Shown here one piece after another: positions 1 to 64,000 of a stretch of 64,000 nucleotides of DNA (its first letter is position 1; each line of letters starts with the position of its first letter). A program made the position numbers and the translations under genes. The DNA lies in NCBI RefSeq assembly GCF_900143215.1, contig NZ_FRDM01000008.1, positions 62,001 through 126,000 on the forward strand. The letters are read 5' to 3'. The stretch comes from Geodermatophilus obscurus. Lineage in GTDB: Bacteria > Actinomycetota > Actinomycetes > Mycobacteriales > Geodermatophilaceae. Below the pieces are notes generated by a model. The model ran no database searches, was not told the DNA's origin, and worked only from the letters and a program-made list of their open reading frames with translations.

Positions 1-882
1 GTGGCTGGTGACCCGCACCGTGCCGCTGACCCGGTCGAGCACCGGCTGGTTCAGGCCGCGGTGGCCGAAGCGCAGCTTGTAGGTGCCCAGACCCAGCGCC
101 CGGCCGAGGATCTGGTTGCCGAAGCAGATGCCGAACAGCGGCCGGCGGGCGTCGAGCACCCCGCGCACCGCCTCGACCGCGTAGTCGGCGGCCGCGGGGT
201 CGCCGGGGCCGTTGGAGAGGAAGACGCCGTCGGGGCCGTGCTCCAGCAGGTCCTCCGCGGTCGCGCTCGCGGGCAGCACGTGGGTCTCCACCCCGAGCTC
301 GGCCAGGTGCCGCGGGGTGGCGGTCTTGATGCCGAGGTCGAGCGCAGCGATGGTGAACCGCTTCTCCCCCACCGCCGGGACGACGTAGGGGTCGTTCGCG
401 GTGACCGCGGGCGCGAGGTCCGCGCCGCTCATGCCCTCCGAGCCGCGCACCCGGGTCAGCAGCTCCTCGGCGGAGAGACCCTCGCTGCTGATGCCGGCGC
501 GCATGGCGCCGCGCTCGCGCAGGTGGCGGGTCAGCGCGCGGGTGTCGATGCCGCTGAGGCCGACGACGCCCTGCGCGGCCAGCTCGTCGTCCAGGCTGCC
601 GGTGGCGCGCCAGCTCGCCGGGCGGCGGGCGGGGTCGCGGACGACGAAGCCGGCCACCCACATGCGGCGGCTCTCGTCGTCCTCCTCGTTGACCCCGGTG
701 TTGCCGATGTGCGGCGCGGTCATCACCACGATCTGACGGGCGTAGCTGGGATCGGTCAGCGTCTCCTGGTAGCCGGTCATCCCGGTGGCGAACACCGCCT
801 CGCCCAGCGTCGTCCCGACCGCGCCGTAGGCCTCGCCGCGGAACGTGCGCCCGTCCTCCAGGACGAGGATCGCGCCGGTCAC
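1..882 (-). CDS. carA: Carbamoyl-phosphate synthase small (glutaminase) chain, 3' end cut by window
   Basis: Glutamine amidotransferase subunit that hydrolyses glutamine and passes ammonia to CarB for carbamoyl phosphate, feeding pyrimidine and arginine synthesis. The 294 visible residues start at a GTG (MTGAILVLEDGRTFRGEAYG) and show the CarA N-terminal domain, then the class I amidotransferase part with SNGPGDPA and the nucleophile elbow GICFGNQ (Cys is the nucleophile; the usual His after Gly is Asn here). The catalytic His/Glu pair lies off the left edge. It is the last visible gene of the leftward pyr operon, 97 bases after pyrC, with an inverted repeat in the gap. Identity is secure; the start is inferred from alignment to the family. 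Confidence 0.93.
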   Translation of the reverse strand, partial: MTGAILVLEDGRTFRGEAYGAVGTTLGEAVFATGMTGYQETLTDPSYARQIVVMTAPHIGNTGVNEEDDESRRMWVAGFVVRDPARRPASWRATGSLDDELAAQGVVGLSGIDTRALTRHLRERGAMRAGISSEGLSAEELLTRVRGSEGMSGADLAPAVTANDPYVVPAVGEKRFTIAALDLGIKTATPRHLAELGVETHVLPASATAEDLLEHGPDGVFLSNGPGDPAAADYAVEAVRGVLDARRPLFGICFGNQILGRALGLGTYKLRFGHRGLNQPVLDRVSGTVRVTSH

Positions 883-900
883 CGGAACACCGCCGTCCGG

Positions 901-962
901 GGCGAGATCTGCACACTGGTCGCCTTCGGGGCCCTGGAGACGACGAGTGTGCAGATCTCGCC
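901..962. repeat. 17-bp perfect inverted repeat between pyrC and carA
   Basis: The arms GGCGAGATCTGCACACT (901-917) and its exact reverse complement (946-962) flank a 28-base spacer. The repeat fills most of the short pyrC-carA gap. As RNA it would make a long hairpin inside the operon transcript. There is no T-run after it, so it looks more like an interspersed palindromic element or an mRNA processing/stability hairpin than a simple terminator. Confidence 0.85.
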
Positions 963-979
963 GCCGGAGAGCGGTTGCC

Positions 980-2281
980 TCACTTCTGTGCCTTCCCGTC
1001 CAGAACGGTCGGGACGCCCCGCAGGAACGTCGCGACCACCCGGCCGGGCAGCTCCCGGCCGGCATAGGGGCTGTTGCGGCTGCGGCTGGCCAGCGCCGCG
1101 GGGTCGACGACCGCGCGCGTGCCGGGGTCCACCAGCAGCAGGTTGGCGGGCTCACCCGGTGCGAGCGGGCGGCCGTGTGCGTGCAGACCGCCGCCGTCGA
1201 GCCGGCCGATGGCGGCCGGGCGGGCCGACATGCGGTCGGCGACGCCGCGCCAGTCGAGCAGGCCGGTCTCCACCATCGTCGCGACGACCACCGACAGGGC
1301 CTGCTCCAGGCCCAGCATGCCCGGGCGGGCGCTGGCCCACTCGGTCTCCTTGTCCTCCACCGCGTGCGGCGCGTGGTCGGTGGCGACGGCGTCGATCACG
1401 CCCTCGGCCAGCCCGAGCCGGACGGCCTGCACGTCGGTGTCCGTCCGGAGCGGCGGGTTCACCTTGAAGACCGGGTCGTAGCCCTCGGCGCACTCGTCGG
1501 TGAGCAGCAGGTGGTGCGGGGTCACCTCGGCGGTGACCTGCACCCCGCGGGACTTCGCCCAGCGGAGGATCTCCACCGAGCCCGCGGTGGAGACGTGGCA
1601 GACGTGCAGCCGGGCGCCGACGTGGTCGGCGAGCAGCACGTCGCGGGCGATGATCGCCTCCTCGGCCGCGGCCGGCCAGCCGGTGAGCCCGAGGCGGGCC
1701 GAGCGGTCGCCCTCGTGCATCTGGGCGCCCACGGTCAGCCGGGGCTCCTCGGCGTGCTGGGCGACGACGCCGTCCAGCGCCTTGACGTACTCCAGCGCGC
1801 GGCGCATCAGGGCCGGGTCGGCGACGCAGTGCCCGTCGTCGGAGAAGACCCGCACCCGGGCGGCGGAGTCGGCCATCGCGCCGAGCTCGGCCAGCCGCTC
1901 ACCGGCGAGTCCGACGGTCACCGCACCGACCGGCACGACGTCCACCAGGCCGGCCTGCTGGCCGAGGCGCCACACCTGCTCGACGACGCCGGCGGTGTCG
2001 GCGACCGGGTCGGTGTTGGCCATGGCGTGCACCGCGGTGTAGCCGCCGAGCGCCGCGGCGCGGCTGCCGGTCTCGACGGTCTCGGCGTCCTCGCGGCCGG
2101 GCTCGCGCAGGTGGGTGTGCAGGTCGACCAGGCCGGGCAGCGCGACCAGCCCGGCGGCCCGGACCACCTCGGCGCCGGTCGCGGCGAGGTCCTCGCCGAT
2201 CGCGACGATCCGGCCGTCCTCGACCAGGATGTCGGCGGCGTCCTCGCCGTAGGGGCGGGCGCCCGTGATGAGCAGCGTCAT
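980..2281 (-). CDS. pyrC: Dihydroorotase (type I)
   Basis: Zinc amidohydrolase converting carbamoyl aspartate to dihydroorotate, third step of UMP synthesis. 433 residues, normal for class I enzymes. The metal-binding [10 protein letters not shown] has its two His near residues 55 and 57; FSDDGH, HVCHVST and ATDHAPH follow in the expected order. The ATG start overlaps the pyrB stop (ATGA), so the two are translationally coupled. Cytoplasmic. No unusual features. Confidence 0.96.
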
Positions 2282-3198
2282 GAGGGCGCGCCTCCCAGCA
2301 GCAGGTACAGGACGGCCATGCGCACGGAGACCCCGTTGCCGACCTGCTCGACGATCGTGGAGCGGACGGAGTCGGCCACCTCGGCGGCGATCTCCATCCC
2401 GCGGTTCATCGGGCCCGGGTGCATGACGATCGCCTCGTCGCCCAGGGCCCCCATCCGGCGCGCGTCCAGGCCGTAGCGGCGGCTGTACTCGCGGGCGCTG
2501 GGGAAGTACGAGGCGTTCATCCGCTCGGCCTGGACCCGCAGCATCATCACCACGTCGGCCTTGGGCAGGACGACGTCCAGGTCGTAGGAGACCTCCGCCG
2601 GCCAGCTGCCCACCCCGACCGGCAGCAGGGTCGGCGGCGCGACGAGGGTGACCTCGGCGCCGAGGGTGTGCAGCAGCCGCACGTTGGAGCGGGCCACCCG
2701 GCTGTGCAGCACGTCGCCGACCACGGCCACGCGCACGCCCTCCAGCCGGCCCAGCCGGTGCCGGATCGTGTAGGCGTCCAGCAGCGCCTGGGTGGGGTGC
2801 TCGTGGGTGCCGTCGCCGGCGTTGACCACGCTGCCGCGCACCCAGTTGGCCAGCCGGTGCGGTGCGCCCGAGGCCGAGTGCCGGACGACGATCGCGTCGG
2901 AGCCCATCGCCTCGAGGGTCAGCGCGGTGTCCTTGAGGCTCTCGCCCTTGGAGACGCTGCTGCCCTTGGCGGAGAAGTTGAGGACGTCGGCCGACAGCCG
3001 CTTGGCGGCCAGCTCGAAGGAGATCCGGGTGCGGGTGGAGTCCTCGTAGAAGAGGTTGACCACCGTCCGGCCGCGCAGCGTGGGCAGCTTCTTGACCTCT
3101 CGGCCGGCCAGCGCCTGGTCGATCTGCGCGGCGGTGTCGAGCACCAGCGTCGCGTCGGCGCGGTCGAGGTCCGCCGCCTCCAGCAGGTGGCGCTTCAC
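2278..3198 (-). CDS. pyrB: Aspartate carbamoyltransferase catalytic chain
   Basis: Transfers the carbamoyl group to aspartate in pyrimidine synthesis. 306 residues from a GTG start whose GTGA overlaps the pyrR stop. The carbamoyl phosphate motif FYEDSTRTR is at about 50-58 and the HEHPTQ motif follows GDGT near residue 130. No pyrI gene is visible, as usual for actinobacteria. An upstream in-frame extension is possible in principle, but the family begins at the chosen Val-Lys-Arg-His start. Confidence 0.95.
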
Positions 3199-3794
3199 TG
3201 CTCCCCCTCCGTCACGACGACCTCGTCCACGCCGTCGACCTCGGCCAGCCGGACCCGCACCGACTGGTTGCGCGAGGTCGGCAGGTTCTTGCCCACGTAG
3301 TCGGCCCGGATGGGCAGCTCGCGGTGGCCGCGGTCGACCAGCACCGCCAGCTGCACCGCGCGCGGGCGGCCGAGGTCGCGCAGCGCGTCGAGCGCCGCGC
3401 GCACCGACCTCCCCGAGTAGAGGACGTCGTCGACCAGGACGACGAGCCGGCCGTCGATGCCGCCCTCGGGCAGCAGGGTCTCCTCCAGCGCACGGACGCC
3501 CCGCATGCGCAGGTCGTCGCGGTACAGGGTGATGTCGACGGCGCCGACGTCGACCGGGCTGCCGGCGAAGGCCTCCACGCGGGCGGCCAGCCGGCGGGCC
3601 AGCGGAGCGCCGCGGGTGGGGATGCCGACGAGGACCAGGTCGGCGAGGCCGCCGGCGGCGTCGTCGCCCGCCCCGGCGCACTTCTCGATGAGCTGGTGGG
3701 CCATCCGGTCGACCACGCGGGTCACGTCGGCGGCGGAGAGCACTGCGGACGGCGACGAGAGGTCGCTGCGGGCAGGCTCGGGCTGGCGGGCCAT
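3195..3794 (-). CDS. pyrR: PyrR: pyr operon regulator / uracil phosphoribosyltransferase
   Basis: RNA-binding regulator of the pyr operon, usually with uracil phosphoribosyltransferase activity. 199 residues; the PRPP-binding loop [13 protein letters not shown] sits at about 118-130 and the family motifs IPTRG and LYRDDL are present. It is the first gene of the operon and its own ribosome binding site lies in a hairpin that matches the PyrR target (see 3799-3836), so autoregulation is likely. The first ~20 residues are a poorly conserved extension. Confidence 0.95.
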
Positions 3795-3798
3795 CAGG

Positions 3799-3836
3799 CC
3801 TCCTTCCCCGCCTCACGGGACGGGTCGTTAAAGGAG
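3799..3836 (-). promoter_or_regulatory. PyrR-binding hairpin sequestering the pyrR Shine-Dalgarno
   Basis: Read on the minus strand, the leader just before pyrR holds CTCCTT, then CCCG, a loop beginning TCCCGTGAGG, then CGGG and AAGGAGG. CTCCTT can pair with AAGGAG, the Shine-Dalgarno sequence four bases before ATG. The segment CGUCCCGUGAGGCG (3809-3822) agrees with the published PyrR recognition consensus ARUCCNGNGAGGYU at 12 of 14 positions. This fits the translational repression described for mycobacterial PyrR, not the attenuation used in Bacillus. Confidence 0.78.
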
Positions 3837-4013
3837 TGGTCGGACCGGCGTCGACGGTACTGCACGCTGCGAGGTGACCCGCGACGCGCCGGGAGAGGAC
3901 ACGATCGGGGGCCTGCCGACCCCGAGGAGCGTCCCGGTGTCGTCGGACCCGCTCGACCAGTACGCTCCGTGACGACAACCCCGCCCCGACGACGGACAGT
4001 GAGCAGGAAGCGA

Positions 4014-4565
4014 ATGAGCACCGACTACTCACGGGCCCTCGGTGCCCGGCTCCGCGCCATCCGCAACCAGCAGGGGCTCTCGCTCCAGGGAGTCGAGGAC
4101 AAGTCCCACGGCCGCTGGAAAGCAGTGGTCGTCGGGTCCTACGAACGCGGCGACCGTGCCGTGACGGTGCAGCGGCTCTCCGAGCTCGCGATCTTCTACG
4201 GCGTACCCGTCTCCGAGCTGCTGCCCGACCCGCGGCCCAGCTCGGCGGTCACGTCGACGACGAAGATCGTGCTGAACCTCGAGTCGCTGGGCTCGCTGCC
4301 CGCGGACGAGGCCGGACCGCTGGCCCGGTACGCCTCGACCATCCAGGCGCAGCGCCACGACTACAACGGCAAGGTCCTCTCCATCCGGGCCGAGGACCTC
4401 AAGTCGCTGGCGATCATCTACGACATGAGCCCCGACGAGCTGACCAGCCGGCTCATCGAGTGGGGCGTCCTCTCCCCCGGGATGGAGAGCGTCGTCGGCT
4501 TCGGCGGCGACGAGGACGAGGACGAGGTCAACCCGAACTGGGAGCGCCGCCGGGCCCCACGCTGA
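4014..4565 (+). CDS. bldD: BldD, c-di-GMP-responsive developmental repressor
   Basis: Global transcription regulator that in Streptomyces represses sporulation genes when dimerised by tetrameric c-di-GMP. 183 residues. An XRE-type helix-turn-helix fills residues 1-70 ([22 protein letters not shown]...). The C-terminal domain keeps the c-di-GMP signature RxD-x8-RxxD as RHD (114-116) and RAED (125-128). An acidic run (DEDEDE, near 166-171) closes the protein. The ATG has a weak upstream AGGAAG. It is divergent from pyrR; the 219-base gap must hold both promoters. In related genomes I would expect nusB nearby; here an island intervenes. Confidence 0.93.
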
Positions 4566-4581
4566 GGAGACGCCCCCGTCG

Positions 4582-4597
4582 GGTCCCGGCCGGGACC
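4582..4597. terminator. Possible terminator palindrome between convergent bldD and regulator gene
   Basis: GGTCCCGGCCGGGACC is a 16-base perfect palindrome 17 bases after the bldD stop and about 70 bases beyond the stop of the convergent regulator. There is no T-tract, common for high-GC actinobacterial terminators, so the assignment is tentative. Confidence 0.45.
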
Positions 4598-4667
4598 GGT
4601 GGGTGCGGCTCGAGCCGGTGGTCCGCGGTGGCGCGTGCGGGGGCGCGCTGCCACCGGGCCAGGACGG

Positions 4668-7370
4668 TCAGGACCGCGCCAGGGCGGCCGTCGGCAGCAT
4701 CGCCCTCAGGTCCGCGCGGCTGCTGATCCCCAGTTTGGTGTAGGCGTGCGAGAGGTGGGTCTCCACCGTGCGCACCGACACCACGAGCCGGTCGGCGATC
4801 GCCTGGTTGCTCAGCCCCGCGCTGGCCAGTCGGGCGACCTCCTGCTCCCGGGCGGTCAGCGCCGGCAGCGGCAGGACCTCGAGCGCCGACCCCTGGGTCA
4901 GGCCGCACTCGCGGGCGAAGGTGGCCGCCCGCAGTCGGGCTGCGGCCGCCGCCCGGCGTTCCCCGCGCCGCTCGTAGGCGGAGGCGGCCTCGGTCGCCGC
5001 GTCCGCGGCCAGCAGCAGCGCTCCGCTCTGCTCGAAGCGGGAGCTCACCTTGTCCAGCCCCTCGGCGGACTCGGCGACAGCGGCCGCCGCGTGGGCGGCG
5101 AGGTCGGCCATGAACGGTGCGTCCAGCCGTTCGGCCTGTCGGTGCAGCCGGTCGACGATCCGCGGGCCTTGTCCCAACCGCAGACCGTCGTGCAGCAGGA
5201 CCGCCTCGACGGCCTCCTGGCCCTGACGGGCGGCCAGCGCAGCCGCCTCGAGGACCAGGACACCGGCCTGGCCCCTCCGGCCCTCCGCGGCAGCGACCCA
5301 TGCCTCTGCCATGCGCCGCAGCGGATCGAACACCGCGACCGCCCCGGCACCGGCCGGCTGCGAACCGTCCAACAGCCGACGGGCGCCGCAGACGTCTCCG
5401 ACGAGGGCTCGCGCCGCCGCCAGGGAGGACCGGCACAGCGGGAGCAGTCCGACCGGATCCCGCTCCTCGAGAGCCGGTAGCGCCTCGGCCAACCAGCGGC
5501 TGGCCACGCGCGGCCGCCCGCTGGCCAGGGCCGCCCACCCGCGGTGGACACCGGCGATCGCATCCCCGATCCACTCCGGCGTCGTCGTCAGGTTCTGCCG
5601 GTGCAGTTCCGCCGCCCGCCGCTCGAGTCGGCAGAACCGTCCGCTCAGACCCAGCGCCAGGATCTCCGCCTGGTCGAGCGTCACCCGAGCGTGGATCCGT
5701 TCCGCCGGACCGGGGTCGGCGTCGAGCGCCAGCCGACCCGACTCGACCGTGGTCAACGCCTGATCCGTCCGGCCGGTCACCGCCAGGCCGGCTGCCACCG
5801 CGGCCGCCGCCAGCGCGTGGGCGGCGCCCGCAGGCGCGGACAGCACGGTGGTGCCCTCCTGCACCGCCCGGTGGGGATCCCCGCCGAGGAAGGCCAGCAT
5901 CGCCTCGGCCGCGGTGAGGAGGGCGCGGGCGCCGTCGTCCTGCACGGTCGCACGGGTCTCGCGGAGCACCGCCCCCGCCTGGTCGAGCTGCCCGAGCCCG
6001 CAGCAGAGGGTCAGCGCCCGAGCCGCTGCCAACCGAGCCCGGTCGTCGTCGGAGCGCACCGCGGGTGCTGCGGCGGCGGCGAGCCGGTCGGCGAGCGCCG
6101 GCCGGCCCTGCCACCGGACTGCCTCGACCAGCGTCGCGTGGGCCGGGAACCCGCCACCCTCCTCGACGGCGGCCCGGGCCAGGCGCTCGGCCAGGGGGAG
6201 GTCCAGCTGTGCGACCGCGTGACGGGCCCCGGCGGTCAACAGGGCGCCGCTGTGCGCGGTGGCGCCGCTGTCGAGCAGCACGGCGGCGCGGTGCAGCAGG
6301 TGGTCGTCGCGTCCACCGGCGGCCTGGTCCCGGGCCAACCGGGAACGGATCCGTTGCCGCGCGGCCTCCGGTACGAGGCTCCGGACCACCTCGGTGTACA
6401 GCGGGTGGGCGACCTGGACCTCCCCGGACCCGCCCGCGTCGTCGATCATGCCGCGCCGCTCCAGAGCGGCGACAGCCTCCGGACTGCTGAGCTCCACGAC
6501 CTGTTCGACGCTGCATGTCCCCGCCGTGCCGAGCACGTGCAGAGCCCGCCACTCGTCCGCATCCAGGTCCCCCACGTGGGCCAGGACGATCTCCGAGAGG
6601 CGTTGCGACGGGACCATCTCCCCGGCCCAGGACCAGAGGTCCTCGTACTGCCGCAGCCGGCCGGTACGCAGGCCGTCCTCCACGAGCTCGTGCAGGTACA
6701 GCGGGTTCCCCCGGCTCAGCCGCCAGAGACGCTCGACGGTCCGGGTGTGCACCTGACCGCCCACGCAGTGGCCGATCAGCAGGTCGGCGTCCTCACGCTG
6801 GAGCGGCTGCAGCTCGATGCGGGTGGCCAGCCCGTCCTTCCACAGGGTCGCCGCCGGGTCCTGGACGGCGTTGCCGGTGCGGACCGTCAGGACGAGGCGC
6901 ACGGCCCCGCCGGCGGCGAGCTGGTGCAGGAGGGTGATCGACAGGGGGTCGAGGAGGTGGACGTCGTCGACCCCCAGGACGGGTAGCGGTCCGGCGCGGT
7001 CGCCGACGATGACCCGGGTCGCCTGCTGCAGGAGTGCCAGGGTGTCCGCCCCGGTGTCGAGGGCAGGGAGGAGGTGGGCGAAAGCGCCGAACGGCACCTG
7101 GGCAGCCGCCCTCGTCCCCGCGGCCCAACGGGTGGAACGGCCCTGGTCCTCGGCCAGGGACAGCGCCTCCCGGGCGAGCCGGGTGCGGCCGACACCTGCC
7201 GGACCCACGATCACCAGGTTGCCCGGAGAATCGGCGCCCCACGCGTCGAGGATGACCCGGCAGGCGGCATCCCGACCGAACAGCAGCGTGCGCTCCCCCG
7301 CCATCAGTCCGTCGGAGCAGGGGTCGACGACTGGCTCTCCTGTGGATGACCTCCGCTCGAGATCAGCCAC
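4668..7370 (-). CDS. Large ATP-binding LuxR-family (LAL/MalT-like) transcription regulator
   Basis: A 900-residue signal-transduction ATPase regulator: N-terminal NTPase, long helical middle (Ala/Leu-rich, TPR-like), C-terminal LuxR helix-turn-helix with LTAREQEVARLASAGLSNQAIA followed by SVRTVETHL. The Walker A loop at about 56-63 reads GPAGVGRT, with Arg in place of the usual Lys; Walker B is VLGVDDVHLLD. It faces the peptide-gene cluster across a 638-base divergent region, which makes it the likely regulator of that cluster. Start uncertain: a GTG at 7370 is used, but an ATG at 7304 (MAGERTLLFGRD) also fits, and neither has a clear Shine-Dalgarno. Confidence 0.88.
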   Translation of the reverse strand: MADLERRSSTGEPVVDPCSDGLMAGERTLLFGRDAACRVILDAWGADSPGNLVIVGPAGVGRTRLAREALSLAEDQGRSTRWAAGTRAAAQVPFGAFAHLLPALDTGADTLALLQQATRVIVGDRAGPLPVLGVDDVHLLDPLSITLLHQLAAGGAVRLVLTVRTGNAVQDPAATLWKDGLATRIELQPLQREDADLLIGHCVGGQVHTRTVERLWRLSRGNPLYLHELVEDGLRTGRLRQYEDLWSWAGEMVPSQRLSEIVLAHVGDLDADEWRALHVLGTAGTCSVEQVVELSSPEAVAALERRGMIDDAGGSGEVQVAHPLYTEVVRSLVPEAARQRIRSRLARDQAAGGRDDHLLHRAAVLLDSGATAHSGALLTAGARHAVAQLDLPLAERLARAAVEEGGGFPAHATLVEAVRWQGRPALADRLAAAAAPAVRSDDDRARLAAARALTLCCGLGQLDQAGAVLRETRATVQDDGARALLTAAEAMLAFLGGDPHRAVQEGTTVLSAPAGAAHALAAAAVAAGLAVTGRTDQALTTVESGRLALDADPGPAERIHARVTLDQAEILALGLSGRFCRLERRAAELHRQNLTTTPEWIGDAIAGVHRGWAALASGRPRVASRWLAEALPALEERDPVGLLPLCRSSLAAARALVGDVCGARRLLDGSQPAGAGAVAVFDPLRRMAEAWVAAAEGRRGQAGVLVLEAAALAARQGQEAVEAVLLHDGLRLGQGPRIVDRLHRQAERLDAPFMADLAAHAAAAVAESAEGLDKVSSRFEQSGALLLAADAATEAASAYERRGERRAAAAARLRAATFARECGLTQGSALEVLPLPALTAREQEVARLASAGLSNQAIADRLVVSVRTVETHLSHAYTKLGISSRADLRAMLPTAALARS

Positions 7371-7764
7371 TGCTGTGCCCAGACGTGCACAGGAACGATC
7401 ATCACCGCAAGCTCCCCCGGGCCCATGTTCGAAACGGCCCTGTCGCGGAGAGTAGTGGTGATTTCGTCACCGAGCCGTCTCATCACGGGACGTCTCGCGT
7501 TCTCGTCGCATCGACGCGGCCCGGACGGTCGGGTCAGCACGGAGGGTGACGATGCGCTTACGACGCCGTGGCTTCACCGAGACCGTCCCGGACCAGCGCC
7601 CCGATGACAACTGGGCGTGCCGCCGACAGGGTCGCGCCGACGTTGTCCCGGACGACGTGACGAGCGGATCGCGGCCAGCCTCGGCGCCCCAGGTCCCACC
7701 ACGCCGTCCCCGAGTCGCGTCCCGACGATCAGCACTGGTGTCACGGAGGCGCCGCCGCCGGGTG

Positions 7765-7874
7765 CTACGTGGTCGGGCGCCGTCGGTACGTGACCCACTG
7801 CGGTCAAATCCGTACGCACAGCCCTCATCTCGGTGGCGCTCGGCGTTGCCTGGACGCCGACCTCTCGTCAGGAT
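7765..7874 (+). promoter_or_regulatory. Promoter region P1 of Gly-rich peptide gene 1
   Basis: TTGCCT (7846-7851) and CAGGAT (7869-7874) are exactly 17 bases apart, a vegetative-type -35/-10 pair that recurs with identical hexamers and spacing before the two other peptide genes. Upstream lies CTACGTGGTCGGGCG (7765-7779), a motif also found before the others, which may bind the divergent LuxR-type regulator. Nothing else recognisable is in the 7371-7764 stretch; frames there do not look coding. Confidence 0.7.
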
Positions 7875-8008
7875 CGATTTCGCCGACATCGACACGGTGA
7901 TCGGCGGCCAGCCGGGCCGGAAATGGACACGGCCCGCCCGCGGGCTGCCTCTACGCGAGGTTTTCGGCCCTTCTGGCACCATTTCGTCGCGACATTCCAG
8001 GAGGAACC
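7875..8008 (+). promoter_or_regulatory. Long conserved 5' leader of peptide gene 1
   Basis: About 130 transcribed but apparently untranslated bases run from the P1 -10 box to the ATG. The segment is nearly identical to the leader of peptide gene 3 (12800-12932), with only a few substitutions, although the two genes are 5 kb apart. It ends in CCAGGAGGAACC, a strong Shine-Dalgarno shared by all three peptide genes. GC-rich inverted segments (for example GCCCGCCCGCGGGC) could fold. No riboswitch class is recognised. Confidence 0.6.
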
Positions 8009-8245
8009 ATGTTCGAGGACCAGACCGTCGACCTGCTGCCCGCACGGACCACCCTGCAGGCCGGAGCGGGCGGTAACGGCGGACGGGGCGGTCGCGGCGG
8101 CGACGCCCTCGCCGTCTCGGCCGCGGTCATCTTCGTCGGTGGCGACGTGGACGACAGCAGCTTCACGGCGACGTCCGCTGCGGCCACGGCGACCGGTGGT
8201 GCCGGTGCCGCCGGTGGCGACGGTGGTGACGGCGGCGACGACTGA
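8009..8245 (+). CDS. Small Gly-rich peptide 1 (candidate precursor peptide)
   Basis: 78 residues, not a family I can name. Three zones are visible: an N-terminal block MFEDQTVDLLPARTTLQAG shared almost unchanged by all three paralogues; a GGNGGRGGRGG tract; a beta-prone hydrophobic centre (ALAVSAAVIFVGGDV); and a second Gly/Asp-rich tail ending GGDGGDGGDD. There is no Cys, no signal peptide and no transmembrane segment. The constant front and variable body are typical of leader/core precursors. It sits beside a PqqD-domain membrane protease and a glutaminyl cyclase, which supports export or maturation. It could instead be a structural surface peptide. Strong AGGAGG six bases before ATG. Confidence 0.82.
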   Translation: MFEDQTVDLLPARTTLQAGAGGNGGRGGRGGDALAVSAAVIFVGGDVDDSSFTATSAAATATGGAGAAGGDGGDGGDD

Positions 8246-8268
8246 TCGCTGAACTGCGCTCTGGCGGC

Positions 8269-8324
8269 ACCGCACCGATGACACCGCACCGATGACACCG
8301 TGGCGATGACACCGTGGCGATGAC
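8269..8324. repeat. Four tandem 14-bp repeats after peptide gene 1
   Basis: Four adjoining units of ACCGNNNCGATGAC (ACCGCACCGATGAC twice, then ACCGTGGCGATGAC twice) follow the stop codon. The same unit appears once after gene 2 and about twice after gene 3, so copy number varies between the 3' regions. Confidence 0.85.
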
Positions 8325-8346
8325 GGCCTGCCGCTGAGCCGATGAC

Positions 8347-8381
8347 GAGGAGGGGCGCCCGGATACCGGTCGCCCCTCCTC
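8347..8381 (+). terminator. Terminator hairpin after peptide gene 1
   Basis: GAGGAGGGGCG (8347-8357) pairs perfectly with CGCCCCTCCTC (8371-8381) around a 13-base loop that can itself partly pair. Homologous hairpins follow peptide genes 2 and 3. Confidence 0.8.
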
Positions 8382-8497
8382 CCGTCTCCTCCACAGGTCC
8401 TGGGCGGACGCCCCGACCGGTCGATCCCCTCGGGCCTCCCCACAAGGGCAGCTGCACCGCCGGCTAGCGCATCCCGGCGCCGCGAGACGTGACCGGA

Positions 8498-8608
8498 CTA
8501 CGTGGTCCGGACCCCGTTGTACGTGGTCGGGCGGGGGCGGCTCCGTGGAATTGCGCCGCAATCCCCGTGATGCACGGCGTTGCCTGTTCCTGTCCGGCTC
8601 GTCAGGAT
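8498..8608 (+). promoter_or_regulatory. Promoter region P2 of Gly-rich peptide gene 2
   Basis: TTGCCT (8580-8585) and CAGGAT (8603-8608), spacing 17, match P1 and P3. Two upstream copies of the shared motif are present: CTACGTGGTCCGG (8498-8510) and TACGTGGTCGGGCG (8520-8533). A small palindrome ATTGCGCCGCAAT lies just upstream of the -35. The leader to the ATG is longer (about 170 bases) and, apart from its last bases, differs from those of genes 1 and 3. Confidence 0.7.
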
Positions 8609-8787
8609 CGGTCGGGCCAACACCGGAATGGTGTCGATCTCGACGGGGTGATCCGCTCTCGGGCGGATGGGAACGAATCCGGCTTGTTGTGGCTCCCTCT
8701 CGGGCTGCATTCACGGCGGCCTCGGTTTCCGAACGCCATCACCTCGTGTCCTCGGCACCATCTCGTCCAGGACATCCAGGAGGAACC

Positions 8788-9030
8788 ATGTTCGAAGACC
8801 AGACCATCGAGCTGCTGCCCGCTCGGACCACGCTGCAGGCCGGCTGGGGCGGTAACGGCGGTAACGGCGGCCGTGGCGGGGACGCGCTCGCCGCCTCGAC
8901 CGCGGTCGTCATCATCTACGGAGACGTGATCGACAGCGAGATCACGGTGATCTCCGGTGCCGCGACGGCGACCGGTGGCGCCGGCGGCGACGGCGGCGAC
9001 GGCGGCTGGGGTGGCGACGACAACGACTGA
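8788..9030 (+). CDS. Small Gly-rich peptide 2 (candidate precursor peptide)
   Basis: 80 residues, paralogue of the genes at 8009 and 12933. The front block is MFEDQTIELLPARTTLQAG; the Gly tracts read GWGGNGGNGGRGG and GGDGGDGGWGGDDND, so this copy alone carries Trp in both tracts. The centre (ALAASTAVVIIYGDVIDSEITVISG) is the most diverged zone. Same Shine-Dalgarno, own promoter, own terminator. It is the copy closest to the membrane protease gene, which begins 145 bases after its stop and beyond the hairpin. Confidence 0.82.
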   Translation: MFEDQTIELLPARTTLQAGWGGNGGNGGRGGDALAASTAVVIIYGDVIDSEITVISGAATATGGAGGDGGDGGWGGDDND

Positions 9031-9091
9031 TCGTTGAGCGTTGTCAGCGGCACCGCGTCGATGACGCCGGCCTGCCGCTGAACCGGTGAGG

Positions 9092-9124
9092 AGGAGGGGC
9101 GACCGGGCACCGGTCGCCCCTCCT
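9092..9124 (+). terminator. Strong hairpin between peptide gene 2 and protease gene
   Basis: A 14-bp perfect stem (9092-9105 with 9111-9124) closes a five-base loop. It lies 50 bases before the protease start. No separate promoter for the protease is obvious in the gap, so partial read-through may set a high peptide to low protease ratio. Confidence 0.82.
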
Positions 9125-9174
9125 TCCGTCCGACCCGAGGTCCTCGGACCCCGGGCAGAGTTGAGGTGAGCTGG

Positions 9175-11460
9175 ATGACGACCCTGACCGACGACGGGCA
9201 GAGCCCGCCCACGGCCGTCGTGGGAGACCCCGGGCGCCGGCTCGCCGAGGGCACGGAGCTGCTCGGGGAGTACCAGGACTCCGGGTACCAGACGCCCAAG
9301 TTCCTCGTGCGACGGGCCGACGGCCAGGTCATGCAGCTGCCGCTGCTCCTGTACCGGGTGGCCAGCCTCCTGGACGGTCGTGACACCGAGCGCATGGCCA
9401 CGGACCTGAGCGCCGAACTCGGCCAGGACCTCACCGCCGACCAGGTGTCGTACCTGGTCGAGGAGCGGCTCCGGCCGGCCGGCCTCCTCGCCCCCGACCA
9501 CACCGACGCCGACGACCCCGGCACGGTGACGGCCCCGACCCGGTCCGATCCCCTGCTCGCCCTCCGTTTTAGGAAGCCCGTGGTCCCGGCCGGGGTCACG
9601 TGGCGCATCGCCGGCGTCTTCCGGCTGCTCTTCAGGCGTCCCGCATGGGTGGCGGCGCTGGCCACCTTCCTGGCTCTGGACGCGCTCGTCCTCCTGCAGG
9701 GCGACTTCGTGAGCCGCGTCGCGGCGGGCGCGACCACGTTGGTCCACCGGCCCGAGCTGACCCTCGTCCTCCTCACGCTCCTGGTCCTCTCGATGGCCTT
9801 CCACGAGATCGGCCACGTCACGGCGTGCCGCTACGGCGGGGCCCGTCCTGGCGACATGGGGGTCGGCCTGTACCTCGTCTGGCCGGCCCTCTACAGCACG
9901 GTGACCGACACCTACCGCCTGGGTCGGGTCGGACGGCTGCGCACGGACCTCGCGGGCGTCTACTTCAACGCCATCTTCATGGCCGTCCTGACCGGCCTGT
10001 ACCTCCGCACGGACGCGACCTGGCTGCTCCCGGGGATCCTGCTCATGCACGTCCAGGCCGCCCAGCAGTTCCTGCCCAGCATCCGGTTCGACGGCTACTA
10101 CATGCTCGCCGACCTGGCCGGGGTGCCCGAGCTGTTCAACTACGTGGGCCCGGTGCTGAAGAGCCTGGTCCCGGGCAGACCAGCACATCCTCGGGTCCAG
10201 GAGCTGCGGCCCCGCTCACGGCGGCTGATCGTGCTCTGGGTCACGGTGACCGTCCCCATGCTGCTGTTCTACCTGGTCACGTTCCTGCTCGTCGTGCCGA
10301 GAGTCCTGCCGGTGGTGTGGGACGTGCTGCTCGACTACCAGAGCCGGATGGAGGCGGCGATGCGGGCCGGCGACGTCACGACCGTCGCCCTGAGCGTGTT
10401 CCAGCTCCTCCTCATCCTCCTGCCCTGGGTGGGCGCCGCCCTGGTGGTCGCCATGCTCGCGGGGATCCTGCGTCGCCTCGGCGATGCGCGGGGATGGGCG
10501 TGGGCCGCCCCCGGTCGCTGGATCGCCGTCCGGCGGTACGCAGCCGTCGCAGGTGTCGCCGGGGTCGCCGGTGCGCTCGTCTGGCGAGTGGCGCAGGTGG
10601 CCGGGTCGGCTCCGACGTCGACCCCCGACACCGGGGCGGTCGGAGGGCAGGCCGACGTGCTGACCGGCAGCCCGGCGCTCGCGGTGCTGCCCTCCGTTGT
10701 GCTGGTCGCCTGCTTCCTGGCGTCGGCCGCGCTGCTCCGGTGGCGACTGTCGGCGGTCGTCGTGCCGCTGGCCGTAGTCGCGGCGATGGGGCCCGCCGTC
10801 TCCGTCCTGGCCACTCCGTCCCCTGCCGTGGTCGGTGCGGCGTGGACGGCACTGGGGGCGACGATCCTGGTGACGGCGAACCGGCTCGGTGCCAGCGGAG
10901 GTCGACGAGGACCACGGTCGGTGCCGTGGCAACGTGCCCTGATCGGAGCGGGGGTGGTGGCCATCGCCGCCGGGGTGGCGACGACGCCGCTGCTGGTGCT
11001 GCCGCTGGCAGTGGGTGCTGCGCTCCTGGCCATCCGGACGGGGTGGCGAAGCCACGGGCCGATGCGCGAATGGCTCCTGTCGATCGTCGGCGTGCTCGGG
11101 GTCACCGCGCTGGCCGCCCTGGCCACGCCCGCTCTGCTCCGGACGATCCCGGGCGCGCTGTCCCCCGCGGGGCACCAGGTCCTCCTGCTGATCGCGGGGC
11201 TGACCGTGATCGGCGCGTCGATGGTCCGCGAGCTCCGGTGGGCGGCCGCCGCCCTCGTCCTCGTCGTCATGATCGCCGTCGTTCCCGCGCTCGGCGGCGC
11301 CGCCGGCCTTCCCCTCGTGCTCTGCTCGACCGTCGTGCTCGGTGCGCTGCTCGTCCAGGCGCTGACGCGTCACCCGGTCGAGGACCGGCCGCACCCACTG
11401 CTCAGGGCACTGCTCGTCGTCCCGACCCTCGTCGTCGTGATCGTCGGGGCCCTCCTCTGA
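9175..11460 (+). CDS. Membrane M50-type zinc metalloprotease with N-terminal PqqD-like domain
   Basis: 761 residues. Residues ~22-105 resemble a PqqD-type winged-helix RiPP recognition domain (pattern DGQVMQLPLLLYRVASLLDG ... LVEERLRPAGLL). A multi-pass membrane region follows with the site-2-protease zinc motif AFHEIGH (His210, Glu211, His214) and the third ligand region RFDGYYML (Asp306). The second half (~340-761) is a further array of hydrophobic helices, longer than the common ~400-residue relatives of this type. ATG at 9175 is chosen over a GTG three codons upstream because GAGGTGAG is well placed. It probably recognises and cleaves, or moves, the adjacent Gly-rich peptides in the membrane; that link is inferred from domain logic and position. 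Confidence 0.88.
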   Translation: MTTLTDDGQSPPTAVVGDPGRRLAEGTELLGEYQDSGYQTPKFLVRRADGQVMQLPLLLYRVASLLDGRDTERMATDLSAELGQDLTADQVSYLVEERLRPAGLLAPDHTDADDPGTVTAPTRSDPLLALRFRKPVVPAGVTWRIAGVFRLLFRRPAWVAALATFLALDALVLLQGDFVSRVAAGATTLVHRPELTLVLLTLLVLSMAFHEIGHVTACRYGGARPGDMGVGLYLVWPALYSTVTDTYRLGRVGRLRTDLAGVYFNAIFMAVLTGLYLRTDATWLLPGILLMHVQAAQQFLPSIRFDGYYMLADLAGVPELFNYVGPVLKSLVPGRPAHPRVQELRPRSRRLIVLWVTVTVPMLLFYLVTFLLVVPRVLPVVWDVLLDYQSRMEAAMRAGDVTTVALSVFQLLLILLPWVGAALVVAMLAGILRRLGDARGWAWAAPGRWIAVRRYAAVAGVAGVAGALVWRVAQVAGSAPTSTPDTGAVGGQADVLTGSPALAVLPSVVLVACFLASAALLRWRLSAVVVPLAVVAAMGPAVSVLATPSPAVVGAAWTALGATILVTANRLGASGGRRGPRSVPWQRALIGAGVVAIAAGVATTPLLVLPLAVGAALLAIRTGWRSHGPMREWLLSIVGVLGVTALAALATPALLRTIPGALSPAGHQVLLLIAGLTVIGASMVRELRWAAAALVLVVMIAVVPALGGAAGLPLVLCSTVVLGALLVQALTRHPVEDRPHPLLRALLVVPTLVVVIVGALL

Positions 11461-11897
11461 TCGCGCCGATGCGATGAGCGTGTGCCGGCTGCGGGGTCTC
11501 GCGGACTGCCGGGGCCAGCGTGCGCCGTGTCTGGGGTCGGCCCCGTGGCCCGCGCGGTGCCGGATCGGGTGGCGGATCGGCGGTGGCTGACCCCGGACCG
11601 GCGGCTGGAGCGGCCGTGCCGAGCGCGCCTCCTCCACCTCGCCGTCAACAGCGGTCGCCACGGGCGTCCGAAGAGAGGGCGGCTGCGCACCGGTCGTGGA
11701 GGTGAAGCCAACGTACCCGGCCCGACTCGACTGCCTGGCTGTGGAGTCTCACGGACTGTTCCCGGTTTGCACCGGAATGGACTCCGAATTGCACGCGCGA
11801 CGAGTGACGACCAGCGCGTCGGGGGGGACACTGTTGCTGAGCAGTGGACATTCCTGAGGACACCATCGAGATCTCTACACATTTCATGGAGGTAGCC
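11461..11897 (+). other. 437-base gap without a recognisable gene
   Basis: Between the protease and the collagen-like lipoprotein gene. Open frames here on both strands are Arg/Pro-rich GC artefacts without ribosome binding sites. I see no promoter matching P1-P3. The last ~170 bases have lower GC than the surroundings and probably contain the promoter of the next gene. Confidence 0.5.
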
Positions 11898-12392
11898 ATG
11901 CACTTTTCTGTGTCAAGTCTGACGCGGGCCACCAAGCTCTGTGCGGATGCCCTCGTCCCGGCGCTGGTGCTCGTGGCGTGCTCGACCTCCGCCGATGCGA
12001 GCAGTTCTGGGACAGCCGGTGCCGCGAGCGCGGCCGGGTCCGCCGGTGCGGCCGGGTCCGCCGGTGCGCCCGGGTCCGCCGGTGCGCCCGGCTCGCCCGG
12101 CTCGCCTGGTGCGGCCGGCTCCCCCGGTACCGATGCCGGTGCCAGCGCCATGAGCATCGCTTCCTGCTCGGGGAACTCGTGCTCGGTGACGCTCGCAGGC
12201 ACCGGCTCACTCGTCCAGGTCCTCGGTGCGACGATCTCGGTCGAGGAGGTTCGCGACGGCCGGGCAGCCCTTCGCGTCGACGACCAGGACATCGCCTGCA
12301 CGGAGGGACAGAGCGCATCGGCCGGCTCCCTGACGCTGACGTGCACGGAGGTCACGGGCGACACCGTCACCGTGACCGTCTCCCCCGGCTGA
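11898..12392 (+). CDS. Secreted/lipoprotein with collagen-like Gly-X-Y stretch and 4-Cys domain
   Basis: 164 residues. The N-terminus MHFSVSSLTRATKLCADALVPALVLVACSTS looks like a signal peptide with lipobox LVAC, suggesting an anchored exported protein. Residues ~40-85 are collagen-like (units such as GSAGAPGSAGAPGSPGSPGAAG, split here for description into GSA, GAP, GSP repeats). The last ~80 residues form a compact beta-rich domain with four Cys (CSGNSC, DIAC, LTC), likely two disulfides. The same domain recurs in the gene at 14206. ATG chosen for its GGAGGT Shine-Dalgarno; an upstream in-frame ATG lacks one. Function unknown; a cell-surface partner of the Gly-rich peptides is a reasonable guess. 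Confidence 0.8.
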   Translation: MHFSVSSLTRATKLCADALVPALVLVACSTSADASSSGTAGAASAAGSAGAAGSAGAPGSAGAPGSPGSPGAAGSPGTDAGASAMSIASCSGNSCSVTLAGTGSLVQVLGATISVEEVRDGRAALRVDDQDIACTEGQSASAGSLTLTCTEVTGDTVTVTVSPG

Positions 12393-12710
12393 TGCGCTGG
12401 CCCTCGGAAGGGGCACGTCGGTCGACGGCGCGAGGCGCCCGGCGCAGCGCCGATGGCGAGGCGCGGCCAGCGGCCGTCGACGCCCGGTGACGGCTGCACG
12501 CGGCCACGAGCGACACCAGGGTCCGGACGGCGTCCCGACGGACTGCCTCGCAGGCCGTGCGCGGTGGACCGGCCGCTTTCTCACTTTCCCCGGCTCCGGC
12601 TCGGGCAGGCACCTGCGCCCGGCTCCGGCCCGCTGGACGAGCCTCCGCTCATCCGCAGCTCGCTCCGTGTGGTCCCGGAGAGGCGTGGACCTGCGTGTCC
12701 GGGTCCGCGG
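12393..12710. other. 318-base gap without a recognisable gene
   Basis: Follows the collagen-like gene. I see only GC-artefact frames; regulatory elements of peptide gene 3 begin at 12711. Confidence 0.5.
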
Positions 12711-12799
12711 CTACGTAGTCCGCTCCCATAGATCCGTGTGCACGCACCGTCATCTCGGTGGCGCTCACCGTTGCCTGGACGTCGACTCCTCGTCAGGAT
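12711..12799 (+). promoter_or_regulatory. Promoter region P3 of Gly-rich peptide gene 3
   Basis: TTGCCT (12771-12776) and CAGGAT (12794-12799), spacing 17, as in P1 and P2. The upstream motif is CTACGTAGTC (12711-12720), a variant of CTACGTGGTC. CATCTCGGTGGCGCTC, shared with P1, lies just before the -35. Confidence 0.68.
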
Positions 12800-12932
12800 C
12801 GAATTCGCCGACATCGACACGGTGATCGGCGGCCAGCCGGGCCGGAAATGGACACGGCCCGCCCGCGGGCTGCCTCTACGCGAGGTTTCCGGCCCTTCTG
12901 GCACCATTTCGTCGAGCATTCCAGGAGGAACC
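12800..12932 (+). promoter_or_regulatory. Long conserved 5' leader of peptide gene 3
   Basis: Near-identical to the leader at 7875-8008, with a handful of substitutions, and ends in the same CCAGGAGGAACC. The conservation is higher than in the coding parts of the two genes, which suggests a functional RNA leader or gene conversion. Confidence 0.6.
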
Positions 12933-13169
12933 ATGTTCGAGGACCAGACCGTCGATCTGCTGCCCGCACGGACCACCCTGCAGGCCGGAGCGGGCGGTGC
13001 CGGCGGTCGAGGGGGTCGCGGCGGCGACGCCGTCGCCATCTCGGCCGCGGTCATCTTCGTCCAGGGCAACGTGGACGACAGCACGTTCACGGTGCAGTCC
13101 GGTACTGCCGGGGCGACCGGTGGCGACGGCGGTGCCGGTGGCGCCGGTGGCGCCGGCGGTAACGACTGA
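12933..13169 (+). CDS. Small Gly-rich peptide 3 (candidate precursor peptide)
   Basis: 78 residues; third paralogue, closest to peptide 1. Front block MFEDQTVDLLPARTTLQAG, then GGAGGRGGRGG, a hydrophobic centre (AVAISAAVIFVQGNV), and a Gly-rich tail ending GGAGGAGGND, less acidic than in the other two. Preceded by the common Shine-Dalgarno and followed by the 14-bp repeat units and a terminator. It lies directly upstream of the glutaminyl cyclase lipoprotein gene. No known family recognised. Confidence 0.82.
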   Translation: MFEDQTVDLLPARTTLQAGAGGAGGRGGRGGDAVAISAAVIFVQGNVDDSTFTVQSGTAGATGGDGGAGGAGGAGGND

Positions 13170-13239
13170 TCGCTGGACGGCCTGGCGGCACCGCACCGAT
13201 GACCCCATGTCGATGACGGCCTGCCGCTGACCCGGTGAC

Positions 13240-13274
13240 GAGGAGGGGCGACCGGACACCGGTCGCCCCTCCTC
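13240..13274 (+). terminator. Terminator hairpin after peptide gene 3
   Basis: A 16-bp perfect stem (13240-13255 with 13259-13274) around a three-base loop; homologous to the hairpins at 8347 and 9092. Confidence 0.85.
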
Positions 13275-13360
13275 CCACGACTCCCACCGGTCCGTGACCC
13301 CTCGGCGCTGCCGAACCTGAGTGACCTCCACACCACGCCTCAAGGGATCGAGATCGCTCC

Positions 13361-14209
13361 ATGAACCGTCTGATCCACCGTCGAGCCCTCGGCGTCGTCC
13401 TCACCGTCGCGGTCCTGGGCGGCTGCTCGTCAGGGGACGGCGCGGAGGTCTCCACCGCGGGTCAGCCGGCGCAGCTCCAGGACGCCGTCACGGGCGACTC
13501 GGCGCAGTCGTTCCCGGTCCTGCGCCCCGAAGTCCTGGCCGAGGTGCCGCACGACCCGTCCGCCTTCACCCAGGGGCTGGAGCTGCACGAGGGCACCCTC
13601 TACGAGGGCACCGGCCTCGAGGGCGAGTCCCAGCTGCGCGTGCTCGACCTGGAGACCGGGGAGGTGCTGCGCGCCGAGTCACTGCCCGGAGAGCTGTTCG
13701 GGGAGGGCATCGCCGTGGCCGGGGACCGCATCTGGCAGCTCACCTGGCAGGACGGCGTGGTGCTCGAGTGGGACCGCGCCACCCTCACCCTGCGCCAGCA
13801 GCTGCCGCTCGACGGGGAGGGATGGGGGCTGTGCTCCGACGGCACCCGCCTGGTGCGCAGCGACGGGACGGACCGGCTGCGCTTCCACGACCCGGTCACC
13901 TTCGCCGAGACCGGCTCGGTCGCGGTGACGGTCGACGGCGAGCCGCTGACCCAGCTGAACGAGCTGGAGTGCGTCGACGGGCAGGTCTGGGCCAACGTGT
14001 GGCCGTCCGACGTCCTCGTCCGCATCGACCCGGCGAGCGGACGGGTCACCGCCGCCGTGGACGCGGCCGGGCTGCTCGACCCGGAGCAGCGCGCGAACGC
14101 CGACGCGGTGCTCAACGGCATCGCTGCCCTGGGCAACGACGAGTACCTGCTCTCCGGGAAGCTGTGGCCCGTCTCGTTCCGCGTCCGGTTCGTGGAGGGG
14201 AGTCGATGA
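13361..14209 (+). CDS. Lipoprotein glutaminyl-peptide cyclotransferase (plant-type)
   Basis: 282 residues. The N-terminus MNRLIHRRALGVVLTVAVLGGCSSG is a lipoprotein signal with lipobox LGGC. The remainder matches the five-bladed beta-propeller glutamine cyclotransferase family (PHDPSAFTQGLEL, GTLYEGTG, LTWQDGVVLEWD, LNELECVDGQVWANVW, VLNGIA). Such enzymes convert N-terminal Gln to pyroglutamate outside the cytoplasm. All three Gly-rich peptides carry a conserved Gln17, which would be exposed if the leader is cut after TTL, giving a natural substrate; this is inference. The ATG has only a weak Shine-Dalgarno. Its stop overlaps the next start (ATGA). Confidence 0.9.
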   Translation: MNRLIHRRALGVVLTVAVLGGCSSGDGAEVSTAGQPAQLQDAVTGDSAQSFPVLRPEVLAEVPHDPSAFTQGLELHEGTLYEGTGLEGESQLRVLDLETGEVLRAESLPGELFGEGIAVAGDRIWQLTWQDGVVLEWDRATLTLRQQLPLDGEGWGLCSDGTRLVRSDGTDRLRFHDPVTFAETGSVAVTVDGEPLTQLNELECVDGQVWANVWPSDVLVRIDPASGRVTAAVDAAGLLDPEQRANADAVLNGIAALGNDEYLLSGKLWPVSFRVRFVEGSR

Positions 14210-14538
14210 CCGATCGGGGTCACGGCCGGGCCGGGGTCTCGTCCCGCGCCGTCAGCGCGTCCGCGGCGGGCGCGTCCGGCTCCGGGTCCAGATCCGTGAG
14301 CCTCGTGTCCTGTTCCGGGGACGTCTGCTCGGTGACGCTCGGCGGCCGCGGCTCGCGAGCGCACGTCCTCGGGACGACGTTCGGCCTCGCGGCGGTCGAC
14401 GGGAACCGGGTGACGCTCCGCGTCGACGACCGCGACGTCACCTGCGACCTGGGGCGGACCGTTGCGGTCGGCGCACTGCGCCTCACCTGCACGTCCGCGA
14501 CGGACGACACGGTGGCGTTCACGGTCGCCCGAGGCTGA
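14206..14538 (+). CDS. 4-Cys domain protein, paralogue of the collagen-like protein's C-terminus
   Basis: 110 residues, coupled to the cyclase gene by an ATGA overlap. Residues ~30-110 align along their length with the C-terminal domain of the protein at 11898: CSGDVCSVTL, LRVDDRDVTC, LRLTCTSATDDTV, keeping all four Cys. It lacks the signal peptide and the collagen-like repeats; its first ~30 residues are Ser/Ala/Gly-rich. Without a signal the disulfide-type Cys pattern is odd; it may be exported with a partner or be a remnant. Function unknown. Confidence 0.72.
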   Translation: MTDRGHGRAGVSSRAVSASAAGASGSGSRSVSLVSCSGDVCSVTLGGRGSRAHVLGTTFGLAAVDGNRVTLRVDDRDVTCDLGRTVAVGALRLTCTSATDDTVAFTVARG

Positions 14539-14556
14539 CCAGAGCCGGTCGGGCCC

Positions 14557-15145
14557 TCAGCCGCGACCCCATCGCAACATCCGCGGCCTCGCCGGGTCCC
14601 GGTTGTCCACCAGGACGTCAGCGGCCCGCACCGGGTCGGCCTCGGCACGGTAGAGCGCCTGACCGGGCAGGTAGCGCGCCCGGTACCGGTGCTCCACCTC
14701 GGCCGCCGAGCCGTAACGAGCGAGGTCGCGGACGAGGGCGCGGGCCAGCGTCACCTCCTCCGGGACCCGCAGGTACACCGACAGCTGCCGGAAGGGGCGC
14801 AGCTCCGGCCGCAGCACGAAGACCCTGTCGACGACCAGCACCCGCCGGGGCTGCGCCCGAGGCGCCGTCCCGGAAGGGGACCGGACACTCCCCGACCAAC
14901 CGGGGCAGGTCGGTGCCGTCCCGGTGGAAACCCTCGGGCGACAGCTCGCCGCGCCGGTAGCGCTCCTCCGGCGGGTGGGGGAAGTCGTCGACCGGGGCGC
15001 GGTGCACCTCGCCGGGGAGGGCGGCGGCCAGCGTGGTCTTGCCGGCGGCGTCGGAGCCGTCGATCCCGACGAGGACCCGCCGGCGGACCCGGCGCAGGTC
15101 GGTGACCGCGGCCGCGAGCCGCCCGACCAGATCCGCGACGTTCAG
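14557..15145 (-). pseudogene. Broken uridine kinase-like P-loop gene
   Basis: The 5' part, in one frame, encodes VLVGIDGSDAAGKTTLAAALPGEVHR ... DDFPHPPEERYRRGELSPEGFHRDG (quoted in parts), clearly a uridine/phosphoribulokinase-like P-loop protein. The 3' part (from about 14850 to 14557) encodes VLVVDRVFVLRPELRPF and the rest of the fold in another frame. Roughly 30 codons normally between these parts seem missing, so a frame-changing deletion near 14850 is likely. There is also no ATG or GTG start after the nusB stop; only a CTG at 15145 is available. A sequencing error cannot explain the missing segment. Confidence 0.68.
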
Positions 15146-15549
15146 CTGGTGGGGACCTCGGCGTCGAGCACGCCGCCCAGGACGCCGTTGACGTAGGCCG
15201 GCGAGTCGTCGGTCGACAGCGACCGGGCCAGCTCGACGGCCTCGTCGATCACGACGGCGTCGGGCACGTCGTCGACCCACAGCAGCTCGAAGACCGCCAT
15301 CCGCAGGATCGCGCGGTCGACGTCGGGCAGCCGGTCGATCGACCAGCCGCGCGCGTGCCGGTCGATCAGCTCGTCGACGCGGGCGGCGTGCTCGGCCACC
15401 CCCTCCACCAGCCGGACGGCGTGGTCGGGGATCGGCGGGTTGGCGAGGGCGACCCGCTCCCGGAGCAGCTCCACCGGGTCGCTGCCGCGGACGTCGGCCT
15501 CGTAGAGGACGTCGACGGCGCGCTTGCGCGCCTTGCTGCGGGCAGCCAT
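15142..15549 (-). CDS. nusB: Transcription antitermination factor NusB
   Basis: 135 residues, all NusB fold: MAARSKARKRAVDVLYEAD at the start, RHARGWSIDRLPDVDRAILRMAVFELLW in the middle, and VIDEAVELARSLSTDDSPAYVNGVLG near the end. Binds the boxA RNA with NusE (S10) during rRNA transcription. It follows efp by 24 bases on the same strand. Confidence 0.95.
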   Translation of the reverse strand: MAARSKARKRAVDVLYEADVRGSDPVELLRERVALANPPIPDHAVRLVEGVAEHAARVDELIDRHARGWSIDRLPDVDRAILRMAVFELLWVDDVPDAVVIDEAVELARSLSTDDSPAYVNGVLGGVLDAEVPTS

Positions 15550-15573
15550 GAGTTCCCGAACCCGCCCGAGCCG

Positions 15574-16134
15574 TCAGTTGGCGCGGCCGAGGTACCGGCC
15601 GTCGCGGGTGTCGACCTTGAGCTTGTCGCCGGTGTTGACGAACAGCGGCACCTGGATCTGCGCGCCGGTCTCCAGCGTGGCGGGCTTGGTGCCGCCGGTG
15701 GACCGGTCGCCCTGCAGGCCCGGGTCGGTGTGCTGCACCACCAGCTCCAGGGTCACGGGGAGCTCGACGTAGAGCGGGGTGCCCTCGTGGACGGCGACGA
15801 CGACCTCGGTGTTCTCGAGGAGGTAGTCCGCGCCGCTGCCGAGGGTCTCGGCCGGGACGTGGATCTGGTCGTAGGTCTCGCCGTCCATGAAGACGAAGTC
15901 GGTGCCGTCCCTGTACAGGTACGTCATGCTCCGCTTGTCGACGGTGGCGGTGTCCACCTTGGTGCCGGCGTTGAAGGTCCGGTCGACGACCTTGCCCGAG
16001 AGCACGTTCTTCAGCGTGGTGCGGACGAACGCGCCGCCCTTGCCCGGCTTGACGTGCTGGAACTCGGTGACAGCCCAGAGCTGGCCGTCGAGGTTGAGGA
16101 CCATGCCGTTCTTGAGGTCGTTGGTGGTAGCCAT
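15574..16134 (-). CDS. efp: Elongation factor P
   Basis: 186 residues, the usual length. Relieves ribosomes stalled at polyproline. The loop that reaches the peptidyl-transferase centre is KPGKGGAF, with Lys32 at the tip. Starts one base after the pepQ stop codon. KOW and two OB domains are in order; the C-terminus ends [10 protein letters not shown]. Confidence 0.96.
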
Positions 16135-17250
16135 CTAGAGGACCAGCAGTTCCTTGCTCGTGAGGGTCAACAACTCGGGCTCGTCGTCCGTGACGATCAG
16201 CGTGTCCTCGATCCGGACACCGCCGTGGCCGGGCAGGTAGACCCCCGGCTCCACGGTGACGGCCATGCCGGCGGTCAGCCTACCCGCGCCCAGCTGCCCG
16301 ATGCCCGGCGCCTCGTGGATCTCCAGCCCCACCCCGTGCCCAAGACCGTGGGTGAAGTGCTCCGCGTGGCCGGCCTGCGCGATGACGTCGCGGGCGGCGG
16401 CGTCGACGGCGACCACGTCGGCGCCGACGGCCAGCGCCGCCCGGCCCGCGGCCTGCGCGGCGGCGACCAGCTCGTACACCTCGCGCTGCCAGTCGGCTGC
16501 CGCGCCCAGGACCACGGTGCGGGTCATGTCGGAGTGGTAGCCGTCGACGGTCGCGCCGAAGTCCAGCTTGAGGAGGTCGCCGGCCCGCAGCTCGGTGCTG
16601 TCCGGCCGGTGGTGCGGGATGGCGGAGTTGGCGCCGGCGGCCACGATCGTCTCGAACGACGGCGCCTCGGCACCCAGCGTCAGCATCCGGGAGTCGAGCT
16701 CGCGGCCGACCTGCAGCTCGGTGCGCCCGGGCCGCAGCGCCCCCTCGGCGGCCAGCTCGGCCAGCGCCGCGTCGGCGACCGCGCAGGCCCGGCGCAGGGC
16801 GTCGATCTCGTCGTCGTCCTTGACCGCGCGCAGCGCCTCGACCGCCCGGCGCACGCTGGTCAGCTCCGGCACGGTGCCCCCGGCGGCTGCGTCGGCGAGC
16901 ACCGCCTCCAGCGCACGCAGCCCGTCGACGGTGAGGTGGTGGCTCTCGTACCCGATCGTCCGGGCGGGTGGGCGACCTGATCGAGGCAGCACCGCCTCGC
17001 GCGCCAGGGCGGCGACGGTGCCGCGGTCGACGAGCAGCTCGACGTCCGGCACCTGGGTGCCGGCCTGGGTCGTGTAGCGGCCGTCGGTGCCGAAGACGTC
17101 GCCGCCGTCGGCGCGCAGCAGCAGCGCCCCGTTGGAGCCGGTGAACCCGGTCAGGTAACGCACGTTGAGCAGGTCGGTCACCAGGACGGCGTCCAGCTCG
17201 CGCTCCACCGCCGTCGTCCGCAGCCGCTCCCGTCGCTCCGCGTACCGCAC
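16135..17250 (-). CDS. pepQ: Xaa-Pro aminopeptidase family peptidase (M24B)
   Basis: 371 residues: creatinase-like N-terminal domain, then the pita-bread catalytic domain with the metal ligands in LDFGATVDGYHSDMTRT (two Asp), HGLGHGVGLEIHEAP (His) and the Glu residues of VEPGVYLPG and RIEDT. Releases or processes N-terminal residues next to proline. GTG start. Placed between aroQ and efp, the standard order in actinobacteria. Whether it is an aminopeptidase P or a prolidase cannot be told from sequence alone. Confidence 0.88.
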   Translation of the reverse strand: MRYAERRERLRTTAVERELDAVLVTDLLNVRYLTGFTGSNGALLLRADGGDVFGTDGRYTTQAGTQVPDVELLVDRGTVAALAREAVLPRSGRPPARTIGYESHHLTVDGLRALEAVLADAAAGGTVPELTSVRRAVEALRAVKDDDEIDALRRACAVADAALAELAAEGALRPGRTELQVGRELDSRMLTLGAEAPSFETIVAAGANSAIPHHRPDSTELRAGDLLKLDFGATVDGYHSDMTRTVVLGAAADWQREVYELVAAAQAAGRAALAVGADVVAVDAAARDVIAQAGHAEHFTHGLGHGVGLEIHEAPGIGQLGAGRLTAGMAVTVEPGVYLPGHGGVRIEDTLIVTDDEPELLTLTSKELLVL

Positions 17251-17251
17251 C

Positions 17252-17686
17252 TCAGCGCACCCCCTGCGCGGCCAGCCAGCGCAGCGCCAGCACGTAGCCC
17301 TGCACGCCGAGCCCGGCGATCACCCCGTCGGCGACCCCCGAGACGTAGGAGTGGTGCCGGAACTCCTCGCGCTGGTGGATGTTGCTGATGTGCACCTCGA
17401 CCAGCGGGGCGGTCAGCATCGCCAGCGCGTCGCGCAGCACCACCGAGGTGTGCGACCAGCCGGCCGGGTTGAGCACCACCGGGTCGCCGGCGTCGGCCGC
17501 GGCGTGCACCCAGCGCAGCAGTTCGCTCTCGTCGTCGGTCTGCCGGACCTGCACCTCCAGGTCCAGCTCGTCGGCCGCGGCCGTGACCAGCTCGACCAGC
17601 TCGGCGTACGTCGTCGTCCCGTACTTCTCCGGCTCGCGCGTGCCGAGGCGGCCGATGTTGGCGCCGTTGAGCACCTGGATGGTCAC
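17252..17686 (-). CDS. aroQ: 3-dehydroquinate dehydratase, type II
   Basis: 144 residues; third step of the shikimate pathway. The active-site start is [19 protein letters not shown] with Tyr22; NPAGWSHTS and [15 protein letters not shown] supply the catalytic His and substrate loop. The usual NLNLLG reads NIGRLG. GTG start overlapping the aroB stop (GTGA). Confidence 0.94.
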
Positions 17687-18738
17687 GATGTCTCCGCAAC
17701 TGCGGCCCAGGCCGCGTCGAGCCAGGCCTGATCGGGGTCGGCGAGGATGCGCGGGTTGCCGATCCCGTCCAGGACGACGAACCGCAGCGAGGCGCCGCGG
17801 GCCTTCTTGTCCACCCGCATGACCGACTGGATGCGCGCCCAGTCCCCGGCGTAGCGGGTGGGCAGCCCCATCGCGGCGACCAGCCGGGCGTGCCGGTCGA
17901 CGTCGTCGCGGGTCAGCAGCCCGGCCTGGCCGGCCAGCTCGGCGGCGAAGAGCAGGCCGACGGCGACCGCCTCCCCGTGCCGCCAGCCGAAGTCCTCCAC
18001 CCGCTCGATGGCGTGGGCCAGGGTGTGCCCGTAGTTGAGGAACTCCCGCACGCCGGTGTCGTAGAGGTCCTCCCCCACCGCGTGGGCCTTGACCCGCACC
18101 GCGCGCTCGATGAGCTCCTCGGTGCCGCGGCGGCCGGTCGGGTCGGCCTCGAGCAGGTCGAGGATGCTGGGGTCGGCGATGAAGCCGCACTTGACCACCT
18201 CGGCCATCCCGGCGCGGAACTCCGCCTCGGGCAGCCCGGCGAGGACGTCGGTGTCGGCCAGCACGGCCACCGGCGGGTGGAAGGCGCCGACGAGGTTCTT
18301 GCCCGCGCCGGTGTTGATGCCGGTCTTGCCGCCCAGCGCGGCGTCCACCATGCCCAGCACGGTCGTCGGTACCTGGACGACGCGGACGCCGCGGGTCCAG
18401 GTCGCGGCCACGAAGCCGGCGAGGTCGGTGACCGCGCCGCCGCCCACCCCGACGACGGCGTCGGACCGGGTCAGTCCCAGCCGACCGAGCTCCTCCCACA
18501 CGCCGGCGGCGACCGCGGCGGTCTTGGCCGCCTCGCCGTCGGGGACGACGACCGCCTCGGCCGCCACTCCGGAGGTCTGCAGCGTCTCCACGACCGCGCC
18601 GGCCAGCCCGGCCAGCGGCCGCGCGTGGACGACGACGGCGCGGGCGGTGCCGTCGAGCACCAGCCCCAGCTCGTGCTGCGCGCCGGACCCGATGACCACG
18701 TCGTAGGGTCGCTCGCCCGGGACCGTCACCCGCCTCAC
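17683..18738 (-). CDS. aroB: 3-dehydroquinate synthase
   Basis: 351 residues; NAD- and metal-dependent cyclisation of DAHP to dehydroquinate. Visible motifs: GDGEAAKT-like [36 protein letters not shown] and [11 protein letters not shown]. The GTG start at 18738 overlaps the aroK stop; the open frame extends upstream, but that overlaps aroK and is not conserved. Confidence 0.95.
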
Positions 18739-19421
18739 GGTGCGGCCCGCACGGGGACCGCGGCCGCGACCTCGTCGACGACCTCGTCGGGCGCACGCCC
18801 GCCGGTGGTCACGGTGACGGTGGCGACCTCGGCGTACAGCGGCGCCCGGGCGGCGAGCAGGGTGCGCAGCGTGGCCCGGGGGTTGAGGCCGAGCACCGGG
18901 CGGCTGCGGCCCAGCCCCACCCGCTCGGCGGCCGAGACCAGGTCGACGTCCAGCCACACGACGGTGCCGCCGGTCCGGGTGTAGGCGGTCAGCCGCTCGC
19001 GGGTGACGGCGCTGAGCACCGCGCCGCCGCCGAGGGCCAGGATCCCGTCGTGCTCTGCGAGCGCGACCGCCACGGCCTGCTCCTCCAGCGCGCGGAAGTG
19101 CGGCTCGCCGAGGTCGACGAACAGGTCGGCCACCCGCTGGCCGGTGCCGGCCTCGACGTCGGCGTCGGTGTCCCGGAACGGAACACCGAGCCGGCCGGAC
19201 AGCGCGGTGCCGACGGTGGTCTTGCCCGACGACGGCGGCCCGACCAGGACCAGCAGCGGGCGGCGCGCGGCGGTCATCGCCTGGGCGGGGGTCCCGGGTC
19301 CGGCGGAGGTCGTCGGCTGGGCGGGGGTCCCGGGTGCGGCGGAGGTCATCGGCTGGGCGGGGGTCCCGGGTGCGGCGGAGGTCATCGGCTGGGCGGGGGT
19401 TCCCGGTCCGGCGGAGGTCAT
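18735..19421 (-). CDS. aroK: Shikimate kinase with a repetitive N-terminal extension
   Basis: 228 residues, about 48 longer than usual. The kinase proper begins near residue 49: [22 protein letters not shown] (P-loop, quoted in part), DTDADVE for shikimate, and the GGGAVL motif. The first 48 residues are four tandem 12-residue units of the form MTSA(G/A)PGTPAQP, low complexity and presumably disordered. Three of the four units plus the kinase itself begin with or contain Met, so several in-frame starts exist. The ATG at 19421 overlaps the aroC stop (ATGA), which argues for the full-length start. Confidence 0.9.
19278..19421. repeat. Four 36-bp in-frame tandem repeats at the 5' end of aroK
   Basis: Each 36-bp unit encodes 12 residues. 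The units are nearly identical, with a few substitutions, pointing to recent slippage or unequal recombination at the gene start. Confidence 0.9.
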
Positions 19422-20611
19422 CGGACGCTCAGCGCGTCGAGGTAGGCGCGCGCGTTGCGACGGGTCTCGGTCACCGAGTCGCCACCGAACTTCTCCAGGG
19501 CGGCGTCGGCCAGTACCAGCGCCACCATCGCCTCCATGACGACGGCGCCGCGGGGCACCGCGCAGGCGTCGCTGCGCTGGTTGATCGCCACGGCCGGCTC
19601 GCCGGTGGCCACGTCGACGGTGGCCAGTGCCCGCGGCACCGTCGAGATCGGCTTCATCGCCGCGCGGACCCGCAGCACCCCGCCGTTGGTCATGCCGCCC
19701 TCGATGCCGCCGGCGCGGTCCGACAGCCGCTGGATGCGGGCCTCGCCATCTGCACCGGGGGCCAGGACGATCTCGTCGTGGGCGACCGAGCCCCGGCGGC
19801 GAGCGGTCTCCAGCCCGTCGCCGACCTCGACGGCCTTCACCGACTGCACGCCCATCAGGGCGCCGGCCAGCCGGGAGTCCAGCCGGCGGTCCCAGTGCAC
19901 GTGGCTGCCCAGGCCCGGCGGCAGGCCGTGCACGACCACCTCGACGACTCCGCCGAGGGTGTCGCCGTTCTTCCGGGCGTCGTCGACCTCGGCCACCATG
20001 AGCGCGCTGGTGGCCGGGTCCGCGCAGCGCACCGGGTCCTCGTCGATGCGCGGGTTGTCACCGGGGCCGGGGACCACGCCGTCGGGGACGACGACGGGAC
20101 CGATGCCGACCACATGGCTGACCACCTCGACGCCGAGGGCCTGGCGCAGGAAGGCCCTCGCGATCGCGCCGAGGGCGACCCGGGCCGCGGTCTCCCGGGC
20201 GCTGGCCCGCTCGAGCACCGGCCGCGCGTCGTCGAAGCCGTACTTCTGCATGCCCGGCAGGTCGGCGTGGCCCGGCCGCGGGCGGGTGAGCGGGGCGTTG
20301 CGGGCCTGGCCGGCGAGCACCTCGGCGTCGACCGGGTCGGCGGACATGACCGTCTGCCACTTCGGCCACTCGGTGTTGCCGACCTGGACGGCGATCGGCC
20401 CGCCCTGGGTGAGCCCGTGCCGGATCCCGCCGGTCAGCGAGACGGTGTCCTGCTCGAAGGACATCCGGGCGCCGCGGCCGTGGCCGAGACGGCGGCGGGC
20501 GAGGTCGACGTCGAGGTCGGGGGTCGCGACCTCGACGCCGGCGGGCAGGCCCTCGAGGATGGCGGTGAGCTGCTGGCCGTGCGACTCACCGGCGGTCAGC
20601 CAGCGCAACAT
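19418..20611 (-). CDS. aroC: Chorismate synthase
   Basis: 397 residues; FMN-dependent last common step to chorismate. Starts [13 protein letters not shown], the conserved N-terminus, so the ATG at 20611 is preferred to an upstream in-frame one. Other signatures: [34 protein letters not shown] and [13 protein letters not shown]. Head of the aroC-aroK-aroB-aroQ run. Confidence 0.96.
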
Positions 20612-20636
20612 GACCGTGATTGTGCCAGTTGGAGGA

Positions 20637-20714
20637 CCCCTTCCTCCCCACCCTTCGAGGAAGGACCCCGTCCCCCTCACCGCAGGCGAGCTCGCGACGA
20701 GCCTCTGGACGGGG
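20637..20714. terminator. Hairpin-rich intergenic region between prepilin peptidase and aroC
   Basis: Two inverted repeats: CCTTCCTC with GAGGAAGG (about 20639-20664), and CCCCGTCC (20666-20673) with GGACGGGG (20707-20714). The GGAC...CCCCGTCC/GGACGGGG form recurs at 47571-47619 and 63404-63421, suggesting a preferred terminator sequence. Probably ends the upstream transcript of the prepilin peptidase. Confidence 0.6.
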
Positions 20715-20737
20715 CCGCCCCGGGAAGGGGGCCGTGC

Positions 20738-21412
20738 TCAGGCGAGGGGCACCGGTCCGGCCACGACCAGGGCCAGCACCGCGCCCACCAGCAGCGGCGG
20801 CCCGAACGGCAGCGCGGTGCGCCAGCCGGCCCGCCCGGCGGTGATCAGCGTCAGCGACGCCACGGCCCCGGTCACCAGGCCGAGGAACACCCCGGCCAGC
20901 AGCGCGCCCCAGCCCACCCAGCCGAGCACGAGGCCGAGCAGGCCCAGCAGCTTCACGTCGCCGAACCCGAGCCCCTGCGGGGAGAGGACGGCGGCGCCCG
21001 CGGCCAGCCCGAAGGCGGCCGCGCCGGCCAGGACGGCGCGCAGCAGCGCCGGCCAGGTGCCGAGGGCGACGGCGTCGACCAGCAGCGCCGTGGCCACCGC
21101 CGCGTACGCCGGGACGGTCACCCGGTCGGGCAGCCGGTGGGTGGCGAGGTCCACCGCCCCGAGCACGACGCCGGCGACCCCGGCCCAGGCCAGCGCGACC
21201 GTGCCCGGCCGCAGCCCGCCGGCCAGCAGCGCGCCGGCCAGGGCCAGCACGACCAGGACTGCGGTGACGGCGGTGCGCAGCGGGCTCGCCGACGCCGCCT
21301 CGTCCCGCCGGGCCAGCCGGACCGACACCCGCGCCGACCACGGTCCCAGCACCAGGCCGCCGACGAGGGCCAGAGCGGCGACGGCACCGGCCGGGAGGTC
21401 CGCGGGGGGCAC
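20738..21412 (-). CDS. Prepilin leader peptidase (A24), membrane protein
   Basis: 224 residues, almost entirely hydrophobic, 6-8 membrane segments. The two aspartyl protease motifs are DLATHRLPD and GFGDVKL. It lacks the N-terminal methylase domain of PilD, so it is the short, archaeal/actinobacterial type that processes type IV or Tad/Flp pilins. GTG start five bases from the aroE stop. No pilin genes in the window. Confidence 0.88.
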   Translation of the reverse strand: MPPADLPAGAVAALALVGGLVLGPWSARVSVRLARRDEAASASPLRTAVTAVLVVLALAGALLAGGLRPGTVALAWAGVAGVVLGAVDLATHRLPDRVTVPAYAAVATALLVDAVALGTWPALLRAVLAGAAAFGLAAGAAVLSPQGLGFGDVKLLGLLGLVLGWVGWGALLAGVFLGLVTGAVASLTLITAGRAGWRTALPFGPPLLVGAVLALVVAGPVPLA

Positions 21413-21417
21413 GCCGG

Positions 21418-22221
21418 TCAGCGGGGCCCGACGGCGGCGTCGAGCACGCCGCGCATCGCCACCAGCGGCGCGGGCTGCCCGGTCATGAGCTCCACCTGTG
21501 CGGTGGCCTGCCAGAACAGCATCTCCAGGCCGCCGATCACGGAGCCCCCGGCCGCGGTGACGGCGGTGGCCAGCGGCGTCGGCCACGGGTCGTACAGGAC
21601 GTCGAGCACGGTCTGACCCGCCGTCCAGGGCAGTGCGGCCACGGCTTCCTGGCCGCCGACCGGCACGGTGCTCACCACGACGTCGGCCTCCACGACGGCC
21701 GAGGTCAGCGACACCACCGTCGTCGGGACACCGAGGGTGTCGAGCACCCGCAGCAGGTCGCCGGCGCGGCCCGGCTCGCGGACGACGACGTCGACGTGCT
21801 CGGCGCCCAGCGAGGCGAGCGCCACCGCCGCGGCTGCCGCCGTGCCCCCAGCGCCGATTATCGCGCCGCGGGTCACCGAGGTGACCCCGGCCTGCTGGAG
21901 GGCGGTGCCGGCGCCGAGGACGTCGGTGTTCTCCGCCCGCCAGCCCGCCTCGGTGCGGACCAGCGTGTTGGCCGCGTGCAGCAGGCGCGGCAGCGGCTCC
22001 ACCACGTCGGCGACGTCCACCGCGGCCTGCTTGCACGGCATCGTCACCGAGAAGCCGCGCCACTCCTCGCCGAGCCCGGCCAGCAGCACCGGCAGGTCCG
22101 CGGGACCGACGTCGAGGGCGTCGTAGGTCCAGTCGTCGAGGCCCAGCGCCGCGTAGGCGGCCCGGTGCAGCAGCGGGGACAGGGAGTGGCCCACCGGGCG
22201 GCCGAGGACGGCTGCCCTCAC
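21418..22221 (-). CDS. aroE: Shikimate dehydrogenase
   Basis: 267 residues; reduces 3-dehydroshikimate with NADPH. Substrate site GRPVGHSLSPLLHRAAY, catalytic region SVTMPCKQAAVD, and nucleotide loop GAGGTAAAAAVAL. GTG start. Follows mltG by 22 bases, the usual actinobacterial arrangement (alaS-ruvX-mltG-aroE). Confidence 0.94.
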   Translation of the reverse strand: MRAAVLGRPVGHSLSPLLHRAAYAALGLDDWTYDALDVGPADLPVLLAGLGEEWRGFSVTMPCKQAAVDVADVVEPLPRLLHAANTLVRTEAGWRAENTDVLGAGTALQQAGVTSVTRGAIIGAGGTAAAAAVALASLGAEHVDVVVREPGRAGDLLRVLDTLGVPTTVVSLTSAVVEADVVVSTVPVGGQEAVAALPWTAGQTVLDVLYDPWPTPLATAVTAAGGSVIGGLEMLFWQATAQVELMTGQPAPLVAMRGVLDAAVGPR

Positions 22222-22243
22222 TCCCCCACCCTCCCGCCGATCC

Positions 22244-23860
22244 TCACCCGCCCGGCTGCTCGCGCAGCCACTGCTGGAACAGCAGCACGTTCTGCTGGTG
22301 CTCCTCGGCGGTGCGCGCGAAGCGGGTCTCGCCGGTGTCCGGATCGATGACGACGAAGAAGCGCCAGTTCCCCGGAGCCGGCGCGAGCACCGCCTCGATG
22401 GCCTGCTCGCCGGGGTTGCTGATCGCACCCGGCGGCAGCCCGGCGTACACGTAGGTGTTGTACGGCGAGGGGTTGGCCCGGTCCTGCGGCGTCGTGGTGA
22501 TCCCGGACTTGCCGTTGGCGTAGTTGACCGTGGTGTCCAGCTGCAGCGGCATGCCGTCGGCCAGCCGGTTCTCCAGCACGCGGGCCACCATGGCCATGTC
22601 CTCGGGCGAGGCGGCCTCGGCCTGCACGATGCTGGCCTTGGTGAGCACGGTCAGCCGGTCGGCCTCGGGCACCTGCAGCGCGTCGAGCGCCTGCTCGGTC
22701 CGCGCCACCATGCCGCCGAGCATGTCGGCGGGGGTGTCCCCCGGCTCGAAGTCGTACGTCGCGGGGAACAGGAAGCCCTCGAGCATCCCGTTGGCGTAGG
22801 CCGGCAGCCCCAGCGCCACGGGGTCGGCGGCGACGGCCTGCAGCTCGGCCAGCGGCGTCCCGGTCTCCTCGGACAGCAGCGTGAGGGTCGCGGCCACGGT
22901 GAGCCCCTCCCGCACGGTGACCCGGGTGACCTGGCGGGCCGCGGGGTCCAGCAGCAGGTCCAGGGCGGCCGCGCCGCTCATCTGCGAGCGCAGGACGTAG
23001 ACGCCGGGCTGGATGCCCGTGGCGGCCGGCTCGGTCTCCGCGGCGTCGACGAACGGTCCGGGCGAGGCGATGACGCCCTCGGCGACGAGCGTGCGGGCGA
23101 TGTCGCTCAGCGTGTCACCGGAGGAGACCCGCACCTCGACGGTGCCGCTGCCCTGCCCCGTGAAGTCCTGGCCCCCCGGGTTGACCAGGCCGATCAGCGC
23201 CTTGCCGCCGTAGAAGATCCCGGCCACGAGACCGGCGAGGACCAGCAGGGAGAGGACGACGGCCAGCGGGCTGCGTCGGCGACGCGGGCGGCCGGAGCTC
23301 CGCCCGCCGCCGGGCGGCTCCTCGCCGCCGGAGTGGTCGTCGGCGGAGTGCTCGTCGCCGGAGTGCTCGCGCTCGGCGCGCCGGTCGCGGCGCCGGCGGC
23401 GGACGTCGGAGGAGCCGGAGGCGCCGAGCACCTCCAAACCGCCGGTGGAGTCGGCGTCGTCCCACTCGTGCGCGTCGGCGGGGTGCACCGCGGGGTCGTC
23501 GGGGTCCGCGCCGGGGACGGCGGGGACGGCTCCCAGCCCGACCGTGGCGTCGTCGGCGGCACCGTCGGGACGGCGGGAGATCCGGGACCAGGCGCCCGCG
23601 GGCAGCGGCGGCAGGTCGGGCAGCGGCTCGGACGGGTGCGGCGGGCGGTCGCCGGCGTGCGCGACCGGGCCGGGCAGCGGGCCGGTGCTGCGGTCGTCGT
23701 CGGCCCGGCGACGGCGCGGAGCGGGCCCGGCGGTGCGACGCTCGTCCCCGACCGGCGGCCGGCTGGGCATCGACGCCAGCCAGGCGGCCGCGGGCACGCC
23801 GCTCGGGGCGTCGGGAGAGGCGTGCCGACCCCGCCGCCCCGGCGGGGTCGGGCCGGTCAC
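22244..23860 (-). CDS. mltG: Endolytic murein transglycosylase MltG
   Basis: 538 residues. A long disordered cytoplasmic part (1-~195, rich in Pro, Arg, Asp), one membrane helix (SPLAVVLSLLVLAGLVAGIFYGG, quoted as LAVVLSLLVLAGLVAGIF), then the YceG domain with the catalytic Glu in TKASIVQAEAASPED. Cuts nascent glycan strands during peptidoglycan synthesis. The GTG start has GAGGAGG three bases before it, supplied by the repeat element at 23861-23936. Confidence 0.92.
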   Translation of the reverse strand: MTGPTPPGRRGRHASPDAPSGVPAAAWLASMPSRPPVGDERRTAGPAPRRRRADDDRSTGPLPGPVAHAGDRPPHPSEPLPDLPPLPAGAWSRISRRPDGAADDATVGLGAVPAVPGADPDDPAVHPADAHEWDDADSTGGLEVLGASGSSDVRRRRRDRRAEREHSGDEHSADDHSGGEEPPGGGRSSGRPRRRRSPLAVVLSLLVLAGLVAGIFYGGKALIGLVNPGGQDFTGQGSGTVEVRVSSGDTLSDIARTLVAEGVIASPGPFVDAAETEPAATGIQPGVYVLRSQMSGAAALDLLLDPAARQVTRVTVREGLTVAATLTLLSEETGTPLAELQAVAADPVALGLPAYANGMLEGFLFPATYDFEPGDTPADMLGGMVARTEQALDALQVPEADRLTVLTKASIVQAEAASPEDMAMVARVLENRLADGMPLQLDTTVNYANGKSGITTTPQDRANPSPYNTYVYAGLPPGAISNPGEQAIEAVLAPAPGNWRFFVVIDPDTGETRFARTAEEHQQNVLLFQQWLREQPGG

Positions 23861-23936
23861 GCTTCCTCCTCGCTGGAGCTCGTCGGTCGCGTGACCGGTG
23901 GTGCTGGGTCCCGGCGCGAACTCGCGAGCTCGTTCA
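23861..23936 (-). repeat. Stop-to-SD repeat element, copy 1 (ruvX to mltG)
   Basis: Read leftward it begins with the TGA stop of ruvX and ends with GAGGAGGA, the mltG Shine-Dalgarno. Starts TGAACGAGCTCGCGAGTTC (near-palindromic) and ends CCAGCGAGGAGGA. Copies at 34961 and 48394 share both ends and a middle GGCCGACGAGCG-like block. Confidence 0.85.
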
Positions 23937-24611
23937 CGAGCGCTCCCGCTGCGCGTCCAGATAGGCCTGGAGGATGACCACGGCGGCGGCCTGGTCGATC
24001 ACCGAGCGCTGGCGGCGGCTGTCCAGACCGTTCGCCCGGAGGGAACTGGCAGCGGTCACGGTGGAGAGCCTTTCGTCGACGAGGTGCACGGGCACCGAGC
24101 CGATGCGCCCGGCGAGTGCCCGAGAGTAGGCACGGGCCTCCTTCGCCGACGCGCCCGACGCACCCGAGAGGTGCCTCGGCTCCCCCACGATCACCTCTGT
24201 CACCTCGTGTTCCACGACGAGGGCGGCGATGCGGTCGAGATCGGACTCGTCGCGGGCCCGCTGCACCGTCTCCAGCGGGCTGGCGAGGGTGCCGGTGGGG
24301 TCGGAGATCGCCACGCCGACGCGCACGGTGCCGACGTCGATGCCCAGCCGGCGCCCCTGCCGCCTCGGGCGGGGCGGGATCGGCAGGCCGCCCGGCAGCC
24401 CGCCGGACAGGTCGATCTGGGCGGTCTCGTGCCGCACCGGCGGGAACCCGGCGCGCAGGTCGATCTGCTCGGTCGCGTGGTGGACCGGCCGTTCGGGCTG
24501 GGCGGGCGGGGTCGACCGCGGCCGCGCCGGGGGGACGGCGGGCCGTCCCTGCATCGGGCGCTCGCCCGCCGGACCGGTCTGGTCGGGGTGCTGACTGGGC
24601 ACTCCGCTCAC
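23934..24611 (-). CDS. ruvX: RuvX/YqgF-type Holliday junction resolvase-like protein
   Basis: 225 residues; the RNase H-like domain begins near residue 87 with LGIDVGTVRVGVAISD and continues to VDERLST and DQAAAVVILQAYLD. In E. coli the family helps pre-16S rRNA maturation. The ~85-residue N-terminal extension is unusual and holds two spaced repeats, ATEQIDLRAG and ETAQIDLSGG. GTG start overlapping the alaS stop. Confidence 0.9.
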   Translation of the reverse strand: MSGVPSQHPDQTGPAGERPMQGRPAVPPARPRSTPPAQPERPVHHATEQIDLRAGFPPVRHETAQIDLSGGLPGGLPIPPRPRRQGRRLGIDVGTVRVGVAISDPTGTLASPLETVQRARDESDLDRIAALVVEHEVTEVIVGEPRHLSGASGASAKEARAYSRALAGRIGSVPVHLVDERLSTVTAASSLRANGLDSRRQRSVIDQAAAVVILQAYLDAQRERS

Positions 24612-27304
24612 CTCCCTGCGGCGGTCGCGACCGCCTGTTCGCCGGCCTGCAGGGCCGCTGGGATGCCCGCGGGGTCGGTACCGCCCCCCTGGGCGATGTC
24701 CGGCTTGTTGCCGCCACCGCGGCCACCCACCGAAGCGGCTGCCGCGCCCAGCACGTCACCGGCCGACAGCCCGCGCTCGACGGCGGCGGGATTGACGGCC
24801 GCCACGAGCCCCACCTTGCCCCCCGACTCGGAGGCGAGCAAGACGACACCCGGGCGGTCGGCGGGCAGCCGACCCCGGACGTCGAGGGCCAGTGTGCGCA
24901 GGTCGCCGCCGCCCAGTCCGCCCGGCGCGCCGGTGACCACCGACACCCCGTGGACGTCGCGCGCGCCGGCCGCCAGCTCCCCGGCCGCGGCCAGGGTCTG
25001 CTGGGCGCGCAGCTCGGCGAGCTCCTTGTCGACGTCGCGGAGCCGGGCCAGCATGCCGCTGACCCGCTCGACGACGGTGTCGGTCGGCGTCTTGAGCAGC
25101 TCGCCGAGCTGGCGCACCAGGTCGCGCTCACGGGCCAGGTACCGGAAGCCCTCCAGGCCGACGACGGCCTCCACCCGGCGGGAGCCCGAGCCGACGGAGG
25201 ACTCGCCGGTCAGGGCCAGCGTGCCGATCTGGGCACTGCCCTGCACGTGGGTGCCACCGCAGAGCTCGCGCGACCACGGGCCGCCGATCTCCACGACGCG
25301 GACCTGCTCGCCGTAGGTCTCGCCGAACAGCGCCAGCGCGCCGACGGCCTGGGCCTCGGGCAACGTCATGTAGCTGGCGCTGACCCGGTGGTCGGCCCGG
25401 ACGGCGGCGTTGGCGACGTCCTCGATGTCGTGGCGCTGCTGCCGCGTCAGCGCGCCCTGCCAGGCGAAGTCCAGCCGCAGGTAGCCGGGGCGGTTGTAGG
25501 AGCCCGACTGCAGCGCCTGCGGGCCGAGCACCTGGCGCAGTGCGGCGTGCACCACGTGGGTGCCCGAGTGCGCCTGGCAGGCCGACAGCCGCCACTCGCG
25601 GTCGACCTCGGCGGTCAGCTCCGCACCCTCCCGGAGCTCGCCCTCGAGCACCCGCACCTGGTGGGCGACCAGGCCCTTGACCGGGCGCTGCACGTCGAGC
25701 ACCTCGGCGCGCCCGCCGTCCCAGGTGAGGACGCCGGCGTCGGCCACCTGGCCGCCGGACTCGGCGTAGAACGGCGTGCGGTCGAGCACCACGCGGGTGA
25801 TCTCGCCCGGCCCGGCAGGGGTCCTCGACGCCTCCTCCTCGGCGGCGAGCTCGGGGACCAGGCCCAGCACGCGGGAGTCGGTGCGCAGCGTCTCGTAGGC
25901 CCGCCAGTCCGTGGGGCCGTGCTCGGCCAGCAGCCGGCGGTAGGCCAGGACGTCGACCGAGCCGGTCTTCTTGGCGCGGGCGTCGGCGCGAGCCCGGTCG
26001 CGCTGCTGCTGCATGAGCGCCCGGAAGCCCGCCTCGTCGACGCGCACGCCCTGCTCGGCGGCCATCTCGAGGGTGACGTCGATCGGGAACCCGTAGGTGT
26101 CGTGCAGGGAGAACGCCTGCTCGCCGGTCAGGCGCGGTGTGCCGGACTCCTTCGCCTGCCGGACGGCGGTGTCGAACAGCGTCGTCCCCTGGGTGAGGGT
26201 GCGCCGGAACGCCTCCTCCTCGGCGTAGGCGACGCTCGAGATGCGGGCGAAGTCGGCCTCGAGCTCGGGGTAGCTGGCCCTCATGGCGTCCTTCGACACC
26301 GGCAGCAGCTCGGGCAGGCTGGCCTCGTCGACGCCGAGCCGCTTCATCGAGCTGATCGCCCGGCGCAGCAGCCGGCGCAGGATGTAGCCCCGGCCCTCGT
26401 TGCCCGGCGTGACGCCGTCGCCGATGAGCATCAGGCCGCTGCGCACGTGGTCGGCCACGACCCGCAGCTGCACGTCGTCGTCGTGATCGCGGCCGTACGT
26501 CACGCCGGCCAGCTCGGCGGCGCGGTGCAACACCGGGGCGACCTCGTCGATCTCGTAGAGGTTGTCGACGCCCTGCAGCAGGTAGGCGACCCGCTCCAGG
26601 CCCATGCCGGTGTCGATGTTCTTCTTGGGCAGCTCGCCGACGATCCGGAAGTCCTCCTTGCTCCGGACGTCGGTGAGCTCGTACTGCATGAAGACGAGGT
26701 TCCAGATCTCCAGGAACCGGTCACCGGCCGTGTCGACCAGCGGGCCGCCGTCGGGGCCGAACTGCGGGCCCCGGTCGAAGTAGATCTCGCTGCACGGGCC
26801 GCCCGGGCCGGGCTGGCCGGTGTGCCAGTAGTTGTCCTTCTTGCCCAGCCGCTGGATCCGCTCGACCGGCAGACCCGCGATCCGGTGCCACGCCTCGGCG
26901 GCCTCGTCGTCGTCCAGGTAGACGGTGACCCAGATCCGCTCCGGGTCGAAGCCCAGCCCGCCGTCGTCCACCGAGCCGGTGACGAGCTCCCAGGCGTGCC
27001 GGATCGCCCCCTCCTTGAAGTAGTCGCCGAAGGAGAAGTTGCCGTTCATCTGGAAGAACGTGCCGTGGCGGGTGGTCTTGCCCACCTCCTCGATGTCGAG
27101 GGTGCGCACGCACTTCTGCACGCTGGTCGCCCGCGGGTAGGGCGCCGGCTCCCGGCCGGTCAGGTACGGGATGAACGGCACCATGCCGGCCACGGTGAAC
27201 AGCAGCGACGGGTCCGGGGAGACCAGCGAGGCACTGGGGACGACGGTGTGCCCGCGGCTGGCGAAGTGCTCCAGGAAACGGCGGCGGATCTCGGCGGTCT
27301 GCAT
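24608..27304 (-). CDS. alaS: Alanyl-tRNA synthetase
   Basis: 898 residues with the full domain set: class II catalytic core (GTFFQMNGNFSFGDYFKEG), tRNA recognition region, editing domain with zinc-type HSGTHVVH and CGGTH motifs, and the C-terminal DHHA1 domain near 740-880. First gene of alaS-ruvX-mltG-aroE. Confidence 0.97.
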   Translation of the reverse strand: MQTAEIRRRFLEHFASRGHTVVPSASLVSPDPSLLFTVAGMVPFIPYLTGREPAPYPRATSVQKCVRTLDIEEVGKTTRHGTFFQMNGNFSFGDYFKEGAIRHAWELVTGSVDDGGLGFDPERIWVTVYLDDDEAAEAWHRIAGLPVERIQRLGKKDNYWHTGQPGPGGPCSEIYFDRGPQFGPDGGPLVDTAGDRFLEIWNLVFMQYELTDVRSKEDFRIVGELPKKNIDTGMGLERVAYLLQGVDNLYEIDEVAPVLHRAAELAGVTYGRDHDDDVQLRVVADHVRSGLMLIGDGVTPGNEGRGYILRRLLRRAISSMKRLGVDEASLPELLPVSKDAMRASYPELEADFARISSVAYAEEEAFRRTLTQGTTLFDTAVRQAKESGTPRLTGEQAFSLHDTYGFPIDVTLEMAAEQGVRVDEAGFRALMQQQRDRARADARAKKTGSVDVLAYRRLLAEHGPTDWRAYETLRTDSRVLGLVPELAAEEEASRTPAGPGEITRVVLDRTPFYAESGGQVADAGVLTWDGGRAEVLDVQRPVKGLVAHQVRVLEGELREGAELTAEVDREWRLSACQAHSGTHVVHAALRQVLGPQALQSGSYNRPGYLRLDFAWQGALTRQQRHDIEDVANAAVRADHRVSASYMTLPEAQAVGALALFGETYGEQVRVVEIGGPWSRELCGGTHVQGSAQIGTLALTGESSVGSGSRRVEAVVGLEGFRYLARERDLVRQLGELLKTPTDTVVERVSGMLARLRDVDKELAELRAQQTLAAAGELAAGARDVHGVSVVTGAPGGLGGGDLRTLALDVRGRLPADRPGVVLLASESGGKVGLVAAVNPAAVERGLSAGDVLGAAAASVGGRGGGNKPDIAQGGGTDPAGIPAALQAGEQAVATAAGR

Positions 27305-27366
27305 GTCCTACTCGGTGTGGGAGGCGCGGTCGGCCGGGGTGCGGCGTCCCGCGGGGAGGAGGGGGC

Positions 27367-27645
27367 TCAGCGGTCGGTGGCGTGCCGGCCGGGCAGCTGG
27401 ACCTGACCGGCCTCGGGCAGCGGAGCGTCCAGGCCGGTGCCGGTCCGCAGCTCGCTCTCCCGCTCGGCCATCGCCGCGCGCACGTCGGCACCGAAGTCGC
27501 CGATGGCGTCGGCCAGGTCGCGCAGGCCCTCGGCGATCGAGGCGCCGATGCCGGTCGGCGTCATCCGCTCCGCCGCGCGGGAGATCTTGCGGACGACGAG
27601 GGCGCCGATGGTGACGCCCATGGCGAGCCAGAACAGCCGGCGCAT
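27367..27645 (-). CDS. Small conserved actinobacterial protein (DUF6167-like)
   Basis: 92 residues. One N-terminal membrane helix (RRLFWLAMGVTIGALVVRK), then an amphipathic region (AEGLRDLADAIGDFGADVRAAMAERE). Conserved next to alaS in actinobacteria; function unknown. ATG overlaps the stop of the gene at 27645 (ATGA). Confidence 0.82.
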   Translation of the reverse strand: MRRLFWLAMGVTIGALVVRKISRAAERMTPTGIGASIAEGLRDLADAIGDFGADVRAAMAERESELRTGTGLDAPLPEAGQVQLPGRHATDR

Positions 27646-28070
27646 CAGGCGGCCCGCCGGGCGGCACGGCGCGAGCGGCGCTCGGCCTTGTCACGCGCGG
27701 CCGCGTCGGCGATCGCCTGGCCCTCGCGCTTCTTGCGGGCGGCACTGCGCACGCCGTAGCTGAACGCGGCGACCTTGATCAGCGGGCTGCCGAGGGTGGC
27801 GGCGACGACGCTGCTGAGGGCGGCGACGTTGCTGGAGACGTTGGCGGCGTTGCCGGTGATGTCGTCGACCCGCTCCAGGTTGCTGTTGACGTGCGCCACC
27901 GTCGTCGACGCCTGGCTCAGGATCGGGCCGCTCTGCTCCCGCGTCTGGCGGATGGTCAGCGTCGCCTCGTCCAGCGTGCGACCCAGCTTGAGGATCGGGA
28001 CGGCGAGCAGCACCACCAGCAGCACCAGCGCCAGCGCTGCGATCAGTCCGGCCCACTCTCCTGCGGACAC
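27645..28070 (-). CDS. DUF948 family membrane protein
   Basis: 141 residues: an N-terminal helix (GLIAALALVLLVVLLAVPIL), then a coiled-coil-like stretch (TIRQTREQSGPILSQASTTV ...) and a basic tail. DUF948 proteins accompany alaS in many Gram-positives; role unknown. Coupled to the DUF6167-like gene. The 175-base gap upstream to rarA shows no recognisable element. Confidence 0.85.
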   Translation of the reverse strand: MSAGEWAGLIAALALVLLVVLLAVPILKLGRTLDEATLTIRQTREQSGPILSQASTTVAHVNSNLERVDDITGNAANVSSNVAALSSVVAATLGSPLIKVAAFSYGVRSAARKKREGQAIADAAARDKAERRSRRAARRAA

Positions 28071-28245
28071 CCGGTCCTCCTGGTTCTTCGGCCGTGCTTC
28101 TCGGCGGTGTGGTTGCTGCGGCGTCCGGGCCCCCGCCGGTCGCCGCCGGCGGGCGTCGGCCCGGCGTGGTCACAGTAGTCGGGGGTTCCGGCGCCCGTCC
28201 GTGGCCCGCCGGTCGCTCAGCGCCCGCGCCGGACGATGCCCTCGG

Positions 28246-29616
28246 TCAGGCCCCGCGACCCGGGCTGCCCGTGCTGCGATGCTCCCGGGGCTGTCTCCTG
28301 ACGATCGCCCGCAGCTTGGCCAGGCGCGCGCCGATCGTGGCCTCGGCGCCGCGGTTCGTGGGCCGGTAGTAGTCCTTGCCCATCAGGGCGTCCGGCGGGT
28401 ACTGCTGCGGCACCACGCCGTCGGGGTGGGCGTGCGGGTAGACGTAGCTGCCCCCGTGGCCGAGCTTCTTCGCGCCCGCGTAGTGCGCGTCGCGCAGCCC
28501 CGGCGGCACCGGCCCGGCGAGCCCCGCGCGCACGTCGGCGACGGACTCGCCCATCGCCACGGTGACCGCGTTGGACTTCGGCGCCGTGGCCAGGTGGACG
28601 ACGGCCTGAGCCAGCGGGAAGTGGCCCTCCGGCATGCCGATGAAGGCCACCGCGTCGGCGGCGGCGACCGCGGTGAGCAGCGCCGTCGGGTCGGCCATGC
28701 CGATGTCCTCGCTGGCGGAGATGACCAGCCGGCGGGCGATGAAGCGCGGGTCCTCCCCCGCCTCGACCATGCGCGCCAGGTAGTGCAGCGCCGCGTCGAC
28801 GTCGCTGCCGCGGATGGACTTGATCAGCGCGCTGGCGACGTCGTAGTGCTGGTCGCCCTGCCGGTCGTAGCGCACCGCGGCCTGGGCGACCGCCGTCTCC
28901 AGCGTGTGCAGGTCGAGCACCTCGGCCCCGGCCGCCCGGGCCGCACCCGCCCCCGACTCCAGCGCGGTGAGCGCCTTGCGGCCGTCCCCGCCGGCGATGC
29001 GGACCAGGTGCTCCTCTGCCTCCGGGCTCAGCGTCACCGCGCCGTCCAGCCCCCGGTCGCTGGCGAGCGCCCGGTGCAGCAGCGTGCGGACGTCGTCGTC
29101 GTCCAGTGGCTGTAACGCGAGCACCAGGCTGCGGGACAGCAGCGGGCTGACCACGGAGAAGAACGGGTTCTCGGTGGTGGCGGCGATGAGGCTGACGATC
29201 CGGTCCTCCACCGCGGAGAGCAGGCTGTCCTGCTGGGTCTTGGAGAAGCGGTGCACCTCGTCGATGAACAGCACGGTTCGCCGGCCGGCGTAGGTCAGCT
29301 CGCGCTTGGCGCTCGCGATGACCGCGCGGACCTCCTTGACCCCGGCGTCGAGGGCCGACAGCTGCACGAACTGCCGCTTGGTGGCCAGCGAGATGACGTG
29401 CGCCAGCGTGGTCTTGCCGGTTCCCGGCGGGCCGTAGAGGACCAGCGACATCGGCTCGTCGGCCTCGACCAGGCGGCGCAGCGGCGCCCGTGGGCCCAGC
29501 AGGTGGGACTGGCCGACGACCTCGTCCAGCGACCGCGGCCGCATGCGGACGGCGAGCGGCGCGCCGGGGTCGGCGCCCGATGCCTCCGGCGCCGGCTCGT
29601 CGAACAGCGAACTCAC
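28246..29616 (-). CDS. rarA: Replication-associated recombination ATPase RarA/MgsA
   Basis: 456 residues, clamp-loader-related AAA+ ATPase acting at stalled forks. Walker [14 protein letters not shown], Walker [11 protein letters not shown], sensor region [18 protein letters not shown], and the tetramerisation part ending with [15 protein letters not shown] start with GAGGT nearby. The last ~20 residues are a variable basic tail. Confidence 0.94.
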
Positions 29617-29812
29617 GATGACCTCGGTTCGCTCCCGCGGCGCGCTCCGCTCCTCGGTCGCTCTGTCACTGCTCGCCTCCGCGGTCGCTCCGCTCCTCGC
29701 TCGCAGACCTCGCTGCGATGCTCACTCCCTGTCGGCTCGCGCGCTCCCTGCGATGCCCACGCGCCTGTCCGCTCACGCTTGCGAACGCTACCCGCGGGGC
29801 ACGACAGGGCCC
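29617..29812. other. Divergent rarA / aldo-keto reductase intergenic region with short GAGCG repeats
   Basis: Read on the minus strand this region repeats GAGGAGCGGAGCG-like words twice, including GCGACCGAGGAGCGGA, which also occurs in the element at 33591-33701. Promoters for both genes must lie here but none is clear. Confidence 0.5.
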
Positions 29813-30670
29813 GTGCAGCAGCGACGCATCGGAGACCGGACCGTCAGTGCCATCGGGCTCGGGGCGATGCCCCTGTCCACCAAGGACGACCGGCCCTCGC
29901 GCGAGGATGCCGTCGCCACCGTGCACGCCGCGCTGGACGCCGGCGTGACGCTGATCGACACCGCCGACGCCTACGCCCGGGACGAGGCGGAGTTCGGCCA
30001 CAACGAGGAGCTGGTCGCCGCGGCGCTGGCCTCCTACGGCGGCTCGACGGACGCCGTGCTCGTCGCGACCAAGGGCGGGCACACCCGGCGCGGCACCGAC
30101 TGGGAGCTCGACGGCTCCCCCGCCTACCTGCGCACGGCGTGCGAGGACTCGCTGCGCCGGCTGGGGGTCGACGCCATCGGCCTGTACCAGTTCCACCGGC
30201 CGGACCCGGACACGCCGTGGGAGGAGTCGATGGGCGCCCTGCGGCAGCTGGCCGACGACGGGCTGGTGCGCATGGTCGGCATCTCCAACGCCGACGTCGC
30301 GCAGATCGACGTCGCCCGCTCGATCGTCGGCCCGGCGCTGGCCAGCGTGCAGAACCAGTTCTCCCCCGGCTGGCGCTTCTCCGCCGACGAGGTCGCGCAC
30401 TGCGCAGGGCACGGGCTGGCGTTCATCCCGTGGAGCCCGTTCGGCGGGGTGTCGGCGGCCGGGTCGCTGTCGGCGTCCGCGCCGGCGTTCGCCGAGGTCG
30501 CCGAGGAGCTGGGGGTCTCGGTGTACCGGGTGACGCTGGCCTGGCACCTGGCGCAGTCCGACGTCGTCGTCCCGATCCCGGGCGCGTCGCGGCCGTCGTC
30601 CATCCGGGACTCCGCGGCCGCAGCGGACCTGCAGCTGACCCCCGAGCAGCTCACCCGCCTGTCCACCTGA
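29813..30670 (+). CDS. Aldo/keto reductase
   Basis: 285 residues. The (beta/alpha)8 NADPH oxidoreductase pattern is clear: IGLGAMPLS, the catalytic Asp-Tyr pair in LIDTADAYA, Lys in VATKGGH, His in YQFHRPDP, and the C-terminal cofactor part IPGASRPSSI. Substrate unknown. GTG start chosen because the family begins just before RRIGDRTVSAIGLG; Shine-Dalgarno weak. Confidence 0.88.
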   Translation: MQQRRIGDRTVSAIGLGAMPLSTKDDRPSREDAVATVHAALDAGVTLIDTADAYARDEAEFGHNEELVAAALASYGGSTDAVLVATKGGHTRRGTDWELDGSPAYLRTACEDSLRRLGVDAIGLYQFHRPDPDTPWEESMGALRQLADDGLVRMVGISNADVAQIDVARSIVGPALASVQNQFSPGWRFSADEVAHCAGHGLAFIPWSPFGGVSAAGSLSASAPAFAEVAEELGVSVYRVTLAWHLAQSDVVVPIPGASRPSSIRDSAAAADLQLTPEQLTRLST

Positions 30671-30698
30671 CGCCCTCTCCCGCCCTAGGGGCCTGCGT

Positions 30699-30766
30699 CG
30701 AGTGAGCAGTTGCGGTCGCCGACACGCAACGACACGCCGCGGTGGGCGACCGCAACTGCTCACTCG
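30699..30766. repeat. 22-bp perfect inverted repeat between convergent genes
   Basis: The 22-base arms (30699-30720 and 30745-30766; arm core GTGAGCAGTTGCGGTCGCC) are exact reverse complements around a 24-base spacer. A further partial copy, CGAGTGAGCAG, starts at 30774. It may serve as a bidirectional terminator, but the fixed arms look like an interspersed palindromic family. Confidence 0.9.
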
Positions 30767-30788
30767 GTCGGGCGCGAGTGAGCAGCCC

Positions 30789-32564
30789 CTACGTCGTCGG
30801 GTCGGTCGGCCCCGGCGCGCCCGGCTCACCGGGCAGGGCCGGCTCCTCGGGCTTGGCGTCGATGCCGGCCTCCTTGCGCTGTGCCTCGGTGATCGGCGTC
30901 GGGGCACCGGTCAGCGGGTCGAAACCGGCGCCGGTCTTCGGGAAGGCGATGACCTCGCGGATCGACTCCACCCCGGCCAGCAGCGCGCACGTGCGGTCCC
31001 AGCCGATCGCGGCGCCCGCGTGCGGGGGCGGCCCGTAGGCGAACGCCTCGAGGAAGAAGCCGAACCGCTCGCGGGCCTCCTGGCGGGACATCCCGAGGGT
31101 CTCGAACACCCGCTCCTGCAGGTCCGGGTCGGCGATGCGGACCGAGCCGCTGGCCAGCTCGTTGCCGTTGCACACCAGGTCGTAGGCGTCGGACAGCGCG
31201 GCGCCCTTGTCCTCGGCGAAGCGGTCCCGCCACTCGGGGGTGGGCGAGGTGAACGGGTGGTGCATGAAGGTCCACTCGCCGTCCTCGGTCTCCTCGAACA
31301 TCGGGAAGTCGACGACGAAGAGGAACGACCAGGAGCCCGGCTCGATCAGCTCCAGCCGGCGGGCGACCTCGTTGCGCGCCGCACCGAGCAGCTCCTGCGC
31401 CTGCCGGCGCGCGCCTGCGGCGAAGAACACGCAGTCCCCCGGCTGCGCACCGACGGCCGCGACCAGTCCGGAACGCTCCTCCTCGGAGATGTTCTTGGCG
31501 ACCGGCCCACCGAGCGTGCCGTCCTCGGCGATCGTCACGTAAGCCAGGCCGCGGTGACCGCGCGACTTCGCCCAGTCCTGCCAGGCGTCGAACGCCCGCC
31601 GCGGCTGCGAGCCGCCGCCCGGCATCACGATCGCGCCGACGTAGGGGGCCTGGAACACCCGGAAGGGCGTCTGTGCGAAGTACTCCGTCAGCTCGGTGAG
31701 CTCGATGCCGAAGCGCAGGTCGGGCTTGTCCGAGCCGAAGCGGTCCATCGCCTCGCGGTAGGTCATCCGCGGGATCTCCGCGACCTCGTACCCGGCCAGC
31801 TCGCGCCACAGCGCCCGGACGACGTCCTCGACGACCGCGAGGACGTCGTCGCGCTCGACGAAGCTCATCTCGAAGTCCAGCTGGGTGAACTCCGGCTGCC
31901 GGTCGGCACGGAAGTCCTCGTCCCGGAAGCAGCGGGCGATCTGGTAGTAGCGCTCCAGCCCGCCGATCATCAGCAGCTGCTTGAACAGCTGCGGGGACTG
32001 CGGCAGTGCGTACCACTTGCCCGGCTGCAGCCGCACCGGGACGACGAAGTCGCGGGCGCCCTCCGGCGTCGAGCGGGTCAGGTCCGGCGTCTCGACCTCG
32101 ACGAAGCCGTGCTGGGCCATGACCCCGCGGGCGACCCGGTTGACCTCCGAGCGCAGCCGCAGCACCCGGGCCGGGCCCTGCCGGCGCAGGTCGAGGTAGC
32201 GGTACCGGTAGCGGACGTCGTCCGAGGCGGCCTGGTCGGTCTCGATGGGGAACGGCAACGGCGCCGAGGACGACAGCACCCGCAGCTCGGCCGCGGCCAC
32301 CTCGATCTCGCCGGTCGGCAGCTCCGGGTTCTCGTTGCCCTCGGGACGGCGGCGCACCTCGCCCGTGACCAGCACGCAGAACTCGTTGCGGAGGGCGTGC
32401 GCCTCCTCCTCGCGGACGACGACCTGGACGTAGCCCGAGGCGTCGCGCAGGTCGACGAAGACCACGCCGCCGTGGTCGCGGCGGCGGGCCACCCAGCCGG
32501 CGAGGGTGACGGGAGAACCGGCGTCGGACGCGCGCAGCGTTCCGGCGTCGTGGGTGCGGAGCAC
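30789..32564 (-). CDS. aspS: Aspartyl-tRNA synthetase
   Basis: 591 residues, bacterial type: OB-fold anticodon domain ([23 protein letters not shown] in part), class II motif 2 [18 protein letters not shown], the GAD insertion domain, and motif 3 [11 protein letters not shown]. Start set at the GTG of [16 protein letters not shown] by comparison with family length; an in-frame ATG at 32654 would add 30 low-complexity residues. Confidence 0.95.
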
Positions 32565-32607
32565 TAGAGGGCCTCTCGAGGGTGGTGGGGTGGGCCGGGT
32601 GTCCAGC

Positions 32608-33594
32608 TCACCAGCGGTCGTGGACGTGCGCGCGGATGCGCTCGTCGTAGACACGCTCGAGGTCGGAGAGCTGGGAGTCGGGGAGCCTCGGCAGCGCGGC
32701 CGCCGCGGCGTTACCGCGGACCTGCTCGACGGTCCGCGCGCCGGGGATCACCGCGGTGACGCCCGGCTGGTCGATCACCCAGCGCAGCGCGAACGCCGCC
32801 GTGGGCGCGTCCCCGGCGATTGCGGCGACCTCGCGGGCGGCGGCCACGCCGACCTCGAACGGCACGCCGGAGAAGGTCTCGCCCACGTCGAAGGCCTCGC
32901 CGTTGCGATTGAAGCTGCGGTGGTCGTCGGGCGCGAACGTCGTCGACTCGTCGTACTTGCCGGTCAGCAGGCCGCTGGCCAGCGGCACCCGGGCGAGGAC
33001 ACCGACCCCGGCCGTGGCGGCCGCGGGCAGCAGCTCCTCCAGCGGCTTGCGCCGGAAGACGTTGAGGATGACCTGGATGGTCTGCACGCCGGGGTGCTCC
33101 AGCGCGGTCAGGCCCTCGGCGACGGTCTCCACCGACACGCCGTAGGCCGCGATCGCACCGTCGGCCACCATCGCGTCGAGGGCGTCGTACACCCGGTGGT
33201 CGCTGTACACCGCCGGCGGCGGGCAGTGCAGCTGCACCAGGTCGAGGGTCTCCACGCCGAGGTTGCGGCGGGACCGGTCGACCCAGGCGCGCAGGTTCTC
33301 GGGCGTGTACTGCGCGGCCTCGAACGGATCGGCGCGGCGGCCGGCCTTGGTCGCGACGAACGGGCGGTCCGAGTGGGCCACCAGCGCCCGGCGGATGCGC
33401 TCCTCCGAGCGGCCGTCGCCGTAGACGTCGGCGGTGTCGAGCAGGGTGATCCCGGCGTCGAGCGCGGCGTCGAGCACGTCGGCCGCGCTGTCGTCGTCGA
33501 CGTCCCCCCAGTCACCGCCCAGCTGCCAGGTGCCCAGGCCGACGACGCTGACCTCGGCCCCCGTACGACCCAGTGGCCGCTGCTCCATGCTCAT
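32608..33594 (-). CDS. Aldo/keto reductase (second, unrelated copy)
   Basis: 328 residues. [11 protein letters not shown], catalytic [25 protein letters not shown] and the C-terminal [14 protein letters not shown] typify the family (general stress-type, YhdN-like). ATG at 33594 ([12 protein letters not shown]). It lies in the hisS-aspS gap; substrate unknown. Confidence 0.9.
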
Positions 33595-33701
33595 CGGTCG
33601 ACTCCGCCCTCGTTCCGCTCCTCGGTCGCTGTCCCCCGCACGCGGGAGGTGCCCCCAGCACGCAGCGATGCCCGCTCGGGTGTCGTCTCCAGCTCGCTCA
33701 T
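33591..33701 (-). repeat. Intergenic element from hisS stop to aldo/keto reductase start, with a 36-codon frame
   Basis: It begins at the hisS TGA (ATGAGCTGGAGACGAC) and ends at the next gene's ATG. A short frame [17 protein letters not shown] ... GGVDR fills it exactly, overlapping both neighbours by ATGA. It contains GGGGGCACCTCCCGCGTGC and GCGACCGAGGAGCGGA, words typical of repetitive actinobacterial elements. The architecture resembles the stop-to-SD repeats, so I treat it as a repeat; translation into a small peptide is possible. Confidence 0.55.
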
Positions 33702-34960
33702 GCCTCCACGCTCGCACGCACCGTCTCGAACAGCTCGCCCACGGGGACGGGGCGCTGCTCGCCGGTGCGCATGTCCTTGAGCTGGCCGACACCCTCGGCC
33801 AGGTCCCGCTCGCCGATGACGACGACGTGCGAGGCGCCCGACCGGTCGGCGGCCTTCATCGCGCCCTTGAGCCCGCGCCCGCCGTAGACGGTGTCCGCGG
33901 AGACGCCGGCCTGCCGCAGCTGCCCGACCAGGCGCACCGCCAGCCGCCGGGCCTCCTCGCCCAGCGGGACGACGAAGGCCTGCACGCCGGTCGCCGTCCC
34001 GACGTCGAGGCCCTCGGCCTGGACCGCCAGCAGGGTGCGGTCGACGCCGACGGCGTAGCCGATGCCGGAGACGTCCGGGCCGCCGAGCGCGGCCGACAGG
34101 CCGTCGTAGCGCCCGCCGCCACCGATCGCCGACTGCGCGCCGAGCCCGTTGTGCACGAACTCGAACGTCGTCTTCGTGTAGTAGTCCAGCCCGCGCACCA
34201 GCCGCGGCGCCTCGGTCCAGGTCACGCCGAGGTCGGTCAGGTGCTGGCGGACGGCGTCGTAGTGCGCCCTGGTCGAGTCGGGGAGGTGGTCGACCATCAG
34301 CGGCGCCTCGTCCAGCTGCGCCTGCACCTCGGGCCGCTTGTCGTCGAGCACCCGCAGCGGGTTGATCGCCGCACGCCGCCGGGTCTCCTCGTCCAGGTCC
34401 AGCTTGTCCAGGTAGGCGACGAGCTGGTCGCGGTACTGCGGGCGGCAGGTCGCGTCGCCCAGCGAGGTCAGCAGCAGCTCGAAGTCGGTGAGCCCCAGGT
34501 CGCGGAAGCCCTGCACGCCCAGCGCCACCACCTCGGCGTCCAGCGCCGGGTCGTCGACGCCGAGCGCCTCCATGTCGACCTGGGTGAAGTGCCGGTAGCG
34601 GCCGGCCTGCGGGCGCTCGTAGCGGAACGCCGAGCCCACCGTCCACAGCTTCACCGGCAGCGCGCCGGTGTGCAGCCGGTGCTCGATGAAGGCCCGCATC
34701 AGTCCGGCGGTGAGCTCCGGACGCAGGGTCAGCGAGCGGCCCCCGCGGTCGTCGAAGGTGTACATCTCCTTCGTCACGACGTCGGTGGACTCCCCCACCC
34801 CGCGGGAGAACACCTCGGTGTGCTCGAACACCGGCGTCTCGACGTAGCCGTAGCCGGCCCGGCGCAGCGGCGCGGTCAGCGTCTCCCGGACGGCGAGGAA
34901 GCGCTCGGAGTCCGGCGGCAGGACGTCGAAGGTGCCCTTCGGCGCGGTCAGCACGCTCAC
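33698..34960 (-). CDS. hisS: Histidyl-tRNA synthetase
   Basis: 420 residues. [11 protein letters not shown] start, motif 2 [22 protein letters not shown] (in part), the histidine motif [13 protein letters not shown], motif 3 GGGGRYDGL, and a C-terminal anticodon domain. GTG start with GAGGAGG provided by the repeat element just upstream. Confidence 0.96.
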
Positions 34961-35036
34961 GTGTCCTCCTCGCTGGCGCTCGTCGGCCGCGTTCGCGGCG
35001 CTGCTGTGCGATCCGGTGAGCTCGCGAGCTCGCTCA
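34961..35036 (-). repeat. Stop-to-SD repeat element, copy 2 (hydrolase to hisS)
   Basis: Begins with the TGA stop of the hydrolase as TGAGCGAGCTCGCGAGCTC (containing the perfect palindrome GAGCTCGCGAGCTC) and ends CCAGCGAGGAGGA directly before the hisS GTG. Confidence 0.87.
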
Positions 35037-35741
35037 CAGCCCGCGCCCCTTCGGCGCCGGGCCCTCGCCCGCGGCGGCTTCGGCCAGATAGGGGTTGGTC
35101 GCCCGCTCGCGGCCGATCGTGGTGACCGGGCCGTGCCCGGGCAGCACCACCGTCTCGTCGTCCAGCGGCAGGACGACGTCCTGCAGCGAGCGCAGCATGT
35201 CCTCCCACGACCCGCCGGGGAGGTCGACCCGGCCCACGGACCCGGCGAAGAGCACGTCACCGGCCAGCAGGCCCGGGGCCCCGTCGAAGCCGGCGCCGAG
35301 GTCGAGGGAAAAGACCACCGAGCCCTGCGTGTGCCCAGGGGCGTGCCGCACCGTCAGCTCGACGCCGGCCAGCGACAGCACCACGCCGTCGTCCAACGGC
35401 TTCACGTCGGCCGGGTCGGGCAGCCGGACGCCGGTGACCAGCGGGGCCAGCTGCGAGCCGTGCCAGCGGGCCGGGTCGCTGAGCATCCCGGAGTCGGCCG
35501 GGTGCAGGTAGGCGGGGATGTCGTAGCCGTCGCAGACCGGCAGCACGGAGAAGGTGTGGTCGAGGTGGCCGTGGGTGAGCACGACGGCGACCGGCTTGAG
35601 GCCGTCGTCGGCGAGCATGCGGGCCAGCGGCTCGACGGCGTCCATGCCGGGGTCCACCACCACGCACTCCTGCCGGGGCCCGGGGGCGACGGCGTAGCAG
35701 TTGGTGCCGAACGCGCCGGCCGGGAACGAGCGGATGAGCAC
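35034..35741 (-). CDS. Metallo-beta-lactamase fold hydrolase (glyoxalase II-like)
   Basis: 235 residues. Metal motif THGHLDH, VVDPG upstream, HAPGHTQGS and [11 protein letters not shown] downstream, the pattern of hydroxyacylglutathione hydrolase-like proteins. Actinobacteria lack glutathione, so the thiol ester is likely of another kind (for example mycothiol). Usually next to hisS and a cyclophilin in related genomes. Confidence 0.88.
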
Positions 35742-35894
35742 CCGTGCAGGTTACGCGGGGCCTCCGCGCCGCTCCGGGCCTCTCCACTGCCAGGGACCGG
35801 TCAGGCCCGGCACCTAGACTCGGGGCTCCGACCAGCGGGGTGCGGGCGCACCCGGACGTCCCCCCGCAGCCGTGCGTCTCGAGGAGTACCACCC

Positions 35895-36722
35895 GTGCCC
35901 AGCAACAAGCAGCGGCGGGAGGCCGCCCAGCGGCGCCTGCAGCGCCAACTGGAACGCCGCGCCGAGCTGGCGCGCAAGCGCCGTCGCAACCTGCTCATCG
36001 GGGTCACCGCCGCCGCGGTCGTGCTCGTCGTCGCCACCGTCCTGCTGATCACCGGGATCGGCGGCGACGACACCGATCCCGCCGCCGCGGAGCCCACGCC
36101 CACGCCGGCCGCCCCGGCCACGCCGGGCGTCGTCGACGGCAGCGACGGCACCTGCGACTGGACGCCGGCCGATCCCACCGCCAACCCGAACCTGCAGGCC
36201 GACACCGGCACCCCGCCGGTCGAGGTGACGCCGACCGGCACGACCGAGATCGACATCACCACGAACTTCGGCCCGATCGGCCTCACGCTGGACAACGCCA
36301 ACGCCCCGTGCGGGGTGGCGAGCATGGTCCACCTGGCCGGCCAGGGCTACTTCGACGACACGGTCTGCCACCGGGAGACCGACTCCGCGGGCCTCGCGGT
36401 CCTGCAGTGCGGTGACCCGAGCGGCACCGGCGCCGGCGGCCCGGCCTACGAGTTCCCGACCCAGGTCACCGGCGGGGAGACGTACCCGCGCGGCACGGTG
36501 GCCATGGCCAACAGCGGCCAGGGCTTCGACGGCAGCCAGTTCTTCCTCGTCCACGGCGACAGCCAGCTGCCGCCGTCCTACACCGTCCTCGGCACCATCG
36601 ACGAGGTCGGCCTGGCCACGCTCGACACCATCGCCGCCAACGGCAACGACGGCAGCAACGGCCCGGGGGACGGTGCGCCCACCCAGGAGGTCCGCATCCA
36701 GTCGCTGACGGTGGCCGCGTGA
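35895..36722 (+). CDS. Membrane-anchored cyclophilin-type peptidyl-prolyl isomerase
   Basis: 275 residues. A basic N-terminal segment (NKQRREAAQRRLQRQLERR), a single membrane helix (LLIGVTAAAVVLVVATVLLI), a Pro/Thr-rich linker, then a cyclophilin domain (YFDDTVCHRE, PRGTVAMANSGQGFDGSQFFL). The extracytoplasmic domain probably folds exported proteins. GTG start, GAGGAG nine bases before. Confidence 0.9.
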   Translation: MPSNKQRREAAQRRLQRQLERRAELARKRRRNLLIGVTAAAVVLVVATVLLITGIGGDDTDPAAAEPTPTPAAPATPGVVDGSDGTCDWTPADPTANPNLQADTGTPPVEVTPTGTTEIDITTNFGPIGLTLDNANAPCGVASMVHLAGQGYFDDTVCHRETDSAGLAVLQCGDPSGTGAGGPAYEFPTQVTGGETYPRGTVAMANSGQGFDGSQFFLVHGDSQLPPSYTVLGTIDEVGLATLDTIAANGNDGSNGPGDGAPTQEVRIQSLTVAA

Positions 36723-37432
36723 GCCGGCGGCCGCGCGCGGCGGCCGGCCTCACCGGGGCGCTGCTCGCGCTGAGCGCCTGCGGCGGCGACTCCGCCGCCG
36801 AGGGCAGGCAGGACGGCGGCAACGGCTCGGGCGGCGACGGTGCGGCGGCCTCGGGCACGGTGACCTGCGCGTGGGGCGAGGGCTCCTCGGCCAACCCCTA
36901 CCTCACGGAGGTGGCTCCGCCGGAGGACGTCGTCCCCGCGGCCGGCACCACCGACCTGCGGGTGGCGACCAACCTGGGCGAGCTCACCGTCACGCTGGAC
37001 CGGGCGGCCACCCCGTGCGCCGCCGCCAGCCTGGTGCACCTCTCCGAGCAGGACTTCTTCGATGACACCGCCTGCCACCGCGAGGTCGACAGCGAGGGGC
37101 TGCAGGTGCTGCAGTGCGGCGACCCGACCGGCACCGGCGCCGGCGGGCCGACCTACACCTCCCCGACCGAGGTGACCGGCGAGGAGACCTACCCGCGCGG
37201 CACCGTCGCGATGGCCAACAGCGGCCAGGGCTTCGACGGCAGCCAGTTCTTCTTGGTGTGGGGCGACAGCCGGTTGCCGCCGGCGTACACCGTCGTGGGC
37301 ACCGTCGACGAGGCCGGGCTCGCGGTGCTCGACCAGGTCGCGGTCAACGGCAACGACGGCTCGCTGGAGCCGAGCCCTGGCGGCGGCGCCCCGAACGTCC
37401 CGGTGACCATCGAGTCCGTCACCGTCGCCTGA
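36719..37432 (+). CDS. Lipoprotein cyclophilin-type peptidyl-prolyl isomerase
   Basis: 237 residues, a tandem paralogue of the gene upstream, with which it overlaps by GTGA. A lipobox LSAC follows a short signal, then a low-complexity Gly/Ser linker and the cyclophilin domain (FFDDTACHRE, PRGTVAMANSGQGFDGSQFFL). It differs from its neighbour in the anchor: lipid here, a membrane helix there. Confidence 0.9.
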   Translation: MSRRPRAAAGLTGALLALSACGGDSAAEGRQDGGNGSGGDGAAASGTVTCAWGEGSSANPYLTEVAPPEDVVPAAGTTDLRVATNLGELTVTLDRAATPCAAASLVHLSEQDFFDDTACHREVDSEGLQVLQCGDPTGTGAGGPTYTSPTEVTGEETYPRGTVAMANSGQGFDGSQFFLVWGDSRLPPAYTVVGTVDEAGLAVLDQVAVNGNDGSLEPSPGGGAPNVPVTIESVTVA

Positions 37433-38091
37433 TGGGCCCGGCCGCGCCCGACCCCTACGCGGGCTTCCCGCGAGCGTTCTTCGAGCGCGCCGACGACCGG
37501 GACGACGCCGTCTTCTACGCCCCTCCGCGGCTGGTCACGCACATCGACGACGCCGCGATCGCCGCCGTGGGCGACCTCTACGCCGAACTGGCCATCGACG
37601 GGACCGCGCCCGGACCCCGGCGGGTGCTCGACCTGATGTCGTCGTGGGTCTCGCACTTCCGGACGCCGCCGTCCGAGCTCGTCGTGCTCGGCATGAACGC
37701 CGACGAGCTGGCGGCGAACCCGGCGGCCACGGAGCGGGTGGTCCACGACCTCAACGCCGATCCGCGGGTCCCCCTGCCTGACGCCGACGTCGACGCGGTC
37801 GTCTGCTGCGTGTCGATCGACTACCTGACCCGGCCCATCGAGGTGCTGGCCGACGCCGGGCGCGTGCTGCGCCCCGGCGGCCCGCTGGCGATCACCTTCT
37901 CCAACCGGTGCTTCCCCACCAAGGCCGTCCGCGGCTGGCTGTCCACCGACGACGACCAGCACGGCCGGGTCGTCGCCGAACTGGTCCGCCGTACGGGCCT
38001 GTTCGACGAGCCGCACGTCGAGCTGCGGACGCCCTGGGGGGTCGGCGACCCGCTGTTCGCGGTGACCGCCACCCGGCTGGCGACGAGGTGA
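37432..38091 (+). CDS. SAM-dependent methyltransferase-like protein
   Basis: 219 residues; starts in a TGATG overlap with the cyclophilin. VLDLMSSWVSHF stands where a class I methyltransferase glycine motif would be and lacks the usual GxGxG; VVHDLNADPRVPLPDADVDAVVCCVSIDYLTRP and VLRPGGPLAITFSNRCFPTKAV (in parts) match the later motifs of this family. Substrate unknown. Confidence 0.78.
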   Translation: MGPAAPDPYAGFPRAFFERADDRDDAVFYAPPRLVTHIDDAAIAAVGDLYAELAIDGTAPGPRRVLDLMSSWVSHFRTPPSELVVLGMNADELAANPAATERVVHDLNADPRVPLPDADVDAVVCCVSIDYLTRPIEVLADAGRVLRPGGPLAITFSNRCFPTKAVRGWLSTDDDQHGRVVAELVRRTGLFDEPHVELRTPWGVGDPLFAVTATRLATR

Positions 38092-38170
38092 CGTCCGTCA
38101 CTCAGCCGGCGACACCGGCGATCTCACCCCGTTCGGGACCACCAGGCGTGCGCGATCGCCGATCTCGCCG

Positions 38171-40783
<2,613 letters not shown>

Positions 40784-40873
40784 GGCGACTCCTGCTCAGC
40801 CGTTGGACGGGTGACCCTCCCCATGCTAGACGGGAAGCCCCTGCTCGCGACCCCGTCCGGGGTCACCTACCTC

Positions 40874-41467
40874 TCAGGTGGTCCAGAGCGCGTGCACGGT
40901 GTGCGGCGCCAGTTGCTGCCGCCCGGCGAGGTCGGTCAGCTCGATGACCACCGACACCGCCACCACGACACCGCCGAGCCCCTCGATGAGCGACACGCTG
41001 GCGGCCAGGGTGCCGCCGGTGGCCAGCACGTCGTCGACCAGCAGCACCCGCTGCCCCGGGGTGAGGGAGTCGGTGTGCACCTCGAGGGTCGCGGTGCCGT
41101 ACTCGAGCGCGTAGTCCGCCGAGAGCCGCTCGCGCGGCAGCTTGCCGGCCTTGCGGACCGGCACCACGCCCACGCCGGCCTGCAGCGCCACCGCGGCGGC
41201 GAGCAGGAAGCCGCGGGCCTCGACGCCGACGACGACGTCGAAGCCGGGGTCGCCGGTGCCCGGGGTGGCGAGCGCGGCCGCGCGGGGGTCCACGAGGGTC
41301 GGGGCGGCCAGCCCCTCGACCATCCGGCGGAAGGCGGCCCCGTCGGCGAACACCGGCGTGAGGTCGCGGAAGACGACCCCGGGCTGCGGGAAGTCCGGGA
41401 TGTCGACGGCGAGCGAGGCGATGAGCTCGTCCAGCGGCAGACCGCCCGCCTCGGTGGCGGCGCTCAC
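40874..41467 (-). CDS. apt: Adenine phosphoribosyltransferase
   Basis: 197 residues. Salvages adenine to AMP. IPDFPQPGVVFRDLTPV, GVEARGF, VRKAGKLPRE and the PRPP loop VLLVDDVLATGGT are present. GTG start overlaps the secF stop, so it is coupled to secF; secDF-apt-rel is the standard actinobacterial order. Confidence 0.94.
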   Translation of the reverse strand: MSAATEAGGLPLDELIASLAVDIPDFPQPGVVFRDLTPVFADGAAFRRMVEGLAAPTLVDPRAAALATPGTGDPGFDVVVGVEARGFLLAAAVALQAGVGVVPVRKAGKLPRERLSADYALEYGTATLEVHTDSLTPGQRVLLVDDVLATGGTLAASVSLIEGLGGVVVAVSVVIELTDLAGRQQLAPHTVHALWTT

Positions 41468-42864
41468 CGGCGCCTACGGCCGCCGGAGCGGCGGGTGCCC
41501 GACTGCGGACGGGCGCCGGGTCGCGGCGCGGCGGTCGCACCGCTGCGGGGGGACGGCCGCGCGTCGGGACGCACCGACTCCGGCGACTCGACCACGACGT
41601 CGGCCTGCGCCGGGCCGAGGTCCAGCTCGCGCTCGGCGAGCGCGACCCCGGCCGTCCGCGGGGCGGCGCCGCCCCCGCGGCGGGCGCTGGCGACCGGACC
41701 GGCACCCGTTCGCCGGTCCCCGCCCTGCCGCGCCTGGGAGGACCGGCGGGCGAGCACCCGACGGCGCAGCGCCTGCACCTCCGGCTCGCGCTCCTTGAGG
41801 TCCGCGACGATCGGCGTGGCCAGGAAGATCGAGGAGTAGGCGCCCGCGGCCAGACCCACGAACAGCACCAGGGCCAGGTCCTTGAGCGTCCCGACGCCGA
41901 GCAGCCCGGCGCCCACGAACAGCAGGCCGGCCACCGGGAGCAGCGCGATCACCGAGGTGTTGATCGAGCGCATCAGGGTCTGGTTGACCGCCAGGTTGGC
42001 CGCCTCGCCCCAGGTCATCCGCGCCGACTTGTCCAGGTCCTTGACGTTCTCGTCGACCTTGTCGAAGACGACGACGGTGTCGTAGAGCGAGAAGCCGAGG
42101 ATGGTGAGGAACCCGATCACCGTCGAGGGCGTCACCTCGAAGCCGACGAGCGCGTAGACCCCCGCCGTGACGACGATGTCGTGCACCAGCGCCGCGATCG
42201 CACCGACCGCCATCTTCGGCTGGAAGCGGACCGCCAGGAACAGCACGACCGCGACGAGGAAGACGGCGAGGGCGACCAGCGCCTGGCGGGTGATGTCCTG
42301 GCCCCACTCCGGGCTGACCGCCTCGGGGCTGACCTGGGACGGTTCGACGCCGGCCGCGGCCGCGACCGCGTCGACGACCGCGCGCTCGGTCTCGTTGTCC
42401 AGCGCGCCGGTGCGCAGCAACAGGGCGTTGCCGCCGACGACCTGGGCCGAGGCGACCTCGGCTCCGGCGTCCTCCGCGGCCTCCCGCACCTCGGCGAGCT
42501 GCTCGGTGCTCCCCGGCAGCCGCAGGCTGTTGCCGCCGGCGAAGTCGATGCCGAAGTTGAACCCCCGGAAGACCATGGCGGCGATGCACAGCAGGACCAC
42601 CACCGCGGTGACCCGGTAGATCAGCCGGCTGCGGCCGACGACGTCCAGCCCGGCCTCGCCGTTGTAGAGCCGGTGCGACAGGGAGCCGCGGTGCCGTGGA
42701 CGCCGGCTGGTCCCGCCCTCGCGGGGCAGGCCGGCCGCGTCCAGCGCGGTCTCGTCGGCGGCCGCGGCGGCGTCGTCGGTGGCGCTGCCGGCGGCGGCCG
42801 CCTCGTCGGCATCGGTGCCCACGGGCAGCTCGTCGGCGCCCGGTCGGGGATCGCGGCCGGTCAT
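41464..42864 (-). CDS. secF: Protein translocase subunit SecF
   Basis: 466 residues. An acidic/Ala-rich cytoplasmic N-terminus (~75 residues), six membrane segments, the periplasm-side domain (GIDFAGGNSLRL) and the motif GFSLYDTVVVFDKVDEN. A long basic/Pro-rich cytoplasmic tail (~130 residues) extends past the usual end. Works with SecD to pull exported proteins using proton flow. ATGA overlap with secD. Confidence 0.94.
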   Translation of the reverse strand: MTGRDPRPGADELPVGTDADEAAAAGSATDDAAAAADETALDAAGLPREGGTSRRPRHRGSLSHRLYNGEAGLDVVGRSRLIYRVTAVVVLLCIAAMVFRGFNFGIDFAGGNSLRLPGSTEQLAEVREAAEDAGAEVASAQVVGGNALLLRTGALDNETERAVVDAVAAAAGVEPSQVSPEAVSPEWGQDITRQALVALAVFLVAVVLFLAVRFQPKMAVGAIAALVHDIVVTAGVYALVGFEVTPSTVIGFLTILGFSLYDTVVVFDKVDENVKDLDKSARMTWGEAANLAVNQTLMRSINTSVIALLPVAGLLFVGAGLLGVGTLKDLALVLFVGLAAGAYSSIFLATPIVADLKEREPEVQALRRRVLARRSSQARQGGDRRTGAGPVASARRGGGAAPRTAGVALAERELDLGPAQADVVVESPESVRPDARPSPRSGATAAPRPGARPQSGTRRSGGRRRR

Positions 42865-44495
42865 GCGTCGCTCCTGTCCTGCGCGGTGCGGCCGGCGCCG
42901 GTGGCGACGAGCTCGCGATCCCGGGGAGGACGGCGGCTCGCAGCCGGGCGCGGGCGGTCGAGGCTGCCGCCCAGGCCGGAGAAGCGGCTGCTGCCGAAGA
43001 CGCGGTAGCGGGCCAGCACAGCCATCAGCGGGTGGGTGAAGAGGAAGACGACGACCAGGTCCAGGACCGTCGACATGCCCAGCGTGAAGGCGAAGCCCTT
43101 GACGTCGCCGATCGCCAGCACGTAGAGGATCGCCGCGGCCAGGAAGCTGACCGCGTCGGCCGAGAGGATCGTGCGGCGGGCGCGGACCCACGCGCGCGGC
43201 ACGGCCGAGCGCAGGGTGCGGCCCTCGCGGATCTCGTCCTTGAGCCGCTCGAAGTACACGACGAACGAGTCCGCGGTGATGCCCAGCGACACGATGAACC
43301 CGGCGATGCCGGCGAGGCTGAGCGTGAAGCCGATCTGCCGGCCCAGCACCACCAGGACGCCGTAGACGACCACCGCCGACAGCACCAGGCTGGCGATCAT
43401 CACCAGGCCGAGCAGCCGGTAGTAGAGCAGCGCGTAGAGGAACACCAGCGCGATGCCTATGGCGCCGGCGATCAGGCCGGCCTGCAGCTGCTCGGCGCCC
43501 AGCTCGGTGGAGATGGACTGCGCGGTCGCCTGGGTGAAGGTCAGCGGCAGCGCGCCGTAGCGCAGCTGGTTGGCCAGCTCCTCGGCGCTCTCCTGGTCGA
43601 AGGAGCCGCTGATGGTGGTCGGGTTGCTGGTGATCGCCACCTGGATGGTGGGTGCGGAGATGACCCGGCCGTCGAGGGTGAAGGCGACGTTGTTGCCGAC
43701 GTTGGCCGCGGTGTAGGCCGCCCAGGTGGCCTCGGCGTCGCGGTCGAAGTCCAGCAGGACGACCCACTCACCGGTGCCCTGCTGGGTGCCGGCGCTGGCG
43801 TCGGCGACCTGGGTGCCCTCGATGATCGCCGGGCCGAGCAGGTACTTGGCCGACCCGTCCTCGGTGCACGCGGCGACGTAGCTCTCCGGCAGGTCGACCT
43901 CGGGGGTGGTGTCCTCCGGATCGCAGGTGAGCGTGGCGTACTCCGCCGCGGCCTGCTCCTGGGTGACCGGCGGGGCCCCGGGCTCGGGCAGCGAGGGGTC
44001 GGCGACGGCGCCGTCGGACGGCGTGGCGGGGTCGGCGGGCGCCGCCGGGTCAGACGGCGTGGCGGGGTCGGCGGGCGCGGCCGACTCCCCTGCCGGGGTC
44101 TCCTCGGCGGCCGGGGTGGCCGGCTCGGGGCCCTGGATGACCGGGCGGAAGCGCAGCTGGGCGGTCTGGCCCAGCTCGCGCGCCTGCTCGCCGTCGTCCC
44201 CGGGGACCGAGATGACGATGTTCGAGTCGCCCTCGGTCACCACCTCGGCCTCCGCGACGCCGAGGCCGTTGACCCGCTGCTCGATGATCTGGCGGGCCAG
44301 CTCCAGCTCGGTGGGGTCGGGGGCCTGGCCGTCGGGCGTGGCCGCGGCGAGGGTGACCGTCGTCCCGCCGCGCAGGTCGAGGCCGAGCTGCGGGGTGCGG
44401 GTGTCTCCGGTGAGGAAGACGAGGCCGTACAGGACGGCGACGACGAGCAGGAAGGCGCCGAAGTACCGGCGGGCGGGCAGCGTGCGCTGGGCCAC
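42861..44495 (-). CDS. secD: Protein translocase subunit SecD
   Basis: 544 residues. One N-terminal helix, QLGLDLRGGTTVTL, a large extracytoplasmic domain with an Ala/Pro/Asp/Ser repeat insert (units like DPATPSDPAAPA), then five helices with GITADSFVVYFERLKDE. Forms the SecDF complex with the next gene. Confidence 0.95.
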   Translation of the reverse strand: MAQRTLPARRYFGAFLLVVAVLYGLVFLTGDTRTPQLGLDLRGGTTVTLAAATPDGQAPDPTELELARQIIEQRVNGLGVAEAEVVTEGDSNIVISVPGDDGEQARELGQTAQLRFRPVIQGPEPATPAAEETPAGESAAPADPATPSDPAAPADPATPSDGAVADPSLPEPGAPPVTQEQAAAEYATLTCDPEDTTPEVDLPESYVAACTEDGSAKYLLGPAIIEGTQVADASAGTQQGTGEWVVLLDFDRDAEATWAAYTAANVGNNVAFTLDGRVISAPTIQVAITSNPTTISGSFDQESAEELANQLRYGALPLTFTQATAQSISTELGAEQLQAGLIAGAIGIALVFLYALLYYRLLGLVMIASLVLSAVVVYGVLVVLGRQIGFTLSLAGIAGFIVSLGITADSFVVYFERLKDEIREGRTLRSAVPRAWVRARRTILSADAVSFLAAAILYVLAIGDVKGFAFTLGMSTVLDLVVVFLFTHPLMAVLARYRVFGSSRFSGLGGSLDRPRPAASRRPPRDRELVATGAGRTAQDRSDA

Positions 44496-44509
44496 GGGGC
44501 GGCTCCGGG

Positions 44510-44842
44510 TCAGCGGGTGCGGTCGGCCGGGCCGCCGTCCGCGTCGTCCCCGGGCAGCACCGGACCGTCGGCCGGGCCGGCCACCGCGGGCTTGCGGATC
44601 TCGAGGACCGCCTGCCGGGCGAAGGTGACCACCACGCCGGGGGCGATCTCCAGGTCCACGGTGCCCTCACCGAGCGCGGCGACGGTGCCGTGCATGCCGG
44701 CCGTCGTCATGACCGGGGTGCCCAGGGTCAGCGACTCCTGCAGCGTCCGCTGCTGCTCCTGGATCTTCTTGCGCTGCCGCGCCGGGAGCACGATGAGCAG
44801 CACGAAGGCCAGGACCAGGATGACGAGCGGGAACAACTCCAC
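44510..44842 (-). CDS. yajC: Preprotein translocase accessory subunit YajC
   Basis: 110 residues: an N-terminal membrane helix (LVILVLAFVLLIVLPARQRKK) and the domain MTTAGMHGTVAALGEGTVDLEIAPGV (in parts), ending in an acidic tail. Leads yajC-secD-secF. The 157-base gap to ruvB holds no evident gene. Confidence 0.92.
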   Translation of the reverse strand: MELFPLVILVLAFVLLIVLPARQRKKIQEQQRTLQESLTLGTPVMTTAGMHGTVAALGEGTVDLEIAPGVVVTFARQAVLEIRKPAVAGPADGPVLPGDDADGGPADRTR

Positions 44843-44999
44843 GACAGATGTGCCTCTCTACCGCGCCGTACGGGCCGCGGTGGGTGCGGCCCGGGACGGG
44901 GCCGCGTCGGGTGCGTCGGCTGCGGCGCGGGGACATCCGGGCAGCCGAGCGGGCCACGCGCGGCGACGCCGGACGAGTTGCGCGCCAGCGCTCCGCAGT

Positions 45000-46124
45000 C
45001 TAGGCGTCGAACAACGTCTCTGACGACGAACCCGGGGCCTGTGGGTCGGCTGTGACCCGACCGAGGGGGACGCCGCCGCGCGGCACCGGTTGGCCCAGGT
45101 GGTGCCAGGCCGCCTCGGTGGCCACCCGCCCGCGGGGGGTGCGGGCCAGCAGGCCGGCGCGGACGAGGAACGGCTCGCACACCTCCTCCACGGTGTGCGG
45201 CTCCTCCCCCACGGCCACCGCGAGGGTGGCGACGCCCACCGGACCGCCGCCGAACTTGGTGACCAGCGCGTCGAGCACCGCCCGGTCCAGCCGGTCCAGG
45301 CCCAGCTCGTCGACGTCGTAGAGCGCGAGCGCGGCCTCGGCGACCGCCCGGGTCACCCGCCCGTCGGCGCGCACCTCCGCGTAGTCGCGCACCCGGCGGA
45401 GCAGCCGGTTGGCGATGCGCGGCGTGCCGCGGGACCGGCCGGCGATCTCCGCCGAGCCGTCCGCGGTGAGCTCGACACCCAGCAGCGCGGCGCTGCGGGC
45501 CAGCACCCGCTCCAGCTCGGCCGGCTCGTAGAACTCCATCTGCCCGACGAAGCCGAACCGGTCGCGCAGCGGCCCGGTGAGCAGCCCGGCGCGGGTGGTG
45601 GCCCCGACCAGGGTGAAGGGGTTGATCTCCAGCGGGATCGCGGTGGCCCCCGGCCCCTTGCCGACGACGACGTCGACCCGGAAGTCCTCCATCGCCATGT
45701 AGAGGAGCTCCTCGGCCGGACGGGCGATGCGGTGGATCTCGTCGATGAAGAGCACGTCGCCCGGGGCCAGGTTGGACAGCATCGCGGCGAGGTCACCGGA
45801 GCGCTCGATCGCCGGGCCGCTGGTGATCTTCACCGCCGTCCCGAGCTCGGAGCCGATGATCAGCGCCAGGCTGGTCTTGCCGAGGCCGGGCGGGCCGGAG
45901 AGCAGCACGTGGTCCGGCGGGCGGCCGCGCCGCTTGGCGCCCTCGAGGACCAGCTCCAGCTGGCGGGCCACCTTGGGCTGGCCGATGAAGTCGGTGAGCG
46001 AGTGCGGCCGCAGGGCCGACTCGACGACCCGCTCCTCGTCCCCGGCTGCCGCCGACACCGAGAAGTCGCGCGTGAGGCCCTCCGCCGGCTCGGCGGGCAA
46101 CCCGCGGTCGAAGGGGCTGCTCAT
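45000..46124 (-). CDS. ruvB: Holliday junction branch migration helicase RuvB
   Basis: 374 residues. Walker [15 protein letters not shown], Walker [10 protein letters not shown], sensor [18 protein letters not shown] and the winged-helix C-terminus ending [13 protein letters not shown]. Motor of the RuvABC resolvasome; third gene of ruvC-ruvA-ruvB. Confidence 0.96.
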
Positions 46125-46176
46125 CGGATCACCCGCTCGCTCAGCGCCGGCGGAGCCGGCACGGTCACCCAGCCGC

Positions 46177-46815
46177 TCACGATCGGCCCAGCAGGCGCAG
46201 CGCCTGGCGCAGCAGGACGGCCACCTCGACCGAGCCGGTGGCGGTGACCTGCTCGTCGGCCAGCGGGGCGAGCTGGACGATCGCCGCGTCGGCCTCCTTG
46301 CCCGTCCAGCCCAGGCTGACCAGGGCCGAGGCCAGCTGGTCGCGCCACGGGGTGACGGGGGTGACCGCCGGCAGGCCCGCGGGGGCGGCGCCGTCGAGCT
46401 GGGTGTCGGTCGAGGTGACGCCGAGCCGGTCGCGCAGCTCGAGGATCAGCCGCTCGGCGCCCTTCTTGCCGATGCCGGGGACCTGCATGAGCGCCTTGAC
46501 GTCGGCCATCGACACCGCCCGGCGCACCTCGCGCGGCGGGTGGATGGCGAGCACGGCCTGCGCCAGCCGCGGTCCCACGCCGTTCGCCGTCTGCAGCAGC
46601 TCGAACAGCTGGCGCTCGTCGTCGTCGGCGAAGCCGTAGAGGGTCAGCGAGTCCTCGCGCACCACCAGGCTGGTCGCCAGCCGCGCGCTCTCCCCCACCT
46701 GCAGCCGGGCGATGGTGCCCGGCGTGCACTGCACCGCCAGACCGACTCCGCCGACCTCGACCACCGCGCCGTCCGGCGACACCGCGGCCACCCGGCCGTT
46801 CACGCTCGCGATCAC
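46177..46815 (-). CDS. ruvA: Holliday junction DNA-binding protein RuvA
   Basis: 212 residues: OB fold ([20 protein letters not shown]), two helix-hairpin-helix motifs ([36 protein letters not shown]), flexible linker and the RuvB-binding C-terminal domain ([15 protein letters not shown]). GTG start, 61 bases after ruvC. Confidence 0.95.
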
Positions 46816-46876
46816 CGTCGCACCCCCGTCGGGCTCGCCGCGCAGCCGCGGGGCGGCACACCGGTCAGCAGTGTGC

Positions 46877-47443
46877 TCACCGGGACACCCCCTGCCAGCG
46901 CGGCAGCGTCCGCCGCACCACCGGCGCGCCGATCCCGCCCGCCAGCGCGGCCACCCGGAGCCGCTGCTGCGCCGGCCCGCGCCAGGCGTGGCAGACCGCG
47001 AGCGCCAGCGCGTCGGCGGCGTCGGCCGGCTTGGGGGCCGCCGCGAGCCCCAGCACCCGGGTGACCATCAGGGTGACCTGCTCCTTGTCCGCGCGGCCGC
47101 TGCCGGAGATGGCGGCCTTGACCTCGCTCGGGGTGTGCCAGGCGACCGGCCGGTCGGCCTGCGCGGCGGCCAGCGCGGCCACGCCCGCGGCCTGCGCCGT
47201 CCCCGTGGCGGTGCCCTTGTTGTTCTGGGTGAAGACCCGCTCGATCGCCACGACGTCGGGGCGGTGCTCGCGCAGCAACGCGGTGACGGCGGTGTGCAGC
47301 TCCAGCAGCCGCAACTCGAGGTCGAGCTCTGCAGCGGTGCGCACGACCCCCACGCCGACCGCGGTCGGCCGCGCGCCGGGGCGGCCGTCGACCACCCCCC
47401 AGCCGCACCGGGTGAGGCCCGGGTCGATACCGAGCACCCGCAT
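46877..47443 (-). CDS. ruvC: Holliday junction resolvase RuvC
   Basis: 188 residues. The four catalytic acids are visible in [24 protein letters not shown], and [12 protein letters not shown] near residue 140. Cuts Holliday junctions. A LexA-type box lies 22 bases before the start, so the operon is probably SOS-controlled. Confidence 0.96.
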
Positions 47444-47464
47444 GGAGGCGCCTCCTGCCGTCAG

Positions 47465-47480
47465 CCGAACTGGTGTTCGA
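47465..47480 (-). promoter_or_regulatory. LexA/SOS box upstream of ruvC
   Basis: TCGAACACCAGTTCGG (minus strand) matches the actinobacterial SOS box TCGAAC-N4-GTTCGA at 11 of 12 fixed positions. Its place just upstream of the ruvCAB operon is a classic LexA target. Confidence 0.8.
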
Positions 47481-47570
47481 CCCACGGTAGCCGTCCGGGG
47501 CGACGGGACGACGCGACACGCCCGCGCGAGCGGACGTGCGGGCACGGCCCCCTCGCGGGAGCCCGCCGCC

Positions 47571-47619
47571 GGCCCCGTCCAGGGCGCCGCCCCGAGCCCG
47601 TGGGGGGCAGGACGGGGCC
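47571..47619 (-). terminator. Terminator hairpin downstream of yebC
   Basis: GGCCCCGTCC (47571-47580) pairs with GGACGGGGCC (47610-47619), a 10-bp perfect stem with a 29-base loop, between yebC and ruvC. Confidence 0.65.
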
Positions 47620-47643
47620 TCCCGTGGCAGGGGCGAGGGAGTG

Positions 47644-48393
<750 letters not shown>

Positions 48394-48472
48394 GAATCCT
48401 CCTCGCTGGCGCTCGTCGGCCGCGTTCGCGGCCCCGCTCCTGTGCCCGCCGCTGAGCTCGCAAGCTCGCTCA
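48394..48472 (-). repeat. Stop-to-SD repeat element, copy 3 (pdxT to yebC)
   Basis: Begins with the pdxT stop as TGAGCGAGCTTGCGAGCTC and ends CCAGCGAGGAGGA before the yebC GTG. Middle GCGAACGCGGCCGACGAGCG is shared with copy 2. Confidence 0.87.
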
Positions 48473-49123
48473 CGAAGTGCCCCTCTCGTTCCCGGCGTCC
48501 ACGCCGGCCTGCTCGGCCAGGTGACGGCGGACGATCTCCACGAACAGCGCGTGCACCCGGCGGTCCCCGGTCAGTTCGGGGTGGAAGCTGGTGGCCAGCA
48601 GGTTCCCCTGGCGGACCGCGACGATCCTACCGTCGGCGGGTCCGCCGACGACCCGGCCGAGGACCTGCACGCCCTCCCCTGCCTGCTCCACCCACGGCGC
48701 CCGGATGAAGACGGCGTGCACCGGACCGCCGGCCACGCCGTCGATCTCGACCTGCGACTCGAAGGAGTCCACCTGCCGGCCGAAGGCGTTGCGGCGCACC
48801 GTCACGTCCAGCCCCCCGACGGTGACCTGGTCGGCCGGGGCGTCCAGCAGCCGGTCGGCCAGCATGATCATCCCGGCGCAGGAGCCGTACACCGGCAGCC
48901 CGCCGGCCACCGCGTCGCGCAGCGGTCCCAGCAGCCCGAACCGCGTGGCCAGCCTGGCCATGGTGGTCGACTCCCCACCGGGGACGACGAGGGCGTCGAC
49001 CTCGGCCAGCTCCTCGGGACGGCGCACGGTCACCGCCTCGGCACCGAGCTCGGTCAGCGTCGCGAGGTGCTCCCGGACGTCGCCCTGCAGGGCCAGCACA
49101 CCGACGACGGGCTCCCTCGACAC
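48470..49123 (-). CDS. pdxT: Pyridoxal 5'-phosphate synthase glutaminase subunit
   Basis: 217 residues. Class I glutaminase: [18 protein letters not shown], nucleophile GSCAGMI, and the His/Glu pair in SFHPELTGD. Supplies ammonia to PdxS for vitamin B6. It is separated from pdxS by one membrane-protein gene. Confidence 0.95.
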
Positions 49124-49148
49124 GAGGGACCAGGCTACGGCCCGCAGC

Positions 49149-50255
49149 TCACGGCCCGGCTGCCCGCCGCGAGCTCCAGGTCAGCAGCCGTTCCAGCGGG
49201 CCGCGGCCCAGCTGGAGCCGCCAGACCGTGGCCAGCACCAGGGCGGTGAGGGTGAACGCGGCCCAGGTCCCCCAGTCGTCGTTGCCGGCGGCCAGCACCC
49301 GGATGGCGACGATCTGCGCGGAGTAGACGGTGAGGGCGAGCGCGCCCACGGAGGCCAGCGGGTACGTCAGCCGCGGCAACAGGTCGGCGACCACCAGGCA
49401 CACCCCGATGACGGCGACCGCGACGCCGCCGGAGCCGACCACCTCGAACGTGGTCGACGTGTGCGGCTGAGCGCCGGCGAACCAGGCCGGGTCCCACGTG
49501 CCGGAGGTGCCGAAACCGGCCTCGATCCCGTCCAGGTCCTGTCCCGGTGCGAGCTGCCGGGTGCTCATCCAGCCGCCGAGGTACCCCAGGACCGCGGCGC
49601 CGGTCCCGCCCACGACCAGCACCGCACGCACCCGCGCCGTCCGCAGGTCGAGGCGGCCCACCGCCAGGCCGACCAGCACGAAGGCCAGCCAGACCGCCGC
49701 GGGGTAGTAGCCGGTGAACATCAGGAACGTGAAGGCGTTGCCCTCCTCGTCCAGCTCGGTGGCGTACCGGCCGACCGCGAGGGTGAGCGGCGGCGCAGCC
49801 AGGGCGACGACGCCAGCGGCCAGCAGCAGCCGTGCCGGCGGCCAGGTCAGGAAGGGCAGCGCGAGCCCGAAGAGCGCCGCGTAGACGCCGAGGATCACCG
49901 CGATGTCGGTGTCCAGCAGCTCCAGGACGCCGCCGATGGCGAACACCCAGGCGGCGCGGACGAGGATGCGGCTGCGGGCCCGGGCCAGTTCCCGGCCGGT
50001 CGCCGTGGTGCGGCCCCCGGAGAGCAGCGCGATGGAGACGCCGGCCAGCGTGGCGAACAGGATCGACGGCCGGCCGTCGACCAGCGCCGTCCAGGTGGAC
50101 GGGCTCCAGCCGAGCTCGCCGGTGTCACCCAGGTGGGCGGCGAACATGCCGAGGACGGCGATGCCGCGGGCGACGTCGAGACCACCGACCCGCTCCCCGG
50201 GAACGAGCGCCGGCCGGGTGCCGGCGGCAGGGGGGTCTGCCAGGGAGGCGGTCAC
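49149..50255 (-). CDS. Multi-pass membrane protein, DUF418/HGSNAT-type acyltransferase-like
   Basis: 368 residues, about ten membrane helices. [20 protein letters not shown] near the N-terminus is the signature of the heparan-alpha-glucosaminide N-acetyltransferase catalytic-like domain, and the C-terminal [18 protein letters not shown] belongs to DUF418. May transfer acyl groups to a cell-surface sugar; substrate unknown. It sits between pdxT and pdxS, an atypical insertion. GTG start. Confidence 0.8.
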
Positions 50256-50313
50256 GGACCGAGCGTAGGAGCCCGTGCCGGACGGATCGAGGAGATCACC
50301 CTCTGGGGGGAGG

Positions 50314-51228
50314 TCACCAGCCTCGGGTGGCGTACCGCTGGCTGTCCGGCAGCGTGGCGACGTCGATGCCGACCATCGGCTCACCCAGCCCGCGGGAGAC
50401 CTTGGCGATCACGTCGGGGTCGTCGGAGAACGTGGTGGCCTCCACGATGGCCGCGGCCCGCTGCGCGGGGTCGCCGGACTTGAAGATGCCCGAGCCGACG
50501 AAGACGCCCTCGGCGCCCAGCTGCATCATCATCGCGGCGTCCGCGGGGGTGGCGATGCCGCCGGCGGTGAACAGCACGACCGGCAGCTTGCCGAGCCGGG
50601 CGACCTCGGCGACCAGTGCGTGCGGGGCCCGCAGCTCCTTGGCCGCGACGAACAGCTCGGTCTCGTCGAGGGTGCCCAGCCTGCGGATGCCGGCGCGGAT
50701 GGCCCGCACGTGCCGCACGGCCTCGACGACGTTCCCGGTGCCGGCCTCGCCCTTGGAGCGGATCATCGCCGCGCCCTCGGCGATCCGCCGCAGCGCCTCG
50801 CCCAGGTCGGTCGCGCCGCACACGAAGGGCACGGTGAACCCGCTCTTGGCGATGTGGTGCGCCTCGTCGGCCGGGGTGAGCACCTCGGACTCGTCGATGT
50901 AGTCGACCCCGAGGCTCTGCAGCACCTGGGCCTCGACGAAGTGCCCGATCCGGGCCTTGGCCATGACCGGGATGGAGACCGCGTCGATGATGTCCTGGAC
51001 CATGTCCGGGTCGCTCATCCGCGCGATGCCGCCCTGGGCGCGGATGTCGGCGGGCACCCGCTCGAGGGCCATGACCGCGACCGCGCCGGCGTCCTCGGCG
51101 ATGCGCGCCTGCTCGGGGGTGACGACGTCCATGATGACGCCGCCCTTGAGCTGCTCGGCCATGCCGCGCTTGACGGCCATGGTCCCGGTGGTGCTGGTGC
51201 CGGGTGCGGACGCGCTGTGCTCTGTCAC
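50314..51228 (-). CDS. pdxS: Pyridoxal 5'-phosphate synthase subunit PdxS
   Basis: 304 residues; (beta/alpha)8 synthase. [35 protein letters not shown] (in parts), [30 protein letters not shown], and FVGSGIFKS. Works with PdxT to make PLP from ribose 5-phosphate, glyceraldehyde 3-phosphate and glutamine. GTG start. Confidence 0.97.
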
Positions 51229-51271
51229 GGGGACTGCCTCGGTCTCGGACGTCGGGGAGGGGCTCCCGATG

Positions 51272-51820
51272 CTACGGGCGCCCACGGCCACCCCCGGCGG
51301 CGCTGCCCGTGACCTCGCGCAGGTCGTCCTCGATGTCGAAGAACCGCGGCACCGGACGGGAGGCGTGCAGCCGCAGCAGGGTGGGCAGCCGCCGGGTGCG
51401 CAGCGCGGAGGTGTCGCGGACGGCGTCGTTGTAGAAGCGCCGGGCCAGGCCGATGCGGGTCGCCGTCCCCGCCAGGTCGGCACGCAGCGCGGTCGGCACG
51501 CCCGGCAGGTCGGCCGGGAGCTCGCGCAGCTCGCGGCCCAGGGCGTTCTCGACCAGCTCCCGGTCACCGGTCCGCGGGGCGCGGACCTCGCGGACGCACG
51601 CCCGCAACCGGGCGGCCCGCTCCTCCCCCACCGCGGCGGCGTGATCGCGGGCCAGCTCCTCGGCCAGCTCGGCGCGCCGCGCCAGCTGGGTGTCCAGGAC
51701 GGTCCAGGTCCGCGCGACGCGCGCCTCCAGCCGGCCCAGCCGGGTGAGGGTCCAGGTCACCCAGGCCGCCAGCAGCAGGACGACGGCGGCGGTGAGCAGC
51801 AGCCAGACGTCGGGTGTCAC
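51272..51820 (-). CDS. LemA-like membrane protein
   Basis: 182 residues. N-terminal helix ([20 protein letters not shown]), then a helical region of the LemA type, including [22 protein letters not shown] and [15 protein letters not shown]. The C-terminal [13 protein letters not shown] also matches. Function unknown. It lies between pdxS and the PIM glycosyltransferase gene. Confidence 0.72.
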
Positions 51821-51831
51821 GACGGGTCAGG

Positions 51832-53046
51832 CTAGCGCTGCACCCACCGCCGCAGGGCCGACCGGGTCGGGACGTCACCCGGGACGGTGGCCAGGTCGGC
51901 CGGCTCGTCGTCCGACGCGGTGACCGCGCCGCTGCCGGGCAGGACGACGGTCTCGTAGACGGCGAGCACGCGGCGGGCCACCACCGACCAGTCGTACTCC
52001 GCGGCGACCCGCCGGCCGGTGTCGGACAGCCGCGCCCGGCGCTCCGGATCCGCGAGCAGGTCGGACAGGGCGCGGGCGAGGTCGCGGGCGTCGCCGCGGC
52101 GCACCAGCCCCTCGGCCGCGCCGTCCCCCAGCACGGCGGCGAAGGCGTCGAGGTCACTGGCCACGATCGGGGCCCCGGCGGCCATGGCCTCGATGAGGAC
52201 GATCCCGAAGGACTCCCCCAGCAGGTTGGGCGCGCAGTACACGTCCACCGACCGCAGGAACGCGCCCTTCTCCGCCTCGCTGAGCTCACCGAGCAGCGAC
52301 ACGTGCGGAGCGAGGTCGTCCCCGACCAGCTCACGGACGGCCTCGGGGTCGCCGCGGCCGGCGATGAGCAGCTGGGCGCCGGGGTGCCGGCGGACGACGG
52401 TGCGCATCGCCTCGAGCAGCACCGGGAGGCCCTTGCGCGGCTCGTCGTAGCGGCCGAGGAAGCCGATCGTCGGCCCGTCGACGCCGCGGGTGCGGCCGGG
52501 CAGCGAGGGCCCCTCCGCGAAGGCCGCGACGTGCACGCCGTTGGGGATGATCACCGCGTCGCCGCCGAGGTGCTCGACCTGCACCCGGCGGGCGAAGTCC
52601 GACACCGCGATGCGTCCGGAGATCTTCTCCAGCCACGGGCGGATGAGGGGGCCGACGGCAGCCAGCCACTTGGAGCGGGTCGTGGCGGCGTGGAACGTGG
52701 CCACGACGGGGCCGGTGGCGACCATGCAGACCACCAACGAGACCGAGGGCGTCGCCGGCTCGTGCACGTGGACGACGTCGAAGTGGCCCTCCCGCAGCCA
52801 GCGCCGCACGCGGGTGGCGCTGACCGGCCCGAGCTGCAGGCTGGCCATCGAGCCGTTGTACGGCACCGGCACGGCGCGCCCGGCCCAGGTCGCGTGCTCG
52901 GCCGGGAGGGACTCCTCCCGCTCCGCGGGGGTCAGCACCTCGACGTGGTGGCCCAGGCCGCGCAGCGTCTCCGCCAGGTCCCGCACGTGGTACTGCACGC
53001 CGCCGGGGACGTCCCACGGGTAGGGGCAGACCAGCCCGATGCGCAT
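51832..53046 (-). CDS. pimA: Phosphatidylinositol alpha-mannosyltransferase PimA
   Basis: 404 residues, GT-B fold, GT4 family. Starts MRIGLVCPYPWDVPGGVQYHV, then VVHVHEPATPS, GFLGRYDEPRKGL and the C-terminal nucleotide-sugar site NLLGESFGIVLIEAMAAG. Adds the first mannose to phosphatidylinositol on the inner membrane face. Fourth in pgsA-patA-pimA order; overlaps patA by ATGA. Confidence 0.92.
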   Translation of the reverse strand: MRIGLVCPYPWDVPGGVQYHVRDLAETLRGLGHHVEVLTPAEREESLPAEHATWAGRAVPVPYNGSMASLQLGPVSATRVRRWLREGHFDVVHVHEPATPSVSLVVCMVATGPVVATFHAATTRSKWLAAVGPLIRPWLEKISGRIAVSDFARRVQVEHLGGDAVIIPNGVHVAAFAEGPSLPGRTRGVDGPTIGFLGRYDEPRKGLPVLLEAMRTVVRRHPGAQLLIAGRGDPEAVRELVGDDLAPHVSLLGELSEAEKGAFLRSVDVYCAPNLLGESFGIVLIEAMAAGAPIVASDLDAFAAVLGDGAAEGLVRRGDARDLARALSDLLADPERRARLSDTGRRVAAEYDWSVVARRVLAVYETVVLPGSGAVTASDDEPADLATVPGDVPTRSALRRWVQR

Positions 53047-54053
53047 CAGCCGCGCCCCCGCCGGGGCGGATCGGGCGGGACGTCGTCCCAGACGCGGCCG
53101 AGGACGTGCCAGTCCTCGGGGTGCTCGGCGATGCCAGCGGTGAAGACGTCGGCCACGTCCTGCATGGCGGTGCTGACGCGCTCGCGCAGCCGGCCGGGCC
53201 CATCCACCGGGACCTCGGGGGAGACGACGTGCCGCCAGCCGGTCTCGGTGAAGTGCGACACCGCCGGGTGCAGGGCGGCGCCGGTCTGCGCGGCCAGCAG
53301 CGCGGGCCCGCCCGGCATGGTCGTCCGGCGGCCGAAGAGGTCCACCGGCACGCCGCCGGAGCCGAGGTCCCGGTCGACCAGCAGGCAGATCATGCCGCCG
53401 CTCTCCAGCCACTCGCGCAGCACGGCCGAGCTGGGGCGGGGCCCGCCGGTGAGCGGCACGACCCGCATGCCGAGCGTCTCGCGGAACTCCAGGAACCGCC
53501 GGTAGAGGGACTCGGGCCGCAGCCGCTCCGCGACGGTCATGAAGGGCCCGTCCAGGAAGTCGACCAACCAGACGCCGGCGACGTCCCAGTTGCCGCTGTG
53601 CGGCAGCGCGACGATCAGCCCCCGGCCCTCGTCGCGGGCCCGCTGCAGGTGCTCGCGGCCGGGCAGCTCGGTGCCGTCGAGGATCCGCTGCACACCCAGC
53701 CGCGACAGCCGGAACGCCTCCTGCCAGTAGCGGGCGTAGGAGCACACGCCCCGCACGGTCAGCTCGTGGAGCGCCTCCTCGTCGAGCCGGCCCCCGGTGG
53801 CGACGCGGAGGTTGGCGCGCAGCTGCCGCACCCCGCGGCCCTCGCGCGCGGCGGCCCAGCGGCCGGCGGCGTCGAAGGCGCCCCGGGCCACCGGCTCGGG
53901 CAGCGCCTTCACCGCGCTCCAGCCGGCGGCGTAGCCCAGATCGGTGAGCCGTGCCGTGGCTCGGGCGCGCCGCCCCGGATCGCCCGGGACCAGCCGCAGC
54001 CCGGGAACGCGCGGGGTCGCCGTGCCTGTGTCCACCCCGGGCGCGTCGGTCAC
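53046..54053 (-). CDS. patA: Phosphatidylinositol mannoside acyltransferase
   Basis: 335 residues, LpxL/HtrB family. The HX4D acyltransferase motif is HSGNWD, and FDGPF-like LDGPFMTVAERL and MICLLVDRDLGSGG follow. Acylates PIM mannose. GTG start overlaps the pgsA stop; ~45 N-terminal residues are variable. Confidence 0.9.
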   Translation of the reverse strand: MTDAPGVDTGTATPRVPGLRLVPGDPGRRARATARLTDLGYAAGWSAVKALPEPVARGAFDAAGRWAAAREGRGVRQLRANLRVATGGRLDEEALHELTVRGVCSYARYWQEAFRLSRLGVQRILDGTELPGREHLQRARDEGRGLIVALPHSGNWDVAGVWLVDFLDGPFMTVAERLRPESLYRRFLEFRETLGMRVVPLTGGPRPSSAVLREWLESGGMICLLVDRDLGSGGVPVDLFGRRTTMPGGPALLAAQTGAALHPAVSHFTETGWRHVVSPEVPVDGPGRLRERVSTAMQDVADVFTAGIAEHPEDWHVLGRVWDDVPPDPPRRGRG

Positions 54054-54706
54054 AGCAGCAGGCCCGGGGGCGGCGGGGTCGACGGCGGTGGAGTGGGCAG
54101 GGCCCGGCCGCGGGCCTGCCGGTGGACGGCGACGAACCGCTGGGCGACGGTGACCGCGCTGCCCACGGTGAGCACCCACAGCGCGACGTGCAGCGCGTAG
54201 GGGATGCCCAGGCCGAGGAACCCGGTGCCGACCAGCACGAGGATCAGCCGCTCGGTGCGCTCCACGACGCCGACGTCGCAGGTCAGCCCCATGCCCTCGG
54301 CCCTGGCCTTGACGTAGGAGGTGAGCACGCCGAGCACCAGGCACAGCAGCGCCAGCAGCACGATGAGCCGGTTGTCGCCGGCCCCGGAGAACCACCAGAC
54401 CAGCGCGCCGAAGATCGCCGCATCGGCCGCGCGGTCGCCGGTGGAGTCCAGCACCGCGCCGAACGCCGAGCCGCCGCCGCGGGCCCGGGCCAGCGCGCCG
54501 TCCAGCATGTCCAGGAGTACGAAGACGGTGACGGTGAACGCGCCCCAGAACAGCTGCCCGGTCGCGATCAGCCCGACGGCGCCGGCGATCGCGCCGAGCG
54601 TGCCGACCAGCGTGACCGCGTCGGGGGTGACCCCGGCCCGGGCGAGCCGGGCCACGACCGGCGCCCAGAACCGGCCCACCGCGGCGCGTGCGTTGACGCC
54701 GAGCAC
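54050..54706 (-). CDS. pgsA: Phosphatidylinositol phosphate synthase (CDP-alcohol phosphotransferase)
   Basis: 218 residues, six membrane helices. The catalytic CDP-OH-P motif is DMLDGALARARGGGSAFGAVLDSTGDRAAD (in parts: D..DG.AR, G..D...D). In actinobacteria with pimA and patA next door, this gene makes phosphatidylinositol (phosphate). Pro-rich C-terminus. Confidence 0.9.
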   Translation of the reverse strand: MLGVNARAAVGRFWAPVVARLARAGVTPDAVTLVGTLGAIAGAVGLIATGQLFWGAFTVTVFVLLDMLDGALARARGGGSAFGAVLDSTGDRAADAAIFGALVWWFSGAGDNRLIVLLALLCLVLGVLTSYVKARAEGMGLTCDVGVVERTERLILVLVGTGFLGLGIPYALHVALWVLTVGSAVTVAQRFVAVHRQARGRALPTPPPSTPPPPGLLL

Positions 54707-54707
54707 C

Positions 54708-55286
54708 TCAGGCCTCCGGGACGGGCCGGCCGTCCGGCCAGTGCTGGGCCAGCAGCGCCCGGGTCTCCCGCAGCACCTGCGGCAGCACGCGGGTCAACCC
54801 GATGACCGGCATGAAGTTGGTGTCCCCGCCCCACCGCGGCACGGCGTGCTGGTGCAGGTGGTCGGCGATGCCGGCGCCGGCGACCGAGCCCTGGTTCATG
54901 CCGATGTTGAAGCCGTGCGCCCCGGACACCGCGCGCACGACCCGCATGGCCGTCTGCGTGAACCCCCCGAGCTCGGCGACCTCGGCCGCCGTCAGGTCGG
55001 TGTAGTCCGGCACGTGCCGGTAGGGCACGAGCATCAGGTGCCCGGCGTTGTACGGGTACAGGTTGAGGACGGCGAAGACGTGCTCGCCGCGCGCGACGAC
55101 GAGCCCCTCCTCGTCGTCCATCTGCGGGATCAGGCAGAACGGGCAGTCGTGCGCACCGGTGGGCTTGCCCTCGCCGCGGATGTAGGCCATCCGGTACGGC
55201 GTCCACAGGTGCTCGAAGACCGTGGCCGGGCCGCCGTCGTCACGGGAGACGGCGATCCGGGAAGCCTCCTCCGACTCGGTGCTCAT
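54708..55286 (-). CDS. HIT family protein (AP4A phosphorylase-like)
   Basis: 192 residues; HIT nucleotide-binding motif [10 protein letters not shown], preceded by CPFCLI (zinc-type Cys) and [18 protein letters not shown]. Similar proteins between thrS and pgsA in actinobacteria act on diadenosine tetraphosphate. ATGA overlap with thrS. Confidence 0.87.
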
Positions 55287-57310
55287 CCGGCCACCAGCGC
55301 CTCGGCGGTCGGGTCGGTGTTCGCCCGGCTCGCGATCCACTCGGCGACGGCGGCCACCGCCTTCTCGACCGGCACGCCGTTGTGCTGGCTGCCGTCGCGG
55401 AAGCGGAAGGAGACCGCGCCGGCCTCGGCGTCGGTCGCCCCGGCGATGAGCACGAAGGGGGTCTTCTGCTTGCTGGCGGTGCGGATCTTCTTCTGCATGC
55501 GGTCGTCGGAGTCGTCGATCTCCACGCGGATGCCCCGGGCCCGCAGCTGCAGGGCGACGTCGCGCAGGTAGCCGACCTGCTCGTCGGTGACCGGGATGCC
55601 GACGACCTGCACCGGGGCCAGCCAGGCCGGGAAGGCGCCGGCGTAGTGCTCGGTGAGCACGCCCATGAACCGCTCGATCGAGCCGAACTTCGCCGAGTGG
55701 ATCATCACCGGCTGCTGCCGCGTGCCGTCGGAGGCGCTGAACTCCAGGCCGAAGCGGGCCGGCTGGTTGAAGTCGTACTGGATGGTCGACATCTGCCAGG
55801 TGCGGCCGATGGCGTCCCGCGCCTGCACGGAGATCTTCGGGCCGTAGAACGCCGCGCCGCCGGGGTCGGGCACCAGCTCCAGCCCGGTCTCCTTGGCGGC
55901 CTCCTCGAGCACGGCGGTGGCCACCGCCCACTCCTCCTCGGTGCCGATGAACTTGTCCGAGTCGCCGCGGGTGGACAGCTCGAGGTAGTAGTCGTCCAGG
56001 CCGAAATCGCTCAGCAAGCCCAGCACGAAGGCGAGCAGGTGCCGGATCTCCCCGGGCGCCTGCTCGGGGGTCACGTAGCTGTGCGAGTCGTCCTGGGCGA
56101 AACCGCGCACCCGGGTGAGCCCGTGGATCACGCCGGACTTCTCGTAGCGGTAGACCGATCCGAACTCGAACAGCCGCAGCGGCAGCTCCCGGTAGGACCG
56201 CCCGCGGGACCTGAAGATCAGGTTGTGCATCGGGCAGTTCATGGCCTTGAGGTAGTACTCGGTGTTCTCGAACTCCATCGGCGGGAACATCGTGTCCGCG
56301 TAGTACGGCAGGTGGCCGGAGGTCTCGAACAGCCCGCGCTTGCTGATGTGCGGCGTGCCGACGTAGTCGAAGCCCTCCTCGATGTGCCGGCGGCGGACGT
56401 AGTCCTCCATCTCCCGCTTGACCACCCCGCCCTTGGGGTGGAAGACGGGCAGCCCGGAGCCGATCTCGTCGGGGAAGCTGAACAGGTCCAGCTCCACGCC
56501 GAGGCGCCGGTGGTCGCGGCGTTCGGCCTCGGCCAGCTGCTCCAGGTACGCCTTGTGCGCCTCCCTGCTCTCCCAGGCGGTGCCGTAGATGCGCTGCAGC
56601 TGCGGGTTCTTCTCGCTGCCCCGCCAGTAGGCGGCCGCCGACCGGGTGAGGGAGAAGGCCGGGATGTTCGACGTGCGCGGCAGGTGCGGGCCGCGGCACA
56701 GGTCGGTCCAGACCAGGTCGCCCGTGCGGGCGTCCCGGTTGTCGTACATGGTCAGCTGCGCCCCGCCGACCTCGACGGAGGCGCCATCATCCGAGGACGC
56801 AGCCTCGCCGCCCTTGAGGCCGATCAGCTCCAGCTTGAACGGCTCGTGGGCGAGCTCGGCCTGCGCGTCGGCGTCGCTGATCTCCCGGCGGGAGAAGTAC
56901 TGGCCGGCCCGGACGATCTCGGTCATCCGCTTCTCGAGGGCCTGCAGGTCCTCGGGGGTGAAGGGCCGGTCGGGGGCGAAGTCGTAGTAGAAGCCGTGCT
57001 CCACCGGCGGGCCGATGCCCAGCCGGGTGCCGGGGAAGAGGTCCTGCACGGCCTGGGCCAGCACGTGGGCGGCCGAGTGCCGGATCACCGCGCGGCCCTC
57101 GGGGCTGGCGGCGGGCACCGGCTCGACCTCGGCGTCGCCCTCGGGGACCCAGGCGAGGTCCTTGAGGTCGCCGGTCGCCAGGTCCCGGACGACGACCGCG
57201 CCGTCCGGCCCCTTGAGCGGGGTGCCGGCCGCTCTCAGCGCCTCCTGGGCCGTCGTCCCGGCCGGCACCCGGATCGGGGCGGGAGCGGCGGAGGTGGGCG
57301 CGGCTGACAC
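55283..57310 (-). CDS. thrS: Threonyl-tRNA synthetase
   Basis: 675 residues with TGS domain, the editing domain ([19 protein letters not shown] in part), class II core ([21 protein letters not shown] in part, [11 protein letters not shown]), and anticodon domain. First gene of thrS-HIT-pgsA-patA-pimA. Confidence 0.96.
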
Positions 57311-57393
57311 GGGGGCTCCTGCGGGGTCGACGAACGGGCGCTCCCGAGCCTAGTGCGCGGTGCGTGGTCCCCCGGAGACGCCGCCCGACCGGA

Positions 57394-57948
57394 TCAGGAC
57401 GGCAGGACCTCGGCGCGGTCCCCGACCCGCACCGTCCCGGGCCGCCGCACCTCGGCGTAGACCCCGAGGCAGTGCTTGGGGGTACGGGTGACCGACACCT
57501 CGACCTCGCCGAGGCGCACGGTGCGCCCGACCCACGAGCGCTCGTCCTCGCCCTCGGGCAGGTCCAGCAGCAGGTTGGCGCGCGGATCGTCGGCCGAGCA
57601 GCCCTCCGGGACGTCGCCGGCGTCGGCGCGCGCGATCGCCCCGCGGCTGACCAGGTGCACCGCAGCCGCGTCCACCTGCGGCTGGCCGGACCGCTGCAGG
57701 CGCACCGGCCGGCCCAGCACCTCGGTGAGGGTGATCGTGTCGGCCTCGTCGTCCCCGGTGGCGACGACCTCGGCCATCCGCGGGGTGGTCTTCACCGTCA
57801 CCCGCTCCCCCGTCGTGGCGTCGACGACGGTCCAGGCCCGGTCGCCGACCAGCCCCGCCGGGCCGACCTCGGCCTCCCGCACCGTCCGCCCGGCCAGGCT
57901 CTTCACCGGGTAGACGCTCACCTGCACGACGCTGCCCGCTCCGGTCAC
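57394..57948 (-). CDS. MOSC domain protein
   Basis: 184 residues. MOSC N-terminal barrel with VSVYPVKSLAGRTVREAEV and the MOSC core ending with the Cys motif RTPKHCLGVYAEV. The family binds molybdenum cofactor and catalyses reductions or sulfur transfers; the substrate is unknown. GTG start overlaps the HNH gene's stop. Confidence 0.82.
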   Translation of the reverse strand: MTGAGSVVQVSVYPVKSLAGRTVREAEVGPAGLVGDRAWTVVDATTGERVTVKTTPRMAEVVATGDDEADTITLTEVLGRPVRLQRSGQPQVDAAAVHLVSRGAIARADAGDVPEGCSADDPRANLLLDLPEGEDERSWVGRTVRLGEVEVSVTRTPKHCLGVYAEVRRPGTVRVGDRAEVLPS

Positions 57949-58400
57949 GAGGCGACCGTACGTGGATCCGTCGCGGCGGGCGGCCGGCGGCGCAGGCGGC
58001 GGCGCTGGGCGTCCAGGTAGGGCCGCGCGCGGCGCTGGCCACCCTGGCGGTCGATGGCCTCCTGCAGGGCGTCGAGCGCCCGGGCCAGCCGGCCGGCGTC
58101 GGGCTGCCAGCCGCGCCGCTCGCACTCCTCGAGCCAGTCCACCGGCGCCCGGTGCCCGCGCTCGGCGTTGCAGCGACGGCAGGCGGCGACCTCGTTGGCC
58201 GGCCACGACGGGCCGCCCTTGAGCCGGGGGATGACGTGCTCGGTGGTCGGCGGGACCAGGCCGCCGAGGACCCGGCCGCACCAGATGCAGGTGTCGCCGT
58301 CGCGCTCCAGGGCCTCGGTGAGGCGTTGAGCGCGTCCCGGCCGGCGCGGACGAACGGGCACGGGCGGGGCTGGCGACCGGCGGCGGGACATCTGCTCCAT
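57945..58400 (-). CDS. HNH endonuclease family protein
   Basis: 151 residues. Zinc Cys pairs CIWCG and CRRCN frame the core EHVIPRLKGG, the HNH-type nuclease arrangement. Basic, low-complexity ends. ATG at 58400 has GAGGAGG. A free-standing HNH gene may be a restriction-like or housekeeping nuclease; not a homing endonuclease by position. Confidence 0.8.
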   Translation of the reverse strand: MEQMSRRRSPAPPVPVRPRRPGRAQRLTEALERDGDTCIWCGRVLGGLVPPTTEHVIPRLKGGPSWPANEVAACRRCNAERGHRAPVDWLEECERRGWQPDAGRLARALDALQEAIDRQGGQRRARPYLDAQRRRLRRRPPAATDPRTVAS

Positions 58401-58575
58401 CGTCCTCCTCGGGGACGCTCCGTGCCGGGACCGGGCTCCCCGTCGAGCACCTCCGCACCGTCTCGGAACGGCGCGCTGCCCACCGATGAGGAACCGGTAC
58501 GACGAAGGTCTCCCTCGACGACGACCACCACCGGACCCGCGACCGCCGGGCCGGACCAGACGCGGAGGAGCAGTC

Positions 58576-59124
58576 ATGGGCGCGATCAGGGTGCACGAGT
58601 TCACGACCGTCGACGGGGTCGTCGACGCCCCGATGTGGACGATGGACTACGGCTTCCCCGACGACCTGGCCGCGTCCATCGGCGCGCTCACGGCCCCGGC
58701 ACAGGGCATCCTGCTCGGCCGGACCACCTTCGAGATGTTCGCGCCGGCCTGGTCGGGCCGCACCGCCGAGGACGACCCCGGCGCGCCGTTCTTCAACGAC
58801 ACGACGAAGTACGTCGTCTCCGCGACGCTGACCGACGCCGAGTCGACGTGGCGCAACTCCACCGCGGTCGGCGGCTACGACGCCGGCCGGGTGCACGAGC
58901 TCAAGGCGCAGGGCGACCTCTACGTGAGCGGCAGCGCCACGCTCGTGCGCGCGCTGCTCGCCGACGGCCTGGTCGACGAGCTGCACCTGTACGTCTACCC
59001 ACTCGCCGTCGGCAGCGGCATCCGGCTCTTCCCCGAGGGCAGCGCACAGCAGCTGTCGCTGCTCGACGTGGAGCGCCTCAGCAACGGGGTGGCCCACCTG
59101 ACCTACGGCCCGGCCACCACCTGA
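58576..59124 (+). CDS. Dihydrofolate reductase/RibD C-terminal-like protein
   Basis: 182 residues. VHEFTTVDGVVDAP, LLGRTTFEMFAP, TTKYVVSATL, LYVSGSATLVRALLADGLVDEL (in parts), and YPLAVGSGIRLFP match the RibD_C reductase-like family. NADPH-binding reductase of unknown substrate; GGAGGAG before the ATG. Confidence 0.85.
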   Translation: MGAIRVHEFTTVDGVVDAPMWTMDYGFPDDLAASIGALTAPAQGILLGRTTFEMFAPAWSGRTAEDDPGAPFFNDTTKYVVSATLTDAESTWRNSTAVGGYDAGRVHELKAQGDLYVSGSATLVRALLADGLVDELHLYVYPLAVGSGIRLFPEGSAQQLSLLDVERLSNGVAHLTYGPATT

Positions 59125-59134
59125 CTGTCGGACG

Positions 59135-59170
59135 ACGAGAGGCCCGGATCCGTGGACCCGGGCCTCTCGT
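59135..59170. terminator. Bidirectional terminator between the reductase and tRNA-Val
   Basis: ACGAGAGGCCCGG (59135-59147) pairs with CCGGGCCTCTCGT (59158-59170); the inner bases also pair with one mismatch. Serves both the reductase gene and the convergent tRNA. Confidence 0.75.
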
Positions 59171-59172
59171 GC

Positions 59173-59247
59173 TGGTGGGCGATACTGGGTTCGAACCAGT
59201 GACCTCTTCGGTGTGAACGAAGCGCTCTACCACTGAGCCAATCGCCC
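59173..59247 (-). tRNA. tRNA-Val (CAC)
   Basis: Minus strand, cloverleaf with acceptor GGGCGAT/ATCGCCC, T-arm GGTTCGAACC, and loop TTCACAC giving anticodon CAC (Val, codon GTG). A CCA follows in the genome (59173-59175). Near-identical in body to tRNA-Val (GAC) at 62161. Confidence 0.95.
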
Positions 59248-59272
59248 CTGCGGCAGCCATTCTGCCAGACGC

Positions 59273-59743
59273 TCAGCGCCAGAGTGGCACCCACCCCGGC
59301 ACCCAGTCGGGGACGCCCATGACGTGCAGCACGACCACCAGGACGCCGTAGACGAAGGCGGCGGTGGCCAGTGCGACCGCCGCCCGCACCCACGCCCGCT
59401 GCCGGCCCAGCCACTCGGTCCACGCCCGGACGTGCCGCCGCGTGAAGTCCAGCAGCCGCTCCGCCCAGGTGAACTCGGTGGCCAGCAGGAAGAGCCCGGT
59501 GATGACGGTGAGCCAGCCCGGCCCGGGCAGCGGGATGGTGACCAGCCCGAAGGCCACGACGAGGCCGCCGACCGCGCCCACGACCAGGCGGTAGCCGTGG
59601 TCGAGGGGACGGCGGGCGGCCAGGCGCCGGCGCCAGTGCGTGGTGGCGACGCGCTCTCGCAGGCTGCGGTGGCTGTGCTCAGCGTGGGCCCGCCGCGCAC
59701 CGGACGCCGGGGCACCGGCCTGACCCGCGACGGACGGGGTCAC
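59273..59743 (-). CDS. PGPGW/TIGR02611-type membrane protein
   Basis: 156 residues, three helices. The family signature is IPLPGPGWLTVITGLFLLATEF in the first hydrophobic pair (quoted in part as PLPGPGW). Function unknown; often beside SigK-type genes. GTG start in the end of the anti-sigma gene region. Confidence 0.82.
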   Translation of the reverse strand: MTPSVAGQAGAPASGARRAHAEHSHRSLRERVATTHWRRRLAARRPLDHGYRLVVGAVGGLVVAFGLVTIPLPGPGWLTVITGLFLLATEFTWAERLLDFTRRHVRAWTEWLGRQRAWVRAAVALATAAFVYGVLVVVLHVMGVPDWVPGWVPLWR

Positions 59744-59757
59744 CGTCTCCGGACCGT

Positions 59758-60645
59758 TCAGCTGGGCACCTCCCCGGACGCCACGATGTCGCTCGGCTCC
59801 GGCGGAGCCTGCCGGCCGGGCTCGAGGCTCACCGCATAGCCGGTGTACCCGTCCAGCCCGGACGCCCCGGAGCCTACGGTCCAGAGGGCCGGTTGCGGGG
59901 ACGTGACGTCGAAGGTGCCGAGCGGTGTGGCCGAGCCCGCGTTGGTCCCCCACACCACGTAGGTCTGGTCCTGCACGTCGTTCGGCGCCAGGCCCTGGGA
60001 GACCACCTGCACCTGGTCATCGCGGGCGACGACGGTGGCCACCGTCGTGCCGTCGGCCGCCATCGGCGCGATCGTCGCCTGGCCGGGGGTCAGCAGCGCC
60101 TCCACCAGCCGGGCCTGCTCGGCGGCGGTGGCCTGCGCCTCCTCCCGCGCCGAGCTGAGCACCACGTTCCAGGTGCCCAGGGCCAGGATCGCCGCGACCG
60201 CGGCGGCCACGAGGGCGTTGGGCAGCACGCGGCGCCAGCTGGGCTGCGGCCCCGCCGGGCCCAGCGGGAGCGGCGCCCGGTGCGACCCCGACGGCCGGCC
60301 CTCGGGCTGTCGTCCGGGAGCGGGGGCGTCCGCGGCGACGGGCGGCAGCGGCTGCGCCGTCCGCTCGCCGTCGCCGGCCGGGCGGGGCAGCTGCGCGGTC
60401 TCCTCCACGGCGGCCCGCAGCCGGGCGCGCAGCCGCTCCGGAGGGTCCGCAGGCGGCAGGTCGCCGGCCAGGGCCCCCATGACGTCGGTGGTCTCGGCCA
60501 CCGTCTGCCGGCACCGGGAGCAGGTGGGCAGGTGCGCGGCGAAGAGCTCCTCGTCCTCCGGCTCGAGCGCGTGCAGCGCCCACCCGACGGCGAGTTCGTC
60601 GAAGGACTCGTGCGGTCCGCGACGCGGGTCCTGGGGCGCGCTCAC
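59758..60645 (-). CDS. Anti-sigma factor (RskA-like), zinc-binding
   Basis: 295 residues. The N-terminal zinc anti-sigma domain has AAHLPTCSRCRQ (HxxxCxxC), one membrane helix (LPNALVAAAVAAILALGTWNVVL in part), and an extracytoplasmic anti-sigma-K domain (YVVWGTNAGSATPLGTF, PPEPSDIVASGEV). Holds the ECF sigma at the membrane. Overlaps the sigma gene's stop (GTGA). Confidence 0.9.
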   Translation of the reverse strand: MSAPQDPRRGPHESFDELAVGWALHALEPEDEELFAAHLPTCSRCRQTVAETTDVMGALAGDLPPADPPERLRARLRAAVEETAQLPRPAGDGERTAQPLPPVAADAPAPGRQPEGRPSGSHRAPLPLGPAGPQPSWRRVLPNALVAAAVAAILALGTWNVVLSSAREEAQATAAEQARLVEALLTPGQATIAPMAADGTTVATVVARDDQVQVVSQGLAPNDVQDQTYVVWGTNAGSATPLGTFDVTSPQPALWTVGSGASGLDGYTGYAVSLEPGRQAPPEPSDIVASGEVPS

Positions 60646-61292
60646 CGGCTCGTCCCGTCCGCCGGCGCGGACGCCCCGAGCGCGCCGCCCCGGGCGACAC
60701 CCGTGGCGCCGCCGAGCTCCTCCCGCAGCCGGCGCATCCCGGCGAGCATGCGCGTCTTCACCGTGCCCAGCGGCGTGCTGGTCAACGCCGCGACCTCCCG
60801 CTGTGTGTAGCCGCCGTCGTAGGCCAGGGTGAGCGCCTCCCGCTGGGGAGCCGGCAGTGCGCTCAGCGCGCCGCGCACCTGCTCGGACACCACCCTGCTC
60901 CACGCCTCGTCCTCCACGTCCCGGGACGACGTCGGGGTGGAGCGGACCAGGTCCTCCTCCGCCCGGCTCTGCCGACGGCGGTGAGACTCCTCCCGGCGGA
61001 CGGCGTCGACGGCCTTGTGGTGGACCATCGCCAGGAGCCAGGAGGAGAAGGAGCCACGGGCGGCGTCGAAGGCTCCCGGGTCGCGCCAGACGCTGAGGAA
61101 CACGTCCTGCACCACGTCCTCGGCCAGGACGTCGTCGGCGAGGATCCGCCGCGCGAGCGCGAAGGCCGGGCGGCTGTACCGGTCGTAGAGCTCGTCGACG
61201 GCGCTCCCGTCGCCCGCGCGCATGCGCAGGACGAGGTCGGCGCCCGCGGGGCCGTCCCCGACGCGCCGTCCCGGACTGCTCACGAGGCCCAT
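60642..61292 (-). CDS. ECF RNA polymerase sigma factor (SigK-like)
   Basis: 216 residues: region 2 (LVLRMRAGDGSAVDELYDRYSRPAFALARRIL in parts, VQDVFLSVWRDP) and region 4 (ALPAPQREALTLAYDGGYTQREVAALTSTPLGTVKTRM in parts). Released by proteolysis of its partner to control envelope or redox genes. Start approximate: ATG at 61292 or a GTG two codons earlier. Confidence 0.9.
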   Translation of the reverse strand: MGLVSSPGRRVGDGPAGADLVLRMRAGDGSAVDELYDRYSRPAFALARRILADDVLAEDVVQDVFLSVWRDPGAFDAARGSFSSWLLAMVHHKAVDAVRREESHRRRQSRAEEDLVRSTPTSSRDVEDEAWSRVVSEQVRGALSALPAPQREALTLAYDGGYTQREVAALTSTPLGTVKTRMLAGMRRLREELGGATGVARGGALGASAPADGTSR

Positions 61293-61419
61293 CGTCACAC
61301 GCGGTCTTCGCGACAGGCGGGCGACGCGGTTCAGGTGCGCCCGGAAGGGGCACTCAGAGGTCGATGCGCCCGATGAGTCCCGGGCGTCACCTCGGTCAGG
61401 GAAGGTCGTTGTTGGAGAC

Positions 61420-61863
61420 ATGAGCAACCGCGCCACGCCTGGGTACACGTGTCCGACGACGCTGCACCTCGTCGGCCCGCAGTCGTGGACAGAGGTCCCC
61501 GCGCTGCTGAGCTACGAGGTCAGCGACCCCTTCGCCGTGCGGATCACCTTCGGCGACCACGCCGAGGAGGACGGCATCTCCTGGCTCGTGGGCCGCGACC
61601 TGCTCCAGGCCGCCCTCGACCAGCCGGCGGGCGAGGGTGACGTGCGGCTGTGGCCGTCACGTACCTCGGGCGACGTCCTCTTCCTGCACCTGCGCGCGCC
61701 TTCCGGTGAGGCGCTGTTCGAGGTCTCCCGCGGCACGGTCGCCGGGTTCCTGCAGCTGACCGCCAGCGTCGTCCCCTTCGGCGAGGAGTCCTCGGTCCTC
61801 GAGGTGGACGGGGAACTGGCCGCCCTGCTGTCCAACGGCGGCGCCGACCCGACGGGTCGGTGA
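61420..61863 (+). CDS. SsgA-family sporulation/cell division regulator
   Basis: 147 residues. The SALP core is intact: VPALLSYEVSDPFAVRITFGDH, WLVGRDLLQAAL and LHLRAPSGEALFEVSRGTVAGFL (in parts). SsgA-like proteins help place FtsZ at septa and act in spore formation; with bldD in the same window they fit a lineage that divides in three planes or makes spores. Shine-Dalgarno GGAG next to the ATG. Closest to SsgB by length and motifs. Confidence 0.9.
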   Translation: MSNRATPGYTCPTTLHLVGPQSWTEVPALLSYEVSDPFAVRITFGDHAEEDGISWLVGRDLLQAALDQPAGEGDVRLWPSRTSGDVLFLHLRAPSGEALFEVSRGTVAGFLQLTASVVPFGEESSVLEVDGELAALLSNGGADPTGR

Positions 61864-61929
61864 CCACCGGGGGACCCCCGTGAACCCCCCTCCGCGGGTC
61901 GGGTATCGTTCCCCCTGCACGACAGCAAC

Positions 61930-62002
61930 GCGGACGTGGCTCAGTTGGTAGAGCATCACCTTGCCAAGGTGAGGGTCGCGGGTTCGAATCCCGTCGTCCG
62001 CT
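61930..62002 (+). tRNA. tRNA-Gly (GCC)
   Basis: 73 bases; acceptor GCGGACG/CGTCCGC; the anticodon loop TTGCCAA gives GCC (Gly). First of three co-oriented tRNAs. Confidence 0.95.
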
Positions 62003-62043
62003 CGGAACCTCGGGCGCTGGTCGCGAGACCGGCGCCCGTGTGC

Positions 62044-62114
62044 GGTGGAGTGGCCGAGAGGCGAGGCAACGGCCTGCAAAGCCGTCTACACGGGTTCAAA
62101 TCCCGTCTCCACCT
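62044..62114 (+). tRNA. tRNA-Cys (GCA)
   Basis: 71 bases; acceptor GGTGGAG/CTCCACC; anticodon loop CTGCAAA gives GCA (Cys). Confidence 0.95.
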
Positions 62115-62160
62115 CGGCCACCGCCGAGTGCGGTGGAGCGGCCGGCCAGCAGGCCGGATC

Positions 62161-62232
62161 GGGCGATTGGCTCAGTGGTAGAGCGCTACCTTGACACGGT
62201 AGAGGTCACTGGTTCGAACCCAGTATCGCCCA
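62161..62232 (+). tRNA. tRNA-Val (GAC)
   Basis: 72 bases; acceptor GGGCGAT/ATCGCCC; anticodon loop TTGACAC gives GAC (Val, codons GTC/GTT). The last of the Gly-Cys-Val row. Confidence 0.95.
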
Positions 62233-62241
62233 CAGGCAGGA

Positions 62242-62270
62242 GAGGCCCGGGTCCCGCGGATCCGGGCCTC
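62242..62270 (+). terminator. Terminator after the tRNA row
   Basis: GAGGCCCGG (62242-62250) pairs with CCGGGCCTC (62262-62270), the inner bases also pairing; it lies just after tRNA-Val and resembles the one at 59135. Confidence 0.7.
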
Positions 62271-62382
62271 GCTGCTGTCCGGGGACCGCCCCGCTCCGAT
62301 CCCGGCCACAGCCACGTGCACCCGGCTCGGGGCAGGCAGGCCGCCGGGACCACGGATCACCGACCACGCGGCGAGTACGCCG

Positions 62383-62979
62383 TCAGCCGGGGGCAGGCGC
62401 CACCCGCTCGGCCCAGAAGCGCTCCACCTGCACCTCGAGGTCCTCGACGCTGCCGCTGTTGTCCAGCACGACGTCGGCCACCGCCCGGCGCTGCTCGTCA
62501 CTGGCCTGCGCGGCGATCCGCGCGCGGGCGTCGTCCTCGGACAGCCCCCGGCCGACCAGCCGCCGCACGCGGGTGTCCAGGTCGGCCTCCACGACGAGCA
62601 CCAGGTCGTAGGAGCCGGCCTGACCGGTCTCGACGAGCAGCGGCACGTCCTGCACCACCACCGCGTCCGGTGGCGCGGCAGCGACCAGCTCGGTGGCCCG
62701 CGCCCGGACGAGCGGGTGCACGATGCCGTCCAGCCGGCGGCGGGCGTCGGGGTCGGCGAACACGACCGCGGCCAGGGCCGGACGGTCCAGGGCGCCCTCG
62801 GGAGTGAGCACCCCACGGCCGAACGCCGCGACGACGGCTTCGAGTCCCGGTGTCCCCGGCTCGACGACCTCACGGGCGAGGCGGTCGGCGTCCACGACCC
62901 GCGCGCCGCGGGCGGCGAGCAGCCCGGCCACGGTGCTCTTGCCCGATCCGATCCCGCCGGTCAACCCGATCCGCAGCAC
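62383..62979 (-). CDS. coaE: Dephospho-CoA kinase
   Basis: 198 residues; last step of coenzyme A synthesis. P-loop [27 protein letters not shown], and [16 protein letters not shown] start. Downstream of rpsA, as in other actinobacteria; here a small hypothetical gene stands between on the other strand. Confidence 0.95.
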
Positions 62980-63123
62980 ACACGGACCGTAGCCAGCGCT
63001 CGGGGAACGATCACGGACGGGTAACACCCGCCCGCGCCGTCCGGCGCGTCGCTCCAGTCACACGCGTCCCATCGGCAACTCTCTGCTCGGCGATCTTCCC
63101 CGCCCAGAGAGGCAGAACCGACC

Positions 63124-63396
63124 ATGTCCCGTCCCGCGCACGCCGCCCCCTCGTCGACCCCCACCGCCACCCCTCGCGGCCCCGGTCGGCACCGGCTCGA
63201 CCGCCCGGCCGGCGTGCGGTGCACGGACCTGCCGATGGTCCGCGAGCGGCTGGAGCGCGCGGGCGGCGCCCGTCCCCGCAACGCGTTCCTGCGCTGGCTG
63301 TCGGCGACCGCCCCGGCCGGCCGGCACACCTGGCAGTTCCTCGCCACCAGCGGCGCCCGCCCGCGCACCGCGTTCGCGATCATCCTCAGCCTCTGA
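63124..63396 (+). CDS. Small hypothetical protein
   Basis: 90 residues, not recognised. Basic, Pro/Ala/Arg-rich; a more ordered middle reads LPMVRERLERAGG and NAFLRWLSATAPAGRHTWQFLAT. No signal or membrane segment. A 18-bp palindrome follows its stop immediately, which supports a real transcript; the Shine-Dalgarno is weak. Confidence 0.45.
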   Translation: MSRPAHAAPSSTPTATPRGPGRHRLDRPAGVRCTDLPMVRERLERAGGARPRNAFLRWLSATAPAGRHTWQFLATSGARPRTAFAIILSL

Positions 63397-63403
63397 GAAA
63401 GGA

Positions 63404-63421
63404 CCCCGTCCCGGGACGGGG
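63404..63421 (+). terminator. Palindromic terminator after the small gene
   Basis: CCCCGTCCCGGGACGGGG is a perfect 18-base palindrome right after the stop. A second hairpin (63431-63439 with 63449-63457) follows it. Confidence 0.7.
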
Positions 63422-63458
63422 CCGCACAAGCGTCCCTCCACGGGGATGGGAGGGACGA

Positions 63459-63494
63459 CCGAGGCCCGGTACCCCGCGGGGTACCGGGCCTCGG
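63459..63494 (-). terminator. 36-bp perfect palindrome, likely rpsA terminator
   Basis: A 36-base palindrome centred on CCCCGCGGGG, 37 bases after the rpsA stop, forms a hairpin of up to about 16 pairs. Confidence 0.75.
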
Positions 63495-63530
63495 CCTCAA
63501 GTGGTGCTGCTCAGCTGCGCTGAGCGGGGA

Positions 63531-64000
63531 TCACTCGCCGCCGGCGAGCTTGGCCCGCAGCGCGGCCAGCGCCTCGTCGCTGGCGAGGGTGCCGCCCGAC
63601 GTGTCGCTGACCTCCGCCTCACCGCTGGAGTAGTTGCCCCCGGCCGCAGCTTCGGCGTCGGCCTCGCGGGCCGCGGCGATCTGCTTGCGGTGCGCCTCGA
63701 AGCGCGCCTGGGCCTCGGCGTACTGCCGCTCCCACGTCTCGCGGGCCTCGTCGAAGCCCTCGAGCCACTCGCCGGTCTCCGGGTCGAAGCCCTCGGGGTA
63801 GATGTAGTTGCCCTGCTCGTCGTAGGACGCGGCCATCCCGTAGGCGGCGGGGTCGAACTGCTCCTCGTCGCCGACGACGCCCTCGTTGGCCTGCTTCAGC
63901 GACAGCGAGATCCGGCGCCGGTCGAGGTCGATGTCGATGACCTTGACGAGGATCTCGTCGCCGACCTGCACGACCTGCTCGGGGATCTCCACGTGGCGCT
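63531..64000 (-). CDS. rpsA: 30S ribosomal protein S1, C-terminal part, 5' end outside window
   Basis: About 156 residues are visible. They start in an S1 domain (HVEIPEQVVQVGDEILVKVIDIDLDRRRISLSLKQ in parts) and continue with the acidic actinobacterial S1 tail (EQFDPAAYGMAASYDEQGNYIYPEGFD in parts), ending GGTLASDEALAALRAKLAGGE. The gene is cut by the right edge of the window. Typical partner of coaE. Confidence 0.93.
   Translation of the reverse strand, partial: RHVEIPEQVVQVGDEILVKVIDIDLDRRRISLSLKQANEGVVGDEEQFDPAAYGMAASYDEQGNYIYPEGFDPETGEWLEGFDEARETWERQYAEAQARFEAHRKQIAAAREADAEAAAGGNYSSGEAEVSDTSGGTLASDEALAALRAKLAGGE

Follow-up and report, generated by a model that had tools for sequence, protein, structure and literature searches.

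A putative leader-directed peptide maturation cassette in Geodermatophilus obscurus joins an RRE–site-2 protease to a glutaminyl cyclase

What becomes of three short glycine-rich peptides that are encoded beside a membrane protease in the soil actinobacterium Geodermatophilus obscurus? In the 64,000-nucleotide stretch analyzed here, hereafter the window (contig NZ_FRDM01000008.1 of assembly GCF_900143215.1), the precursors lie on the forward strand at 8009..8245 (peptide 1, 78 aa), 8788..9030 (peptide 2, 80 aa), and 12933..13169 (peptide 3, 78 aa), each behind an AGGAGG ribosome-binding site. The same strand encodes a 761-aa fusion of an RRE (PqqD-like) domain to a site-2 protease (9175..11460, from an ATG at 9175, with an alternative GTG start at 9166), a glutaminyl cyclase (QC; 13361..14209) whose N-terminus is by inspection of lipoprotein type, and a collagen-like lipoprotein (11898..12392). 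A large, divergent, ATP-binding regulator of the LuxR family is encoded on the reverse strand (4668..7370). All the parts listed in a preliminary description of this DNA are present in the stretch.

We propose, with a probability of roughly 0.7, that this cassette carries out leader-directed peptide maturation. The RRE of the membrane protease, presumably on the cytoplasmic side, would bind the constant leader of each precursor, and the site-2-protease core would cut after TT[L/M] in LLPARTT[L/M], leaving a mature peptide that begins at residue 17. In the window cassette, a presumably extracytoplasmic QC would then convert Gln17 to an N-terminal pyroglutamate, and the mature peptides would probably be released outside the cell and build surface or matrix material there. 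Control of the peptide promoters probably falls to the LuxR-type ATPase.

The three precursors share the N-terminus MFEDQT[VI][DE]LLPARTTLQ and are invariant over residues 1–19 except at positions 7 and 8; peptides 2 and 3 are 76–79% identical to peptide 1, and the last residue of all three is Asp. In peptide 1, the leader comprises residues 1–16 (MFEDQTVDLLPARTTL) and the predicted core starts at Gln17. The predicted mature peptides have GGX-repeat ends and a beta-prone middle. No family in Pfam or NCBIfam matched the window peptides, and a literature search with five motif strings of the leader returned only unrelated papers. Precursors of this kind are also present in at least seven family-level groups besides Geodermatophilaceae. 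They define one precursor family, with a leader ending LPxRxx[LM] and a tie to an RRE–site-2 protease, which spans at least eight such groups of actinobacteria and did not turn up in print in our literature searches.

Short precursors with a constant leader, a variable core, and a co-encoded RRE protein are the general mark of a RiPP, so the leader/core logic of the preliminary description is borne out. The pairing of RRE and leader would equally suit a conventional RiPP, such as an antibiotic, with cores that are modified by unlinked tailoring enzymes or cut further, and several variant cores per locus are also seen in many bacteriocin clusters. We nevertheless think this fairly unlikely: apart from the QC, no recognized RiPP tailoring enzyme was found among the 18 window proteins scanned, nor among 10 scanned neighbors of distant loci (four of them without a family match), and Cys is absent from 82 of 93 cores. 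The lack of Cys noted earlier thus describes most cores without being a general rule, since the other 11 of the 93 contain it.

Leader-directed maturation by the protease is consistent with how the genes are distributed. Among 112 Geodermatophilaceae genomes (the family sample), a profile of the three peptides gave 40 matches in 14 genomes, 39 of them within about 5 kb of a match to the close protease, so the peptide set is not a product of chance; the remaining match (G051:C8, E = 5e-4) does not cover the leader. The close protease is present in 14 of 14 peptide-bearing genomes, and peptides are present in 14 of the 15 genomes with the close protease; no peptide was detected in the fifteenth, G034, which is 76% complete and has the gene split over contigs. 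None of the 11 family genomes that carry only a distant paralog has peptides. As the earlier reading implied, then, the peptides are not found widely without the protease.

We examined 100 loci and kept 94, dropping six with less than 900 nt upstream. ORFs with the leader motif, counted outside the family without vetting one by one, lie near 52 of 57 proteases with the motif DGY[YF] (16/17 in the family and 36/40 outside); when the five misses were re-read without filters, four more appeared, giving 56 of 57 RxDGY[YF] loci with a leader ending LPxRxx[LM]. Paralogs with DGYH (12 family loci and 20 outside) were rejected as members of the same system, with leader-motif ORFs at 0/32 of their loci. 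A second pattern, applied without the ribosome-binding-site filter, was found at 49/57 DGY[YF] loci, at 0/32 DGYH loci, and at 1/57 on the antisense strand; both patterns were picked after the loci had been seen, and DGYH loci and the antisense strand served as controls.

Within the protease, residues 19–112 (9229..9510, forward strand) model as a winged-helix RRE fold (pLDDT 87), with RREs as the best PDB matches; TbiB1–leader complexes and PqqD are at the top, although two methyltransferases score equal to PqqD. The Pfam PqqD profile, PF05402, does not match the window protease and has its sole match in this genome on a different contig, so identification by this profile was dropped and the structural test was used instead. 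The PqqD-type fold claimed in the preliminary description is thereby upheld in the structural model, though Pfam misses the domain, and leader binding is the role that the modelled domain would play.

The site-2-protease core (9547..10494, forward strand) carries HEIGH at residues 210–214 and RFDGYY with D306. HExxH and RxDG[YF] are present in every relative that gave a long alignment (52 of 52), and HExxH and the distal Asp-Gly motif are invariant in an alignment of 42; five remote matches (26–30% identity) have HExxH, with RxDG unmatched within the aligned part. The window protease does not reach the gathering score of PF02163 (9.4 bits, E = 0.84; cut-off 27.2). Its model has a site-2-protease fold, all five best structural matches being to SpoIVFB, RseP, or mjS2P, and Foldseek E-values are weak for both protease-domain models (0.009 and 0.1). 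Motifs and fold together suggest that this core cleaves the precursors.

Where the cut would fall is indicated by the QC. The window enzyme is a full-length member of the PF05096 glutamine cyclotransferases (303 bits; cut-off 22.3); it is linked here, and fused elsewhere, to a protease predicted to mature peptides. In the family sample, QC occurs in seven of 112 genomes, at eight places, every one of them at these loci, and three of these (L065, L066, and L067) encode QC and protease as one fusion; no such fusion was found in print among the matches listed. At QC loci, all 24 counted ORFs with the leader motif place Gln immediately behind TT[L/M]; at loci without QC, none of 69 does. By locus, the figures are 8/8 and 0/44. 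Only ORFs lying up to 5 kb from the best protease match were counted, which excluded two or three more distant Gln precursors and the two Lys precursors of a second cassette at L072; none of these breaks the rule. One genome with three cassettes, G057, has QC beside its two Gln cassettes and not beside its Thr cassette.

From this coupling we predict that the cut falls after L16 and exposes Gln17 as the new N-terminus, to be capped as pyroglutamate; gene association by itself thus yields a prediction of cut site and N-terminal chemistry that is exact to one residue. The QC, which the earlier reading listed beside the peptides without giving it this role, is likely the enzyme that tailors them, and its presence is tied to the residue that the predicted cut would expose. 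It might instead be a co-regulated neighbor with another substrate, with Gln17 a coincidence of lineage history. The Fisher p value of the association (1e-9) overstates independence, as the loci are related, and the QC label changes three times on the protease tree, two of these changes being forced by well-supported branches, which leaves two or three separate events. With three fusions of QC to protease, no further QC in the 112 family genomes searched, and, within one genome, QC beside the Gln cassettes only, we hold such a coincidence to be very improbable. Beyond the family the coupling was not found: in the class sample of 394 genomes, 29 have QC, and six of these, one being the window genome, have a protease match as well; the window genome is the only one in which the two lie close together.

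The QC also bears on which fragment is the product. Release of a signal is a frequent job of site-2 proteases, and regulated intramembrane cleavage could free the 16-residue leader to signal inside the cell, perhaps with the LuxR-type ATPase as its receiver. The leader is indeed much better conserved than the core among precursors, and a homolog of the regulator adjoins the protease at 17 of 17 family loci, the window included, where the 5' end of the close-protease gene is complete. However, QC tracks the first core residue rather than the leader, and the several precursor copies with diverse cores at these loci suggest that the core is the product; a leader signal therefore seems to us quite improbable.

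Maturation by an RRE-bearing site-2 protease is not without precedent. According to PMC10036551, daptides (MpaA/DapA with MpaP/DapP) have an intramembrane site-2 protease that carries a fused RRE at its N-terminus and is proposed to remove the leader from several short co-encoded precursors. This architecture is common to the window protease, and in that respect the system is not undescribed, as the preliminary description had it; the leader, the products, and the QC coupling do differ. Daptide precursors have an ELExMEAP leader and an invariant C-terminal Thr in that text, whereas the leader here ends in LLPARTT[LM] and the window peptides in Asp. Daptide loci encode an oxidative decarboxylase, an aminotransferase, and a methyltransferase; the window cassette has a QC instead, none of the three daptide-type enzymes was found among the 18 window proteins scanned, and the sole iron-ADH-clan match among them is 3-dehydroquinate synthase. 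Against the curated daptide family NF041824, the window protease scores 96.8 bits and three relatives 81–102 bits (cut-off 300).

For epipeptides (EpeX/EpeP, YydH, LiaK), the M50 protease is thought both to cleave and to export, as described in PMC10885120. The window protease scores 47.4 bits against NF058609 (YydH/LiaK; cut-off 225), and no radical SAM gene was found among the scanned neighbors. Curated cut-offs and precursor features together rule out membership in either class. In TMcins, the site-2-clan protease TmcP takes off the leader in the membrane; the precursor, in contrast to those described here, contains a transmembrane helix as well as a disulfide, secretion is via ABC proteins, and an RRE is not mentioned in the portion of PMC13252029 available to us.

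No exporter turned up next to the window cassette, and an exporter-type ABC protein adjoins one distant locus (L139), so protease-mediated export is put forward conditionally. Tentatively, and with more doubt than confidence, we suggest that a single polytopic membrane protein recognizes the cytosolic leader through its RRE, threads the precursor and cleaves it within the membrane, passes the core to the outside and, where QC is fused, caps it on emergence. In many actinobacteria, beta-rich, Gly-rich peptides for surface fibers would then leave the cell independently of Sec, Tat, and ABC systems, with a capping enzyme gained or lost along with one substrate residue. Curli, chaplins, rodlins, and GGX-repeat (PE_PGRS-like) proteins are likewise small or repetitive Gly/Ala/Asn-rich chains with an alternating hydrophobic pattern; they leave the cell in other ways, which for curli and chaplins involve Sec signals. 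If the products are fibers, they would be a new kind of surface material in actinobacteria. EpeP has raised the question of whether an intramembrane protease can release peptides outside the cell and have them capped there, and the QC fusions allow it to be tested directly.

No consensus promoters were found. The motif C[CT]ACGT[AG]G is enriched upstream of the peptides, where 16 of 46 sites fall in 1.9% of the sequence, nine of the 16 coming from three near-identical loci. In the window, unstranded copies lie 244 nt upstream of peptide 1 (CTACGTGG, 7765..7772), 290 nt upstream of peptide 2 (CTACGTGG, 8498..8505), and 222 nt upstream of peptide 3 (CTACGTAG, 12711..12718). The upstream zone has no site at L004, a close relative, or at L069, L071–L074, and L077; the zone count omitted the second L072 cassette, which has a site 191 nt upstream. 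Given the near-identical loci and the several cassettes without a site, we regard the motif only as a candidate operator.

Two neighbors probably stand apart from the maturation system. A small protein, P0008 (14206..14538, forward strand), whose start overlaps the QC stop, has the C-terminal domain of the collagen-like lipoprotein. Because this domain is found in 105 of the 112 family genomes, neither protein was retained as a dedicated part, and the lipoprotein, which had been counted as a member, is probably a neighbor with a wider distribution.

The window cassette encodes three glycine-rich precursors of 78–80 aa, in which residues 1–19 are common to all except at positions 7 and 8, together with a 761-aa membrane protease that joins a RiPP recognition element (RRE) to a site-2 protease, a LuxR-type ATPase, a glutaminyl cyclase (QC) and, among these, a collagen-like lipoprotein. 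The divergent ATPase (~900 aa) matches GerE (E 2e-15) and, slightly below the cut-off, AAA_16 (E 2e-7), and a homolog is present at each of the 17 Geodermatophilaceae loci whose protease gene is complete at its 5′ end, the window counted. The QC matches PF05096 (E 2e-90) and has, by inspection, a lipoprotein-type N-terminus; the start of a small protein overlaps the stop of its gene. The functions of all these parts are ones that we infer. The genome is Geodermatophilus-like, and its protease is close to those of Geodermatophilus sp. DSM 45219 (90%) and G. pulveris (77%).

The cassette is flanked at 980–4565 by phosphoribosyltransferase, dihydroorotase-like and BldD-like genes, and at 14557–20680 by nusB, efp and the 3-dehydroquinate synthase and chorismate synthase genes. 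The nusB–efp side is common to 11 of 19 family loci, and the cassette therefore occupies a preferred chromosomal site. A family-profile scan of ten further window neighbors matched eight (amidohydrolase, phosphoribosyltransferase, BldD-like, NusB, EF-P, M24 peptidase, 3-dehydroquinate synthase and chorismate synthase), left two without any match, and found no transporter or RiPP tailoring family among the ten. A 75–80 aa domain with conserved cysteines (CSGxxCSVTL...) lies at 12150–12389 and 14299–14535; Pfam assigns it to no family in either of the window proteins that bear it. Of 112 Geodermatophilaceae genomes searched, 105 have the domain, some of them in up to four copies.

Across these 112 genomes, the protease is found in 26: 15 carry a close group (identity at least 54%), and in 11 a distant group (~40% identity) is the sole type. 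A profile of the three window peptides matches 14 genomes, every one of which carries the close protease, bearing out the preliminary description, which had placed peptides and protease in one maturation system. Within about 5 kb of the close protease lie 39 of the 40 matches; the one close-protease genome without a match is 76% complete and has its protease gene split over contigs, and none of the 11 genomes with the distant protease alone has a match. The family peptides mostly start MF[EA][DN]...[ED]LLP[AEP]RT[TV][LM] (two at locus L074 start longer), and the cores behind these leaders are very diverse. One genome, G057, carries three cassettes (L065, L068 and L074) that differ in cores and in protease C-termini.

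Among 394 genomes of the class, the protease is matched in 68, and the peptide profile matches only the window genome and G119, where the match adjoins a protease. As read from the DNA, class proteases of seven family-level groups other than that of the window (f11, f13, f16, f20, f21, f24, f29) have short ORFs nearby whose leaders end in a related sequence (e.g., ELLPGREALG, EELPDREAMS, ELLPERMTLA). We examined 100 loci. In 94 of them the upstream sequence spans 900 nt or more; among these, 57 encode proteases with RxDGY[YF], 32 encode proteases of a paralogous DGYH type, and five remote ones lack the motif. With patterns chosen after inspecting the loci, on which the counts depend, leader-motif ORFs occur near 52 of the 57 DGY[YF] loci (16/17 in the family, 36/40 outside) and near none of the 32 DGYH or five remote loci; the loci are related, and many genomes are drafts. 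Filter-free reading of the five misses yielded motif ORFs at four more (L112, L136, L144, L145; 56/57). A second pattern, applied without a ribosome-binding-site filter, was found at 49/57 DGY[YF] and 0/32 DGYH loci, and at 1/57 DGY[YF] loci on the antisense strand. Because no DGYH locus has leader-motif peptides and those within the family have recurrent unannotated neighbors (e.g., clusters 11 and 20), the substrate of this paralog is probably another protein. The subfamily includes L080–L091, L103, L106, L114–L116, L119–L122 and L124.

The QC occurs in seven of the 112 family genomes, at eight places, all of them these cassettes; at L065, L066 and L067 it is fused to the protease as its C-terminal domain (PF05096 match over residues about 816–1054, E about 1e-88). 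Of the leader-motif ORFs counted at the eight QC loci, all 24 have Gln immediately after the leader TT[L/M]. The remaining 44 loci that have leader-motif ORFs contribute 69 to the count, none with Gln at this place, the residue being Ala (21), Ser (20), Gly (11), Thr (7), Lys (4), Met (3), Asp (2) or Cys (1); the Fisher value for the association is 1e-9, ignoring kinship of loci. A fuller ORF list for the family gives Gln at 26/26 with QC versus 0/14 without. G057 has QC at its two Gln cassettes and none at its Thr cassette. By eye, the cores of L074, L072 and L077 are of one type; the residue is Gln in L074 and Lys or Asp in the other two, and only L074 has QC. On the protease tree, three changes of the QC label are needed, and well-supported branches require two of them; two or three is thus the number of times the coupling changed. 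Since QC requires a free N-terminal Gln, cleavage by the protease after TT[L/M] is the simplest interpretation. Proteases without QC, such as those of L072, L073 and L077, often end in another soluble-looking region, without any Pfam match, which may be a different domain for tailoring or assembly whose place QC takes elsewhere.

The gene sets, model folds, motifs and QC–Gln coupling are established in this analysis. We infer a route that would start in the cytoplasm, where the RRE would bind the leader; the site-2 core would cleave after residue 16, the peptide core would be released outside the cell, and the QC lipoprotein or domain would there form pyroglutamate on it. There are precedents: MpaP has been termed an RRE-dependent intramembrane peptidase (PMC10036551), and EpeP is thought to perform both cleavage and export (PMC10885120). 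Export by an ABC protein is possible, because an exporter-type ABC protein adjoins L139, one of six matches among ten scanned neighbors of distant loci. The RRE–site-2 protease architecture is already known from daptides, from which the window system differs in leader motif and precursor C-terminus; no daptide enzymes occur among the neighbors scanned. The system works as the final daptide biosynthetic step does, yet is not a daptide. Curated cut-offs for daptides and for epipeptides were missed by far. A literature search covering few subscription papers found none of five spellings of the leader motif in print and, among the matches listed, no QC–protease fusion.

The cores have a median length of 56, with 17% Ala and 16% Gly, and 11 of 93 contain Cys. 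Along the cores, hydropathy shows a period-2 alternation (z 4.6 at lag 2 and 3.0 at lag 6 versus shuffles; 76 non-redundant cores), as would be expected of beta strands, and the window cores carry GGX repeats at both ends. Our preferred guess for the product, at a probability of about one half, is a surface or matrix fibre; a bacteriocin seems rather unlikely, and a signal more doubtful still. The leader also heads longer precursors (L066:4230, minus strand; L067:5186, minus; L065:16063, plus), that of L066 with repeats such as PVAPAMEPV, which suggests that it can direct whole repeat proteins.
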